Source: a virus
Direction: 5' to 3' (one strand)
IMG/VR virus record: IMGVR_UViG_3300043410_000467
Coordinates: 1-50,298 of that record
DNA length: 50,298 bases
Under the pieces are notes generated by a model, which saw nothing but the letters and a program-made list of their open reading frames with translations, searched no databases and had not been told where the DNA came from. Positions within the stretch are counted from its first letter, which is position 1. Every line of letters starts with the position of its first letter. This document shows positions 1-50,298 of this stretch, piece after piece. Made by a program: the position numbers and the translations under genes.

Positions 1-250
1 TAACCCATGCTGCAAATTCTTCTAAGTTCTTATCCCAATAACAAAAGAAGCAACTAAATCCTAGAAATACTGTATCTTTGGATATTCTTTCTTTAGCGTA
101 TTCACGCAGTTCATTCTGAGTCCAGAATGGGGCCCATTCACAGACTTCACTGTCCCAACCTTGTTCCCTCAATAATGTTGCTATTCTATAAGAACCACCG
201 GGCCTAGAATGCCATTGGGTATGGCAATTAAAAATTAAACTATGATGCAT
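1..250 (-). CDS. Partial B12-binding radical SAM-type protein (N-terminus only)
   Basis: An ATG at 248-250 on the minus strand opens a frame that stays open to the left edge, giving about 83 residues of a longer protein. The visible part has a segment reading RPGGSYRIATLLREQGWDSE, then a W...W pair and an FLGFSCFF strand. This resembles the N-terminal cobalamin-binding (Rossmann-like) domain of B12-dependent radical SAM enzymes, which typically start with a 'G-x-YRIA-x-x-LR-x-x-G-x-x-x-EV' segment. The radical SAM core and its CxxxCxxC motif would lie outside the window, so the class is inferred from the N-terminus alone. It is divergent from the oxygenase operon at 298 and has a TATAAATA element upstream at 265-272. 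A cobalamin-binding domain of another enzyme is the main alternative. Confidence 0.5.
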   Translation of the reverse strand, partial: MHHSLIFNCHTQWHSRPGGSYRIATLLREQGWDSEVCEWAPFWTQNELREYAKERISKDTVFLGFSCFFCYWDKNLEEFAAWV

Positions 251-251
251 A

Positions 252-271
252 ATAAATATCTAGATATTTAT
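252..271. repeat. Perfect 20-bp palindrome in divergent promoter region
   Basis: The sequence ATAAATATCTAGATATTTAT is its own exact reverse complement. It occupies nearly half of the 47-nt gap between the divergent genes at 250 (minus) and 298 (plus), and overlaps the minus-strand TATAAATA. It could be a dimeric regulator site or simply two back-to-back AT-rich promoter elements. Confidence 0.7.
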
Positions 272-272
272 A
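265..272 (-). promoter_or_regulatory. Putative T4-type late promoter (TATAAATA)
   Basis: This is an exact match to the T4 late promoter octamer on the minus strand. It ends 14 nt before the ATG at 250, so a transcript from it would carry only a very short leader, unlike the 5-nt spacing at 5079, 7738 and 7763. It overlaps a 20-bp palindrome. Confidence 0.5.
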
Positions 273-297
273 GAATAAACTACTCAATACAACATTT

Positions 298-858
298 ATG
301 AACCACGTAATAGAACTCGATACCAATATACTTATTGAAAGTACTAAAAGACTTTGGGCTAAGTTTATAGATACTGAGTTTGAATACCTGAAGGGTGCTG
401 CAATAATTGACCATATTACACACGAAGGTGATGAGTTGATTGATATACATAGACAAGTGCCGTGGGTCACTGGTAAGATAGGATTCATTGCTTTAGAACC
501 CGGTGGCACATGCTGGATACACAAAGACAGACACGACGGATCTTACTATCAACGCTCATTGAATATAATACTAGAAAGCGACGGGGATAATCATACCACA
601 CGATATTATGATTATCTTCCGGGTAACTGGGATGAGAGTAAAAATCTATATGACGGTCCACTAAGTGATATCAAATTAAAGTTTGAATTTACCCTTAAAA
701 AGCCTACTGTATTCTTTAATCAAGACTTCCATGATGTATATAATTATGGAACTAAGCGTAGAGTTACGGCATTATGGTTAATTGATCCTAAAATTACAGA
801 TCAGGATATATTTGATTGGTGTACAGAAAACAATATACCACATAGAGTATTATTATGA
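298..858 (+). CDS. 2OG/Fe(II) oxygenase-like protein 1
   Basis: This 186-residue protein is predicted to have the double-stranded beta-helix fold of 2-oxoglutarate/Fe(II) oxygenases. The candidate metal ligands are H75 and D77 in 'WIHKD', with the distal histidine H145 in 'DFHDVYNYG'. R154 or R155 would bind 2-oxoglutarate just after it. Such small proteins are common in marine T4-like phages and resemble aspartyl/asparaginyl beta-hydroxylases; their substrates are unknown. It is the first gene of a three-gene operon of the same kind, and its stop overlaps the next start as ATGA. I see no strong Shine-Dalgarno sequence before the ATG. The fold call rests on motif order rather than overall similarity. 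Confidence 0.6.
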   Translation: MNHVIELDTNILIESTKRLWAKFIDTEFEYLKGAAIIDHITHEGDELIDIHRQVPWVTGKIGFIALEPGGTCWIHKDRHDGSYYQRSLNIILESDGDNHTTRYYDYLPGNWDESKNLYDGPLSDIKLKFEFTLKKPTVFFNQDFHDVYNYGTKRRVTALWLIDPKITDQDIFDWCTENNIPHRVLL

Positions 859-1424
859 AATACACTGATTATCAGTATTATCATTTGATTCCCGAAGTAT
901 TACGTATAGCACAAACAGAATTAAATGAATATCTATTAACACATGAACCCACAGAGTTTGCAGACCTGACATGGTTTGAACAACAATATGGACATGAGTT
1001 ACTAGAACGTGAGGATATGAAACGTTGGTATGCTGTACCTAATCTTAGAGCGGGAACTACAACTATATGGTCTGATAAGTTGCCTAAATTAACTGATATT
1101 GCAAAGACATTGCCCGGGATAGTTAATTTCAGTTTAAATGCGATTAGTCCTCATGGCCGTGTACCCACGCATTCAGACTATACATATGATATGCGTAAGG
1201 ACTTGAGTGGTGTAGACAGAGTTTATGTGATATTATTAGCTGTAGATATACCCGGAAAGAATATAGAAGAATGTGGGTTTCATATTGGGGATGAACAACT
1301 ATATTTACAGACTAACGACATTATAGCGTTTGACGGTATTAACCCGCATGGGGGCTGGAATAACACAGACAAATGGCGCTATACAATTAATATGGATTTA
1401 AAAGCGGAATATTGGAATGTTTAA
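855..1424 (+). CDS. 2OG/Fe(II) oxygenase-like protein 2 (Asp/Asn beta-hydroxylase type)
   Basis: This 189-residue protein has the best-formed active site of the local oxygenase set. H106 and D108 lie in 'PTHSDYT', H165 in 'INPHGGWNN', and R175 in 'KWRYTINMD'. The 'F-x-G-x-x-PHGGWN' segment and the arginine ten residues later match aspartyl/asparaginyl beta-hydroxylase-like phage proteins. It would couple 2OG decarboxylation to hydroxylation of an unknown protein or metabolite, releasing succinate and CO2. The start overlaps the upstream stop by 4 nt (ATGA). The end overlaps the next start through ATGTTTAA, so translation of the three genes is probably coupled. It is distinct from its neighbours in sequence, so this is not a recent tandem duplication. 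Confidence 0.65.
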   Translation: MKYTDYQYYHLIPEVLRIAQTELNEYLLTHEPTEFADLTWFEQQYGHELLEREDMKRWYAVPNLRAGTTTIWSDKLPKLTDIAKTLPGIVNFSLNAISPHGRVPTHSDYTYDMRKDLSGVDRVYVILLAVDIPGKNIEECGFHIGDEQLYLQTNDIIAFDGINPHGGWNNTDKWRYTINMDLKAEYWNV

Positions 1425-2016
1425 GTATATAGATAAACCACAAATACCTGACTATATTGTAGATATAATAAGAGAACAATATAAAGACCATACTGATACC
1501 AAAACATTAAGTGATTTTGATAAGATGAAAATCAATGATAGTATACAGAATGAAATCGACAAAGCGTATGGGGAGAGTAGTGAAGGTTTGGGCATGCCAT
1601 TTGAATACAGTAACACATACGAAGGTTTAGCGTCATTTACTATGATTAAAGCAGATGACCGTATAACTCAGTGGGTTAGAGATAATGTTACAGATGAACT
1701 AAATGGGGTGCATGTTCAGATTATAGACGGGAAGTATGTGTTCCCACATATAGATATGCTACGCAATAGAGCGTGGAATTATACGATTGACACCGGGGAC
1801 GCAAATACTTGTTTCTATGACGTAAGGCCCGAATATAGTCATTTGAAATTAAGCCCTAGAACTTATGTACCCTATGATAGGGTAATCGAAACTCATAGAT
1901 ATAAGATTGAAAATCATCGTTGGCATGAGTTAGCTGTCGATAAAATCCATAGTGTAGAAGATATTAAAGACGTTAGATTAGCGTTATCTATTAGCTTTGT
2001 TGATTCAACTCAGTAA
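1417..2016 (+). CDS. 2OG/Fe(II) oxygenase-like protein 3
   Basis: This 199-residue protein carries H111-x-D113 in 'FPHIDML', a distal H178 in 'DKIHSVED' and R187 in 'DVRLALSIS'. This is the H-x-D...H...R order expected for 2OG/Fe(II) oxygenases. The 'IHSVxx...R-L-x-L' end closely resembles that of the protein encoded at 7097-7738 ('IHSVNN...SRLLLQIG'), so these two are likely the same subfamily. The start lies inside the upstream gene (8-nt ATGTTTAA overlap). The 3' end overlaps the convergent aminotransferase gene by 26 nt, so read-through RNAs from either side would be antisense to each other. Substrate unknown. Confidence 0.6.
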   Translation: MFKYIDKPQIPDYIVDIIREQYKDHTDTKTLSDFDKMKINDSIQNEIDKAYGESSEGLGMPFEYSNTYEGLASFTMIKADDRITQWVRDNVTDELNGVHVQIIDGKYVFPHIDMLRNRAWNYTIDTGDANTCFYDVRPEYSHLKLSPRTYVPYDRVIETHRYKIENHRWHELAVDKIHSVEDIKDVRLALSISFVDSTQ

Positions 2017-3172
2017 GACATTTAGTTACCTTAGTGATTAAATCACTAAAATACTGGTCGTTAGCATTTAATGGTAGCATAATTAATATACCATTCTTAT
2101 AGTTATTCCATACTCCTATATGCAACCCATGCTTATAGAATAATTGTTCTTTCTCCCATAAATCATTTATGGGCTTGTTTAATAGTATGTTATAGCATAC
2201 CCCAAAATGTCTGTACCCTGTGATTAATTGTTGACTATATAATTGATTACATACGTTATTCATTTTATCAATAATAACCGTATAATTATCAAATATCTTT
2301 TCACGTTCTAGTATATCAAAGTATTCTAATGCGCTGATAATACCACTCATAGGAAAGCTATATGCAAACCCATGTAATAATACTTTAGGGCGCACAATAT
2401 CTGCTACCTTTTGATTGAATAATGTAGCACTTAGTGGAAAATATCCCCCAGTAATTCCTTTCCCTATACAGAATATATCGGGTTTAATAGGTAGTACTTG
2501 CCATCCAAAATGTGTACCTGTCTTTCCGTTACAGAATGCAATATCGTCTATAATCAATAACGCGCCTGTTTCGTCACAACGCTTTCTTAATTCATTATAG
2601 AATCTTCCGGGTAATAGTTCGATACCGTTCTGCCAACTGCATGTTTCAATGATTACGGCTAGTGTGTCGTTGTCTATCTTATCTAACTCAGTATAGGATA
2701 TAGTGACACAATCACTATGTTTACCAAACGTGTCAGTCAGATATGTGCTACCGCTTACACTAGCACTCATATATGTAGAACCGTGGTAACTATTTTCAAA
2801 CCCTATAATCTTGTTTCTATTAGAATATAGTTTGGCTATCTTTATCGCACCCTCAATACTGTCACTACCACTCATACTGAATATACTATGATACCCATTA
2901 CTTACTTCATATAGTTTTTCACTTAGTAAATCAACATAACGATTGGATGTAGCAAAATCGCTTTGACAAAATGGATTTTGCTTTAGTTTCTCACATACAC
3001 TATCAATAATATCAGTACGTCTAAACCCTAGTGGGAAGCACCCTGAACTACCCAATCCCAAGTCTAGTATATTAGTGTACCCATCCATAAAGCCGTAATC
3101 TGTTACGATTGTGCTTGTTTTAATATTAGGTGCAGGATTGTTTCTACTAAATGGGAATAAATGCTTATTCAT
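1991..3172 (-). CDS. Class III PLP-dependent aminotransferase-like protein
   Basis: This fold-type I pyridoxal-phosphate enzyme is related to class III aminotransferases (glutamate-1-semialdehyde or DAPA aminotransferase type). Visible landmarks in order are 'SMSGSDSIEGAIKIAK' (phosphate-binding), 'SYHGST', 'LLIIDDIAF' with the Asp that contacts the PLP nitrogen, 'IGKGITGG' with the Schiff-base lysine, and 'HGFAYSFPM'. All key residues are present, so it is probably active. I chose the ATG at 3172 (393 aa), which overlaps the radical SAM stop as ATGAATAA. The longer frame starts at 3223 and would add 17 residues and a 59-nt overlap. The enzyme follows a radical SAM protein in one operon, suggesting they act on a common substrate. 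The substrate cannot be told from sequence. Confidence 0.8.
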   Translation of the reverse strand: MNKHLFPFSRNNPAPNIKTSTIVTDYGFMDGYTNILDLGLGSSGCFPLGFRRTDIIDSVCEKLKQNPFCQSDFATSNRYVDLLSEKLYEVSNGYHSIFSMSGSDSIEGAIKIAKLYSNRNKIIGFENSYHGSTYMSASVSGSTYLTDTFGKHSDCVTISYTELDKIDNDTLAVIIETCSWQNGIELLPGRFYNELRKRCDETGALLIIDDIAFCNGKTGTHFGWQVLPIKPDIFCIGKGITGGYFPLSATLFNQKVADIVRPKVLLHGFAYSFPMSGIISALEYFDILEREKIFDNYTVIIDKMNNVCNQLYSQQLITGYRHFGVCYNILLNKPINDLWEKEQLFYKHGLHIGVWNNYKNGILIMLPLNANDQYFSDLITKVTKCLTELNQQS

Positions 3173-4472
3173 AACGTTTGATATATGGGAATAATCGTTT
3201 ATAATCAGTACCGCGCAATTCATCGTACATATCTAACACACGGGTACGCTCCTTACATACTTCAATAAAGTCAGGGGTATTTGCGTTCATATAGCCAGGA
3301 ACACTAGTTACACTTTCAGTAAACTCAGGGTTATCCCAGAATATCTTATAATCTCCATAATCTCTCATAAAATTATTAATACGCTCAGTAACCTCTTGTT
3401 TCTGCTCGGGTTCTAAGTATCTGAGGCTAAAGTAATTAGGATAATAGATTAATCCAAAGTTAATAACAAAACGCTTATTAGTACGATTACTAATGTTTTC
3501 CCAATGATGAAATATACTTTCAAAATCGAATATATTAAATATACCCCAGGTTGTGCTTAGTTTCTTTTCAATGTGTTCATATTCCCATAGTTTCTCAAAG
3601 TTTTCAGTGAATACATTATAATCTGCTGGGTATCGTATAAAGTTAAACTTCTCTGGGTCAATGTGGTCGTAACTAATACATAGCATAGGATATTTGAACT
3701 GATCCAATAATCCTATTGTTTTAGGATTGATAACGCTTAGATTAGTAATAATCTGTAGCATCATATTCTCTGCATAACCCTTCTCTACGCACTGTTCCAA
3801 TATACGTTGTGTGGTCTTGTTAACTAATGGTTCACCCCCGACTAAACTCATATGAATAGCTTGTTTTAAGCTAGGGTCTAAATTATTAACTACACGCTCT
3901 ACGTCTAAATTACGTGGATTAAAGCTGTCTAAATCTAGCTTTAATTCAATTACACGTTCATCAAACATTTTTAATAGTCCGGGTAATTGTTTACCCTCAC
4001 TAATCATTTGGTCCTGTTCTTCTTTATGTAATGAACTAGAGCCTGGGTAGCACATGATACACTTTAAATTACATTGCGTACCCACTTTCAAGTCTAAATC
4101 CATGGGCGGGGTACTTAGTGCTCCGTCGTTATTTAATGCGTCATTAATGAATATATCATAGTCCGGAAACATGTCGTGCTTTTCGTCATTAGTCTTTTGA
4201 CGCTTACTATATGCTCCTGAAGCCTCGTAATCCCAGCAGTATTCACAGCTAGGGTTCTTGACACCATTTAATAAGTCTTTACGCAATGTTTTATAGAAGT
4301 CGCTGTTCCATACTTCATCTACACTATCCACACGCATATTATAGCTAGAACCGTCGGGCTTTGTTATAATCTTTTCCTCGCTACAACAGCATACACGATA
4401 GTTTCCATCGTTTGTAGAACTAATGTGTGTGAAGGGTAATAAACAGAATGTGGGGTATTTCTTTTTATCCAT
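3165..4472 (-). CDS. Radical SAM protein with SPASM/twitch-like cysteine clusters
   Basis: This 435-residue radical SAM enzyme has the [4Fe-4S] motif C134-NLK-C138-IM-C141. An N-terminal cysteine-rich part (C10, C28-C30, C76, C79) looks like an auxiliary cluster domain placed before, rather than after, the SAM core. This layout matches the 'twitch domain' radical SAM proteins of large marine phages. The 'SLVGGEPLVN' segment is the usual GGE motif that binds the SAM amino group. The enzyme would cleave SAM to start radical chemistry on a peptide or small molecule. It is translationally coupled on both sides: ATGGATAA with the upstream kinase-like gene and ATGAATAA with the downstream aminotransferase. 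No precursor peptide gene is evident. Confidence 0.85.
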   Translation of the reverse strand: MDKKKYPTFCLLPFTHISSTNDGNYRVCCCSEEKIITKPDGSSYNMRVDSVDEVWNSDFYKTLRKDLLNGVKNPSCEYCWDYEASGAYSKRQKTNDEKHDMFPDYDIFINDALNNDGALSTPPMDLDLKVGTQCNLKCIMCYPGSSSLHKEEQDQMISEGKQLPGLLKMFDERVIELKLDLDSFNPRNLDVERVVNNLDPSLKQAIHMSLVGGEPLVNKTTQRILEQCVEKGYAENMMLQIITNLSVINPKTIGLLDQFKYPMLCISYDHIDPEKFNFIRYPADYNVFTENFEKLWEYEHIEKKLSTTWGIFNIFDFESIFHHWENISNRTNKRFVINFGLIYYPNYFSLRYLEPEQKQEVTERINNFMRDYGDYKIFWDNPEFTESVTSVPGYMNANTPDFIEVCKERTRVLDMYDELRGTDYKRLFPYIKRYE

Positions 4473-5052
4473 ATACTTTATTATAAATCTCGGGTAGTAT
4501 GTTTCCAGGCCAATGAATATAATTGTTAAATGCGTATTTTACTAGCATAGACATGTCTAATTTACCGTCAACAGATAATTCCTCAACTAATCGTAGTCTA
4601 TCTTCATTCAATATAGGCTTGTAGAAATCTATACTTATTGGTTGCTCTATATAACTACTGCATGAATAAAATGTGTACGCATGGATTTTGTCTTTATCGT
4701 CTACATAAAAGTACTTTGGATAGAAGCTAGGCTTATAGATTTGTTCCTTGTGTAAGTCTCTAACTATCTGTTCTAACTGTTCTTTATAGTCATTGGGCAA
4801 ACGTGATTCGCATGTATTATTGTACCATTTAAATATGATTTGTCTAGTCTTATAGTCTATAGATAATAATTCGGGCGCCCATGAATATTTTGTCAGTTTA
4901 GCACAATAGTGTGCTTCCCGATTAAAACTTGATTGTACTAATTGATTTGGGTAACGATTATTGTCTGGATTGAAATCCATGCAAAACTCTGTCTGTGAAT
5001 CATTGACAAGTGAGCGATATATACCCTTGGTATTTTCAACTTCTTTGAACAT
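4465..5052 (-). CDS. Kinase-fold-like protein A, probably catalytically degenerate
   Basis: This 195-residue protein is a paralogue of the one at 6417-7100. Both share an 'RE...APEl-x-IDY-x-x-R-x-I' segment, then 'Q-x-x-x-I-x-x-x-H' and a beta-hairpin block ('IYKPSFYPKYFYVD' here; 'IHKYSMHPSSYFIV' there). The order resembles the C-lobe of protein-kinase-like or aminoglycoside-phosphotransferase-like folds, where H-x-D...N and a later D are catalytic. Those acidic residues are not in place here, so a pseudokinase or binding role is more likely than phosphotransfer. This is a fold guess from pattern alone. It begins the operon with the radical SAM and aminotransferase genes, after a weak GCTAAATA late-promoter-like element just before the ATG. 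Confidence 0.45.
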   Translation of the reverse strand: MFKEVENTKGIYRSLVNDSQTEFCMDFNPDNNRYPNQLVQSSFNREAHYCAKLTKYSWAPELLSIDYKTRQIIFKWYNNTCESRLPNDYKEQLEQIVRDLHKEQIYKPSFYPKYFYVDDKDKIHAYTFYSCSSYIEQPISIDFYKPILNEDRLRLVEELSVDGKLDMSMLVKYAFNNYIHWPGNILPEIYNKVYG

Positions 5053-5065
5053 GACATATTTAGCC

Positions 5066-5073
5066 TATAAATA
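5066..5073 (+). promoter_or_regulatory. T4-type late promoter TATAAATA, 5 nt from ATG
   Basis: An exact TATAAATA octamer ends 5 nt before the ATG at 5079. In T4 the late octamer spans about -13 to -6, which places transcription start on the A of the ATG. No Shine-Dalgarno sequence fits between them, so the mRNA is predicted to be leaderless. Confidence 0.75.
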
Positions 5074-5078
5074 AAAAT

Positions 5079-5624
5079 ATGAAATTAATCGGCAACACTG
5101 AGAATAAAATAGATTGGGATAGTATTATCGAATCCTGTAAAACGGATAGCAAACATGTACTAAGATTCAATGAAGAATGTTTCCCCAAGACTGAAGCCTT
5201 TGAAAATATGGGTAGACTGTGGAAAGAGCGTGGATATGTTTATAATGACCCAACAATTGAATGGTTTAACTATTTCCCCGGTGAGCATTTCAGTCAAAGT
5301 GTCGTAGATACGTTTGAATCTATTGTTGATACTAAACCCTGGATGGTTTGGATTAGTAAAATAAAGCCCGGACGAATGGCTCCGTGGCATATTGATATAC
5401 ACAGCAAAATAGACTTGTTATTAGAGAAGGGTGTTCCTGTTAGATATACCTGCTATATTGAAGATTATAGTATGGGGCATGTAAGTATTGTAGGGGACAC
5501 TTGTGTATATCAGGCCCCTAAGGGAAGCATATATCAATGGGATTTATATGATGAATGGCACTGCGGGATGAACGGTGGATTCACGGACAAATATATGTTT
5601 AATTATTGGGGATATAAAGATTAG
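5079..5624 (+). CDS. 2OG/Fe(II) oxygenase-like protein 4
   Basis: This 181-residue protein contains H104-x-D106 in 'PWHIDIH', H161 in 'DEWHCGMNGG' and 'DKYMFNYWG' after it. The order is that of 2OG/Fe(II) oxygenases of the aspartyl/asparaginyl hydroxylase type. The position usually held by the 2OG-binding arginine appears to be lysine (K171), a conservative but notable change. A single-gene transcription unit is likely: TATAAATA lies 5 nt before the ATG, and the gene ends against a convergent gene, with the two stop codons overlapping (TAG at 5622-5624 and TAA on the other strand at 5621-5623). Substrate unknown. Confidence 0.6.
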   Translation: MKLIGNTENKIDWDSIIESCKTDSKHVLRFNEECFPKTEAFENMGRLWKERGYVYNDPTIEWFNYFPGEHFSQSVVDTFESIVDTKPWMVWISKIKPGRMAPWHIDIHSKIDLLLEKGVPVRYTCYIEDYSMGHVSIVGDTCVYQAPKGSIYQWDLYDEWHCGMNGGFTDKYMFNYWGYKD

Positions 5625-6424
5625 TATGTGTCTAAATGACTAATACCTAATTTGTTTCTAAATTCTTCTGTAAACTTCCCGTCAATTCTTAATCCGTATG
5701 TCTGAGCCATGACTCTGTTACCACCGTGCCAGTCAACGTCATTCCACCAGGCTGCTCTACAGTTAATACCATACTTCATTTTCTTTTCAGGATCCCATAG
5801 ATAGAATTGATTACGTGTATCGGGGCGAATATGTATAAACTCGTTACGATGTGGCATTACTACGTTAACCCCATTCTTTCTATCTAAATCTCTATGTTCA
5901 AAGGGTATTCCGTCGTGCTCTAAATGAAAGAATATAACACGACCAATATGCTCAAATAGTGTACCCTTTAATTGTAATACCCATTCAACTACACTAGGGA
6001 AATACTTACTTTCTGGGGTCATTTGACGTTCGCCCGGTCTATCGTTCCAATCACCTTCTTCCCATAGATAATAATAGATATATGGGTCATAGGCATTTAA
6101 TGCCATTTTTAAATATCGTGTGAATATATTGCGTTGTTGGAAGTTCTTAAAGTCTGTGGGCAATAGTTTTAATCCAGCTATTTTAATAGGATCATCATTA
6201 CTTAACTGTTGAAACTCTTCCCATGCTTGATATATTGGCTTCCAGTTATGTATATAACTCATGTCCTCGAACGTAAAGCCCGGGGCCATCCATGTACCTT
6301 CTTTAGCATATTCACGTGCTAATGCAAAGCCCGACATAATCTCGGGCTGTAGCGTGTCAAATGTGTCCATATCTAAGTATGGCGTCATGTCAAAATAGGG
6401 TTGATTATTAATACCTTTAATCAT
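5621..6424 (-). CDS. 2OG/Fe(II) oxygenase-like protein 5 (long form)
   Basis: At 267 residues this is the longest of the oxygenase-like proteins. An N-terminal helical part of about 150 residues (rich in Y and W, with 'YIYYYLWEEGDW') precedes the jelly-roll. The jelly-roll shows H177-R-D179 in 'PFEHRDLD', H233 in 'DVDWHGGN' and R246 in 'YGLRIDG'. 'WHGGN' followed by 'LRIDG' is a typical ending for this phage family. The start overlaps the upstream kinase-like gene through ATGATTAA, so the two are probably translated together. The stop overlaps that of the convergent oxygenase gene. Pairing with a kinase-like gene mirrors the kinase-like/radical SAM pair at 3165-5052. Confidence 0.6.
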   Translation of the reverse strand: MIKGINNQPYFDMTPYLDMDTFDTLQPEIMSGFALAREYAKEGTWMAPGFTFEDMSYIHNWKPIYQAWEEFQQLSNDDPIKIAGLKLLPTDFKNFQQRNIFTRYLKMALNAYDPYIYYYLWEEGDWNDRPGERQMTPESKYFPSVVEWVLQLKGTLFEHIGRVIFFHLEHDGIPFEHRDLDRKNGVNVVMPHRNEFIHIRPDTRNQFYLWDPEKKMKYGINCRAAWWNDVDWHGGNRVMAQTYGLRIDGKFTEEFRNKLGISHLDTY

Positions 6425-7100
6425 TTAATATCTTCTCAATAAAATCTTGTGGGTAGTTTGTTCTAAAACTCTCCCAACATAACTTGTCAAATAGTTCCCA
6501 AGGTTGCGGTTCAGTCCAGCTTATTCCTAGTGATTCTAAGTATTTACGCATCTCTACTCTACGATTTTCATGTATATGACTCTCAACTTCTCGAATAGTG
6601 ATATTTGTTTCGTATTTACCATATGTGAAGAAATAGTTAATACTCTTTAATTTATTGTTAACTATGAAATAACTTGAAGGATGCATGCTATATTTGTGAA
6701 TGCCCAATACTTTATGTACATTAATAATATCTGTCATTTGCTTACGCCAATTGGGTAATACTGTATCATAGTTATTCAAATCGCAATTAGCTTGTTGCCA
6801 GAAGTCTACTCCGTCAATTTCTAAGTATATCTTGCGTTCGTTATAGTCTATATCTAGTATATTAGGTATATGTGTGGGTGCTGTACTATGCATCAATTTT
6901 AGAAACTTTACCTCACGTTCCCATTTCTCATCCATTTTACCAGGGTCGATAACTTCATTGTGACCCTTGTGATAATCAGTATCGTTATAATACCATTGCA
7001 CAAAAGTTTTTTTATCTTCTGATATCAAACTGGTATAGATTAGATTATTACGACATTTACCTATGTTAGGTACGTCATTATAGTAGTATTCATACTTCAT
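6417..7100 (-). CDS. Kinase-fold-like protein B, probably catalytically degenerate
   Basis: This 227-residue protein is a paralogue of the protein at 4465-5052, with the same order of blocks: 'WEREVKFLKLM', 'IPNILDIDYNERKIYLE', 'WRKQMTDIINVHKVLGIHKYS', and 'YFIVNNKLKSINYFFTYG'. In kinase-like folds the H-x-D catalytic loop and the metal-binding DFG-type aspartate would fall in the last two blocks; here I see H-K-Y and N-Y-F instead. That suggests loss of phosphotransfer activity or a different activity. Start and stop are both coupled to neighbours: ATGA with the oxygenase gene upstream and ATGATTAA with the oxygenase gene downstream. Function is unknown; the kinase-like assignment is tentative. 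Confidence 0.45.
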   Translation of the reverse strand: MKYEYYYNDVPNIGKCRNNLIYTSLISEDKKTFVQWYYNDTDYHKGHNEVIDPGKMDEKWEREVKFLKLMHSTAPTHIPNILDIDYNERKIYLEIDGVDFWQQANCDLNNYDTVLPNWRKQMTDIINVHKVLGIHKYSMHPSSYFIVNNKLKSINYFFTYGKYETNITIREVESHIHENRRVEMRKYLESLGISWTEPQPWELFDKLCWESFRTNYPQDFIEKILND

Positions 7101-7738
7101 TTTTTATTGACGCCAATTTGCAATAAAAGTCTACTACCTGTTAAATTGTTTACGCTATGAATTCTTTTACCAACTAACATTCCCCATGTATGCTCTTTTA
7201 ATAGAGATTCGCCGGCTAGTTCAATTTTAGTATAATCATAAGGTGCAGCAACTATTAGCATCTTACCAATATGTTCTTCTTTAATATCATAAATCTTAGT
7301 AATAACATTGTCTCCACCGGCTTCAACAACAAAGTTAAAGACATAATCCACTGGATCTATATGCGGTAATAATATTGTTCCATCCGACAGTTTACATAGA
7401 TTGGGTTCTATAAACGTATACCCATCTCCCATCGTTTCGGTTAAGAATGGAATAGCATTTTCTTCTACCCACTTGATAACATCTTTGGGTGCAGTTAACA
7501 ATGAAAACTTTACCGGAGTTTCAGGGGTTGACCAAATATACTCATAAGCATCCTCTGGAGAGGGGAAATTAAATCCATCATTGGGCCATTCACCTGGTAC
7601 ATCATAACCAATCGTATCACAAAAATCTTTTTTATTATCTACGAATACATTGTAGAAAGGTGGTTCTTTAGATGCTTGAATACACGATGCTATTAATTCA
7701 TCTGGTAGTATGGGTAAATTAATCAATTGATAGCTCAT
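7097..7738 (-). CDS. 2OG/Fe(II) oxygenase-like protein 6
   Basis: This 213-residue protein has H126-x-D128 in 'LPHIDPV', H194 in 'RIHSVNN' and R203 in 'SRLLLQIG', the full set expected for a 2OG/Fe(II) oxygenase. I place the start at the ATG at 7738 rather than 7780. An exact TATAAATA (7744-7751, minus strand) lies 5 nt before it, and the 14 extra residues of the longer frame would be encoded within and beyond that promoter. The ending resembles the protein at 1417-2016, so the two are likely the closest relatives in the set. It heads an operon of oxygenase 6, kinase-like B and oxygenase 5. Substrate unknown. Confidence 0.6.
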   Translation of the reverse strand: MSYQLINLPILPDELIASCIQASKEPPFYNVFVDNKKDFCDTIGYDVPGEWPNDGFNFPSPEDAYEYIWSTPETPVKFSLLTAPKDVIKWVEENAIPFLTETMGDGYTFIEPNLCKLSDGTILLPHIDPVDYVFNFVVEAGGDNVITKIYDIKEEHIGKMLIVAAPYDYTKIELAGESLLKEHTWGMLVGKRIHSVNNLTGSRLLLQIGVNKK

Positions 7739-7743
7739 TAAAA

Positions 7744-7751
7744 TATTTATA
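7744..7751 (-). promoter_or_regulatory. T4-type late promoter TATAAATA, 5 nt from ATG (minus strand)
   Basis: An exact octamer on the minus strand ends 5 nt before the ATG at 7738. It overlaps the plus-strand octamer at 7750-7757 by 2 nt inside TATTTATATAAATA, so two divergent promoters are interlocked. A leaderless mRNA is predicted. Confidence 0.75.
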
Positions 7752-7757
7752 TAAATA
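7750..7757 (+). promoter_or_regulatory. T4-type late promoter TATAAATA, 5 nt from ATG (plus strand)
   Basis: An exact octamer ends 5 nt before the ATG at 7763, the same spacing as at 5079 and 7738. It shares two bases with the opposite-strand octamer at 7744-7751. A leaderless mRNA is predicted. Confidence 0.75.
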
Positions 7758-7762
7758 CCCGT

Positions 7763-8458
7763 ATGGTCAATTATTTGCACGAAACCAAAACTCCCTTTGA
7801 TAACTGTTATAATCGTTGGCGCGAAACTAGAGTAAACAAACTAATTTCATTTTTTGGTAATGATTGGACCGGTAAAAGAGTATTAGAATTGGCATGTGCA
7901 TATGGCAATATAGGGTTACATCTCAAAAGTTTAGGGGCTGATGTAACGTTCGCTGATGCTAGACAAAAACATTTAGATATTGTTTTACATAAGGACAATA
8001 CTGCAAAGACTATATTGTTAGACCAAGATAACAACTGGAATCTAAATGAAAGTTTTGATATTATCATACACTTTGGTGTATTATACCATTTAGATAACTG
8101 GCGCAGAGATTTACAATGTGCAATAAATCATAGTAATATTATCGTACTTGAATCTGCTGTAGCTGACTGCGATTATGAGTTTGAGTATAAACTAACTGAA
8201 GAAGATGAGGATGGTGAGAATGCGTTCAATACTATTGGAACCGTTCCCTCTGCTAAATCAATAGAATCTTGGTTGTCTGAACTAGATTGCAGTTATACTA
8301 GATTTGACGATAGTGATTTAAATACAAAATGGTTTAATTATGATTGGGTAGTGACGAACCCTGATTTATCAAATATAGTTGTTAAAACGTTCGAGGATAA
8401 ACCATTATACGGCGGGCGTAGGTTCTGGTTAATCAACAAGTCTCCATCTATCAGCTAA
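7763..8458 (+). CDS. SAM-dependent methyltransferase (class I)
   Basis: This 231-residue Rossmann-fold methyltransferase has motif I as 'VLELACAYGNIGLHL', an acidic end of strand 2 in 'ADVTFADAR', and the post-motif region 'FDIIIHFGVLYHLDNW'. The last block is typical of small-molecule or sugar methyltransferases of the UbiE/Methyltransf_11-23 kind. The C-terminal 'GGRRFWLINKS' is also seen in that group. It is probably transcribed alone from the late promoter 5 nt before its ATG. Its last 30 nt overlap the convergent oxygenase gene at 8429-9043. Substrate is unknown; its position inside the oxygenase/radical SAM island suggests it modifies the same class of target. Confidence 0.75.
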   Translation: MVNYLHETKTPFDNCYNRWRETRVNKLISFFGNDWTGKRVLELACAYGNIGLHLKSLGADVTFADARQKHLDIVLHKDNTAKTILLDQDNNWNLNESFDIIIHFGVLYHLDNWRRDLQCAINHSNIIVLESAVADCDYEFEYKLTEEDEDGENAFNTIGTVPSAKSIESWLSELDCSYTRFDDSDLNTKWFNYDWVVTNPDLSNIVVKTFEDKPLYGGRRFWLINKSPSIS

Positions 8459-9043
8459 GTAGTAAGATGCTTGGTGTACATGCATAGATATAGCGATCCT
8501 AGTATCTTCGATTGTCTGTTCATTGACTTCATGCCACATGAAACCAGGCCATGCTAGTAACTGACCTTCTTGTGGGTAGATAGTTATTGATTTTTGTTCA
8601 TACGGTGCCATTCCCGTAGACAATTCGAAAGGGTTATATAAAGTAATACTACTTGAGCCTGGGGGCACTTTATGATAATACGTCATTACCATTTCAGTAG
8701 AACTATGTGCGTGGCTGCGTAATCTAGATCCTTGCTTGAACTGATTAATCCAAGACCGTTCAATAGCAAGTGCAGTTGGGGCATAACCTATTTCTTCCCA
8801 CATTTTATATACTATATTTTTTAACCAGAACTTCAATGGTTTCATTGATTCTAAGTTAATTATGTCAGGCAAAACCCTGAGTGTAGTATCATGATCTCCG
8901 GCGGCAGTTTCTAATTTTCTGTTATCAGGCACTGATTCAAATATATCTGTTATCTCTTTTAGAAAATCCTCACCCAGTAAGTGTTTATCTTCCCAAAAGG
9001 TAGATGCTATTTTTATGGGGAAAACTGTCTGGCTCGTAATCAT
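8429..9043 (-). CDS. 2OG/Fe(II) oxygenase-like protein 7 (TIGR02466-like)
   Basis: This 204-residue protein has 'SWINQFKQGSRLRSHAHSST' (candidate ligands H111 and H113), 'YPQEGQLLAWPGFMWHEV' (H171) and 'EDTRIAISMHV' (R182). The pattern closely follows the conserved phage and bacterial 2OG-oxygenase-like family with an N-H-x-H-x-x-S motif, a P-x-G-x-L turn and a final R-I-S-x-S strand. H-x-H replaces the classic H-x-D, as in other members of that family. It is convergent with the methyltransferase gene (30-nt overlap) and divergent from the GNAT-like gene, sharing a 23-nt gap with no exact late promoter. Substrate unknown. Confidence 0.65.
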   Translation of the reverse strand: MITSQTVFPIKIASTFWEDKHLLGEDFLKEITDIFESVPDNRKLETAAGDHDTTLRVLPDIINLESMKPLKFWLKNIVYKMWEEIGYAPTALAIERSWINQFKQGSRLRSHAHSSTEMVMTYYHKVPPGSSSITLYNPFELSTGMAPYEQKSITIYPQEGQLLAWPGFMWHEVNEQTIEDTRIAISMHVHQASYYLADRWRLVD

Positions 9044-9066
9044 ATCAGTAAATACTTATCGCTTAT

Positions 9067-9609
9067 ATGACATACAAAATTATTCCATGGTCTACTGATT
9101 TAGACCTTTCTAATTTTTATAGTGAAGCCGATAAAAGAGGCTTTACAAACAATAGTAGCCAACAGGCTATGATAGATTGTTTTAAAAATGAACGTGAATG
9201 GAACGTATGGGTATTGTATTACAATGATATTATTGTGGGTAGTGTTGCGGCACATTCTATTGACGAAGGATATAGGATATGCGCTAGAACATGCGTACTT
9301 ACAGATTTACTACCAACAACTACTGTACGCACACGCAACCAAATAGTCACACATCAGCACGTGACTGCACAGTTTTTCATGCCCGCGTGTATTGAATGGG
9401 TGGGTGACAAAGATATGTACATTACTACCCACCCCAGTGACACTGGTACCCAACGATTAGTACATAACATATGGGCACCCAGTCTAGTTAAGACTGGGGT
9501 ACTAAGTAAAGCATTTGAAAAATACTATAGAGGTCATTTACAAACGTTTTGGAAGTTGAATAAAGATGTATTCTTAAGTCAATTAAAACGTTATGAACGA
9601 TGGGTTTAA
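9067..9609 (+). CDS. GNAT-like protein of unknown function
   Basis: This 180-residue protein starts with 'DLSNFYSEADKRGFTNNSS', then 'WNVWVLYYNDIIVGSVAAHS'. The second segment resembles the central beta-strands of GCN5-type acetyltransferases ('w-x-v-x-x-x-g-x-i-v-G-x-x-x'). Similar proteins occur in marine T4-like phages without an assigned role. I do not see a clear Q/R-x-x-G-x-G/A acetyl-CoA loop, so activity is uncertain. It is convergent with the FkbM methyltransferase gene, and the two stop codons share the bases TTAA at 9606-9609. An AGTAAATA octamer at 9047-9054 is a weak late-promoter candidate, 12 nt before the ATG. Confidence 0.4.
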   Translation: MTYKIIPWSTDLDLSNFYSEADKRGFTNNSSQQAMIDCFKNEREWNVWVLYYNDIIVGSVAAHSIDEGYRICARTCVLTDLLPTTTVRTRNQIVTHQHVTAQFFMPACIEWVGDKDMYITTHPSDTGTQRLVHNIWAPSLVKTGVLSKAFEKYYRGHLQTFWKLNKDVFLSQLKRYERWV

Positions 9610-10481
9610 AATATAATTTTATATGATGTTAACCGTTTGACCATGTCGTTGTATGATTCGCCAGACATAACTTCAACTAAATCAGTTGGTTGTTCATTTT
9701 CTGAAGGAACGGCTAAGATATTACTAACTCCACCGTCACCGAATGGATTGGCTTCATTTGTTTTAAACGTAGGTCCTAATGGTTTTGTTCTGCATGTAAC
9801 CCAATATTGTCTATAGTCACGTGTATCTAAAAACTCGTAACACTCTGCCCAATCATCTACACTGATTGCTTCATAGAATATTACTGGACGAAACTTTTTA
9901 ATAGTCTTGACAGCGCCCTTAAGTACATCAAGTTCTGCGCCTTCTACATCAATCTTCATTAATGTACATTTTTCTAGGTTAAATGAATCTAGTTTCTTTA
10001 ATGGTACTTTGATAACATCTTCAATATCATCAGTAATTGTAGTCAAATCTCCATAATTGCCGGATGCGTTTTCATCAAAGTTCTTTAGTTCTATACTACC
10101 TGTTTTATTACCTAATGCAGTATGATACAATAGAATGTTCTTATCCTGACAATTGTACGCGGCTACACAAAAATGACTGGGATGTGGCTCAAAAGCCATT
10201 ACGTTGCATCCTACCTCTTGATTTATAGCCCTAGCGTGATATCCGATATTTGTGCCAATGTCTAAGTATAGTGAATCTTTGTCTAAGTATCTGGACATAA
10301 TTTTAATCTCAGCGTGACAGTATTCACCAAACAATGCGATTGATTGACTTACAATTTGGTCATTTTTGTATATAATAAAATCACCTACTAAGCTATCTGT
10401 TTTAGCCAAAGAGGGTGCTAGTTTTTCAAAATATTCATTCAATGATGACTTGGTTTCTTCGGGTTGTTGAGTGTTTTCCAT
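9606..10481 (-). CDS. FkbM family methyltransferase
   Basis: This 291-residue SAM-dependent methyltransferase shows motif I 'LYLDIGTNIGYHARAI', 'VMAFEPHPSHF' at strand 2, and the signature 'LMKIDVEGAELDVLKGA' followed by 'FRPVIFYEA'. These define the FkbM family, whose members O-methylate sugars or polyketide-like products. The N-terminal 60 or so residues precede the core domain. In phages such enzymes often accompany glycosyltransferases and may decorate glycans. It follows the SleB-like gene after a 38-nt gap. GATATATA, two changes from TATAAATA, lies exactly 5 nt before the ATG, so it may have its own late promoter. Confidence 0.85.
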   Translation of the reverse strand: MENTQQPEETKSSLNEYFEKLAPSLAKTDSLVGDFIIYKNDQIVSQSIALFGEYCHAEIKIMSRYLDKDSLYLDIGTNIGYHARAINQEVGCNVMAFEPHPSHFCVAAYNCQDKNILLYHTALGNKTGSIELKNFDENASGNYGDLTTITDDIEDVIKVPLKKLDSFNLEKCTLMKIDVEGAELDVLKGAVKTIKKFRPVIFYEAISVDDWAECYEFLDTRDYRQYWVTCRTKPLGPTFKTNEANPFGDGGVSNILAVPSENEQPTDLVEVMSGESYNDMVKRLTSYKIIF

Positions 10482-10486
10482 ATAAC

Positions 10487-10494
10487 TATATATC
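10487..10494 (-). promoter_or_regulatory. Candidate degenerate late promoter (GATATATA)
   Basis: The minus-strand octamer GATATATA matches TATAAATA at 6 of 8 positions. It is spaced exactly 5 nt from the ATG at 10481, the same register as the three exact promoters. No Shine-Dalgarno sequence is visible for this gene. Confidence 0.35.
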
Positions 10495-10519
10495 TAGGAA
10501 AACTCTAATTTAAAAGTTT

Positions 10520-11050
10520 TTACTTACGATAGAATATATGGTTACCTATTTGCTTAACCTTTTTGTAGGGCCACATAGGATCGACATGCAACGCATGGAA
10601 GAATACTACGCTACGTGGTAGCAATTCTTTATGTGAATCATGTGCCAATACATCATACGCAATACCCAATGCTCTTACATAGTCTGGGCTGTTAGGTGGA
10701 GGCAATGGCTTATGTTCACATACCCAACTGAACTGGCACACTTGTGTCTTACCCTTGTCTGGTGTGGTCTTTTGATATACGACCTTGCAGGGTGTATTGG
10801 CGAAGCCTTGCTTAACACGGTTCATTACGACACGTGCTACAGCATATTGACCCAATAAGGGTTCTTTTCTAGCTTCATGGTATATGTTTGTAGCTAGACA
10901 TTGTAATTGTTTTGTATCTACTTTTACCGCATTAGCTAAATCAATACCATGTACTGCTAATGTATCTATTTTTGGATTTGGTGTTATCATTAATCCAATC
11001 AATAGTAACGGTAGTAATAACATAAACTTCAAAGTTTGCACTTTTACCAT
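10520..11050 (-). CDS. SleB-like cell-wall hydrolase (endolysin candidate)
   Basis: This 176-residue protein has a basic start followed by a hydrophobic stretch, 'FMLLLPLLLIGLMI', that looks like a signal anchor or signal peptide. A Hydrolase_2/SleB-type catalytic domain follows. The typical landmarks are present: 'LATNIYHEARKEPLLGQYAV' with the catalytic Glu of 'YHEAR', 'ARVVMNRV', 'CQFSW' and 'RSVVFFHA'. SleB-type enzymes cut peptidoglycan glycan strands. I chose the ATG at 11050 over the upstream start at 11077 because AAAGGAAA lies just before it. The gene follows the spike/virion genes and probably serves lysis, with a signal-arrest or exported route across the membrane. A virion-borne entry enzyme is possible. 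Confidence 0.8.
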   Translation of the reverse strand: MVKVQTLKFMLLLPLLLIGLMITPNPKIDTLAVHGIDLANAVKVDTKQLQCLATNIYHEARKEPLLGQYAVARVVMNRVKQGFANTPCKVVYQKTTPDKGKTQVCQFSWVCEHKPLPPPNSPDYVRALGIAYDVLAHDSHKELLPRSVVFFHALHVDPMWPYKKVKQIGNHIFYRK

Positions 11051-11076
11051 TTTGTTTCCTTTCGTTGGGGTATACA

Positions 11077-11094
11077 ATTATACACCCATTTATA
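11077..11094 (-). promoter_or_regulatory. Candidate promoter upstream of SleB-like gene
   Basis: In the 68-nt gap before the hydrolase gene, the minus strand reads TATAAATG (11087-11094, one change from the late octamer) and then TATAAT (11077-11082). Either could start a transcript with a 20-30 nt leader containing the AAAGGAAA ribosome site. No matching -35 box is clear. Confidence 0.35.
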
Positions 11095-11118
11095 TTTATT
11101 TGCTAGATTTTTGGGTAA

Positions 11119-13146
11119 TCATAGCATATCCCAGCAGTCACAGTTACATAGTATAACATCTGCGATAGCTTCTTCGGGTGTCAATATTGTCTGCCCTGCT
11201 GTAGTTGTGACAATACTGAGATTGGGCGGGATTAGTGTGGTTTCTTTGGAACCTGCTAAACTTCCCGGTACGATTGCCGCACCAGTTATAACTGGCGTAT
11301 TAGCAATTTTAGGGCTAACGTCATATCCTTCATTAGGACTGGTGCCCGGTGTATATGGACTTTGTTTGGGTAGTATTAACGGGTCGCCAGTAACGTCATT
11401 GTCTAATACTGCTCCAGTTAATGCTAAACGTGAACTATTTCTAGCTTCACGCAATGCACCTATTAAACTATTAGCTGACGTAGGGTCTGCAATGTTTTCT
11501 AAGAACGGGGCCATACCACCTACTGCTGTCTCATTGCCGTAAGTTCCTATACTATCTATAAAACTTACAACATCAGCCGGAGTGCTAGTTAAATCAGCGA
11601 TTCCTGGCAATGCTAGTGCCCTTGCATCTAACTCTTTTTGTATATACTCAGCTATGGTTGCGTATGTACTAATTAGATTTCTTACGTCCTCTGTATCCGT
11701 TCCCAATATCGCTATGATTTCAGCATTAGCCTGATCTATATAACCTTGTAAATCATAATAAGGTCCGGGCCCGTTCAACAATGAGAACATTTGAATATAT
11801 GTACTGGTTAACGAACTTGTCTGCACTTTAATTAGTAACTCTTGCAACTGCTGCCATGGATAATGCAAATCTGTCATTGTACCAAAGAAATCAAACATAG
11901 TGTAAGTATCGTCAACACCAGATCCCTTTGCTATGATACCATATGCCGCACTAGCTAATGTTGTGTTAGTGGGGACGTTAGTGCCATTTACTCCTAATCC
12001 ATTAACGTTTTCCAAATTCATTACAACTTGCGAAAACTTCTCAATACTCATTGCTTGAATATTCTTAATTTGTAGCATAGATATGCTAAAGGCTTCTGCC
12101 GCATATGCAATGTCTGCTGGAATGATACTTCTGTATTTGTCACCTATGCCTAACCCAGGTTTAATATCAACAGTACCGTTGGAGTATATTAAATGATATG
12201 TTTTGCTATTTGTCGGTAATGGTATTGCGTTGAATGTTGGGAAGGTTAGTGATGCATAACTGTTAGGGAACAATACTTTAGGATTCAATAAATCAGCTAA
12301 CGTAGTTGCAGTTGCTTGGAAGTTTAACAATGTACACACATCTGCTAAGTCATTATTTGTAATAATACAGAAAGCACCGTACATTAATTTCTGCTGTTCT
12401 TCTGTTGCACGTTGACCACTAAGAATAGTATTGATATCTGACGCATTCAATCCTGCACTTAACAATGCTAAGTTAACTGCTTTGGTTAACGCATTATTTT
12501 TGTTTAATGTGCGTAATAAATTATCAGGATAGCCGAAGTCTTGCATTGTCGTTAAGTCAATTGCTCTACCACTCGCAATTAAATCCTGACCCCAATAGAA
12601 TGTACTTAAGTTGACCCCTGTAATATCTCCCGATATCAGGTCATTCATATTACTGTAAGTACCATCTAAAAACGTTTTAGATTTAGATAGCGCGGCAATT
12701 GTGCCATTTAACTGTGTTTTCTTACCGTAACACGTATTAATTGTGCTTAAGAAATCACTATAGCTACCGTTGTTAATATAAAAACTCTGATAAGCTGACC
12801 ATGGTGCTAAACGCAAGAATCCATAGCTAGTCATCTCATCTGTATAAGTTAGATTAGTAAAGAACGTTGGTGGGCTATTACCTAATGCAGGAATAGTATT
12901 AGATCCTATGTGAATAAGATTGTCATAAGTTAATGCAGATACGCCCGGCTCATTAATTAAGTCATATGCTAAACGAATAGATTGTGACAAATATCCCAAA
13001 CATGTAGTACTTACTACGGACCCCGGTGTATATGTAGCTTCATCAACACTTGTACCCATGTAGGCTGCCGCATTAGGATTAATGCGTAAACCTATATTTT
13101 GCAACAGTGTACCCATTGCATTAATTTGTAATGGACTATAACTCAT
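11119..13146 (-). CDS. Large protein of unknown function, probable virion component
   Basis: This 675-residue protein has no family I recognise. It is rich in T, N, S, A and L, without a signal peptide or clear membrane segment, and reads as an all-helical scaffold with short loops. Its C-terminal 100 residues are low in structure and proline-rich ('LPKQSPYTPGTSPNEGYD'), ending in a cysteine cluster, 'CNCDCWDML', which could bind metal or crosslink. The start overlaps the PAAR gene by ATGA, so the two are translationally coupled, and it precedes the lysis gene. That context suggests a tail-tip, spike-associated or injected protein. It shows no RCC1 or LamG repeats. Confidence 0.6.
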   Translation of the reverse strand: MSYSPLQINAMGTLLQNIGLRINPNAAAYMGTSVDEATYTPGSVVSTTCLGYLSQSIRLAYDLINEPGVSALTYDNLIHIGSNTIPALGNSPPTFFTNLTYTDEMTSYGFLRLAPWSAYQSFYINNGSYSDFLSTINTCYGKKTQLNGTIAALSKSKTFLDGTYSNMNDLISGDITGVNLSTFYWGQDLIASGRAIDLTTMQDFGYPDNLLRTLNKNNALTKAVNLALLSAGLNASDINTILSGQRATEEQQKLMYGAFCIITNNDLADVCTLLNFQATATTLADLLNPKVLFPNSYASLTFPTFNAIPLPTNSKTYHLIYSNGTVDIKPGLGIGDKYRSIIPADIAYAAEAFSISMLQIKNIQAMSIEKFSQVVMNLENVNGLGVNGTNVPTNTTLASAAYGIIAKGSGVDDTYTMFDFFGTMTDLHYPWQQLQELLIKVQTSSLTSTYIQMFSLLNGPGPYYDLQGYIDQANAEIIAILGTDTEDVRNLISTYATIAEYIQKELDARALALPGIADLTSTPADVVSFIDSIGTYGNETAVGGMAPFLENIADPTSANSLIGALREARNSSRLALTGAVLDNDVTGDPLILPKQSPYTPGTSPNEGYDVSPKIANTPVITGAAIVPGSLAGSKETTLIPPNLSIVTTTAGQTILTPEEAIADVILCNCDCWDML

Positions 13147-13424
13147 GGGACAAAAACGTCTGGACTACCTTGTACGATACTATGACCACAACTATTGCCT
13201 GAGCCTACTCTGAGAACAGGAGCTCCTTCTGCAAATACAGTAGGACTCCCATCAGTAGTTGTAGCTGAGGCATGAGGGGGATGAGGTTTACCCCAAGGTG
13301 CGTGAGGAGTTATAGGACTAACATGTAACCCTACTTTGATACCATTACTGAACACGGTTCCTGCACCTCTTACGATTGCACCACCGGGTTGATTTGTATC
13401 TCCTACACGACTTAATGCTGCCAT
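13143..13424 (-). CDS. PAAR-domain spike-tip protein
   Basis: This 93-residue protein matches the PAAR family. It has a start-proximal 'RVGDTNQPGG', then 'GAGTVFSNGIKVG', 'GSPTVFAEGAPVLRVGS' and 'CGHSIVQGSPDVFV'. The repeated 'GSPxVF' and 'RVG' elements form the small cone capping the membrane-piercing spike of contractile tails, with a metal ion held by His/Cys residues. It is full length for the family. GGATAAT before the ATG provides a ribosome site (AGGA). It lies between the Sm-like and the 675-aa genes and overlaps the latter by 4 nt. This is the clearest structural evidence for a contractile-tailed phage in the window. Confidence 0.85.
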   Translation of the reverse strand: MAALSRVGDTNQPGGAIVRGAGTVFSNGIKVGLHVSPITPHAPWGKPHPPHASATTTDGSPTVFAEGAPVLRVGSGNSCGHSIVQGSPDVFVP

Positions 13425-13425
13425 A

Positions 13426-13728
13426 TTATCCTAATATAATCTTTTTATCTGGAATCTGGATACCAGTTGTAGCTTCGATGTATTTCATCTTAATACTATC
13501 TTCAGTAATAGCAAAGATAGCAACACTATTAGTATTTAGTGTAACGTCACCGCCAGGATCTGCGGTAAACATACTAGGAATCATTTGCATTCCCTTTTGT
13601 CCGGGTGCAATACTAACGGGTTCTGAAATTGTTACATATCCATTATTATCTAACGCTGTAACTTTAGCGATGAGTTCTTCACCGCTATTCATTTTGAATG
13701 TGTATACTTGTCCTACTTCTAGTGTCAT
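13426..13728 (-). CDS. Sm-like small phage protein
   Basis: This 100-residue protein starts 'VGQVYTFKMNSGEELIAKV', which matches the Sm1-type strand pattern (five-stranded SH3-like barrel), followed by 'VTISEPVSIAPGQKGMQM' and a conserved end, 'YIEATTGIQIP'. Homologous proteins are widespread in T4-like marine phages and annotated as Sm-like or hypothetical; an RNA-binding role is assumed, not shown. The ATG shares one base with the glutaredoxin stop (TAATG), a coupling junction. Despite its place beside the PAAR gene I would not call it a structural protein. Confidence 0.65.
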   Translation of the reverse strand: MTLEVGQVYTFKMNSGEELIAKVTALDNNGYVTISEPVSIAPGQKGMQMIPSMFTADPGGDVTLNTNSVAIFAITEDSIKMKYIEATTGIQIPDKKIILG

Positions 13729-13958
13729 TATACGCTTTCTGTTAATTTGGTTCTTAATTCATTGAACCCGCCCACTAATTCACCGTCCATAAAAATTTGA
13801 GGTACTGTGCGGGCTGTGGGTACGGCTTCTAACAAATCTTCTTTTGTCCATCCGTCACCGATTTTTCTTTCTTCAAACTGAATACCCTTGCTCTCAAGTA
13901 ATTTCTTAGCTTGGTCACAGAAAGGGCAGTTATACTTACTCCATACGATAGCTGACAT
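13728..13958 (-). CDS. Glutaredoxin
   Basis: This 76-residue glutaredoxin has the active site C-P-F-C in 'KYNCPFCDQAKKLL', the cis-proline 'RTVPQIF' loop and the terminal 'GGFNEL' that contacts glutathione. Both cysteines are present, so it can do dithiol chemistry and would re-reduce ribonucleotide reductase encoded just upstream. Length is typical of phage glutaredoxins. A strong ribosome site, AAGGAGAA, precedes the ATG, stronger than those of its neighbours. It follows nrdB after an 11-nt gap, the expected functional order for a phage nrd operon. Confidence 0.95.
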   Translation of the reverse strand: MSAIVWSKYNCPFCDQAKKLLESKGIQFEERKIGDGWTKEDLLEAVPTARTVPQIFMDGELVGGFNELRTKLTESV

Positions 13959-13969
13959 TATTATTCTCC

Positions 13970-15073
13970 TTATAAACTTGGTAACTTATCAAATTCAACT
14001 ACGTCACTCATAACACCGATAACGTAGTTAGTTGATTCATTTTCTTGTAGTGCTGTCTGTTTCTTATTGATATTAACATGTTTGTTAAACCATGGAATAG
14101 GACTGCTCTTTGGGTGATTCTCATCATAGCGAATTCCGATTTCTTTCAATGCGTTAAATGCTGTATAATCAACAAAATCTTTAAGTATATCAGCATTTAG
14201 TCCAATCACGACGCCGCGGCTAAATAAGTATTCTGCCCATTCTTTTTCTTCACGTATAACGTCCATGTACATTTCATACACTTGACGTTCGCAATCGATC
14301 TTAGCTTTAGCAAAGCGCGGATCTTCTTTGACAACTTGATTAATTATGAACCCTGTCCATTCTTTGTGCAATACTTCATCTTGTAGAATCAAGCTAATAA
14401 TGTTGCCGTTACCAATATAAATCTTATTCTCGACCATTGCTAGACTTGTAGCAAAACTTACCATGAATCGTAATGCTTCTAGTGCGTAACTTGCATTGAG
14501 TGCCATCCAGATTGCATTGATATGTTGTTCTTCAGTAAACGAATTGATTCCCAACTCTTTATCACAATTAATCTTGTGTAAGATATCATAGTGCTTGCCA
14601 ATGCTAGAAGCCATTTCAACAATCTCTTTTGTATCATGGATCTTGTTGAATTCTTCTTTGGGTACACCATATACATTACGAATGATATGACTATAACTCT
14701 TTGAATGAATACTTGTTTCAAAGAAGCCCCAAGTTAATGTCAATGCTTCTAGTTCTGGGATACTGCATACAGGACCTAACACTTGGCTTGGAGCACGACC
14801 TTGAATACTATCAAGTGCTGTCTGACGTAACAAGTTGCTAGTAAAGATATGTTTAACAGCCTCACTAGCTTCTTTGTGGTCAATCTTGTCTTTTGTTAGA
14901 CTAATTTCTTCAGGTACCCAGAAGAAACCACGTGCGGTTTCTTCATACTTTTGTATCTTTGGATATTTAACTTCTTCAAAACGCTGAACGGTAACTGGAC
15001 CTTCAGGGTCTAAAAACATTCTACGTTTCAAATAATTAGTTTGTTTACTAATATTGTACTGTTCTTTACTCAT
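13970..15073 (-). CDS. nrdB: Ribonucleotide reductase class Ia small subunit (NrdB)
   Basis: This 367-residue R2 protein holds the di-iron centre and tyrosyl radical that drive ribonucleotide reduction with NrdA. By alignment with E. coli NrdB I see D88, E119, H123, the radical tyrosine Y127 ('HSKSYSH'), the Glu of 'YALEALRF', and E and H in 'QDEVLHKEW'. W52 in 'FFWVPEE' and the C-terminal tyrosine in 'STNYVIG' are also kept for radical transfer. One oddity is 'FETSIHSKSY', which spaces the Glu and His as E-x-x-x-H, where E. coli and T4-type proteins have E-x-x-H. The ATG follows the aceA stop after 1 nt, with no clear ribosome site, so translation is probably coupled. Confidence 0.95.
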   Translation of the reverse strand: MSKEQYNISKQTNYLKRRMFLDPEGPVTVQRFEEVKYPKIQKYEETARGFFWVPEEISLTKDKIDHKEASEAVKHIFTSNLLRQTALDSIQGRAPSQVLGPVCSIPELEALTLTWGFFETSIHSKSYSHIIRNVYGVPKEEFNKIHDTKEIVEMASSIGKHYDILHKINCDKELGINSFTEEQHINAIWMALNASYALEALRFMVSFATSLAMVENKIYIGNGNIISLILQDEVLHKEWTGFIINQVVKEDPRFAKAKIDCERQVYEMYMDVIREEKEWAEYLFSRGVVIGLNADILKDFVDYTAFNALKEIGIRYDENHPKSSPIPWFNKHVNINKKQTALQENESTNYVIGVMSDVVEFDKLPSL

Positions 15074-15074
15074 A

Positions 15075-16301
15075 TTAGAATTGATCCGCTTCAGTTGAGT
15101 GCGTGTTTGCTACAGTAGATGTGGCGCCAACTGCTGTACTGATTGCATCAAAGTAACTAACGCCAACTTCACGTTGATGTTTAACAGTTGTGAAGCCACG
15201 CTCTTGTGCGGCAAACTCACGTTGTTGCATTTCGCTATAACCAGCCATGCCACGTGCCTTATACGCTTCTGCTAGTTCAAATGTAGCTAAATTAACACTA
15301 TGGAAACCTGCTAGCGTAATGAATTGGAACTTATAGCCCAATTGACCTAGTTCACGCTGGAATGTTTCGCATTCATCTTCACTTAAAAACTTGCGCCAAT
15401 TAAAGCTAGGACTGCAATTATAAGCAAGCATTTGATCTGGAAACTGTGCGTGTATAGCGTCTGCGAATTTCTTAGCTTGTGCAATATCAGGTGTGCTAGT
15501 TTCAAACCATAAGAGATCAGCGTAAGGGGCATAAGCAAGACCTCTGCTAATACAAGCATCGATACCGTTCTTAAATTTGTAGAAACCTTCTTCAGTACGC
15601 TCATTTATAATAAAGTCCTTATCTAGTGGGTCGTGGTCACTGGTAATCAATGTTGCACTTTCTGCGTCGGTGCGAGCCATAATAACAGTATCGACTCCTG
15701 CAACGTCTGCGGCTAAACGTGCGGCGTTTAGTGTGCGAATCATTTGGCTTGTTGGTACGAGTACTTTACCACCTAAGTGACCGCATTTCTTTTCACTTGC
15801 TAGTTGGTCTTCAAAGTGTACACCAGCAGCACCTGCTTCAATCATAGCTGACATAAGTTCGTAAGCGTTTAGGGCTCCGCCAAATCCCGCCTCTGCATCA
15901 GCAACTATAGGAAGGAAGTAATCTTGTACTACATCACGATCTTCACCGTTTGCATATTGTTCAGCAAAGTCAATTTGATCTGCACGACGGAAAGCGTTGT
16001 TGATACCTTTAACAACTTTAGGTACGCTATCAACTGGATACAGACTTTGATCTGGGTATGTTTGGTTTGCTGTATTGTTAGCGCCAGCCACTTGCCAGCC
16101 ACTTAGATAGATTGCTTTTAAACCTGCTTTAGCATGTTGCACAGCCATTTGGCCATTGTAGGCACCAAGGGTGTTGATATAGGGTTCAGTAGCTAACAAT
16201 TCACGCAACTTAAATGCGCCTCGCTTTGCTAGTGTGTGTTCAATCTGTACGCTACCTTGTAGTTTACGGACTGTGTCTTGTGTGTAGTTTCGTTTCTTCA
16301 T
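15075..16301 (-). CDS. aceA: Isocitrate lyase
   Basis: This enzyme splits isocitrate into succinate and glyoxylate, the first step of the glyoxylate shunt. The 408 residues cover the full catalytic barrel and lack only the first 25 or so residues of E. coli AceA. All active-site blocks are intact: 'YLSGWQV' (65-71), 'DAEAGFGG' with the metal ligand D135, 'KKCGHLGGK' with the catalytic C173, 'MARTDAE', and 'YNCSPSFNW'. The end '[12 protein letters not shown]...STEADQF' is typical of bacterial enzymes. AAAGGACC provides a ribosome site. It lies 9 nt after nrdA and 1 nt before nrdB, so it is co-transcribed with ribonucleotide reductase. Malate synthase is not in the window. Confidence 0.95.
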
Positions 16302-16310
16302 TTTGGTCCT

Positions 16311-18641
16311 TTATAATACGCAACTTTCGCAGTATTCATCATCTTCAATTATTTCTTGTTTAACAAAAGGTATGATGTTATCTTCTTGTAGTGCTGCCTT
16401 AGCACCTACTTTATTAATCAAACTATAATATATAGTTTTGATTCCCCACTTGTAAGCAAGCATTAGATTCTTACTTATCAATGTTCCTGGCACTTTGCCA
16501 CCTTCAAAATACGCAGGATTATAGAATGTATTTGTGCTGATAGATTGATCGATATATGCAGCCAATACTGCCGCAGTCTTTAGATAATCAACACAGTCAC
16601 GCTGTTCCCACATCAATTGATATCGGTTCTTTAGTCGTTTGTATTCTGGTACAACTTGTACAAATGATCCTGCTTTACTTTCTTTAACTGAAATCATTTC
16701 CATTGGCATTTCAATACCATTGGTTGAATTTAAAACGACAGAACTAGATTCTACTGGAGCTACTGCCATAAGTGTAGCATTACGAATGCCATACTTCAAT
16801 AGATTTTGGCGCAATCCTTCCCAGTCTAGATTACCACTAGGTGTAAAATCTGCTAACTCATTAACTCCTGGGCTACGGCGTTCCCAGGGAAAGATACCTT
16901 GACCATAGAATGTTTGTGCTGACTTTTGACATGCACCACGCTCTTGTGCTAGTTCTACACTTGCCTCAGTGAGGTAGTATGCTTGATGTTCCATCCAACG
17001 CTTAACTTCAGCAAGTGCTTCTGGAGTTCCATACTTGAAGCCACGCTTGGCGTGCCAGTATGCTAAATTGGTAATCCCTATACCAAGAGGCTCGAAATCT
17101 AAGTTAGCTAACTTACTCTGTACGCTGAGGAAGTCTTGATAGCTAAGGAGATTACTTAGACTACGCACTAATACCCTAGCACTCTTACGCATTTCTTGAG
17201 GAGTCTTAAACGCTCCCCAATTCTGGCTACCCAAAGTACATAGGGCAATTCTGCCAGCCTCGTCTTCAATGCGCTGAAATGGCTTTGTAGGTAATAGTAT
17301 TTCTTGGCAAAGGTTACTCTGATAAATCGGGTCTAGTTTGGTATCAAACGGACCTTGATTAATTACGTTATCAATGAATACTAGATAGATACGACCTGTA
17401 TCTGTTCTTTCTTTTAGTATTCCATTCTTAAAAATTTCTACTGCTGGTAACACTTTCTTTTTGAGACCACGCTTGTGTTCATAGTGTTCGTATAATGTTT
17501 GAAATTCTTCGCTATCTCTATAGTATGCTTCATATAAGTCTGGTACATCATGCGGATCAAACAATGTAATATTTTCATTGTTCTTAAAACGATTCCAGAA
17601 CATCTTGTTGACTACCACGCTGTAGTCCATTTGTCTCACTCGGGTCTCTTCCGTTCCCTGATTATTCTTTAATACGATTAGGTCTTCAAACTGATAATGC
17701 CATACTGGGAATGTAACTGTGCAACTTGCATTACGTACACCACCTTGACTACAACTACGTAGATCACCGAACCACTTCTTTAAGAAGGGAATCATACCAG
17801 TGTGCTTAATCTCTCCGTTACGAATAGGAGCACCTAGTGGGCGAATGCGTCCAATCTCTAATCCAATGCCAGCACGTTTGCTAGCATACTTAGCCATCAT
17901 TTCTCCAGCGGCAAAAATGCTATCAAGAGTATCATCACTAGAAATGAGTACACAGCTACTAAACTGTTTGGTTGTAGTACCAAGGCCAGCCAAGACAGGA
18001 GTAGCAAGAGTAAAATGCCCGTCGCTAGCACATTCGTAGTATTCTTTGACATATTTTAACCTTTTATCTTTAGGCTCATTGTGGAATGCAGTGGCGGCTG
18101 CTATTGCATATCTTACCTGAGGAGTCTCAAATATTTGACCAGTAGCACGGTTCTGTACTAAGTACTTTTCTGCTAATTGAGCGATAGCCGCATAGGTGTA
18201 ATTTTCGTCCTTGCTATGGTCTATAAACAAATCAATGATATCCCATTCTTCTTTGGAATACCACTCTAACAATTCATGGGTGTACATCCCTAATTCTACG
18301 TTCTTTTTAACGATATTGTAGAGTGGGGGTGGATTATAGCTGCCATATACTTCTTTACGTAGCATCGACACTTTCTGTCTTCCTGCTACATATTGATAGT
18401 TTACGTTATTGATATCTGGATTTTCTGTTTCGTCAATCAAGTTTACCATTGCTTTTAGCAATAGTTCATCGATAGTTTCGGTACTGATTCCATCGTGTAA
18501 TTCAATTTGTGCTTTAATCTCAATCATGCTGGGACTGACATTATCTATCCCTCTGCATCCGTATGCTACCTGTCTCTGTATCTTGTTTATGTCTAATGGT
18601 ACTGTTTCTCCGCTTCGTTTTACTACATTTATGTTGTTCAT
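16311..18641 (-). CDS. nrdA: Ribonucleotide reductase class Ia large subunit (NrdA)
   Basis: This is the catalytic R1 subunit, reducing ribonucleoside diphosphates to deoxy forms for phage DNA synthesis. The 776 residues start with an ATP-cone domain (about 4-95), then the ten-stranded barrel. Catalytic residues are complete: C230 in 'QFSSCVLI', N443/C445/E447 in 'SNLCQEILL', C468 in 'IALCTLGS', the tyrosine pair in 'KTIYYSL', and the C-terminal redox pair C771/C774 in 'YCESC'. No intein or frameshift is seen, unlike many phage copies. The ATG overlaps the preceding gene by 4 nt; AGGTG is a plausible ribosome site. The intact ATP cone suggests allosteric activity control is kept. Confidence 0.97.
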   Translation of the reverse strand: MNNINVVKRSGETVPLDINKIQRQVAYGCRGIDNVSPSMIEIKAQIELHDGISTETIDELLLKAMVNLIDETENPDINNVNYQYVAGRQKVSMLRKEVYGSYNPPPLYNIVKKNVELGMYTHELLEWYSKEEWDIIDLFIDHSKDENYTYAAIAQLAEKYLVQNRATGQIFETPQVRYAIAAATAFHNEPKDKRLKYVKEYYECASDGHFTLATPVLAGLGTTTKQFSSCVLISSDDTLDSIFAAGEMMAKYASKRAGIGLEIGRIRPLGAPIRNGEIKHTGMIPFLKKWFGDLRSCSQGGVRNASCTVTFPVWHYQFEDLIVLKNNQGTEETRVRQMDYSVVVNKMFWNRFKNNENITLFDPHDVPDLYEAYYRDSEEFQTLYEHYEHKRGLKKKVLPAVEIFKNGILKERTDTGRIYLVFIDNVINQGPFDTKLDPIYQSNLCQEILLPTKPFQRIEDEAGRIALCTLGSQNWGAFKTPQEMRKSARVLVRSLSNLLSYQDFLSVQSKLANLDFEPLGIGITNLAYWHAKRGFKYGTPEALAEVKRWMEHQAYYLTEASVELAQERGACQKSAQTFYGQGIFPWERRSPGVNELADFTPSGNLDWEGLRQNLLKYGIRNATLMAVAPVESSSVVLNSTNGIEMPMEMISVKESKAGSFVQVVPEYKRLKNRYQLMWEQRDCVDYLKTAAVLAAYIDQSISTNTFYNPAYFEGGKVPGTLISKNLMLAYKWGIKTIYYSLINKVGAKAALQEDNIIPFVKQEIIEDDEYCESCVL

Positions 18642-19081
18642 TTTGCACCTATTTTTAGTTGTAAGTCTGTCAGGTCTATCTTACGCTTGATTGTAAAGTC
18701 TTTTGAATAGTTATTTACTACGGTCTCGGGCCAGTAATTAAGTACATATTTTGCGCTATCTACCAGGACTAATACTACGTCCTCACCGTTTTTGTCGGTG
18801 GCCTCGACCAATTCAATATCTGTAATCCCTAGTAATAACAAAGTATAACACATACCTAATGCTCTTGCAACAGTACAATAGGTGTTTTCTACCAAAAGTT
18901 CCCAAGGATCGGGCCAACTTTCACTATCCAAAATATGTAGATGATGGTTGACTAATGGGGCTTTTTGCCACCATTTGTCAATTTCTACGCATTTGGTTTT
19001 TGTGTCAGACTGCTCAATCTGACTTCTAAGATCGTACCAGCTTCTTAGTCTGGCTTCATAACTCAATTGAAATACATTCAT
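18638..19081 (-). CDS. Conserved phage protein of unknown function upstream of nrdA
   Basis: This 147-residue protein contains 'IDKWWQKAPLVNHHLH', 'WPDPWELLVENTYCTVARAL' and 'KYVLNYWPETVVN'. The WW, WPDPW, 'ENTYC' and 'ARALGM' blocks recall hypothetical proteins found beside metabolic genes in T4-like phages. The invariant C, H and D residues hint at a transglutaminase-like or cysteine-hydrolase fold, but this is a guess. I took the ATG at 19081; a GTG at 19102 would extend it by seven residues and overlap the glycosyltransferase gene. It ends in ATGA with nrdA, so it belongs to the nrd operon. Confidence 0.6.
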   Translation of the reverse strand: MNVFQLSYEARLRSWYDLRSQIEQSDTKTKCVEIDKWWQKAPLVNHHLHILDSESWPDPWELLVENTYCTVARALGMCYTLLLLGITDIELVEATDKNGEDVVLVLVDSAKYVLNYWPETVVNNYSKDFTIKRKIDLTDLQLKIGAK

Positions 19082-19095
19082 CACGAATGTACTTA

Positions 19096-19803
19096 TCACC
19101 ACTCTAACTTGTCATTACGTTTTGTAGTTCTGCCCTCAAACGGACGAGCCAAGATAGTTGTATCTTCTTTAGAGCTTGGGATATCATATGCATACAAACC
19201 TTGATGTGTAATATGAAACAGGTCTGCACGTAGCATAATATCTAATGGGGCATTGATTCCCATTTGTAATACGTATGCTAGCAAGTTCTTTGCTACTTGA
19301 GGGTCAATGCTGTATGCATGAGCACGACAAATGAAGAGCCAGTTAGGCCCTTCACTAGCGTGTGGTGGGATTGGATAAATCTTCCAACCTTGTTTAGCCC
19401 ACTCTTGACCACCTAAATAACAGATGGAATTATAACTCTCATGGTTTTCAAATCGTTTTACCATGACAGAATCATGCTCAAGGATAACAATAGGTCTATC
19501 AATTAATGCACAATGACGCCATAAACTAATATGACTTAATGCACAAGCGACTTCACCTCTAGTTAGATAATGATCGGTAATTTTAATCATATCCATAAAG
19601 CTATCGTTCTTTAAGTTATCCGGTTCTTTGATGATACCTTTAGTAGTACCATCATATGCATCCCATACTTTATATGGCATACCAACTTGGCGACAACTAT
19701 CTTGTGCCATCGCACTATATTTTTCACTGTTAGCGTTTCCTTTAACAGTAATGATGTATGCGGCTTCGACCGACATATTGTTACTACGATATAAATTTAA
19801 CAT
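19096..19803 (-). CDS. GT25-like glycosyltransferase
   Basis: This 235-residue protein resembles glycosyltransferase family 25, the LPS galactosyltransferase/collagen glucosyltransferase type. 'AAYIITVKGN' is the first strand. 'LTRGEVACALSHISLWRHC' matches the hallmark G-E-x-x-C-x-x-S-H-x-x-x-W segment. 'PIVILEHDSVM' replaces the usual LED-D-D metal-binding motif with E-H-D, a noticeable change. 'GINAPLDIML' follows in the acceptor half. It would transfer a sugar to a glycan or protein. The start follows the upstream methyltransferase stop by 2 nt without a good ribosome site; an internal ATG nine residues on is an alternative start. The set of three sugar-related genes lies directly after the giant RCC1/LamG proteins. 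Confidence 0.65.
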   Translation of the reverse strand: MLNLYRSNNMSVEAAYIITVKGNANSEKYSAMAQDSCRQVGMPYKVWDAYDGTTKGIIKEPDNLKNDSFMDMIKITDHYLTRGEVACALSHISLWRHCALIDRPIVILEHDSVMVKRFENHESYNSICYLGGQEWAKQGWKIYPIPPHASEGPNWLFICRAHAYSIDPQVAKNLLAYVLQMGINAPLDIMLRADLFHITHQGLYAYDIPSSKEDTTILARPFEGRTTKRNDKLEW

Positions 19804-19805
19804 TG

Positions 19806-20444
19806 TTATAACTTTTGAAATGCTGTTTGCCAGCTATCTTGTGTTTTGATTAAATGAAGTTCATGCCAATGACATTGAATGAAAAACTCTACTGCCATTC
19901 TAGGTGACATTTGTGCAGCTTTCATCCCGTTTTCATCTTTATATTGCCAATGAACTGCGTCATCACAAAGAATAACACCGCCCTTTTTTAGCAACTTCCA
20001 AGACAAAACTAAATCAGTTAAGACTGCGTTTGCTTTATGATCTCCATCGATATAAATCAATTCTGCTTGTACACCCTTATTAATTAAATCAATAAGACCA
20101 TCCTCACTGTGTTTTCTAATATATTCTACGTTTTGATATGTGCATACACTAACATTGTGAGCAAAGTTTTTTTGTACCGCATCAGGATCTTCATCCATAT
20201 CAGTACTACCCACATGTGGATCAATAGCATAGATTTTTAAGTTTTTGTTATGTGGGGTTAGAACTTCTGATAACCAGAACGTTGTTCCACCCTCAAACAC
20301 ACCCACTTCAATGATAGTACTAGGGACACCGTAATAGTTTACTAACCATTCAATGTTCGACTTAGCACCACCATTCGCTTTGTTGCCTTTGTCATAGGCA
20401 TGATTGAAGTCATTGTGGGTAAATATATAATTAGCTGTTACCAC
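19806..20444 (-). CDS. Class I SAM methyltransferase (Methyltransf_24-like)
   Basis: This 212-residue methyltransferase has 'TIIEVGVFEGGTTFWLSEVL' as motif I, 'IYAIDPHVGS' at strand 2, 'AELIYIDGDHKANAVLTDLV' with the conserved D-G-D-H, and 'LLKKGGVILCDDAVH' at strand 5. The D-G-D-H followed by D-D is typical of cephalosporin-hydroxylase-like and sugar O-methyltransferases that bind a divalent metal. It starts with GTG at 20444, within the 3' end of the glycosyltransferase-methyltransferase fusion gene (14-nt overlap). A phage glycan-capping role is plausible from the neighbours. Substrate unknown. Confidence 0.75.
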   Translation of the reverse strand: MVTANYIFTHNDFNHAYDKGNKANGGAKSNIEWLVNYYGVPSTIIEVGVFEGGTTFWLSEVLTPHNKNLKIYAIDPHVGSTDMDEDPDAVQKNFAHNVSVCTYQNVEYIRKHSEDGLIDLINKGVQAELIYIDGDHKANAVLTDLVLSWKLLKKGGVILCDDAVHWQYKDENGMKAAQMSPRMAVEFFIQCHWHELHLIKTQDSWQTAFQKL

Positions 20445-22194
20445 TATTATTCAACTTCAAAGGTGTCTTTATCTTTTCATCAACAAGACGCTCATATTCT
20501 TCAAAATCAATACGCCCTGGCTTATGAACTTGAATTAGATACTTTACGCTTTGTGCAACATTAGTTAAGTGATTCAATGCGTAGGTCAATTCTTCTTGAC
20601 CAATTTCACGTTTACGTAGTTTCTCTGCCCAAGGACCAGTATAATCAAATTGCATATCGCAAATTTCAATATCAATATCATGCTCGAATGCATGAGCACT
20701 ATGACTACCACCTTCTGTTTGAAGTTTTTCTAGTAGCATACGCTTATTGAATAGATTAAACATACCCATTGTGATTAAACGCTTATGATCTGGATCATCT
20801 ATTGCAGTATCACAGCGCCAGTGAGGGCTTTCAATTTCCCAAATAGCACCGTTATGACTGATACGATACATCTCTTTGAGAACCTTAATAAAGTCTGCAC
20901 TTGTTTCACCTAGATGTTCTAATACATCCTTAGCAACAAGGTGATCAAATTCATTGTCCTTGAACGGCCACGGGAATTGATTTAAGTCTACCACCATATC
21001 TGGCTTTACAGTAGGACTAATATCAACGTTGACAAAATCTTCAATCTTTTGTGATCCGCAACCTAAGTTTACACGCTTAGTTACACGGTCTTCATCAGGC
21101 ATATCAATATGTGCTAGATTGAATTTTTCTTCTAGTTCTTTGTACAATAACTGGAATGTGTCATTCCACTTACCTTTTTGTGTTTGACGGAATAATCGTA
21201 CACAGTTATAGTATGGTGATCCACGATTTTCGGGACTCTTGTACGTCCATGTATGATACGGTAATACAGGAACTAATACCCATGTTTCTTTACCCATACC
21301 CGCGGCAATGTGTGCGATACTTGTACAACTAGTGATGACAATATCTAAATTAGCGATTGCTGCCATTGTGTCTTCCCAGCTAATTAGGAAGTGTTGCAGG
21401 TCTGTAACTCCTTCAGGTAACTGAATTAGATTGTGATCCTTCTGTAGACTAAAGATTTTTAGTTCAGGATACTTTGCTAAGTTTGTAATGAAGTTCTCGG
21501 GAAAACGACGGAACTGTTGATGTTCAAACTTAGGATTACCTGCCCAACGAATACCGACTTTCTTTACACCTTCTGGTGCAGTAATCATTGACTTCCAAAT
21601 CTCAACGCTATCTTGGCGTGGTGTTAGATATGGGTCGCCGGGAAAATCTTCAAACGTGTGCCCAGAAATCCATCCTGCGCTAAAGCCAGGAACCCAGAAA
21701 TCGTGAGGCACAGTATGTGCTTGATTGCGTAATATAACTCCATCAACACCTTCCATACGCTCAAATACAGAAATTAGTTCTGGTGCTGCTGCAATATATA
21801 CCTTGCTTGCGCCTTTCTTTTTAAAACTCTGTGCAAAACGTGCATGGATAATTTCATCACCGTATCCACCTTCTAATGAAATGATAATACCTTTACCGGT
21901 AATATCATGCTCTGCTGGGTTAAAGATAGGAGCATCAGTGCGTAATGGAGGACTACCGTATACATTTAAGAAGCGTCCGTTTTCTAATAACTGGCAACCC
22001 TCTTGGTATTTACCTTCTTGGATCAAGAACCAGCCGCGATTGAAGCAATGACGCATCCAAATATCTTCGGTATTTTTACCGTTTGGATCTAGAATCTTAT
22101 CTTTACCGATTGCTTCTAATTTGTCTGATAGTACTCTTGCTTGTTCATGTTTACCCTCAAGCTGGAGAGCCAACATCTCGTCAATTTCATGCAT
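20431..22194 (-). CDS. Glycosyltransferase-methyltransferase fusion
   Basis: This 587-residue protein has three parts. Residues 1-80 form a short helical repeat (TPR-like, 'GWFLIQEGKYQEGCQLLENG'). Residues about 100-355 resemble the GT-B fold of heptosyltransferase/TPR-linked glycosyltransferases, with 'ISLEGGYGDEIIHARFAQSF', 'VGIRWAGNPKFEHQQFRRFP' and 'VITSCTSIAHIAAGMGKETW'. Residues about 370-560 are a SAM methyltransferase with 'KRVNLGCGSQK' and 'FDHLVAKDVLEHL'. The join suggests addition of a sugar followed by methylation, as in capped surface glycans. A clear AAAGGA ribosome site precedes the ATG. It is the first gene after the giant repeat proteins and may act on them or on host surface sugars. 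Confidence 0.75.
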   Translation of the reverse strand: MHEIDEMLALQLEGKHEQARVLSDKLEAIGKDKILDPNGKNTEDIWMRHCFNRGWFLIQEGKYQEGCQLLENGRFLNVYGSPPLRTDAPIFNPAEHDITGKGIIISLEGGYGDEIIHARFAQSFKKKGASKVYIAAAPELISVFERMEGVDGVILRNQAHTVPHDFWVPGFSAGWISGHTFEDFPGDPYLTPRQDSVEIWKSMITAPEGVKKVGIRWAGNPKFEHQQFRRFPENFITNLAKYPELKIFSLQKDHNLIQLPEGVTDLQHFLISWEDTMAAIANLDIVITSCTSIAHIAAGMGKETWVLVPVLPYHTWTYKSPENRGSPYYNCVRLFRQTQKGKWNDTFQLLYKELEEKFNLAHIDMPDEDRVTKRVNLGCGSQKIEDFVNVDISPTVKPDMVVDLNQFPWPFKDNEFDHLVAKDVLEHLGETSADFIKVLKEMYRISHNGAIWEIESPHWRCDTAIDDPDHKRLITMGMFNLFNKRMLLEKLQTEGGSHSAHAFEHDIDIEICDMQFDYTGPWAEKLRKREIGQEELTYALNHLTNVAQSVKYLIQVHKPGRIDFEEYERLVDEKIKTPLKLNNSGNS

Positions 22195-22209
22195 GTATTT
22201 TGTCCTTTA

Positions 22210-22225
22210 TAAAGTAATAACTTTA
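22210..22225. other. Small hairpin between giant gene and glycosyltransferase gene
   Basis: TAAAGT-AATA-ACTTTA forms a 6-bp AT-rich stem with a 4-nt loop in the 64-nt gap after the 4363-aa ORF. It lacks a U-tract, so it is a weak processing or attenuation candidate rather than a terminator. TATAAAGG next to it doubles as part of the ribosome site. Confidence 0.3.
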
Positions 22226-22258
22226 CTACTTATTCTAAAGAACTGCTACCAAATAATT

Positions 22259-25200
22259 TTATTGCGGTAAGTAACCACCAATTGTACCAGCATCTATCAA
22301 GTTGATACCTGTTCCGATCTGTACTGGGCTAGATACTACGTTCATACCAGAATTTGAACCTACTTGATATGATGTATTCAATCCCCAAGCAAACAATGCA
22401 TTAGAACCATTTGTAGCTAAGTTAAAATCATTACCTGCATTGATACTACCCCAAGTACCTGATCCAATTTGAACTGGGCTTGATGTACTAAAGCCTGGTA
22501 TTAATGTTCCACCAAATGTGTTATATGGCATGGATTGGTTATACGTTCCTACACCTAACTCACCGTATCTATTTTGTCCAGAACCATATAATTCACCAGT
22601 TGGTGCTACCCACCAATTAGTGTTACCAGATGTGCTCCACGTAGCAGTCATTAACCATTTACCTGATGTAGGTATAGATTGTGGTGCCCATGATGATGGA
22701 AGTTGTATTGGGCTGGATGTATTAGCTGTAGTACCATCCATCAATTGACCATAGCCATTATATCCCCAACCCCATAATGTGCCGTCACTACGCATTGCAT
22801 ATCTGTTTACATCACCGTTAAGTGATAGTGATACCCACTTACTTGTACCTATTTGTACAGGGCTTGAGCGATATGCAACAGTACCATCACCTATTTGTCC
22901 GTTCGTATTTAAGCCCCAACCCCATAATGTGCCATCGCCTTTAATCACGTGTGTTGTTGTGCCACCAGGTCCACCGGCAGTAATATCAACTATACCCACA
23001 CCAGCCATTAACTGTACTGGGTTTGATCTATCTACTGTATCATTCAATCCTAACTGACCTATGTTATTGTATCCAAACACCCATAGATCGCCCACGTTGC
23101 TTACAGCGTATGTGCTGTAATCCCCGCAACTAACTTTACTCCATGTTGTTGGGAAGGGTAAGGTTGCAACGTCTGTTCCTGCCACGTTGTTAGCTATAAT
23201 CTGTGTAGGTGATGATTTAGTTGCTGCTGCTAAAGAGTATCCCATGCCCAATTGACCGTTATATCCGTTACCCCAGCCCCACATAGTACCATCTGTTTTG
23301 ATACCTACCCAATGACTTCTACCACCAGCTACAGTAGCCCAACTTCCGCCACCTGCAACTTGAACGGGACTTGACTTGTTAACAACAGTACCGTCACCTA
23401 ACTGTCCTGCACTATTTAATCCCCAAGTCCATAATGTACCGTCCGCTCTAATTCCGGCGGCAGCAGCTTGAATGGCTGCTACGTATACCCAGCTGCCTGG
23501 AATTTGAACAGGGTTAGAACGTGAGATAGTAGTACCATCACCTAGACCCGCATCACCGTTATATCCTGAGGCCCATAATGTTCCGTCTGAGCGTACTCCG
23601 TACAGAGCAGGGTTTTGAGATGATAATGACTTCCAAGAAACACCTTTAACTGCAGGATCGGCTCCCCACGTATACATGTTGTTACTAGAATTCAATGCTA
23701 GTGTATGTCTAGTACCAGCACTTACTGCACCCCAACTGCCAACGATTTGTACTGGGCTTGCGGATCCAGATGGTGTCTGACTTCCCATCAAAATAGGACT
23801 TATATAATATCCATCAGATGTACCTGGTCTTGCAAGACCACCGTATGCATTGTTACCCCAAACATATAGTTTATTGTTATTATCAATTACTGTTGCTGTA
23901 TATTGATTGACTTGTATTTGAGTATAGCTACCCCAGTTAGATCCTGTAGTTGGTTTAGGATATAGTAGTGGGTTCATTGTGCCTGTGTTAATTTGTATAG
24001 CTATTGATTTTGAAACAATTGTGTTATCAGCCATTTGTCCTACTGAGGCGCCACCTGCATTAAACATCAAACCATTGCTTCCACCATATACACCCAAACC
24101 AACTATGTTAGAAACACCAGTGCCTAATACAGTAAACGATACGCTTTGACCAACTGGGTTCTGTGCCATTTGTACAGGACTACTACGTGATACAGTATCA
24201 TTGGTATTCAACTGACCTTCTATGTTTCTGCCCCACATCCATACCGTTACGCCAGCATTGATCGGCACTGCGGCTGTAGACCAACCTCTAGTATTCACAA
24301 ATGTAAAGCTACTACCTGCTTGTACCTGTACCGGGCTTGACACCTTAGTTTGATATATGTACTGATATGCGGCTGTTTGTACAGGGCTATAATAGTTAAG
24401 TGTGTTGTTTATACCAAATTCACCTGTATCATTTCTACCCCAAGCCCACACAGTTGCGTCAGTAGCCTTCACTGCCTGTGATGAACTTGCACTTGCATAT
24501 ATTTGAGAGAATGAGTCGTATGTTATTGCACCTGTACTAAATGGTACTACGTCTGTGACACCAACATTCAACTCATTAGGCACAGCAGCAGTGTTAGTAG
24601 TAAGTGTGTAATTGTTATAACTATTATCAACTATGGTGGCACTTTGTAGTGTTAATAATGCTGTTTGTCCTGCTGTTATTGCGCTTATATTTGTGCTTGC
24701 ACTTTGTGTATTTGTTAAATTACTTGTAGGTACAGTGTATGCTCCTGTATAAACTAATACATCACGTACTATTCGTGCATTTGATGCATAGCCATAGAAT
24801 GGACTATATCCACTAGGCTGAGTGAATAGATACCATGCGCCACCTGATACCAAAGCTGCGTGTGAAGTTTGAGCACTTAAATCTTGTCCAGTGAACGCAC
24901 CCGCGAGCGCGCCATTACAATAGAAGTTGATATTAGTGGATGTAGCTGTTGTAGCATCAATTGTTATAGCAACGTGATTCCACTGCAAATATTTTACTAA
25001 GTATGATGTTGTAGTTACTGTACTTGAACTTGCCGCGGTAGTCCATATAAAATACAGGTTAGTACAGTTACCGTAGCTTGATCCTGGACCATAACCCCAT
25101 TGCCATCTTCCACCACTAGAACCACCCCACCAGCAATTAAATAAGGTATAGGATGCGCCGTCCATATAGAATGGATAGATAAACATTTCCATAGTAACTT

Positions 25201-28200
25201 TATTGCCAGCAAGTCCTACACCCATTCCAGTTGTAGATGCTAATGCTGACGGTAATATGATGTAGTCGCTAGGACCAAATATACGAACACTATAATTAGT
25301 TGGGGATGATACAGTACCCGGTAATTGTATTGGGAAACTCCTACTGCCTTGGCTTCGATCACCTACTTGTCCGTAATCATTGCGGCCCCATGAATATAGA
25401 ATATTGTTGCTAGTCAATACAACATGATGATAAGAACCTGAAGCAATCTGTGTGATACTACTGTACGCATAGTTAGGTAGTACCGCAGGGAACGTCTGTT
25501 GAGAGAACGGTGTGTTAACAAAATCAGCAATAGGTTCATAATATGTACCGCTCTTTAATAATTGAGGGCCAATACCTGCGTTATATAATGGGTTAGACGT
25601 ATTGAATAACAATACAGGAACTGTACCAGTTAATGAAGCGGCTGCACCTGAACCAGTAGCTCCTACAGTGCTAGTTGTTAATGGACTAGTAGCTGGCTTA
25701 AAGTTTCCTGTGTATAATGCCTGTCCAACTACAACTCTGAAGTTACTTATAGCGCCATATATGTTGCTTGTGCTGTCACTACCAAATTGCCATCCATACG
25801 TAGTTTGTGCTGGGATGTTTGCAGCATACGTACCACTACCTACACTTACTCCATTGACGTACCATGTGAATGTATTACCACTTCTCACTATAGCGTTGTG
25901 TGCCCAATAGCTTGATACTAGGTACCATACGTTATTGTTTGTAGCTGTAATAGTAATACCATATCCAGTACCATTACCTAAATACAACGCAGAAGTGGTG
26001 CTACCGATCGTCATATAATATTTGTTTGTGGCGTTTGCTGACGAACCATAGTTATATTGCCAAACAACGCCAGCGCCGTTACTATATATTTTACACCAGA
26101 ACTCAATGGTGTGGTCGCTTGTACCTAAAGTAGAATTGGTATCAGTTGGTGCATACAACCAGTTGTTTATAAATCTACCAAAATATACACTGTATGATAA
26201 TGTGCCAGTGGCTGTACCTATTGCAAGTTGTACTGGGTCGCTACGGTTGATAGCGTTTGTGTTATCTCCGATTGTTCCATAACCTGAACCACCCCATGAG
26301 AATAACTTACCAGTAGTTGTAATTGCTACTGATTGGTCGTAACCAGTTGTTACGTTTACATAACTATAGTTAGTTCTTAAACTTGTGAACGGTGTAAACG
26401 CTGAAAGTTTTCCACCATAGTATACTAATGGCCATGCGCTAGCACTATCATCAGTAAATGTTCCTGCAAATACATTAGACCTTAATGCTAGTAATTGTAC
26501 AGTTCCAGTTAATGATCCCGCTACCCCTGAACCAGTGGCGCCCACTGTACTTGTTGTCAACGGTGCAGTAGCTGGTGTAAAATATGTTGTACCAACTTGG
26601 AAACCAGTATAGATTGCTTGCCCTTTAATAACACGTACATTTGACATGTACCCTTTAAATGTTCCATCGCTATATGCTGGCTGACAGTTTGCAATTCTTA
26701 ATGCGTTTACTGCTGTGTGATTAAAACTTACACCGGTTGCAGTACCAACACACACACCATTTTTATATAATGCAATTGTGCTACCTGATCTTACTAATGC
26801 AAGATGATACCAGTTGAACAACGGTAGATGGCCGAAAGCTGCATACACATCTGCATTATTAGAGTTATTGGGTACTAAGAATCCAAATCCATTTCCATTC
26901 AGGTTTTGACTGATACGAATTTCTTGTCCGCCACCGCTGTTACCTGTTGTAAAGAATGGGTTGTAGTTAGTGTCTGGTGATATCACCGGGAATGCCCAGA
27001 ATTCAATAGTGAAGTCCCCTGTACCAAATGCAAATCCTGAAGTGATGGTGTACTGTTCCCAACCACCCATGAAATACATACTATATGCATTAGGATCAGT
27101 CAATTCACCTGAGTTAATTTGCACTGGACTGGACATCCAATATACACCACCGTCACCTACTTGTCCGAGGTTATTAGCACCCCATGACCATAATGTATAA
27201 TCAGACTTAATAGCATAAATTGTACTGATTCCGACTGCTACTTGATTCCAGCTGCCGCTTGCAATTTGTACTGGACTACTTGTGTTACCTGCAGAGAATG
27301 GACTCAAGCCAATATAGTTAGCTCCGATCTGCACCGGTGAACTTCTGTTAACCGTGGTCATGTCTCCCAACTGACCCCATGTACCTATACCCCAAGTCCA
27401 CAATGTTCCAGGTATGTTTGCGTTGCTAGCAATTGCAGCCCCCCAACTAGGACCTACACCTATTGCAGTAAAGCTACTTGTATTAGGTGCGCCAAGAATA
27501 GTTGAGGCTTGATAAGGCGCAGAGAATATCATTGTTGGTGATAGTATACCACGCATTTCAGTGGATATTTGTACAGGGCTTGATCTGTTAACTGTTGTAT
27601 TATCACCAACTGAACCATAATTGTTTCTGCCTGTTACGTACAGTGAAGGTGCAATGCCTCCCGGTGCAACCCTGATACCGTCTGCAACTGCAATTTGTGC
27701 TCCTGTAGTAGAGTTTGCTAATGCAAATGCTATTACCGGCGTGGATTTGTTAACAGTAGTGTTGTCACCTAATTGACCTTGAGCATTTACGCCCCATACA
27801 TAGTATGTTCCTGCGGTAGTTCTTGCGACACATGATGGGTCAGTGGTAAAGCGATAAGCATCCTTACCTGCAACCATAGTGAAGGATGAGCCAGTGACAG
27901 AAATTAATACAGGGGATGATCTGTTTGCTGTAGTGCCACTACCTAATCCGCCACTTGAGCCACTGCCCCAAGTAAACAATCTACCAATAGAATCTATTGC
28001 ACCGGTAGCATAAGCCAGGCCCGCAACAACAGACCAAGTACTAGCTCCAATTTGTACTGGACTTGATCTGTTAGCTGTTGTACCATCACCTATAGTTCCA
28101 TTGGTGCCATATCCCCATGCCCATAATGTACCATTTGTTTTAATAGCAAATATAGCGTCACCACCTATTGCTACTTGTGTGAAGCTATCAGCAGATGCTA

Positions 28201-31200
28201 TCTGTACAGGTGAGCTTCGTTGGCCGGCCGGTATTAAATTACTACCTAATACAGGGTTTGCGTCCCCCCATGTCCAAACTGTTCCATTTGAGCGTAATCC
28301 TACTCCATTTACTGGTCCAAGTTTAACTTGTATCCAACTACCAGGAAGTTGCACTGGACTGGATCTGCCTGCAACGTTGGTACTGTTCTCATTAATACCC
28401 AATGTGCAGTTGATATTGGATCCCCATACAAAGGCTCTATAGTCATTTTTGATTGCGGCAACAGCTAGTGATTGTGGACCACTATCATCACACCACATCC
28501 AATCTTTATCGGTACCGATTTGGGTAGGACTGGATCTTGATAATGTATCGCCCTGGCCCATTTCTCCAAAGTCTCCGCCACCCCAGGCCCATAATGTACC
28601 GTCTGTTTTTATGCCTAATCTACCGGAAAGCATCATCCATGAGTACGTTGAAGGTGTCTGTAGTAGTTGGAAGTTGGAATTATCTCCCCATCCATAAACT
28701 GAATTATCAGAACGCTTAATAGCAAAGTTGCTGTTACCACCAGAATTAATTGATGTCCAACTCTCGTACACAAGTGATTGTGTAAATGTACTAGGTATCG
28801 CATTATTCATTGGTGGAGTTGTAGTCACTGTTGATGTTGGAGACATATTATTAGCATAACTACTATTATCTCTAATAGTACTAGATTGTAATGTCAATAA
28901 TGTAACTGTTCCTGTCAATGATCCAGCAGCGCCCGCACCTGTAGCACCTACTGTGCTTGTTGTTAAGTTGCTTGTTGCAGGTGTAAATGTGCCTGTAAAC
29001 AAACCTTGCGTCTTAACAAAACGCATATTAGATAGATATCCTATCCATCCGTTACCAGCAGCATCATAACCGTTTATACCTATCAATGGTCTAACTGAAC
29101 TAGCTGTTATTGCGTAATTAGTAGAGTCTGTTGCAGTAGTACCTACTTGTGTTCCGTTTAAGAACAGGCGTGTACTACCAGATACTCGTGATACAGCAAC
29201 ATGGTACCAAGTATAAGGCAAGAATGCACTCGCGGCGCTTGAGGCAATTATAGTACCTGTACCTGTGAATAATGTTAGTGTACCTGTGCTTGTTACTACC
29301 CACAATCCAAATCTACCTGTGCCGGTAGCATCTCCACCTGCATTAGTATCAAGTATCATCCTTTGAGTAAGGGCTGTTGGTGTGGGAGTATTTAAGAATG
29401 CCCAACATTCAAAAGTAAAATCACCTGTACCAAATGATAATGTAGTAGTGTCACCATATACTGCTATATAGTTAGATCCAGTAAGTGAAACACTATTTAC
29501 TGTTCCACCGCTTGCAATTTGTACTGGGCTACTTCTATTGGTTGCATCTGTACCTTGACCTAATTGCCCGGATGTCCCACTACCCCAAGCATATAATGTA
29601 TAATTAGATTTTAATCCAACAGTGTGGCTATATCCAGCAGATATTTGTATCCATGATCCGCCACCTGTAAGTGCGACTGGACTAGATTTAGTTACTGTTG
29701 TACCATCACCTAACTGTCCTGATGTGTTTAGACCCCAAGACCATACTGTACCATCTGTTCTGACCGCTGCAACATGGTTGCCACCGGCGACAACGAAAGA
29801 CCAGTTAGAGGTATCAGTTGTTATCTGTGTGGGGAAACTTCTAGCAGTAGTAGTTGAGTCACCTAACTCACCGCTTGCGCCTTGACCCCAAGTCCACAAT
29901 CTTCCCATCAAATCAATAGCCATAGACGTTGATGTTGCTATTGCGATAGATGCGAATCCCATTGCAGAACTTACTAGTACAGGACTCGATGCTGTTGTTG
30001 TTACACCTGTACCTAATTGTCCCTGTAAATTATACCCCCAAGACCACAATGAATTATCAACTTTAAGAGCGAGAACGTATCCATTGAATGAGTTCAATGG
30101 TAAATTTGGGATAGCGATTGATTTCCAAGCAACGTTTGAACCGATCTGCACTGGACTGGATCTAGGTGCAATATCGTTGATACCTATCGCGCCGGCTGCT
30201 CCATAACCCCAAGCAAACAATCTACCTATACTATCTATGGCGTATCCGTTTAAAGAATTAACGACAATCTGCTTCCATGATACATAACCTAAATTGCCGG
30301 CGGCTGCGTATCCCCAACCCCACAATGTACCGTCTGTTCTTATACCAACAGAAAAACTTTGTCCAGCAACCGCTTTAGCCCAAGCTGCTCCGCCACCCTG
30401 AACTAATGCGCCAATGTTTACTGGACTACTGCGGTTTAATGTAGTGCCATCACCTAATTGACCTAAACCACCATATCCCCATGCATATAATATGTTATAC
30501 TTAGAATCAATTGCTAATGTTGTACCAGCACTATCACGGTTAATGGCCCTGCTTATGAATCTCCAGCTAGTAGGAGAGTAATTCATTAATTGTATTGGAT
30601 TAGATTTTGCAACAGTTGTATTATCACCTAATTGACCATAATCATTATAACCAGACAAAAATACTTTACTATCACTGTTTCTTAGTAAGGCACTTACTGT
30701 GCCGCCACTGGAGACACCCTGAACAAAAGAAGCATTGGTTAAGAATGTACCTAACTGTCCGTATGTATTATCGCCCCAAGCAAACAATCTACCGTTTATA
30801 TCAATGGCTGCAACATGTCTATATCCTGCACTTACTAATGTCCATGAACTTGTACCAACTTGCACTGGAGAACTTGTTGCATTGTATTGATAGAATGTAC
30901 TTATTGATAAGTATGGAGGATTACCGGTACCTGGGTGAGCAGTAATTTGCACCGGTGAACTCTTTGTTGTGGCATCACCGAGACCCATCAAGTTAATACT
31001 AGCAGTTGCCGCGTTACCCCAAGCCCACAGATTATCATTACCTGATAATGCGTAAATGTGTGTACCTAAATTGAATACTGCTTTAAACTTACCACTATCT
31101 ACTGTAGAAGCGAGTTGAATTGGACTGTTTTTTGCTGTGGTTGTACCGTCGCCCAAGAAACCATAAATAGCACCGTTGCCCCAGCCCCACAGTGTTCCAT

Positions 31201-34200
31201 CTGCTTTGATAGCAAATACACAGCAGTAAGGAGACAATCCAGCATTATATTGGTCTACACCCCCATAGAATTTATCCCATGCAGTTGAGCCAGGACTACC
31301 TATCTGAACTGGACTGGATCTAGGTGCCACAGTAAGATCACCTACAGTACCAACGTTGCCATAACCCCAGCCCCATAATGTACCGTCTTGGCGAATTGCG
31401 TGTTTATTTCCTAATGATACCCAATTACTTGTTCCTATTTGTACGGGACTTGATTTAGCTACTGTGGAGTTATCGCCCACTTCTCCGTTAGTGTTATATC
31501 CCCAACTAAACATTTTTCCGTCAGTTGTTCTTGCGTGTACAACTGTGTTACCATATGCAATAACGTTTAAATAGTTTTCAGTGGCTACTACTTCTGCCCA
31601 TGTTAGATCGGATCTAATTTGTGTTGGGTTACTCTTGCTAGCTACAGTATTATCACCTAGTTGACCATCAGCGTTGTATCCCCATCCATATAATCCACCT
31701 GAACTATTAATTGCATATGCTGTTCCACCAGATATAGAAATAGATCTCCAATTAGTAGATGAACCAACTTGACTAGGACTAGATTGTGATGTGACTGAAT
31801 TAATGCCCAACTGGCCTTGACTGTTTTCACCCCATGACCATAGTGTGCCATCAGTAGCAATTGCTAATGTAAAGTATGATGACATGACTACACTAGACCA
31901 GGTTTTACTTGGCTGTGTTGCTACAAGTGTGAATGAGTTAAGTTGAGTAATAGTACCATTACCTAATTGACCATAGTTATTAGTACCAACGCCATATAAT
32001 TTACCGCTAGCAGTTAACATTATTATATTACTGTTACCGTTGCCTGTAATTGACTGTACAGGATCGTAACCATAACCTAATTGTCCGGCGTCATTAACAC
32101 CCCAGGTATATAATCTGCCCGATGTATCTAATGCGACACTAAATGAGCCTCCTGCTCCTACTTGTGCAATATTAGACATTGATGGTATTTGAACTGGTGA
32201 ACTTCTAAATACTGTATCGTTCTGTCCTAATTGTCCAGAACCATTAGTACCCCAAGTAAATACTGTTCCTGCAGTTGTCAATGCTATAACGTGGTTATCA
32301 CCGGCAGATATAGAAACGAAACTTGATGATGCTATTGATGCTGCTGTTAATAACACAGGACTTGATTTAGATACAGTTGTGGTATCACCTAATTGTCCGT
32401 ATGTATTGAATCCCCAAGCATATATTTTACCAATAATGTTTACACCAACAGTAAAGTTTGTTCCTGCACTAACACTTACAAAATATTCACGCTCGTCACC
32501 AGTGCCACCAATTTGAACTGGGCTTGATCTGTTTAAAATAGTCAAGTCACCTACTTGACCCACTGAGTTAAGGCCCCACGCAAAAACTTTACCATCTTCA
32601 CGCAATGCCACAGTATGACTGGGTCCAACACTAATTTGTGACCATGAATAATATGTTGGGTTGCTTATGTGTGATCCACTTGTTATTACATTTCCGTTGT
32701 ATGAAGACCAAAGATATACCTTACCTGATGTATCAATTCCCGCTGACTGTGTATATCCACCTAAGCCAGCAACAGTAGACCAGTTTTGTGCGCCTGAAAC
32801 TTGTACCGGGCTTGATCTACTGACTACGGTACCATCACCGAGTTCACCTGTAGTGTTTGTGCCCCATCCCCATAGTTTACCATTGTTTTGAATAGCATGT
32901 ACATGGTCAGAACTATATGCATAAATTTTAGTGAATACTCTAGAACCCAAAGAAGTTATCTGTACAGGAGCTGATCTAGAGGTAGTAGTACCATCACCTA
33001 TGTTTCCACTACCACCATACCCCCATGCAAATATTGTTCCATCTGTTTTAATTGCATAGCTGGTATAAGAGGCGGCAGTAACAAACGTGAAACTACTTGA
33101 TGCTGCTGTTATTTGTATTGGACTCGATCTACTGATAGTAGTACCATCACCTAATTGGCCGTATGTACCATTAAATCCCCAAGTCCACACTTGGCCAGCT
33201 TGTGCACCTGCTCTAATAGCTATTCTAGCATACTGACCTGCTGCTACGCTACTCCAAGATCCTCCACCTAATACCTGTACCGGGCTGGATCTATTTATAG
33301 AGGTACCGTCTCCCAATTGACCATTGGCATTAGAGCCCCAAGACCAAAGTGTGCCATCACTCTTTATACCACTTGCTCCGCCACTACCTTGAACAGTGGC
33401 ATTTAAGCTAATAAAAATCCAACTATCTGTACCAATTTGTACTGGGCTTGATTTACTGATTGTAGTACCATCACCCAATGCAGCGTTGTTATTGTAGCCC
33501 CAGCCCCATAATGTATAATCACTACGTATGGCTAATGTTGCAATATCGTTGCCTGCAACCTGTATCCAACTGTAGTTTGTAGCTGCTTTGGGTACACCCA
33601 ATTGTGTTACGGTGTTATCGCCCCATGCATATAACTGTCCATCAGTATTAATGGCAGTCGAATGACTTCCACCTGCACTGATAGAACTCCAGCTACCAGC
33701 AACTTGCACTGGGCTTGATTTACTAAAATAGTTAGGTATTGTATTAGATGATGTTTGACCCGATGTGCCTAATCCCCAGTTCCACAATGTGCTATCACTA
33801 CGTATAGCTAATACGTGTCCGCCACCTGCACTAATTGCAGACCAGCTACTTGTTCCTATTTGTGTAGGAGATAGTAGAAATGTTGTTCCTATTTGTACTG
33901 GGCTTGACAGTGATGTACTTGATGAATATTGATCGATTTCTCCTGTATACTGCAACTTGCTAGTTGCAATTGAGTTAATTGAAAAATAATATAATTTATT
34001 AGTATACAAATATCCATACGGGGCACTGGAGGCACTACTATTTGATAATAAAGTTCCTCCTGAAATACTAATACCTGCGAGTGCCGTTGGTGTACTTTTG
34101 TTGACTGTAGTACTATCTCCTAATTGTCCAGATGCGTTCAATCCCCAAACGTATACTGTTCCATCTAATCTCAATGCAGAACCTGCATCTGCTTGTGCAG

Positions 34201-35350
34201 CAACTGCAACAAAGCTACTAGTACTGAACGCAGATATTTGTACAGGTGAACTTCTATTTACTGTAGCATCACCTTGACCTAATTGGCCTGCTCCCTGTTT
34301 CCCCCAAGTCCACAATTTACTGTTAGAATCTAACGCTACCGCACCACTAGTGTATGCTGCAATCTGAGTCCAACTAGTTGGAGATCCAATTTGAATCGGA
34401 GCACTTCTTGCAGAAGTACCATTATCACCAGTTGAGCCAGACTGGTTATTGCCCCAACCATACATTTTTCCTAGACTATCAATAGCGTATCCATTATAAA
34501 AATTACCAGCTACCGCAATGTAGCTAGTACCAACACTACCAATTTGCACTGGGCTACTACGGCTAATTGTAGTTCCATCTCCTAAAGTACCGGCTTGACC
34601 AGTTCCTGCACCACTATAATTTGATCCCCAAGCCCATAATGTGTAATCTGTTCTGATTCCATATGTGACGTTATCGGTAAGCGCCATGGTGATCCAACTG
34701 CCTGGAACTTGTACAGGGCTGGATCTAGTAAGTGTATCATTTTGACCTAATTGACCGTATGTATTAACACCCCACATCCATAGTCTACTAGAACTATCAA
34801 TAATAGCACTATGAGCAACGGTACCAAACACTTTTGATGCAATCTTATCCAATAATACCTGTACAGGTGATGACTTATTAATAGTAGTGCCATCACCTAA
34901 TTGACCGCTAGAATTAAATCCCCAAGCCCAGAGTGTGTTATCTTTTCTTATACCTAATGTATAATATGCACATAGAGCAACTGAAGCCCAAACATTTCCA
35001 ACAGCATAAGGACTAGTACCTAATTGTCCGTTTGTGTTATCGCCCCATGCCCACAATAAATTATTGTTATCTAATGCAACGCTGAAGTTAGTACCAGCAC
35101 TAATAGCACTCCATGATTTAGTACCTAATGCAACTGGACTAGATGCAGTTACAGTAACACCACTCATTAATTGACCGTATGTGTTATTTCCCCATCCCCA
35201 TAAACTACCATCACTTTTGAGTGCGAGTGTATGACTTGCGCCGATACTTATTTTAGACCAAGATGTAGTAGCACCTATTGCTTTTGGTGCTGGTACAAAT
35301 GAGTTTTGTGAAGCTGAAATTTGTACTGGTGCGGATCTAGTTATACTCAT
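22259..35350 (-). CDS. Giant RCC1/LamG repeat protein B (4363 aa)
   Basis: Nearly the whole protein is RCC1-type blades of about 50 residues, each with versions of 'AIRSDGTLWAWG', 'GQLGDGTT' and 'RSSPVQI'. Four LamG/concanavalin-type modules interrupt the array, at roughly residues 1950-2190, 2755-3000, 3050-3300 and 3350-3610. Each module carries 'GTGDFTFECW'-like, 'WYHVAVSR' and 'GYLSNMRFVK' strands. RCC1 blades fold into beta-propellers and LamG modules bind glycans, so a host-adhesion or fibre-like virion role is likely. The protein has no signal peptide, membrane segment or terminal capping domain. It starts in mid-repeat at an ATG sharing one base with the upstream stop (TAATG), with GGAG 10 nt before it. 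It appears to be the second half of a divided gene. Confidence 0.85.
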   Translation of the reverse strand: MSITRSAPVQISASQNSFVPAPKAIGATTSWSKISIGASHTLALKSDGSLWGWGNNTYGQLMSGVTVTASSPVALGTKSWSAISAGTNFSVALDNNNLLWAWGDNTNGQLGTSPYAVGNVWASVALCAYYTLGIRKDNTLWAWGFNSSGQLGDGTTINKSSPVQVLLDKIASKVFGTVAHSAIIDSSSRLWMWGVNTYGQLGQNDTLTRSSPVQVPGSWITMALTDNVTYGIRTDYTLWAWGSNYSGAGTGQAGTLGDGTTISRSSPVQIGSVGTSYIAVAGNFYNGYAIDSLGKMYGWGNNQSGSTGDNGTSARSAPIQIGSPTSWTQIAAYTSGAVALDSNSKLWTWGKQGAGQLGQGDATVNRSSPVQISAFSTSSFVAVAAQADAGSALRLDGTVYVWGLNASGQLGDSTTVNKSTPTALAGISISGGTLLSNSSASSAPYGYLYTNKLYYFSINSIATSKLQYTGEIDQYSSSTSLSSPVQIGTTFLLSPTQIGTSSWSAISAGGGHVLAIRSDSTLWNWGLGTSGQTSSNTIPNYFSKSSPVQVAGSWSSISAGGSHSTAINTDGQLYAWGDNTVTQLGVPKAATNYSWIQVAGNDIATLAIRSDYTLWGWGYNNNAALGDGTTISKSSPVQIGTDSWIFISLNATVQGSGGASGIKSDGTLWSWGSNANGQLGDGTSINRSSPVQVLGGGSWSSVAAGQYARIAIRAGAQAGQVWTWGFNGTYGQLGDGTTISRSSPIQITAASSSFTFVTAASYTSYAIKTDGTIFAWGYGGSGNIGDGTTTSRSAPVQITSLGSRVFTKIYAYSSDHVHAIQNNGKLWGWGTNTTGELGDGTVVSRSSPVQVSGAQNWSTVAGLGGYTQSAGIDTSGKVYLWSSYNGNVITSGSHISNPTYYSWSQISVGPSHTVALREDGKVFAWGLNSVGQVGDLTILNRSSPVQIGGTGDEREYFVSVSAGTNFTVGVNIIGKIYAWGFNTYGQLGDTTTVSKSSPVLLTAASIASSSFVSISAGDNHVIALTTAGTVFTWGTNGSGQLGQNDTVFRSSPVQIPSMSNIAQVGAGGSFSVALDTSGRLYTWGVNDAGQLGYGYDPVQSITGNGNSNIIMLTASGKLYGVGTNNYGQLGNGTITQLNSFTLVATQPSKTWSSVVMSSYFTLAIATDGTLWSWGENSQGQLGINSVTSQSSPSQVGSSTNWRSISISGGTAYAINSSGGLYGWGYNADGQLGDNTVASKSNPTQIRSDLTWAEVVATENYLNVIAYGNTVVHARTTDGKMFSWGYNTNGEVGDNSTVAKSSPVQIGTSNWVSLGNKHAIRQDGTLWGWGYGNVGTVGDLTVAPRSSPVQIGSPGSTAWDKFYGGVDQYNAGLSPYCCVFAIKADGTLWGWGNGAIYGFLGDGTTTAKNSPIQLASTVDSGKFKAVFNLGTHIYALSGNDNLWAWGNAATASINLMGLGDATTKSSPVQITAHPGTGNPPYLSISTFYQYNATSSPVQVGTSSWTLVSAGYRHVAAIDINGRLFAWGDNTYGQLGTFLTNASFVQGVSSGGTVSALLRNSDSKVFLSGYNDYGQLGDNTTVAKSNPIQLMNYSPTSWRFISRAINRDSAGTTLAIDSKYNILYAWGYGGLGQLGDGTTLNRSSPVNIGALVQGGGAAWAKAVAGQSFSVGIRTDGTLWGWGYAAAGNLGYVSWKQIVVNSLNGYAIDSIGRLFAWGYGAAGAIGINDIAPRSSPVQIGSNVAWKSIAIPNLPLNSFNGYVLALKVDNSLWSWGYNLQGQLGTGVTTTASSPVLVSSAMGFASIAIATSTSMAIDLMGRLWTWGQGASGELGDSTTTARSFPTQITTDTSNWSFVVAGGNHVAAVRTDGTVWSWGLNTSGQLGDGTTVTKSSPVALTGGGSWIQISAGYSHTVGLKSNYTLYAWGSGTSGQLGQGTDATNRSSPVQIASGGTVNSVSLTGSNYIAVYGDTTTLSFGTGDFTFECWAFLNTPTPTALTQRMILDTNAGGDATGTGRFGLWVVTSTGTLTLFTGTGTIIASSAASAFLPYTWYHVAVSRVSGSTRLFLNGTQVGTTATDSTNYAITASSVRPLIGINGYDAAGNGWIGYLSNMRFVKTQGLFTGTFTPATSNLTTSTVGATGAGAAGSLTGTVTLLTLQSSTIRDNSSYANNMSPTSTVTTTPPMNNAIPSTFTQSLVYESWTSINSGGNSNFAIKRSDNSVYGWGDNSNFQLLQTPSTYSWMMLSGRLGIKTDGTLWAWGGGDFGEMGQGDTLSRSSPTQIGTDKDWMWCDDSGPQSLAVAAIKNDYRAFVWGSNINCTLGINENSTNVAGRSSPVQLPGSWIQVKLGPVNGVGLRSNGTVWTWGDANPVLGSNLIPAGQRSSPVQIASADSFTQVAIGGDAIFAIKTNGTLWAWGYGTNGTIGDGTTANRSSPVQIGASTWSVVAGLAYATGAIDSIGRLFTWGSGSSGGLGSGTTANRSSPVLISVTGSSFTMVAGKDAYRFTTDPSCVARTTAGTYYVWGVNAQGQLGDNTTVNKSTPVIAFALANSTTGAQIAVADGIRVAPGGIAPSLYVTGRNNYGSVGDNTTVNRSSPVQISTEMRGILSPTMIFSAPYQASTILGAPNTSSFTAIGVGPSWGAAIASNANIPGTLWTWGIGTWGQLGDMTTVNRSSPVQIGANYIGLSPFSAGNTSSPVQIASGSWNQVAVGISTIYAIKSDYTLWSWGANNLGQVGDGGVYWMSSPVQINSGELTDPNAYSMYFMGGWEQYTITSGFAFGTGDFTIEFWAFPVISPDTNYNPFFTTGNSGGGQEIRISQNLNGNGFGFLVPNNSNNADVYAAFGHLPLFNWYHLALVRSGSTIALYKNGVCVGTATGVSFNHTAVNALRIANCQPAYSDGTFKGYMSNVRVIKGQAIYTGFQVGTTYFTPATAPLTTSTVGATGSGVAGSLTGTVQLLALRSNVFAGTFTDDSASAWPLVYYGGKLSAFTPFTSLRTNYSYVNVTTGYDQSVAITTTGKLFSWGGSGYGTIGDNTNAINRSDPVQLAIGTATGTLSYSVYFGRFINNWLYAPTDTNSTLGTSDHTIEFWCKIYSNGAGVVWQYNYGSSANATNKYYMTIGSTTSALYLGNGTGYGITITATNNNVWYLVSSYWAHNAIVRSGNTFTWYVNGVSVGSGTYAANIPAQTTYGWQFGSDSTSNIYGAISNFRVVVGQALYTGNFKPATSPLTTSTVGATGSGAAASLTGTVPVLLFNTSNPLYNAGIGPQLLKSGTYYEPIADFVNTPFSQQTFPAVLPNYAYSSITQIASGSYHHVVLTSNNILYSWGRNDYGQVGDRSQGSRSFPIQLPGTVSSPTNYSVRIFGPSDYIILPSALASTTGMGVGLAGNKVTMEMFIYPFYMDGASYTLFNCWWGGSSGGRWQWGYGPGSSYGNCTNLYFIWTTAASSSTVTTTSYLVKYLQWNHVAITIDATTATSTNINFYCNGALAGAFTGQDLSAQTSHAALVSGGAWYLFTQPSGYSPFYGYASNARIVRDVLVYTGAYTVPTSNLTNTQSASTNISAITAGQTALLTLQSATIVDNSYNNYTLTTNTAAVPNELNVGVTDVVPFSTGAITYDSFSQIYASASSSQAVKATDATVWAWGRNDTGEFGINNTLNYYSPVQTAAYQYIYQTKVSSPVQVQAGSSFTFVNTRGWSTAAVPINAGVTVWMWGRNIEGQLNTNDTVSRSSPVQMAQNPVGQSVSFTVLGTGVSNIVGLGVYGGSNGLMFNAGGASVGQMADNTIVSKSIAIQINTGTMNPLLYPKPTTGSNWGSYTQIQVNQYTATVIDNNNKLYVWGNNAYGGLARPGTSDGYYISPILMGSQTPSGSASPVQIVGSWGAVSAGTRHTLALNSSNNMYTWGADPAVKGVSWKSLSSQNPALYGVRSDGTLWASGYNGDAGLGDGTTISRSNPVQIPGSWVYVAAIQAAAAGIRADGTLWTWGLNSAGQLGDGTVVNKSSPVQVAGGGSWATVAGGRSHWVGIKTDGTMWGWGNGYNGQLGMGYSLAAATKSSPTQIIANNVAGTDVATLPFPTTWSKVSCGDYSTYAVSNVGDLWVFGYNNIGQLGLNDTVDRSNPVQLMAGVGIVDITAGGPGGTTTHVIKGDGTLWGWGLNTNGQIGDGTVAYRSSPVQIGTSKWVSLSLNGDVNRYAMRSDGTLWGWGYNGYGQLMDGTTANTSSPIQLPSSWAPQSIPTSGKWLMTATWSTSGNTNWWVAPTGELYGSGQNRYGELGVGTYNQSMPYNTFGGTLIPGFSTSSPVQIGSGTWGSINAGNDFNLATNGSNALFAWGLNTSYQVGSNSGMNVVSSPVQIGTGINLIDAGTIGGYLPQ

Positions 35351-38300
35351 TATGACCCATCTCCCAATTGTCCACTGTTGTTGTTACCAAATGCGAATCC
35401 TGTTCCGTCTGACATTTCTATTACGTTATGTGTTGCGCCTGCTTCAATGTCAACTATCGTTCCTGTGGTTGATACTTGAACTGGGCTACTTCTATTTATC
35501 GTAGTAGAATCTCCCACCTGTCCATAATTATTTTGTCCCCATGCCCATAGTGTACTATCTGATAATAGACCCATAGTATGATTTTGACCTGCTTTTACAT
35601 ATGTCCAAGTACTTGAACCTATTTGTGATGGGCTGCTTGTACCATAATTGACACTAGCACTACTACCAATTTGTACAGGACTTGATGCGGCATTATCATA
35701 TGTTAATGATGAGACTGGTACAGGTTGACTCTTTGTTACTGCTGTAATATCGCCCAACTGCCCTGAAGTATTTAAACCACTACCTAAAATTACATATGAA
35801 TTCAATGCCGATAACCATGTTCTATGTGTGTATCCTGCAGAAGTTAATAATACTGAACCAGATGTATTAATTTGAACTGGGCTACTTGTATTAACTGTAA
35901 ACACTGTTCCCTGCAATCCAACTGTGTTAATACCCCATACAAATAATCTATTACTTGTAGTAATGGCAGTAGTATAATCTTGACCAGAACTAATCTGACT
36001 CCAACTACTTGTACCAACTTGAATTGGACTACTACGTGATGGTACAGTTAGTACTGTTACCATAACTGCACTGGTTGATGTTGTTCCAGAGTTATTACCA
36101 TACTGACCATAACTATTAGTACCCCATGCATATAATGTTCCATCTGTTGCTACTGCTAGTGCGTGGTCATATCCAGCAGTAACGAATTGAATACTTGATG
36201 AAGCATTGACTTGAGTTCTTACTAATATTGGACTTGATTTTGCTACTACTGTTCCGTCACCTAATTGACTTGAAGTGTTTACTCCCCATGCCCATAATGT
36301 ACCATCTGTTCGTGATGCAACAACGAAATCATAGCCAGCACTTACTGAAGTCCAACTATAATAATTCAATGACTGCGTGAATGGTACGGTTATAGAGGTA
36401 GCTACTGGGTTGCTGACTCTTGCAATCACAAGACTGTTCAAACTGTTATCTATAATTGTACTTGACTGGCAAGTTAATAATCCTACGTTACTTGCGGTTG
36501 CTCCTTGACTTGTAGTTGTCAATGGTGTTGTACTTGGTGTAAAGTTTGATGTGTACAGTGCTTGTCCTTTTACAATACGAGCGTTAGAAATATAACCAGG
36601 CCAGAAGCCACTATTAGCGGTGTCACCTTCGCCTATATACAATGTATTCGTGCTAGTTAAATTATCACTACGAGACCCGATAAATCCAGCGACGCCATTA
36701 ACATATATAAAGAATTGATCCACTCCAGTTCGCACTGCGGCTACGTGATTCCAAGTATTTATAGTAACCGGTATAGAAACAGTTGCTGGGTTCGCTCCAC
36801 CAATATACCATGTTACAAACCCTGTTGTGCTTAGGCGTAATGACCAACTTGCATTTATAGAAAACAGTATCGGCGTACTAGCAAATGTAGTGCCAAAGAA
36901 CCAGCATTCTATTGTAAAGTTACCTGTTCCAAATGCAAACTGTGATCCAGTGCCCGGAACTGTTAGATAATCAGTACTACCGTTGAAAGCTACGCTGTAA
37001 ACTGTACTTGCATTACCTGCGCCCATTGGCAATTGTACTGGACTGCTTCTGCTAATAACAGTACCATCACCTACCGCACCATCAGTATTATATCCCCATG
37101 TCCATAAACTACCATCTGTTTTAATACCAGCAACTACAGGATACTGAGTCACTGCTGTTGTGTTTGTTGTAACACTAATAGTAGTCCAACTACCAGAAAT
37201 CTGTACTGGTGCTGCTTCTATGGTCATAGTGCCTAATTGTACTGGGCTTGACTTGTTAACTGTTGTATTATCACCTAATATACCGTTACCGTTAAAGCCC
37301 CATGCAGCTAATGTTGTACTACCAGCCGCTACCATATGAGTGTATCCTACTGATACTTTAGTAGGAGTATTTGATAAGTTTTGACTGTATGCATTTATAC
37401 CAGAGTACGCAGTTACCGTACCGGTTTGTGTGATAGTTACACTATCACCGCTGTTATCTACAGTTGTAGAACTACTTTGTGCAGTTAATAATATTGTTGC
37501 ACCAGTATTGAATGGATTGAATTTAGTAGGGGCCACATTGCCATTTACACTTATACCAAGTGCATTGTTACTATTATCAATTATCGTTGAATTCTGGGCT
37601 GTTAACAACTGGGTTTCAGTACCTGTTAATGCGGCAATATTTGTACCAGAACTTTGAGTCTTTGACAATGGACTTGTTGGTACAGTAAAGGTTCCAGTAT
37701 AAACTGCTATATTCGCATATCGTAGATTAGATATGTTTGCTGTTATTGCTTGAATAATGCCGGCACTGTTAACAGCACCAATTAAATGTGTGGTTCCTGC
37801 ATACAATGAACCCGCTAATGTTCCTGTAGCATTACTCGCACCGTTTAAATATAGTGTGATAGCTGAACCACTGCGAACTACTGCTATGTGTGTCCAGGTA
37901 AATAGAGAAATAGTACCAGAACTGCCAGTGTTTACTTGCCAAGATGTACCAGTGTTTGAAAGTAACATGAATACTTTACTAGCAGCATCAATATCAATAC
38001 GTAGAGAAGCATATCCACCGGTAGCGGTAGTAGAATTTAATGCTATTACAGTCTGTACAACGTTAGTTACTCTATAAACCCATGCTTCAACTGTGAAGTC
38101 TCCTGTCATTCTCAAGTTTGTGTTGTCGGCAATAGTTAGATAGTCACCAGTACCATCGAATGCATTACTGTAACTTGTGTTAGAAGATATTGCAGCGATG
38201 TTTGTTCCTGAACTTTGCGTTGTTGCTAACGATGTTGATGGTGGGATAAAGTTACCAGTATAAACACCAATACCTTTAACAATTCTTAAGTCTTGTAAGT

Positions 38301-41300
38301 AACCGTTAACAATAGATGCAGGGGTAGCTGTGTTATCACCACCGATGATTGGGTTGGTTCTAGATAGATAAGAGTTAGCATCAGTATAAGAATTTCCTGC
38401 TAGTGTACCATTAACATACATTCTAGTAACTCCACTGATACGAACAACTGCAATGTGATACCAAGATCCAGGAATAAATATTGCAGGTGTAATTATTTGC
38501 GCGGCACTGCTAACATACCACTGATATGTATTTGCTGTAGTTAAGCCGTATATTAAGCAAGGATATACGCCGTTAGTAGCAGCAGGTCTTCCGTCATATA
38601 ACACAGAATATGGTGAACCAGTGAATGCATAATGCCAAATTTCTATAGTAAAATCACCTGTACCTATTATAAAGTTAGTAGTATTGGTATTATTACCAGT
38701 TACTGCTAAATAGTTACCTGCAGTACCGTTAAACAAGTAATTGTATTTTGTATTAACGTTGGTTGTACCTAACGGTAATTGTACTGGATTACTTCTAGAT
38801 ATTGTTGTGCCCAATCCCAATTGACCTGTAGTATTCAATCCCCATGTATATAAGTTATTATCAGTTTGTACTCCACCTGTAAAGCTGATACCAGCAGATA
38901 CATTAGTCCAACTATTTGTACCAACTTGTACGGGACTAGAACGTGCAGCCAATGTTGCGAGAGATACTAAAGCAGGATAACTACGTGTTACTACATCATT
39001 CAATCCTAATTGTCCGACAGAATTACCTCCCCAAGCAAACAATGAGCCGTCATTTGTTAATGCTATCATGTGGTCATAACCAGCAGATAATTGAGAAATA
39101 CTAAATGCAGTAGAATATGCTTTTGGTGCCGGTAGACCAATTTGCACTGGGCTGGATCTATTAACAGATGTTCCATCACCTAGGTTATAAGTTGTATTTT
39201 GTCCCCAAGTCCATAGTGTACTATCCTGTCTTACTGCGGCCGCAAAGTTATTGCCAGCACTAATTAAGCTCCAACTACTTGTTCCTATTTGTACTGGGCT
39301 TGAACGTGATATTGTAGTTCCGTCACCTACTGCACCGTTAACATTGTAACCAGTAGACCATAATGTGCCGTCTATTTTTAAGAATAATGCGTTAGCATTG
39401 TTAATAGTATTAGTAGTTGTATAACCAAATGCTTGAACGTTTGTCCAACTACCTGGAATTTGTACTGGGCTTGCCTCAATAGTGCCGCGAGTGCTACCCA
39501 CTGTAACTGGGCTAGATTGGTTAACCGTTGCACCATCACCTAGTTGACCAAAACTATCAAGGCCCCAGGCATATAATTGACCATTAGTAGATTGATGTGC
39601 CATTGCATGTGATCCACCCGCTGACACTACGTTGTAACTTAATAGTCCAACTTGCACAGGGCTTGAACGTGATACTGTTGATGTACTCCCCAACTGTCCT
39701 GTTGTAGCTAGCCCCCATGTAAACAATGCGCCAGTAGTCAAAGTAGCTAGAGTAAAGTTAGCACCTGCACTTACTGTGCTCCAACTACTTGTACCAATTT
39801 GTTTTGGTGCGTAGAATGATATAGTGCCTGACTGTACTATAACTTGTGTAGGTGCAGACCTACTTACAGTAGTATTGTCTCCTACTGTGCCTTCTGTATT
39901 GACACCCCATGCATAAATTCCACCATCTGCTTTATAGGCTACGCTAGCAGAACTCCCTGCATTAACCATAGACCATGTGCTAGAACTTATTAATGTGAAT
40001 ACTGTTTTAGATGCAATAGTATTATCACCTAATTGTCCAAAATCATTTCCGCCAGTTCCATAGAGATTACCGTTTGACGCCAACGCTAAACTATGGCCAG
40101 CGCCGGCAGAAACAGCAATCCAGCTTGTTCCCGAAGCCACTTGCACTGGAGTTGAACGATCATTGGGTGCACCTGTTCCTATTTGGTTGCCGCCATTCTG
40201 ACCCCAACCCCACAATGTGAAGTCTGATTTTATTGCGAGCACAGAGTTATTGGTTGTTGATACGATAACAAAAGAGCTAGTAGTGCTGACAGGTGTACTT
40301 CTGTTTGTTGTATCTCCTAATCCTAACTGTCCAAAACCATTATAACCCCATGTATATAGTGCGCCGCTTGTTGTTCCCATAGAAGAGGAGTTACCCGCTT
40401 GAATTTTTGACCAATCAGTATTTGACCCTACTTGAACAGGGCTGCTGCGAGGAGATACATCACCTTGACCTAATTGTCCGACAGAATTGCCACCCCAAGC
40501 CCATAATGTACCATCACTTCTGATAGCTAATGTGTGATTAAATCCAGCTACTACATCAATCCATGTGTTCGTTCCTATTTGCACTGGGCTGGATCTGTTT
40601 GCAGTAGTACCATCACCTATTTTACCCGTATCATTAGTACCCCAACCAAATAAAATACCATCATTACGAATTGCCATAAATGCAGGGGCTCCGCCGGCGC
40701 CCGTGCCAGTGCCCATAGCTATCTTTTTCCAATAGTAACCAGTGCCTAAATAAGTTGATGTTAAACCTGGTATGTTAGTCTGAGAACCAATTTGTGTTGG
40801 ACTGGATCTAACAATTCTGTCAGTAAACAGAGTGCCTTCAGCTCCCCAACCAAACATTTGTCCATCAGAACGTAGATATGCCCCTGTCCTTCCGCCTATT
40901 GCAATTTGAACAGGAGACATTGTAGGTATACCTACTTGACCATTGTTATTGCTACCCCATGCATATAATTGACCAGTAGAAGTAATACCTGTAGTATGTG
41001 TTTGTCCGGTTGACACAGAACTCCAACTCTGTGTACTATCTATTAATACAGGAGAAGTAAACACTGTTTGAAAGGCTGAACTAATTATTGTTGGTACGGA
41101 TTTGTTAATAGTTGTGTTGTCGCCTAGACCTTGACCCCAACCATATCTTCTATTATATCCTGTAGTACCTGCTCTTGCAAGAGCCACAACGTTACGAGGT
41201 CCGTGTTGTACTGAAAGGACGTTTCCACTTAGTTGGTTAACTCCAGTTGAATCTAATTGAACTGGTGCTGATCTATAACCAAATAGTCCGTCACCTACTT

Positions 41301-44300
41301 GACCTTGTACACTGTCACCCCAACCGTATAGTGTATTACCGTTTGCTATACCATGTATACCTGTGTATGAACCTGTTATGCTTAACCAAGAAATAGTTGT
41401 AGTAACTTGAACTGGACTTGAACGATATGCAGTGGTTGAATCTCCTATCTGTCCACTAACATTCCATCCCCAGCCATAACCATTACCTACACCTGCAGTT
41501 GTTCTTATTGCCCATGCTACACGATTGGCGGCTGCGATATATGACCATGTACCAGTAATTTGTACCGGGCTGCTTCTATGTACTGTATTATTTGTACTAT
41601 TACCTAAATTACCGTCACCATTATATCCCCAAGACCATAATGTGTTGTCTGTTCTTATGCCGTATGTTGTTTGGGCGGCAGCTGCTATAGAAACCCAACT
41701 ACCAGCAACCTGCACTGGACTCGATTTACTAATTACAGTACCATCACCTAAATTACCCCAAGTGGTATTTTGGCCCCAAGCCCATAACGTGCCGTCTGTT
41801 CTCAGAGCTACTGTATATGATTCTCCCAAAGCTACAGTACTCCAGCTACCTGGAATTTGTACTGGGCTACTGCGGCTTATTGTAGTACCATCACCTAGTT
41901 GTCCTGCAGTGTTTAATCCCCACATGTATAATCTGGCATCAGTTTTAATTCCAGCACTTAATAATACAGGAGAACTAGTATATGTGTTATTAGCGTTCGA
42001 ATATATGTATTTCCAATCGGTATCAGTTCCTACTTGTACTGGACTTGAGCGTGATACTGTATTTCCGTCACCTATAATACCGTATGCGTTAGGAGGGTTT
42101 GAGGGCTGGGTACTAGGATCAGGTGAGAAACCCCACAGACGACCAGCACTATCAATATAATGAGTGGCAGTGATAGTGTCACGTGATTCACTGACTGTCA
42201 TTAAACTAGAACTCTGTATACCTAGTTGCCCATCACCATTTCTTCCCCAACCATATAAGCTGTTATTGGCAATACCTATAGCATGAGATGAGCCTGCACT
42301 AATGCTACTCCAGCTACTTGTACCTACTTGTACCGGAGAACTACGGAATACAGTAGCTAATGTTACATCACCCAACGCTCCGTTAATGTTACTACCCCAA
42401 GACCATAACGTACCATCTGTTTTTAATCCAAGAGTATATTGTTCACCAGTAGTTGCAAGTCCATACTTAGCAATTGATACTTTAGCCCAGCCTGTTTCAG
42501 GCGTAATTGTTTGTGTGAACGGAACTTCGTATATTTGATATGTTACTAAGCTATTGGTTAATGTAAAGTTGTTATTACTATTGTCAGTGCTTATTACTTT
42601 TGATTGTAATGTTAACAACTGAACTGTACCTGTTAGTGATGCGGCTGCACCACTACCTGTAGCGCCAACTGTAGTTTTTGTTAATGGACTTGTACTTGGA
42701 GTAAATGTTCCAGTAAACAATGCTTGGCCTGTTGTAATTCTAAGATTACTTAACCAACCACCGAAATATGTTGATCCTGCAACGTTACCACCAATTTGTA
42801 TTGGGTTAGCATTTGCTAATGATGTAGTTGTTTTAAATGTATTATTTGCTACACCATTAATCCAAATTGTAGCCACCGTTGATTGTCTAGTTATTGCAAC
42901 ATGATACCAAGCTCTATTACTCAATGAGGTATTTACTTGTATTTTGTCTGTTGTAGTAGCGCCGAATTGGAAGTATAGACCACCAGAGTTCCAGTTGATT
43001 AAGAAATCAGTTGCATTACCTAAAATAACGGCTGCGCCGGTTGCAGCGTTAGCGTTTATCCAAAATTCTATAGTAAAATCATTTGTACCAAACGCAAACA
43101 CAGCGTTTGCAGGTATAGTTATGTATGATGAAGCTAAATTGAAAAATCCAGAATAGGTTGTTACTGTAGCATTTATAGGTGTTGGTCTATCACGTGTTGC
43201 TGTATCACCTGTACCTAGTTCTCCGTTCGTGCCGGCGCCCCACATCCATAACGAACCATCACTACGAATTGCCGCACTAGTTGATGCTCCTGCCGCAACT
43301 TCAGTCCAACTACCGCTTGCTATTTGCACTGGACTACTACGTGTTACAGCATCTGGGATACCTAATTGTCCGTTGGCATTGCCTCCCCATCCAAACAATT
43401 TACTATCACTACGAATCGCTAATGTGTGTGAAGGGCCTGAATCTATCTTAGCCCATGAGAAACTTGTACTAACACCCAACTGTCCATATGTATTGTTTCC
43501 CCATACCCAAAGAGTACTGTCTGTCTTAAGACCATATATACTCGGGACACCTTTACCTGTAGTAATGTAACTCCAACTATCAGCACTTATTTGAACAGGA
43601 CTAGAAAATAAGGGTTCCCCTTGAGTACCTTGGCCTAGTTGACCATATTGGTTGTCACCCCAAGCCCATAATGTGCCATCATTCTTTATTGCAAAACCAG
43701 TATTGTAATATGATAGTGCTACACCGTATGCTGTTTGCCACACAGTAGCTACCTGAGTAAAGCTACTAAATCCATATATTGTTGAATTATTGAAGAATAC
43801 TGTTCCTGCGGCAGCAGTTACAGGGAAACTCTTAGTTACAGTAGTGTTATCACCTGGATAGTTAGGACCCCATACAAACAATCTACCATCACCTCGAATA
43901 GCAGCAGTATTTCTACCAGAACCAGTAAACACTGAAGTCCAAGACAATATAGGATCATTTACAAATCCAGATGGTGCAGTGTTGTTTGCGTTAATTTGTA
44001 CTGGAGAACTTCTGTTAAGAGCACTAGCATCACCTATTTGTCCGTTATTATTAGAACCCCATCCCCACAATGAATAATCACTACGAATTATATGTGATAC
44101 TTGGAAGCCGGCTTGAATTTGTACGAATGATGCTGTTACACCAAGCTGTCCTGCTGTGTTCACTCCCCATGTATATAATCTACCAGTAGTGTCTATAGCT
44201 GCCGCGTGACTATCACCAACTGAAATCTGTGACCAACTCTTACTATTGTCGATTAATGTTGGATAACGTTCAGTCAAGTCGGCGTCAAAACCAAGTGTTG

Positions 44301-47300
44301 CAGAGCCTATCTGAACTGGGCTACTGCGTAATCCGTTAATAGTATTATCTGCAAATATACCACCTGTACCCGCAGCGCCCCACATATATAATCTATTATC
44401 AACACCGATGGCAGCAAAGGCAGACTGGTTGGTACCAAACAATGTTTTGTATGTTTGCTTAAATGTTATACCACGTAGTGCATTAAATGATAGTATCTGT
44501 GTTGGATTGCTTCTACTTACTATTGTACCATTTCCTAGTTGTCCTGCAGCATTATTTCCCCATGACCATAATGACCCGTCGGTTTTAACTGCTGCGGTGG
44601 CACTACCTGTACTTGCAACTAGTGCGTAATCTGTACCAATTTGCACTGGACTGGATCTAGCACTAGTAGTACCATCACCTAGCCAACCTGATACGTTATC
44701 TCCCCATGCAAATAGCGTTGTACCTATTATACCATATCCACCGTATTGTCCGCTGATAACAAGAGTCCAGCTACTAGAACCAATTTGAACTGGGCTTGAA
44801 CGTGAGGCCGTTGTACCGTCACCTAACGCGCCGTTTGTGTTTGAGCCCCAAGTCCATAAATATCCTGTTGATACTTCTTTTGCTAATAATCTATTTGTTC
44901 CCGGACTACCGGATATAAATGTAAATGATTTACCTGTCGCAATTTGTACTGGTGAGGATCTACTTACAGTTGTAGTTATTTCCGCGAGTGTTCCGTCTGT
45001 ACCATTACCCCAGCCCCAAAGTTTTCCGTTTGTCTGTAAGCCCCAGAATGTATACGCACCGCCTTCAATTTGTGTCCAAGACCCAGCTACCGCAGTAATT
45101 TGTACAGGACTTGATCTAGCAATTACATCACTTTGTGCTAATTGTCCGTATGTATTATCACCCCATGCCCATAGTGTTCCATCACTACGTATTGCGGCTA
45201 CACTGTATGTGAAGTTAGTTACTGCAACATCAGTGTATGTTGCAGTACCTACTTGAATGGGACTACTACGGCTAACTAAGTCACCTTGACCCAAATTACC
45301 ATTATTGTTAGACCCCCACATCCATAGTGTACCATCACTACGTATGGCAGCCACCATTTGTGACATGAGTGCAACTTTAGTCCAAGAGATGGGTTGTATT
45401 CCCAATACACCAGAAGCGTTAGGACCCCATCCATATAGTTTACTATTAATATCAATAGCCATTGCATTACTAAATGCACTTACTTGTGTGAAGCTAGAAC
45501 CAACCGCTACTTGTACAGGACTTGATCTGGCTAGTGTAGTACCATCACCTAATTGATATGTTGCATTAGCACCCCATGCAAATAACTGACCAGTAGAAGT
45601 TACAGCAGTTGCAAAACTTACTCCTGCTGCTATTTGTGTCCAACTTGTGTAGTTTAATACTTGAGTGAATGGTGTCGGTACACGTAAGTATGAAGAAGTA
45701 ACAGTCAGTGTATTAGTAAACGTAATGTTATTAGCACTGTTATCAACAATTGTACTTGATTGGCAAGTTAACAATTGTGTTCCTGTAACTGCTGTTAAGT
45801 TAGATGAAGGAGGTATAAAGTTAGTATTGTATAATGATGTACCTACTACAATTCGTAAATTGTTTATATAACCTTTGAAATAGCTAGCTGGTGTGTTTAC
45901 TGCGCCAACATATAACGCTGCCGTTGTTACAGAACCTGTATTTACAACACGTGTTTGTTCTAAACCGTTAATGAATAATTTAACTATTCCACTAGCTCTA
46001 GTAACTGCTATATGATACCAAACAAATGAGGTCATGTATACGGCAGCACTTGGTGTGTAAGTTATTGCGGTGCCATTAATATTAACTTCAAAGCCGCCAG
46101 TTGCACCGTTTACATACATGCCATATTGGTTGCCGGCTGCACTATAATAATGGAATATTTGATAGTTAGCTGACAAGAATTGAGTTAAATATACCCATGA
46201 TTCTGCGGTAAAGTCTCCTGCACCAATAGCTAAGTTAGGTACACTTGCATTACTCAAATACATGTTAGCAGTATCAAAGAAGTAACTGTAAAGTGTGCTA
46301 CCAGTTGCCGAACCTGACATAACTTGCGTTGGACTACTTACGTTGAAGTTCCAACCAATACCTAATTCGCCACCTGCGTTACTTCCCCATGACCATAATG
46401 TGCCGTCATTTCTGGTAGCATAAGAACTGCTGCCTCTTGCGGCTGTTGTTATCCAACTATATCCTAAACCAATTTGCACTGGGCTGGATCTGCTGTTTGT
46501 AGTAGTATCACCCAATTGTCCTAATAAGTTGTATCCCCATGCAAATAACTTACCATCGTTACGTACAGCTATTGTATGCGATGATCCAGCTGCAATAGAA
46601 GTCCATGAATATGCTGTAGGTGTTGCTTTTAATATACCATATAAATTATTACCCCAGCCCCATAATGTACCATCTGGTTTGATTGCAAATGCTTGTTGTG
46701 CCCCAGCCGCTACAAATGTCCAACTAGATGTTCCCATCTGTACAGGACTTGAGCGTGTTAATGCAGCTATGTATAAATTACCATCACCGTATTGACCTAA
46801 TGTACCATCACCCCACACAAACATTGCACCATCACTACGAATAGCATATGCGGTTGCTGGACTGCCACCTGTTGCGGCTGTTCCAACTTTGACCATTGAC
46901 CAACTACTTGTACCAAGTTGTAATGGGCTTGATTTTGCTACGGTTGTACTATCACCAACTAGACCATACTGATTATTACCCCATGCAAATAATGCACCGT
47001 CTTTGCGAATTGCATAGTTGTTTATAAATCCAGCAGATACTTGAGTCCAGGATAATACATTATCACCTATAAAGCCAGTAGATGCACCAACTTGCGCTGG
47101 GCTTGATCTATTAACTGTAGAGTTATCACCTAGTGCTGGATATGCTGCACTGTTTGCTCCTGTACCCCATAATTGACCGTCTGAGCGAATAAAAAATGAT
47201 AATGACATGCCAGCAGTAATTGACGTAAAGGATACGTTTTGTCCTAACTGGCCACTAGAGTTTAGACCCCATGTATATAGTTTACCATCGGATTTAATTG

Positions 47301-50298
47301 CCGCACTATGTGAAGAACCTACTGATATTTGACTCCAGCTACTTGCATCTATTAATGTTGGTGCTGGGAATATAGTATCATAATCTGTGCCTAATTGTAC
47401 TGGACTGCTTCTTGCACCTACTGTAGTGCCATCACCATATACGCCGTTTGCGTTGTTACCACCCCATACGTATAATCTACTATCAGCACCAATTGCATAC
47501 ACTGTGCTTAAACCAGGCATCATACCTTTGTAACCAGTAGTCCATGATACACTTCTTGTTACTGTCAATGGTGATATTTGTGTTGGTGCATAACGTGCTA
47601 ATGTGTCACCTATACCTAAATAACCGTTTGCTGTGTTGTTACCCCACATCCAAATTGTATTGTCTGTCTTGACAGCCATTGCGTTGCTTGTGTAGCCCGC
47701 GACAACAATTGCAAAGCTAGTACCAATTTGTACAGGGCTTGATCGGTTAATTGTTGTGCCATCGCCAACTTGACCGATTGCATTTAATCCCCATCCATAT
47801 AGAGTAGTACCTATAATACCATAACCGGCATCACCGCCGGCAGAGATTGCGTTCCAACTACTTGTACCTACTTGATTAGGTGCAGATAATTTTGTGTACG
47901 CACTTGCGACCAGAGTTGCTGCCGATTTAGAAACGGTAGTACCGTCACCTAGTTCTCCGTCAATATTATTACCCCAGCCATATATAGTATTATCATTTTT
48001 AATAGCAATTGCTTGCTGACCAGTCAATGACTGTTGAACTAACAGGCGCAAGAATGTAGAACCTGTGCCAACTTGTACTGGGGAACTTTTGGCAACAATC
48101 GTACCGTCACCTAAAATTCCACCAGTCGCGCCGCCCCAACCAAATATAAGACCGGTATTTGTTAATGCCCATGCTGTATTGACATTGGATGTTACAAAAC
48201 TAAAGCTGTTAGTAGAAGTTACTTGTACAGGGCTTGATCTTTGACCAGCTGTTGATCCGTTCCCCAATAGACCATATATTGTATTATTTCCCCAGGTATA
48301 TAATTGACCATTAGATTTGATCCCCATTGACGCCAAACCACCCGATGTTACTGAAATCCAACTGCCGCCTCCTGATACCTGCACTGGGCTAGATTTATCT
48401 ACAGTAGTGCCGTCACCTAACTGACCATTATTATTTTGTCCCCAGCCCCAGAGTGTTCCGTCTGATTTTATTGCGTGATGGTTACCGTTGCTATAACCAT
48501 GATGAAAATCTAACCAGGTATCAGTTCCGATCTGCACTGGGCTAGATTTATTTACAGTGGTGCCGTCAGGTACTTGGCCGCCGGCGTTGTATCCCCAGGC
48601 CCATAATGTGCCATCCGTCTTTATTCCAAACGTAGTTACGGCTACAACTGCTGCTATAACCCAAGATCCTGGTACTTGCACAGGACTTGATCTTGCTATA
48701 GTATCACCCTGCCCTAATTGTCCATATTGATTATTACCCCATACCCATAATGTACCGTCGGTTTTTATAGCACTAGTAGAGTATTCACTTGTATTGTATG
48801 TCTTACTCCAAGTTTGATCGTATCCGATTTGTACTGGAGTGCTTCTATAAATTACTGTATTGTCACCAATTTGTCCATTGGCATTGTTACCAACACCCCA
48901 TAGTGTTCCATTGGTTGCGATACGTAGACCAGACCCTGCGTAAGTCCATAATGGTTGTGGTACACCCAACTGGCCACCAGTGTTATCACCCCAGGTGAAG
49001 AATGATCCAGTAGAATCAGTTGCATAAGAAAAACTATTACCGGCAGATATTAACGCAAATGAGCGAGGTGATGCGATTTGAACAGGACTTGAACGACTTA
49101 GTGTTGTAGTATCACCTAATTGACCGTTAGCATTTAGACCCCATGTATATAACTTACCGTCACTCTTGATTGCCATTGCATGACTGCTACCAGCATCAAC
49201 TTTAGTCCAACTGGTTGTACCATATGATTGTGTAAACGGTACTGTATAATATGTAGTTCTTGCTGTAGTACCAGCAGTCATTGTTAAATTGTTACCACTA
49301 TTATCAATGAACGTACTATTTTGTAATGTTAATAAGCTACATTGTCCTGCACTAATAGCACTGATATTTGTGCCACTACTCTGCGTTGCTGATAAGTTAG
49401 ATGTTGGTGGTGCAAATGGTCCTGTGTATACACCTACACCTTTTACTACACGAAGATTAGATATGTAACCGTTCAATGGAGCAGCTATACTTGCACTAGC
49501 GTTATAACTTGCGCCAATGATTGGTGTAGTATCAGTGTAACTAGTAGCGTCTGTGTATGGTGATCCTGTTGGCATACCATTAATATACATTGTTGTAGTA
49601 CCAGACACACGTGAAAGTGCTACGTGATACCATCTGTTCAATGCTAAAGCGGGGCTAGTGATTCTGTTAGCAGTACTTACATATAGAGTGAGGATCGCTC
49701 CAGTAGTAACAAACCAAGTAACATAAGTACCGTTAGTGCTTGCTGGTCTTGAATCATAAATAAAGCCTTGTGTTGCAGTAGAGTTAAGATAAACCCAACA
49801 TTCAATTGTGAAGTCACCTGTACCAAATGCAAATAATGATGCATTAGTAGCAGAAACGTAATCTGTTGCAGAACCGGTATATGATCCGCTGTAAACAGTA
49901 GAACCACCCTGTGCTTGAATTTGTACTGGACTTGAACGTGCAACTGTAGTCTGAGTTCCTAATAATCCGTTTGTATCAGTACCCCATGCCCACAGTGTGT
50001 AATCATTTTTAATTGCTAATGTTGCTGTAGTTGCCGCTGCTACATCAATATAAGATGCTGTACCTATTTGTATAGGAGAACTACGTGACGCTGTGCTGTT
50101 GTCACCCAATTGACCAGATGTATTTAATCCCCATGCAAACAATCTACCGTCACTACGAATACCCAATGAATATGAGCCACCTCGACTTGCAACTATTTTT
50201 GTCCAAGATATGGTAGTTGGAATACCTAAATTACCTGCGTTAGCAGTTCCTAATCCATATAGTTTATTATCACTACCAATAATTAATGAGTTACTAAA
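35350..50298 (-). CDS. Giant RCC1/LamG repeat protein A (5'-truncated, at least 4982 aa)
   Basis: The frame is open from the right edge to a TAA at 35350-35352, so the N-terminus lies outside the window. The TTG at 50164-50166 is an internal leucine codon, since RCC1 sequence continues before it. It has the same architecture as its neighbour: RCC1 blades plus six LamG modules near residues 133-361, 1333-1549, 2376-2599, 3846-4036, 4039-4306 and 4429-4643, counted from the edge. LamG modules 4 and 5 are directly abutted. Blades are divergent in sequence but keep 'DGTLWAWG' and 'SSPVQIG'. The last blade stops at 'GQLGDGS', where the next protein continues with 'SITRSAPVQI'. The likely role is a long extracellular or virion-attached adhesin; enzymatic motifs are absent. 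Confidence 0.85.
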   Translation of the reverse strand, partial: FSNSLIIGSDNKLYGLGTANAGNLGIPTTISWTKIVASRGGSYSLGIRSDGRLFAWGLNTSGQLGDNSTASRSSPIQIGTASYIDVAAATTATLAIKNDYTLWAWGTDTNGLLGTQTTVARSSPVQIQAQGGSTVYSGSYTGSATDYVSATNASLFAFGTGDFTIECWVYLNSTATQGFIYDSRPASTNGTYVTWFVTTGAILTLYVSTANRITSPALALNRWYHVALSRVSGTTTMYINGMPTGSPYTDATSYTDTTPIIGASYNASASIAAPLNGYISNLRVVKGVGVYTGPFAPPTSNLSATQSSGTNISAISAGQCSLLTLQNSTFIDNSGNNLTMTAGTTARTTYYTVPFTQSYGTTSWTKVDAGSSHAMAIKSDGKLYTWGLNANGQLGDTTTLSRSSPVQIASPRSFALISAGNSFSYATDSTGSFFTWGDNTGGQLGVPQPLWTYAGSGLRIATNGTLWGVGNNANGQIGDNTVIYRSTPVQIGYDQTWSKTYNTSEYSTSAIKTDGTLWVWGNNQYGQLGQGDTIARSSPVQVPGSWVIAAVVAVTTFGIKTDGTLWAWGYNAGGQVPDGTTVNKSSPVQIGTDTWLDFHHGYSNGNHHAIKSDGTLWGWGQNNNGQLGDGTTVDKSSPVQVSGGGSWISVTSGGLASMGIKSNGQLYTWGNNTIYGLLGNGSTAGQRSSPVQVTSTNSFSFVTSNVNTAWALTNTGLIFGWGGATGGILGDGTIVAKSSPVQVGTGSTFLRLLVQQSLTGQQAIAIKNDNTIYGWGNNIDGELGDGTTVSKSAATLVASAYTKLSAPNQVGTSSWNAISAGGDAGYGIIGTTLYGWGLNAIGQVGDGTTINRSSPVQIGTSFAIVVAGYTSNAMAVKTDNTIWMWGNNTANGYLGIGDTLARYAPTQISPLTVTRSVSWTTGYKGMMPGLSTVYAIGADSRLYVWGGNNANGVYGDGTTVGARSSPVQLGTDYDTIFPAPTLIDASSWSQISVGSSHSAAIKSDGKLYTWGLNSSGQLGQNVSFTSITAGMSLSFFIRSDGQLWGTGANSAAYPALGDNSTVNRSSPAQVGASTGFIGDNVLSWTQVSAGFINNYAIRKDGALFAWGNNQYGLVGDSTTVAKSSPLQLGTSSWSMVKVGTAATGGSPATAYAIRSDGAMFVWGDGTLGQYGDGNLYIAALTRSSPVQMGTSSWTFVAAGAQQAFAIKPDGTLWGWGNNLYGILKATPTAYSWTSIAAGSSHTIAVRNDGKLFAWGYNLLGQLGDTTTNSRSSPVQIGLGYSWITTAARGSSSYATRNDGTLWSWGSNAGGELGIGWNFNVSSPTQVMSGSATGSTLYSYFFDTANMYLSNASVPNLAIGAGDFTAESWVYLTQFLSANYQIFHYYSAAGNQYGMYVNGATGGFEVNINGTAITYTPSAAVYMTSFVWYHIAVTRASGIVKLFINGLEQTRVVNTGSVTTAALYVGAVNTPASYFKGYINNLRIVVGTSLYNTNFIPPSSNLTAVTGTQLLTCQSSTIVDNSANNITFTNTLTVTSSYLRVPTPFTQVLNYTSWTQIAAGVSFATAVTSTGQLFAWGANATYQLGDGTTLARSSPVQVAVGSSFTQVSAFSNAMAIDINSKLYGWGPNASGVLGIQPISWTKVALMSQMVAAIRSDGTLWMWGSNNNGNLGQGDLVSRSSPIQVGTATYTDVAVTNFTYSVAAIRSDGTLWAWGDNTYGQLAQSDVIARSSPVQITAVAGSWTQIEGGAYTFWGLQTNGKLWGWGNGTDGTLAEITTTVSRSSPVQIATGKSFTFISGSPGTNRLLAKEVSTGYLWTWGSNTNGALGDGTTASRSSPVQIGSSSWTLVISGQYGGYGIIGTTLFAWGDNVSGWLGDGTTSARSSPVQIGTDYALVASTGSATAAVKTDGSLWSWGNNAAGQLGNGTIVSRSNPTQILSFNALRGITFKQTYKTLFGTNQSAFAAIGVDNRLYMWGAAGTGGIFADNTINGLRSSPVQIGSATLGFDADLTERYPTLIDNSKSWSQISVGDSHAAAIDTTGRLYTWGVNTAGQLGVTASFVQIQAGFQVSHIIRSDYSLWGWGSNNNGQIGDASALNRSSPVQINANNTAPSGFVNDPILSWTSVFTGSGRNTAAIRGDGRLFVWGPNYPGDNTTVTKSFPVTAAAGTVFFNNSTIYGFSSFTQVATVWQTAYGVALSYYNTGFAIKNDGTLWAWGDNQYGQLGQGTQGEPLFSSPVQISADSWSYITTGKGVPSIYGLKTDSTLWVWGNNTYGQLGVSTSFSWAKIDSGPSHTLAIRSDSKLFGWGGNANGQLGIPDAVTRSSPVQIASGSWTEVAAGASTSAAIRSDGSLWMWGAGTNGELGTGDTATRDRPTPINATVTTYSGFFNLASSYITIPANAVFAFGTNDFTIEFWINANAATGAAVILGNATDFLINWNSGGLYFQFGATTTDKIQVNTSLSNRAWYHVAITRQSTVATIWINGVANNTFKTTTSLANANPIQIGGNVAGSTYFGGWLSNLRITTGQALFTGTFTPSTSPLTKTTVGATGSGAAASLTGTVQLLTLQSKVISTDNSNNNFTLTNSLVTYQIYEVPFTQTITPETGWAKVSIAKYGLATTGEQYTLGLKTDGTLWSWGSNINGALGDVTLATVFRSSPVQVGTSSWSSISAGSSHAIGIANNSLYGWGRNGDGQLGIQSSSLMTVSESRDTITATHYIDSAGRLWGFSPDPSTQPSNPPNAYGIIGDGNTVSRSSPVQVGTDTDWKYIYSNANNTYTSSPVLLSAGIKTDARLYMWGLNTAGQLGDGTTISRSSPVQIPGSWSTVALGESYTVALRTDGTLWAWGQNTTWGNLGDGTVISKSSPVQVAGSWVSIAAAAQTTYGIRTDNTLWSWGYNGDGNLGNSTNNTVHRSSPVQITGTWSYIAAANRVAWAIRTTAGVGNGYGWGWNVSGQIGDSTTAYRSSPVQVTTTISWLSITGSYTGIHGIANGNTLYGWGDSVQGQVGDGLFGYRSAPVQLDSTGVNQLSGNVLSVQHGPRNVVALARAGTTGYNRRYGWGQGLGDNTTINKSVPTIISSAFQTVFTSPVLIDSTQSWSSVSTGQTHTTGITSTGQLYAWGSNNNGQVGIPTMSPVQIAIGGRTGAYLRSDGQMFGWGAEGTLFTDRIVRSSPTQIGSQTNIPGLTSTYLGTGYYWKKIAMGTGTGAGGAPAFMAIRNDGILFGWGTNDTGKIGDGTTANRSSPVQIGTNTWIDVVAGFNHTLAIRSDGTLWAWGGNSVGQLGQGDVSPRSSPVQVGSNTDWSKIQAGNSSSMGTTSGALYTWGYNGFGQLGLGDTTNRSTPVSTTSSFVIVSTTNNSVLAIKSDFTLWGWGQNGGNQIGTGAPNDRSTPVQVASGTSWIAVSAGAGHSLALASNGNLYGTGGNDFGQLGDNTIASKTVFTLISSSTWSMVNAGSSASVAYKADGGIYAWGVNTEGTVGDNTTVSRSAPTQVIVQSGTISFYAPKQIGTSSWSTVSAGANFTLATLTTGALFTWGLATTGQLGSTSTVSRSSPVQVGLLSYNVVSAGGSHAMAHQSTNGQLYAWGLDSFGQLGDGATVNQSSPVTVGSTRGTIEASPVQIPGSWTNVQAFGYTTTNTINNANALFLKIDGTLWSTGYNVNGAVGDGTTISRSSPVQIGTSSWSLISAGNNFAAAVRQDSTLWTWGQNTTYNLGDGTSVNRSSPVQIGLPAPKAYSTAFSISQLSAGYDHMIALTNDGSLFAWGGNSVGQLGLNDVVTRSYPALVSLATLAARSSPVQVGTNSWTNVSAGISFTGGVQTDNNLYTWGLNTTGQLGLGTTISRSNPVQLPLGTTNVNTKYNYLFNGTAGNYLAVTGNNTNTTNFIIGTGDFTIEIWHYAFTGSPYSVLYDGRPAATNGVYPCLIYGLTTANTYQWYVSSAAQIITPAIFIPGSWYHIAVVRISGVTRMYVNGTLAGNSYTDANSYLSRTNPIIGGDNTATPASIVNGYLQDLRIVKGIGVYTGNFIPPSTSLATTQSSGTNIAAISSNTSYSNAFDGTGDYLTIADNTNLRMTGDFTVEAWVYRVTNVVQTVIALNSTTATGGYASLRIDIDAASKVFMLLSNTGTSWQVNTGSSGTISLFTWTHIAVVRSGSAITLYLNGASNATGTLAGSLYAGTTHLIGAVNSAGIIQAITANISNLRYANIAVYTGTFTVPTSPLSKTQSSGTNIAALTGTETQLLTAQNSTIIDNSNNALGISVNGNVAPTKFNPFNTGATILLTAQSSSTTVDNSGDSVTITQTGTVTAYSGINAYSQNLSNTPTKVSVGYTHMVAAGSTTLAAWGFNGNGILGDNTTVNKSSPVQLGTMTIEAAPVQISGSWTTISVTTNTTAVTQYPVVAGIKTDGSLWTWGYNTDGAVGDGTVISRSSPVQLPMGAGNASTVYSVAFNGSTDYLTVPGTGSQFAFGTGNFTIECWFFGTTFASTPILFSINASWSLRLSTTGFVTWYIGGANPATVSIPVTINTWNHVAAVRTGVDQFFIYVNGVAGFIGSRSDNLTSTNTLYIGEGDTANSGFWPGYISNARIVKGQALYTSNFTPSTTPLTTTSQGATASNVGLLTCQSSTIIDNSLNSLVIARVSNPVATSITVPFTQSLNYYSWTSVSAGYDFVVASRTDGTLWAWGVNTSSQLGDGTVVAKSSPILVRTQVNASSSIQFVTAGYDHALAVATDGTLYAWGTNSYGQYGNNSGTTSTSAVMVTVLTVPSRSSPIQVGTSSWSQISSGQDYTTAITTSNRLFVWGINTVGLQGTVFTVNTSSPVQINTSGSVLLTSAGYTHRTWLSALNSYVILGSGLNTSGQLGDITAVTKSQPVPVSSLTYDNAASSPVQIGSSASVNYGTSSPSQIGSSTWTYVKAGQNHTMGLLSDSTLWAWGQNNYGQVGDSTTINRSSPVQVSTTGTIVDIEAGATHNVIEMSDGTGFAFGNNNSGQLGDGS
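38761..43170 (-). repeat. Higher-order repeat unit 3
   Basis: This unit of about 4.4 kb starts with a LamG module. It contains 'IANGNTLYGWG' (near 41,350) and 'SPVLIDSTQSWSSVSTG' (near 41,035) in the same order as units 1 and 2. It is longer, with extra blades before the next LamG module. Confidence 0.55.
43171..46300 (-). repeat. Higher-order repeat unit 2
   Basis: This unit of about 3.1 kb has the same order of landmarks as unit 1: LamG, then 'YGIIGTTLFAWG' (near 44,740), 'YPTLIDNSKSWSQISVG' (near 44,255) and the short blade 'GQLGVTASFVQI'. Sequence has diverged strongly, so the duplication is old. Confidence 0.65.
46301..49900 (-). repeat. Higher-order repeat unit 1 (LamG plus about 20 RCC1 blades)
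   Basis: This unit of about 3.6 kb begins with a LamG module. A fixed series of atypical blades follows, including one with 'YGIIGTTLYGWG' (near 47,840), one with 'APTLIDASSWSQISVG' (near 47,345) and a short blade after it. The same order returns in units 2 and 3. Boundaries are approximate and set at LamG starts. Confidence 0.65.

Follow-up and report, generated by a model that had tools for sequence, protein, structure and literature searches.

A gene island rich in radical SAM and predicted 2OG/Fe(II) oxygenase genes in uncultured T4-like phages

One end of an uncultured viral contig (IMG/VR record IMGVR_UViG_3300043410_000467) carries seven 2OG/Fe(II) oxygenase-like genes within 9 kb. The window, i.e., the whole stretch analysed, comprises 50,298 nucleotides. 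An earlier note, made from the letters alone, had read positions 298-9043 as a multi-step modification system. The seven ORFs, i.e., g1, g2, g3, g7, g8, g10, and g12, were all found where that note had placed them (Table 1).

Table 1. Predicted features at the left end of the window, with the matches and residues on which the assignments are based
Feature	Position	Strand	Evidence
B12-binding-type radical SAM, N-terminal fragment	1..250	-	100% identical to G004_20; cut by window edge
g1, 2OG/Fe(II) oxygenase-like	298..858	+	H75xD77, H145, R155; invariant in 4/4 relatives; no match in Pfam search
g2, Asp/Asn/Pro-hydroxylase-type 2OG oxygenase	855..1424	+	PF05118, E 6.5e-9; H106, D108, H165, R175 invariant in 3/3 orthologues
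g3, 2OG/Fe(II) oxygenase-like	1417..2016	+	H111xD113, H178, R187; kept in 11/11 of g3+g10 family; AF2 pLDDT 84
g4, PLP class III aminotransferase	1991..3223	-	PF00202, E 2.5e-42; solved class III transaminases
g5, radical SAM with N-terminal SPASM/twitch	3165..4472	-	NF033640, PF04055, PF13186
g6, TTK-like pseudokinase	4465..5052	-	Catalytic Asp replaced by Ser; aligned with g9 family
g7, 2OG/Fe(II) oxygenase-like	5079..5624	+	H104xD106, H161 (40/40); K171 (35/40) where R is usual
g8, hallmark 2OG/Fe(II) oxygenase-like, 267 aa	5621..6424	-	H177xD179, H233, R246; kept in 38/38
g9, TTK-like pseudokinase	6417..7100	-	HRD Asp replaced by Ser, DFG Asp by Asn
g10, 2OG/Fe(II) oxygenase-like, g3 homologue	7097..7780	-	BLAST E 8e-11 to g3; ligand residues in common
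g11, class I SAM methyltransferase	7763..8458	+	PF13489, E 5.2e-13
g12, 2OG-FeII_Oxy_5 family	8429..9043	-	PF13759, E 7.7e-12; H111-x-H113, H171, R182 kept in 3/3 orthologues
g13, GNAT/FeeM-like acyltransferase candidate (weak assignment), island core	9067..9609	+	Acetyltransf_1, FeeM; best E 0.03-0.04
FkbM-family methyltransferase, island edge	9606..10481	-	PF05050, E 1.3e-19; in 7/88 loci

The H-x-D..H..R motif by itself is uninformative, its frequency being close to chance. Shuffled versions matched it at 21-64% each, and in a related jumbo phage 14 of 20 island proteins and 25 of 99 of the others carried it. The oxygenase claim is therefore carried by conservation and structure. In all seven ORFs the metal-ligand and co-substrate residues were kept across orthologues. 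The metal triad H-x-D/H...H was invariant in every family alignment, g12 having H-x-H. The residue for 2OG, 8-14 positions past the distal His, was an invariant R in g1, g2, g3/g10, g8, and g12 and mostly K in the g7 family.

Two of the seven (g2 and g12) matched Pfam families of 2OG oxygenases. Structure prediction, the check proposed in the earlier note, placed g3 and g8 in prolyl-hydroxylase/cis-P4H/AspH fold space (AlphaFold/Foldseek). The neighbours of g3 were PHD2, P3H, cis-P4H, and FIH, together with cupin seed proteins. Those of g8 (pLDDT 76) were cis-P4H, ALKBH5, T7H, PHD2, and viral Asp/Asn/Pro hydroxylases, although its TM-scores were low, approximately 0.3. A putative jelly-roll (double-stranded beta-helix) is supported by Foldseek for g3 and g8, and g2 and g12 have profile matches. 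Of the remaining three, g10 is homologous to the modelled g3, g7 showed weak family-level matches (PF13640 in 2/40 members, best E 0.0019; a deeper profile against PDB, 2OG matches at E 0.7-0.9), and g1 has the conserved residues. The seven genes are predicted to encode 2OG/Fe(II)-type oxygenases, an assignment that is partly confirmed, and Fe(II)/2OG-dependent catalysis is putative.

The individual oxygenase folds are divergent. Shallow alignments of g1, g3, g7, and g8, used as profiles against PDB, gave nothing significant, and profile-profile comparison showed no significant link between g2 and the other families. Matches of g3 to GH94 and other Pfam families were weak, under the curated cut-off, and were regarded as chance. 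The description of the seven as an assembled set rather than a tandem array was largely right, but they are not all unrelated: g10 is a homologue of g3, and g1 shows a relationship to both (g1 against g3 in hhalign, probability 84%). From the family alignment, g10 probably starts at about 7738 rather than 7780.

Among the interleaved genes, the PLP aminotransferase (g4) and the methyltransferase (g11) were recovered as described. The two kinase-like proteins, g6 and g9, are indeed related to kinases, the g9 family profile matching TTK/MPS1 (E 5.6e-5), but both are pseudokinases that have lost the catalytic Asp. In the g9 family, Ser138 takes the place of the HRD Asp in 25/25 members, and the DFG Asp is changed to Asn or another residue. 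Active protein kinases were rejected on these two positions. The likeliest role of the products is that of scaffolds or regulators rather than phosphotransferases.

Radical SAM content and island extent needed revision. Two radical SAM proteins had been reported, whereas only g5 is complete in 298-9043, as its sole CxxxCxxC protein (CNLKCIMC, starting at residue 134). It scored 280 bits against the NF033640 cut-off of 170, as a twitch-domain radical SAM protein, and its counterparts in other phages are 78-80% identical. The second is the fragment at the window edge, whole in the near-identical contig G004 as a 522-aa protein with a radical SAM domain. G004 adds 20.7 kb leftward, so the 9 kb is a fragment, and the seven oxygenase genes are the right-hand end of an island of approximately 30 kb. 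Radical SAM genes number 11 over 28 kb of G004, 12 in G002, and 15 in the 331-kb T4-like jumbo-phage contig G001, 14 of these at 240-271 kb. The island of approximately 30 kb has about 9 2OG-type genes; for a single island the figure is about 9-11. Many radical SAM enzymes, i.e., anaerobic-type C-H chemistry, are paired with many 2OG oxygenases, i.e., O2-dependent C-H chemistry. Variable island enzymes are PLP, amidinotransferase-like (by eye), PP-loop ATPase, halogenase, methyltransferase, and SGNH-like proteins. Neighbour genes include glycosyltransferase- and carbamoyltransferase-type genes; the conserved core has no recognisable glycosyltransferase, and a PDB profile search with G004_1, a DxD glycosyltransferase-like gene, gave nothing.

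In viral contigs, the hallmark g8 has 371 relatives. The 50,697 phage records contained none, and a pattern scan of 84,980 prokaryotic species genomes also found none; g2 and g10 likewise had no match in the phage collection. The g8 gene is accompanied by genes of the pseudokinase, GNAT-like, oxygenase, and radical SAM types. Among 88 viral loci, g7 was present in 84, g9 in 83, and g13 in 75, and the core, i.e., g7, g8, g9, g13, and radical SAM families 9, 11, 13, 19, and 20, occurred together in most. The medians per locus were five CxxxCxxC radical SAM ORFs and six 2OG-family ORFs. This recurrence supports a multi-step modification system. A T4-like capsid gene was found in G001, G005, G006, and G008, and the carriers are hundreds of uncultured T4-like, often jumbo, phages. 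Mtd_N tail-fibre proteins adjoined the island in three tested loci and fibre-like 'RRG' starts occurred in 25 of 85; fibre-like proteins adjoin the island in a minority of loci only.

The recurrent core also bears on the idea that unrelated auxiliary metabolic genes piled up in a plastic region and share no pathway. Hyperplastic regions are a feature of T4-like phages, and 1-5 2OG oxygenases per phage are common among cyanophages (PMC3037559), but with so specific a core this idea is hardly credible. Hypermodified bases in phage DNA or tRNA, nucleobases being possible 2OG-oxygenase substrates and among the targets named in the earlier note, are a very improbable outcome. A QueC-like protein (phrog_1550, E 2e-4), PTPS/QueD-type genes in G001 and G002, and QueE-like scores of the radical SAM proteins point towards it. 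However, the G001 island has no QueC-like gene, and the enzymes required for thymidine or 7-deazaguanine DNA modification were absent while controls worked, i.e., thymidylate-synthase-type PF00303 from G001 and G002 and TGT (PF01702) from 8 contigs. Tet/JBP also gave no match, in a search in which no positive control rang. Viperin (pVip) was rejected, the radical SAM proteins tested reaching at most 57.5 bits against the NF038283 cut-off of 180; PADLOC matches covered only the common radical SAM core.

Peptides are the more frequent substrates of SPASM/twitch radical SAM enzymes, which makes modification of a protein a live, if somewhat unlikely, rival. The island would then modify side chains of a phage structural protein (tail fibre or giant RCC1/LamG protein) or of a host protein, without a classical RiPP precursor. 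The N-terminal SPASM/twitch family, the protein and amino-acid hydroxylases nearest in fold to g3 and g8, and the fibre genes beside some islands agree with this. Against it, PqqD/RRE (PF05402) was absent from 8 contigs, the control ringing in 3 genomes, and no conserved short ORF was found among 85 loci. The earlier remark that no RiPP-like precursor is visible thus holds, and a classical RiPP cluster is disfavoured. Giant RCC1 proteins were absent from 13 of 14 other island contigs tested, so the RCC1/LamG proteins are not a general substrate. A diffusible small molecule, i.e., an amino-acid-derived natural product or signal used as a poison against competitors or to manipulate the host, is unlikely. 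It would suit the aminotransferases, the halogenase, the amidinotransferase-like protein (by eye), the GNAT/FeeM-like core gene, and the PP-loop ATPase, and modules with radical SAM and amidinotransferase genes are described for Campylobacter phages CP220/CPt10 (PMC2853527). However, the GNAT/FeeM matches are weak and no carrier domain (PF00550, ACP/PCP) was found in 8 contigs; any assembly is therefore not carrier-based, and an NRPS/PKS-type route is disfavoured.

We tentatively favour a tailoring island by which the phage, during infection, builds an extensively modified decoration of the amino-acid or aminosugar type. Genes of amino-acid-type chemistry are present, i.e., PLP transaminase, QueC/PP-loop-like ATPase, and weak FeeM/GNAT. 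The island enzymes would act sequentially on one amino-acid- or aminosugar-type scaffold. The 2OG enzymes may hydroxylate or otherwise oxidise its unactivated carbons; closest to them in fold are hydroxylases of free proline and of Asp/Asn/Pro. The product would be displayed on the envelope of the infected cell or on the phage's own fibres and may alter receptor recognition or superinfection. Co-localisation of the genes is no proof of one pathway. A phage-only pathway that lacks a bacterial counterpart and is common to hundreds of uncultured T4-like phages is possible, if doubtful. In it, approximately ten radical SAM and ten 2OG enzymes, organised by pseudokinase scaffolds, would decorate the surface of the infected cell, the virion, or a host protein in a chemically unprecedented way.

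Few catalysts functionalise C-H bonds as powerfully as radical SAM and 2OG enzymes, and 11-15 of the former with about ten of the latter per island is exceptional for a virus. Metagenomic phages carry the conserved core widely, yet g8 was found in no annotated phage record, so the island represents a large piece of unexamined phage biology.

Parts of the island resemble known systems. Bdellovibrionota chromosomes carry N-twitch radical SAM mini-cassettes in which relatives of G004_1, G004_2, G004_7, and G004_13 lie side by side, those of G004_13 up to 48% identical. In these chromosomes, searches found neither g8 nor g9, nor the greater part of the 2OG set. Marine cyanomyoviruses also have several small 2OG oxygenases and a tryptophan halogenase (PMC3037559), and a PF04820 halogenase is found in some island versions. 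Those genomes carry 1-5 oxygenases, in contrast to about 9-11 in one island here, and g2, g8, and g10 had no match in the phage collection.

Many radical SAM genes also occur in other T4-like aquatic phages. Pelagimyophages have radical SAM cassettes within the host-recognition/tail-fibre region (PMC7029224) and the marine T4-like TARA_ERS488813_N000010 has 12 radical SAM genes (PMC5332604). A 2OG/pseudokinase core, which sets the island apart, is not described in the available parts of these two sources. Campylobacter phages CP220/CPt10 are likewise rich in radical SAM genes, with 11-12 per genome and an exchangeable module of 10-12 genes, five of which are of the radical SAM type and one of which encodes an amidinotransferase (PMC2853527). 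2OG oxygenases go unmentioned in the portion of that report at hand. The present island is approximately three times larger than this module, its g8 is without a match in the phage collection, and it occurs in hundreds of contigs. The question raised with CP220 in 2010, i.e., why phages have so many radical SAM genes, becomes testable through a defined conserved core.

All seven ORFs that the earlier note had proposed as 2OG/Fe(II) oxygenases were found in the window, a virus record of 50.3 kb from IMG/VR, interleaved with aminotransferase, radical SAM, kinase-like, and methyltransferase genes.

Genes of the 9-kb stretch (g1-g12) and other features of the window
Feature	Position	Strand	Assignment
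g1	298-858	+	2OG oxygenase candidate
g2	855-1424	+	2OG oxygenase; PF05118, E 6.5e-9
g3	1417-2016	+	2OG oxygenase candidate
g4			class III aminotransferase; PF00202, E 2.5e-42
g5			radical SAM protein, N-terminal SPASM/twitch
g6	4465-5052	-	TTK/MPS1-like pseudokinase
g7	5079-5624	+	2OG oxygenase candidate
g8	5621-6424	-	2OG oxygenase candidate
g9	6417-7100	-	TTK/MPS1-like pseudokinase
g10	7097-7780	-	2OG oxygenase candidate; g3 homologue
g11			methyltransferase
g12	8429-9043	-	2OG oxygenase; PF13759, E 7.7e-12
Cell-wall hydrolase	10520-11077	-	between island and nrd genes
Spike-tip protein	13143-13424	-	PAAR motif; between island and nrd genes
Isocitrate lyase family	15075-16301	-	PF00463, E 1e-104; flanked by nrdB and nrdA
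Giant ORF	22259-35350	-	4363 aa
Giant ORF	35350-50298	-	at least 4982 aa, open at window edge

This 9-kb stretch is the end of a larger island. The contig G004 (28 kb) was near-identical to the window and adds 20.7 kb on the left, i.e., window position 298 is G004 21035. G004 alone showed 11 radical SAM matches, and its composite with the window held approximately nine 2OG-type genes, i.e., the seven, G004_4 (weak PF13640 match), and G004_16, whose HxD..H..R was recognized by eye alone. A syntenic island was found in contig G001 (331,570 bp), where 14 of 15 radical SAM matches lay at 240-271 kb and the remaining weak one at 276.6 kb. Another island version was carried by G002 and G003, with 12 radical SAM matches in G002. 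Radical SAM types included the N-twitch family NF033640 (G004_9, 313 bits; G004_13, 409 bits; cut-off, 170 bits) and B12-binding-type proteins. Accessory genes differed between versions: a tryptophan-halogenase family gene (PF04820, E 3e-88), a carbamoyltransferase (PF02543/PF16861), a QueC-like PP-loop protein, and SDR-like, SGNH-like, TauD-like, and amidinotransferase-like genes, several of these recognized by eye.

The motif by itself is weak evidence for oxygenase identity. In the loose form H-x-[DEH]...H...[RK], it was matched by 21-64% of shuffled versions of the seven proteins, and in a related jumbo phage by 14/20 proteins inside the island versus 25/99 outside. The oxygenase claim is carried not by this near-background motif but by conservation and structure. 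In alignments, the ligand triad and basic residue were invariant in the families of g8 (38/38 relatives), g3/g10 (11/11), g1 (4/4), and g2 (3/3), and Pfam families were assigned to g2 and g12. The g7 family kept the triad in 40/40, with Lys instead of Arg in 35/40; its family-level support was weak, i.e., PF13640 in 2/40 members and weak PDB matches. For g1, a 2OG oxygenase-like identity is suggested by residue conservation together with its profile match to g3, and g10 was homologous to g3 (E 8e-11). Structure prediction, proposed in the earlier note, was run on g3 and g8, and the neighbours of both predicted models were 2OG oxygenases. The g8 AlphaFold model (pLDDT 76) had as top PDB matches proline cis-4-hydroxylase, ALKBH5, T7H, and PHD2 (E 4.5e-4 and weaker, TM ~0.3), and in BFVD matched Asp/Asn/Pro hydroxylases from phages and giant viruses (best E 7.7e-6). 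The g3 model (pLDDT 84) had 232 matches at E <= 1e-3, among them PHD2, P3H, cis-P4H, FIH, and cupin seed proteins, which share this fold class.

The kinase relationship of g6 and g9 held, as their family profile matched TTK/MPS1 kinase (E 5.6e-5), but the catalytic Asp was replaced by Ser in 25/25 sequences and the DFG Asp by Asn in 23/25, whereas the alpha-C Glu was retained. From these residues, both are assigned as pseudokinases, and they may serve as scaffold or regulator. Both belong to the conserved core of this phage island.

With the g8 alignment as query, a pattern/tblastn scan recovered 371 relatives in viral contigs, the best 80 being 69-100% identical. No g8 match was found among 50,697 phage records, and a pattern scan of 84,980 prokaryotic species genomes, which may overlook remote relatives, likewise gave no match. 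Across 88 loci, some of them on shared contigs, g8 co-occurred with g7-type genes (84), g9 (83), the acyltransferase candidate g13 (75), and g6 (68), and with the radical SAM genes G004_9 (70), G004_19 (69), G004_11 (66), G004_13 (56), and G004_20 (53). Per-locus medians were five CxxxCxxC ORFs and six 2OG-family ORFs. Independently of g8, a g13 scan found 194 viral relatives, some on 270-358 kb contigs. The T4-type capsid gene (PF07068) was present in G001, G005, G006, and G008. Three tested flanking proteins had an Mtd_N fibre domain, and fibre-like starts were found in 25/85 loci.

Elsewhere in the window, the two adjacent giant ORFs encode RCC1 repeats with LamG-like domains (116 PF00415 matches); among 14 other island contigs tested, RCC1 repeats were found in G008 only. 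The isocitrate lyase family gene is a glyoxylate-cycle-type enzyme in a phage.

The island is a conserved phage tailoring set which brings O2-dependent and radical C-H chemistry together. The favoured reading is that its enzymes act one after another on a single amino-acid- or aminosugar-type scaffold, which would then be exposed on virions or infected cells. This reading is suggested because fibre genes adjoin the island in some loci, neighbour genes are of glycan type, the island has amino-acid-type enzymes, and the radical SAM cassettes described for pelagimyophages sit within the host-recognition region (PMC7029224). A serious rival to this reading is that the enzymes modify a protein lacking a RiPP leader. 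The evidence is against a classical RiPP pathway, as an RRE was absent from 8 contigs and a conserved small ORF from 85 loci, and against carrier-based synthesis, for which no PP-binding domain was found in 8 contigs. DNA-base modification would agree with the PTPS and QueC-like genes, but a TS-like enzyme was not found in G001 or G002, nor a TGT enzyme in 8 contigs, which argues against it.

No description of the present island core was found in the literature searched. Bdellovibrionota chromosomes have mini-cassettes related to G004_1/2/7/13; these are at most 48% identical and lack the g8/g9 core. In the Bdellovibrionota MAG loci L124, L125, and L134, such a mini-cassette lies at around position 8-14 kb and encodes a DxD glycosyltransferase-like protein and three island-related radical SAM proteins, and each genome has many N-twitch radical SAM paralogues. 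A MED685 MAG contig binned as Gammaproteobacteria (L162, 1-18075) carries approximately ten consecutive island-type radical SAM genes and is possibly a mis-binned phage. Vibrio phage K566 (255-kb record) has a small radical SAM cluster at 16705-23441 and 33017-34072; its N-twitch proteins are distant relatives, and NAD-metabolism genes lie in the region too. Cyanophages encode one to five 2OG oxygenases and also halogenases (PMC3037559), and 12 radical SAM genes are described for one marine T4-like genome (PMC5332604). Campylobacter phages CP220 and CPt10 are described as having 11-12 radical SAM genes; an exchangeable module of theirs, of unknown function, combines five radical SAM genes with an amidinotransferase (PMC2853527).

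Follow-up and report, generated by a model that had tools for sequence, protein, structure and literature searches.

The locus considered here raises the question of what a phage might gain from an isocitrate lyase (ICL), be it carbon saving, glycine or relief from stress, and why the gene for this enzyme should be coupled to those for ribonucleotide reductase (RNR). The stretch of DNA analysed, in the following called the window, is a complete IMG/VR record of 50,298 bp, a linear viral contig that is probably a genome fragment.

Viral aceA genes are already known. Gene families of aceA and aceB have been described in ocean viromes (Hurwitz 2013, PMC4053976), and the marine phage TARA_ERS478052_N000008 possesses an aceBA operon (Nishimura 2017, PMC5332604). 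Two further reports deal with the ICL of viruses that were assigned to Pelagibacter and Woesiales (PMC10721903) and with an aceA gene from a lake-sediment virus, which is of non-host origin and has no host homologue (PMC12783922). In view of these reports and of the many viral contigs described below, ICL is not the unusual phage gene for which an earlier note on this DNA had taken it.

Organization of the aceA locus

The aceA gene of the window and its neighbours are arranged as follows, in the order of their reading direction:

18638..19102 (-): 154-aa ORF, overlapping the start of nrdA; 27 related loci have it in this upstream position
16311..18641 (-): nrdA, large subunit (776 aa) of class Ia ribonucleotide reductase, upstream of aceA (PF02867; NF006578 836 bits, cut-off 813)
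16302..16310 (-): spacer between nrdA and aceA, 9 nt, AGGACCAAA, with a Shine-Dalgarno-like AGGA inside (read directly)
15075..16301 (-): aceA, isocitrate lyase of a phage-specific subfamily, 408 aa, ATG start (Pfam, NCBIfam, residues, tree)
15074..15074 (-): spacer between aceA and nrdB, 1 nt, TAA-T-ATG (read directly)
13970..15073 (-): nrdB, small subunit (367 aa) of class Ia ribonucleotide reductase, downstream of aceA (PF00268; NF006576 288 bits, under the cut-off of 346)
13728..13958 (-): glutaredoxin gene (grx), 76 aa, after nrdB (PF00462)
13426..13728 (-): 100-aa ORF after grx that is conserved across 39 related loci (Sm_like in Pfam at E=0.005, below cut-off)

The nrdA gene ends with TAA and is followed by the spacer of 9 nt and the ATG of aceA. 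Direct reading of both spacers thus bears out the earlier note, which had described aceA as complete and as separated from nrdA by 9 nt and from nrdB by 1 nt. The spacer of a single nucleotide between aceA and nrdB suggests that the two genes might be translationally coupled. A sequence scan around the operon gave 40 promoter-like matches, no more than the 44 obtained by chance, and 13 terminator-like matches, compared to 8, so that it says little about the transcription of these genes.

Shortly past the RNR operon, a PAAR-motif spike-type protein is encoded at 13143-13424 (-). The region 22259-35350 (-) encodes a protein of 4363 aa that consists mostly of RCC1 repeats (PF00415, 31 stretches) and concanavalin-like lectin domains, after which comes an ORF of 4938 aa at 35350-50166.

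Identity of the aceA product

As judged from profiles and residues, the aceA product of the window is a full-length isocitrate lyase (EC 4.1.3.1). It matches the Pfam ICL family PF00463 with E=1e-104 and the isocitrate lyase equivalog NF011645 of NCBIfam with 680 bits (cut-off 562, residues 3-408), and its Pfam matches are confined to ICL/PEP_mutase. An identity as the 2-methylisocitrate lyase PrpB was rejected (TIGR02317: 116 bits, cut-off 354), and no PHROGs family matching the window ICL was found.

The catalytic blocks, which the earlier note had described as intact, are indeed so, since all 20 catalytic or substrate positions checked are conserved; they are invariant in 82 ICLs of the window clade, 97 other viral ICLs and 119 bacterial ICLs. 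The checked residues include, in window numbering and with what we take to be the equivalent positions of M. tuberculosis ICL1 in brackets, S67 G68 W69 (91-93), D84 (108), D135 (153), H162 (180), K171-K172-C173-G174-H175 (189-193), R210 (228), E267 (285), N295/S297/S299 (313/315/317) and T329-L330 (347-348). The roles of the catalytic KKCGH motif, the metal-binding aspartate and the substrate-binding residues are presumed from M. tuberculosis structures.

An AlphaFold model of the window ICL (pLDDT 82, with a low-confidence catalytic loop 173-177) superimposes on the solved ICL 7cmx with a TM-score of 0.91 at 62% identity. Compared with bacterial AceA (PF00463; 1igw, 1f61, 6lrt, 3i4e), the window protein has the same fold, length, catalytic and substrate residues and KKCGH motif, and its identity to the solved bacterial structures is about 58-62%. 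However, its N-terminus corresponds to roughly residue 25 of bacterial AceA.

Viral relatives and phylogeny

A scan of IMG/VR revealed 181 stretches encoding ICL relatives, and the following arrangement counts refer to the best 80 of these 181 loci, whose ICL copies are 87-100% identical to that of the window. ICL lies beside nrdA and/or nrdB in 54 of the 80 loci. The order nrdA-aceA-nrdB occurs in 38 of them, with which five further truncated loci agree, and nrdB is located upstream of aceA in 11, mostly as nrdA-nrdB-aceA-grx. A DesA-type fatty-acid desaturase follows within three genes after ICL in 21/80 loci, and the arrangement is a different one in the last five. Since these 21 and 5 loci form an ICL branch outside the nrd operon, coupling to RNR is not obligatory. 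Varied additional ORFs occupy the nrdA/nrdB junction in relatives.

The phage ICL branch is therefore real and widespread, with well over 100 further viral contigs, and not an accident of assembly. The synteny in many viral contigs and the complete phage C48C1 indicate that the window ICL belongs to a genuine phage genome and, as a host-type gene in such a genome, is by its context an auxiliary metabolic gene. As a side observation, a divergent member of the window clade (L239, L240) shows the order aceA-iscU-iscA-class II aldolase. Another phage contig of 338,510 bp (L006) encodes, at 18589-20378, a TctC-type tricarboxylate-binding protein and ClpS (Pfam), which are adjoined by an ORF that we judged by eye to be Hsp20-like.

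In the phylogenetic tree, the window ICL is placed in a virus-only clade of 22 representatives (SH-aLRT 99), which joins a clade of 27 representatives typified by phage C48C1 (Kyanoviridae, complete genome of 156 kb). The joint group of 49 representatives is again virus-only (SH-aLRT 98) and persists after the addition of 16 more divergent bacterial ICLs. Its members are also distinguished by particular residues, as R33, Y48, Q51, A/S74 and V381 replace W, L, N/G, D and T/A of bacterial AceA. Four of these (R33, Y48, Q51, V381) are fixed in 151/151 sequences of the phage-only group. At position 74, each of the 151 has Ala or Ser, in contrast to Asp in 119/119 bacterial, 28/28 other viral and 16/16 added bacterial ICLs.

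The earlier note had proposed a phylogeny as a check, with placement inside one bacterial genus, along with bacterial flanks, as the sign of a chimera. Since the window aceA lies in a virus-only clade and outside any single bacterial genus, this reading fails. We regard the probability that aceA is an assembly chimera or bacterial contamination as practically negligible and rejected this explanation, given the 80 loci with near relatives (the best of 181 viral loci), the virus-only clade and the synteny, whereas nothing was found in its favour. A bacterial ICL copy with more than about 68% identity was likewise not found in pattern-based or sampled genome searches, a scope that leaves room for a closer bacterial copy elsewhere.

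Selection and gene history

Measured against the window copy, ICL has a median dN of 0.084, compared to 0.249 for nrdA, 0.203 for nrdB and 0.226 for grx. The synonymous sites of ICL are near-saturated (pS 0.70; range 0.70-0.80 across the compared genes). ICL is thus under strongly purifying selection.

At the amino-acid level, the distances of nrdA are closely correlated with those of nrdB (Mantel r 0.86, with 0/300 permutations as high), whereas those of ICL show no correlation with nrdA and nrdB (r 0.07 and 0.12). The same is seen at codon positions 1+2, with r 0.08 and 0.07 for ICL versus nrd and 0.83 for nrdA versus nrdB. Since the divergence of ICL does not track that of nrdA and nrdB, a repeated exchange of ICL or its repeated insertion into RNR operons is suggested. 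The ICL tree, the inner branches of which are weakly supported, shows at least 19 changes of arrangement type. However, the uncoupling is weaker at third codon positions (r of 0.57-0.60 between ICL and nrd and of 0.76 between nrdA and nrdB), so that we make this claim with caution.

Malate synthase and possible hosts

Malate synthase (PF01274), for which the earlier note had recommended a search, was found neither in 14 records of the window subfamily (13 related contigs of 44-374 kb and the complete phage C48C1) nor in four further Kyanoviridae/C48C1-type contigs of 137-164 kb. It was also absent among the ORFs of the window scanned with Pfam, a set without the ORF of 4938 aa. The search as such works, since it detects aceB in 8 of the 24 records that represent other viral ICL clades. 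Other clades with a malate synthase gene close to ICL, upstream or downstream, are represented by L243, L247, L250-L252, L255 and L259-L265.

The window thus shows an ICL without malate synthase rather than a complete phage glyoxylate shunt (aceBA), and because it is a fragment, aceB might be located elsewhere in the genome of this phage. In phages of this subfamily, the second step thus seems to be left to the host, unless the classical shunt is not run at all.

Concerning the host, the IscU protein of one related contig (L037) has its closest matches in Burkholderiaceae (up to 89%), which gives a hint that phages of the window type might infect this family. An ICL of their own is present in 145/151 Burkholderiaceae genomes, and a host that already possesses ICL would leave the need for a phage copy unexplained. 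Hosts of the cyanophage kind found no support, since Photo_RC (PF00124) is missing in the 18 ICL-bearing records searched for it.

2-Oxoglutarate and the modification cluster

The earlier note had also pointed to seven proteins consuming 2-oxoglutarate (2OG) nearby and had supposed it to be of possible importance there that ICL makes succinate without using 2OG. Two of these proteins (855-1424 and 8429-9043) match a 2OG-type Pfam family, whereas about four more possess only HxD/E...H motifs. Moreover, 2OG would not be spared by ICL, since this enzyme drains its precursor isocitrate. With most of the claimed enzymes also being motif-only, the link to 2OG is unsupported. The genes concerned belong to a cluster at 298-10481 with radical SAM/SPASM proteins, a class-III aminotransferase, 2OG oxygenases (two Pfam-supported, several motif-only), methyltransferases and an FkbM methyltransferase, and by its gene content this cluster has the appearance of an island for the modification of peptides or glycans.

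Discussion

Since aceA is complete, conserved, phage-borne and located inside an RNR operon, its coupling to the synthesis of DNA precursors can fairly be inferred. We consider it reasonably probable that ICL is co-expressed with RNR and keeps carbon in the form of C4 acids for nucleotide precursors, with the help of the host malate synthase. A tailed phage would express a catalytically complete ICL within the operon nrdA-aceA-nrdB-grx, and the additional ICL would cleave isocitrate to succinate and glyoxylate during infection. The glyoxylate would be condensed with acetyl-CoA by the host malate synthase. Carbon would then be kept as C4 acids (oxaloacetate, aspartate) rather than lost as two CO2, and these acids might supply nucleotide precursors as the phage RNR draws on them. 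We infer co-transcription, enzyme activity, the direction and use of the flux and the role of the host malate synthase. The model agrees with published data from an independent infection experiment with phage HP1, in which host aceA/aceB rose about 3-fold and nrdA/nrdB and a ferredoxin ranked with the most strongly induced genes of both virocells (PMC7082346). A link to growth on acetate or fatty acids is possible, given the 21 related loci with a DesA-type desaturase within three genes.

The main rival to this carbon-saving model is that ICL serves mainly as a source of glyoxylate, which would be aminated to glycine by a transaminase or alanine dehydrogenase. The glycine would feed purine synthesis and provide dTMP synthesis with one-carbon units, and malate synthase would not be needed. 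The subfamily without phage malate synthase and the RNR context would fit, and for Polynucleobacter it has been proposed that the host alanine dehydrogenase converts glyoxylate to glycine (PMC7522526). The window also encodes a class-III aminotransferase at 1991-3223. However, this protein passes no specific NCBIfam cut-off and sits in the separate modification-gene cluster, and the genes found next to ICL in the relatives include none for glycine or one-carbon metabolism, so that we judge this use of ICL to be unlikely. A lower probability is given to a function under iron limitation or oxidative or UV stress, where the shunt would avoid steps that yield NADH and depend on iron, in concert with glutaredoxin and the Fe-S assembly proteins of the phage. 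Glutaredoxin is part of the operon, IscU/IscA are encoded near or beside ICL in several relatives, and 14 of 26 records encode IscU in a count confined to ICL-bearing ones. In contrast, the window and several relatives have no IscU, and phages commonly carry Fe-S assembly genes in any case (PMC7082346).

It is similarly doubtful that ICL helps to use acetyl-CoA from the breakdown of lipids or storage polymers within a remodelling of lipids. Besides the 21 loci mentioned above, in which a putative hydrolase is sometimes encoded between ICL and the desaturase, a desaturase is present in 9/13 related contigs, compared to 0/12 over the cut-off in records of other clades. However, the window has no desaturase and the hydrolase match is below the cut-off. 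An idea of phasins and PHB, derived from short ORFs in L006 and L075-077, was dropped, since these ORFs have no Pfam or NCBIfam match. Finally, ICL could be a passenger at an insertion hot spot, kept by mobility and not by function. The gene mobE is located at the nrdA/nrdB junction of T-even phages and is read from the nrdA transcript (PMC2988022), and window aceA is inserted between nrdA and nrdB in a like manner. The varied extra ORFs at this junction and the uncoupled divergence of ICL would agree with such an origin. Unlike mobE, which encodes an HNH endonuclease, aceA encodes a metabolic enzyme. The strong purifying selection on its coding sequence, the invariant catalytic residues, the lack of an endonuclease domain and the many loci with ICL away from nrd make a mere passenger very improbable, and a mobE-like homing element was rejected because the protein has no HNH domain.

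As in TARA_ERS478052_N000008 and the ocean-virome aceA families, a phage-borne ICL can be read as an auxiliary metabolic gene of the glyoxylate shunt. However, TARA_ERS478052_N000008 pairs ICL with malate synthase, whereas the window ICL stands alone inside the RNR operon, and the contigs with both aceB and ICL found here belong to other ICL clades. The window gene also resembles the cases of PMC10721903 and PMC12783922 as an environmental phage ICL, but the passages of these reports considered here describe neither synteny with nrdAB nor a phage-only subfamily. Neither an ICL located within the RNR operon of a phage nor an ICL subfamily confined to phages was found described in the literature searched, mostly outside subscription journals; as far as this literature shows, these two aspects are new.

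Conclusions

For phage genes that alter central carbon metabolism, the evidence usually consists of single annotations. The present case is a coherent enzyme lineage restricted to phages, which is under strong purifying selection and physically linked to deoxynucleotide synthesis in many viruses. We propose only tentatively, and with some doubt, that the phage-only ICL with R33, Y48, Q51, A/S74 and V381 may be tuned for infection, exchanged as a functional cassette and repeatedly placed in the RNR operon. If this were true, the tuned ICL could, for instance, outcompete isocitrate dehydrogenase or escape feedback control, and carbon routing and deoxynucleotide synthesis would be joined in a single unit under phage control. 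Where HP1 raises host aceA/aceB and nrdAB (PMC7082346), phages of the present lineage would bring their own genes.
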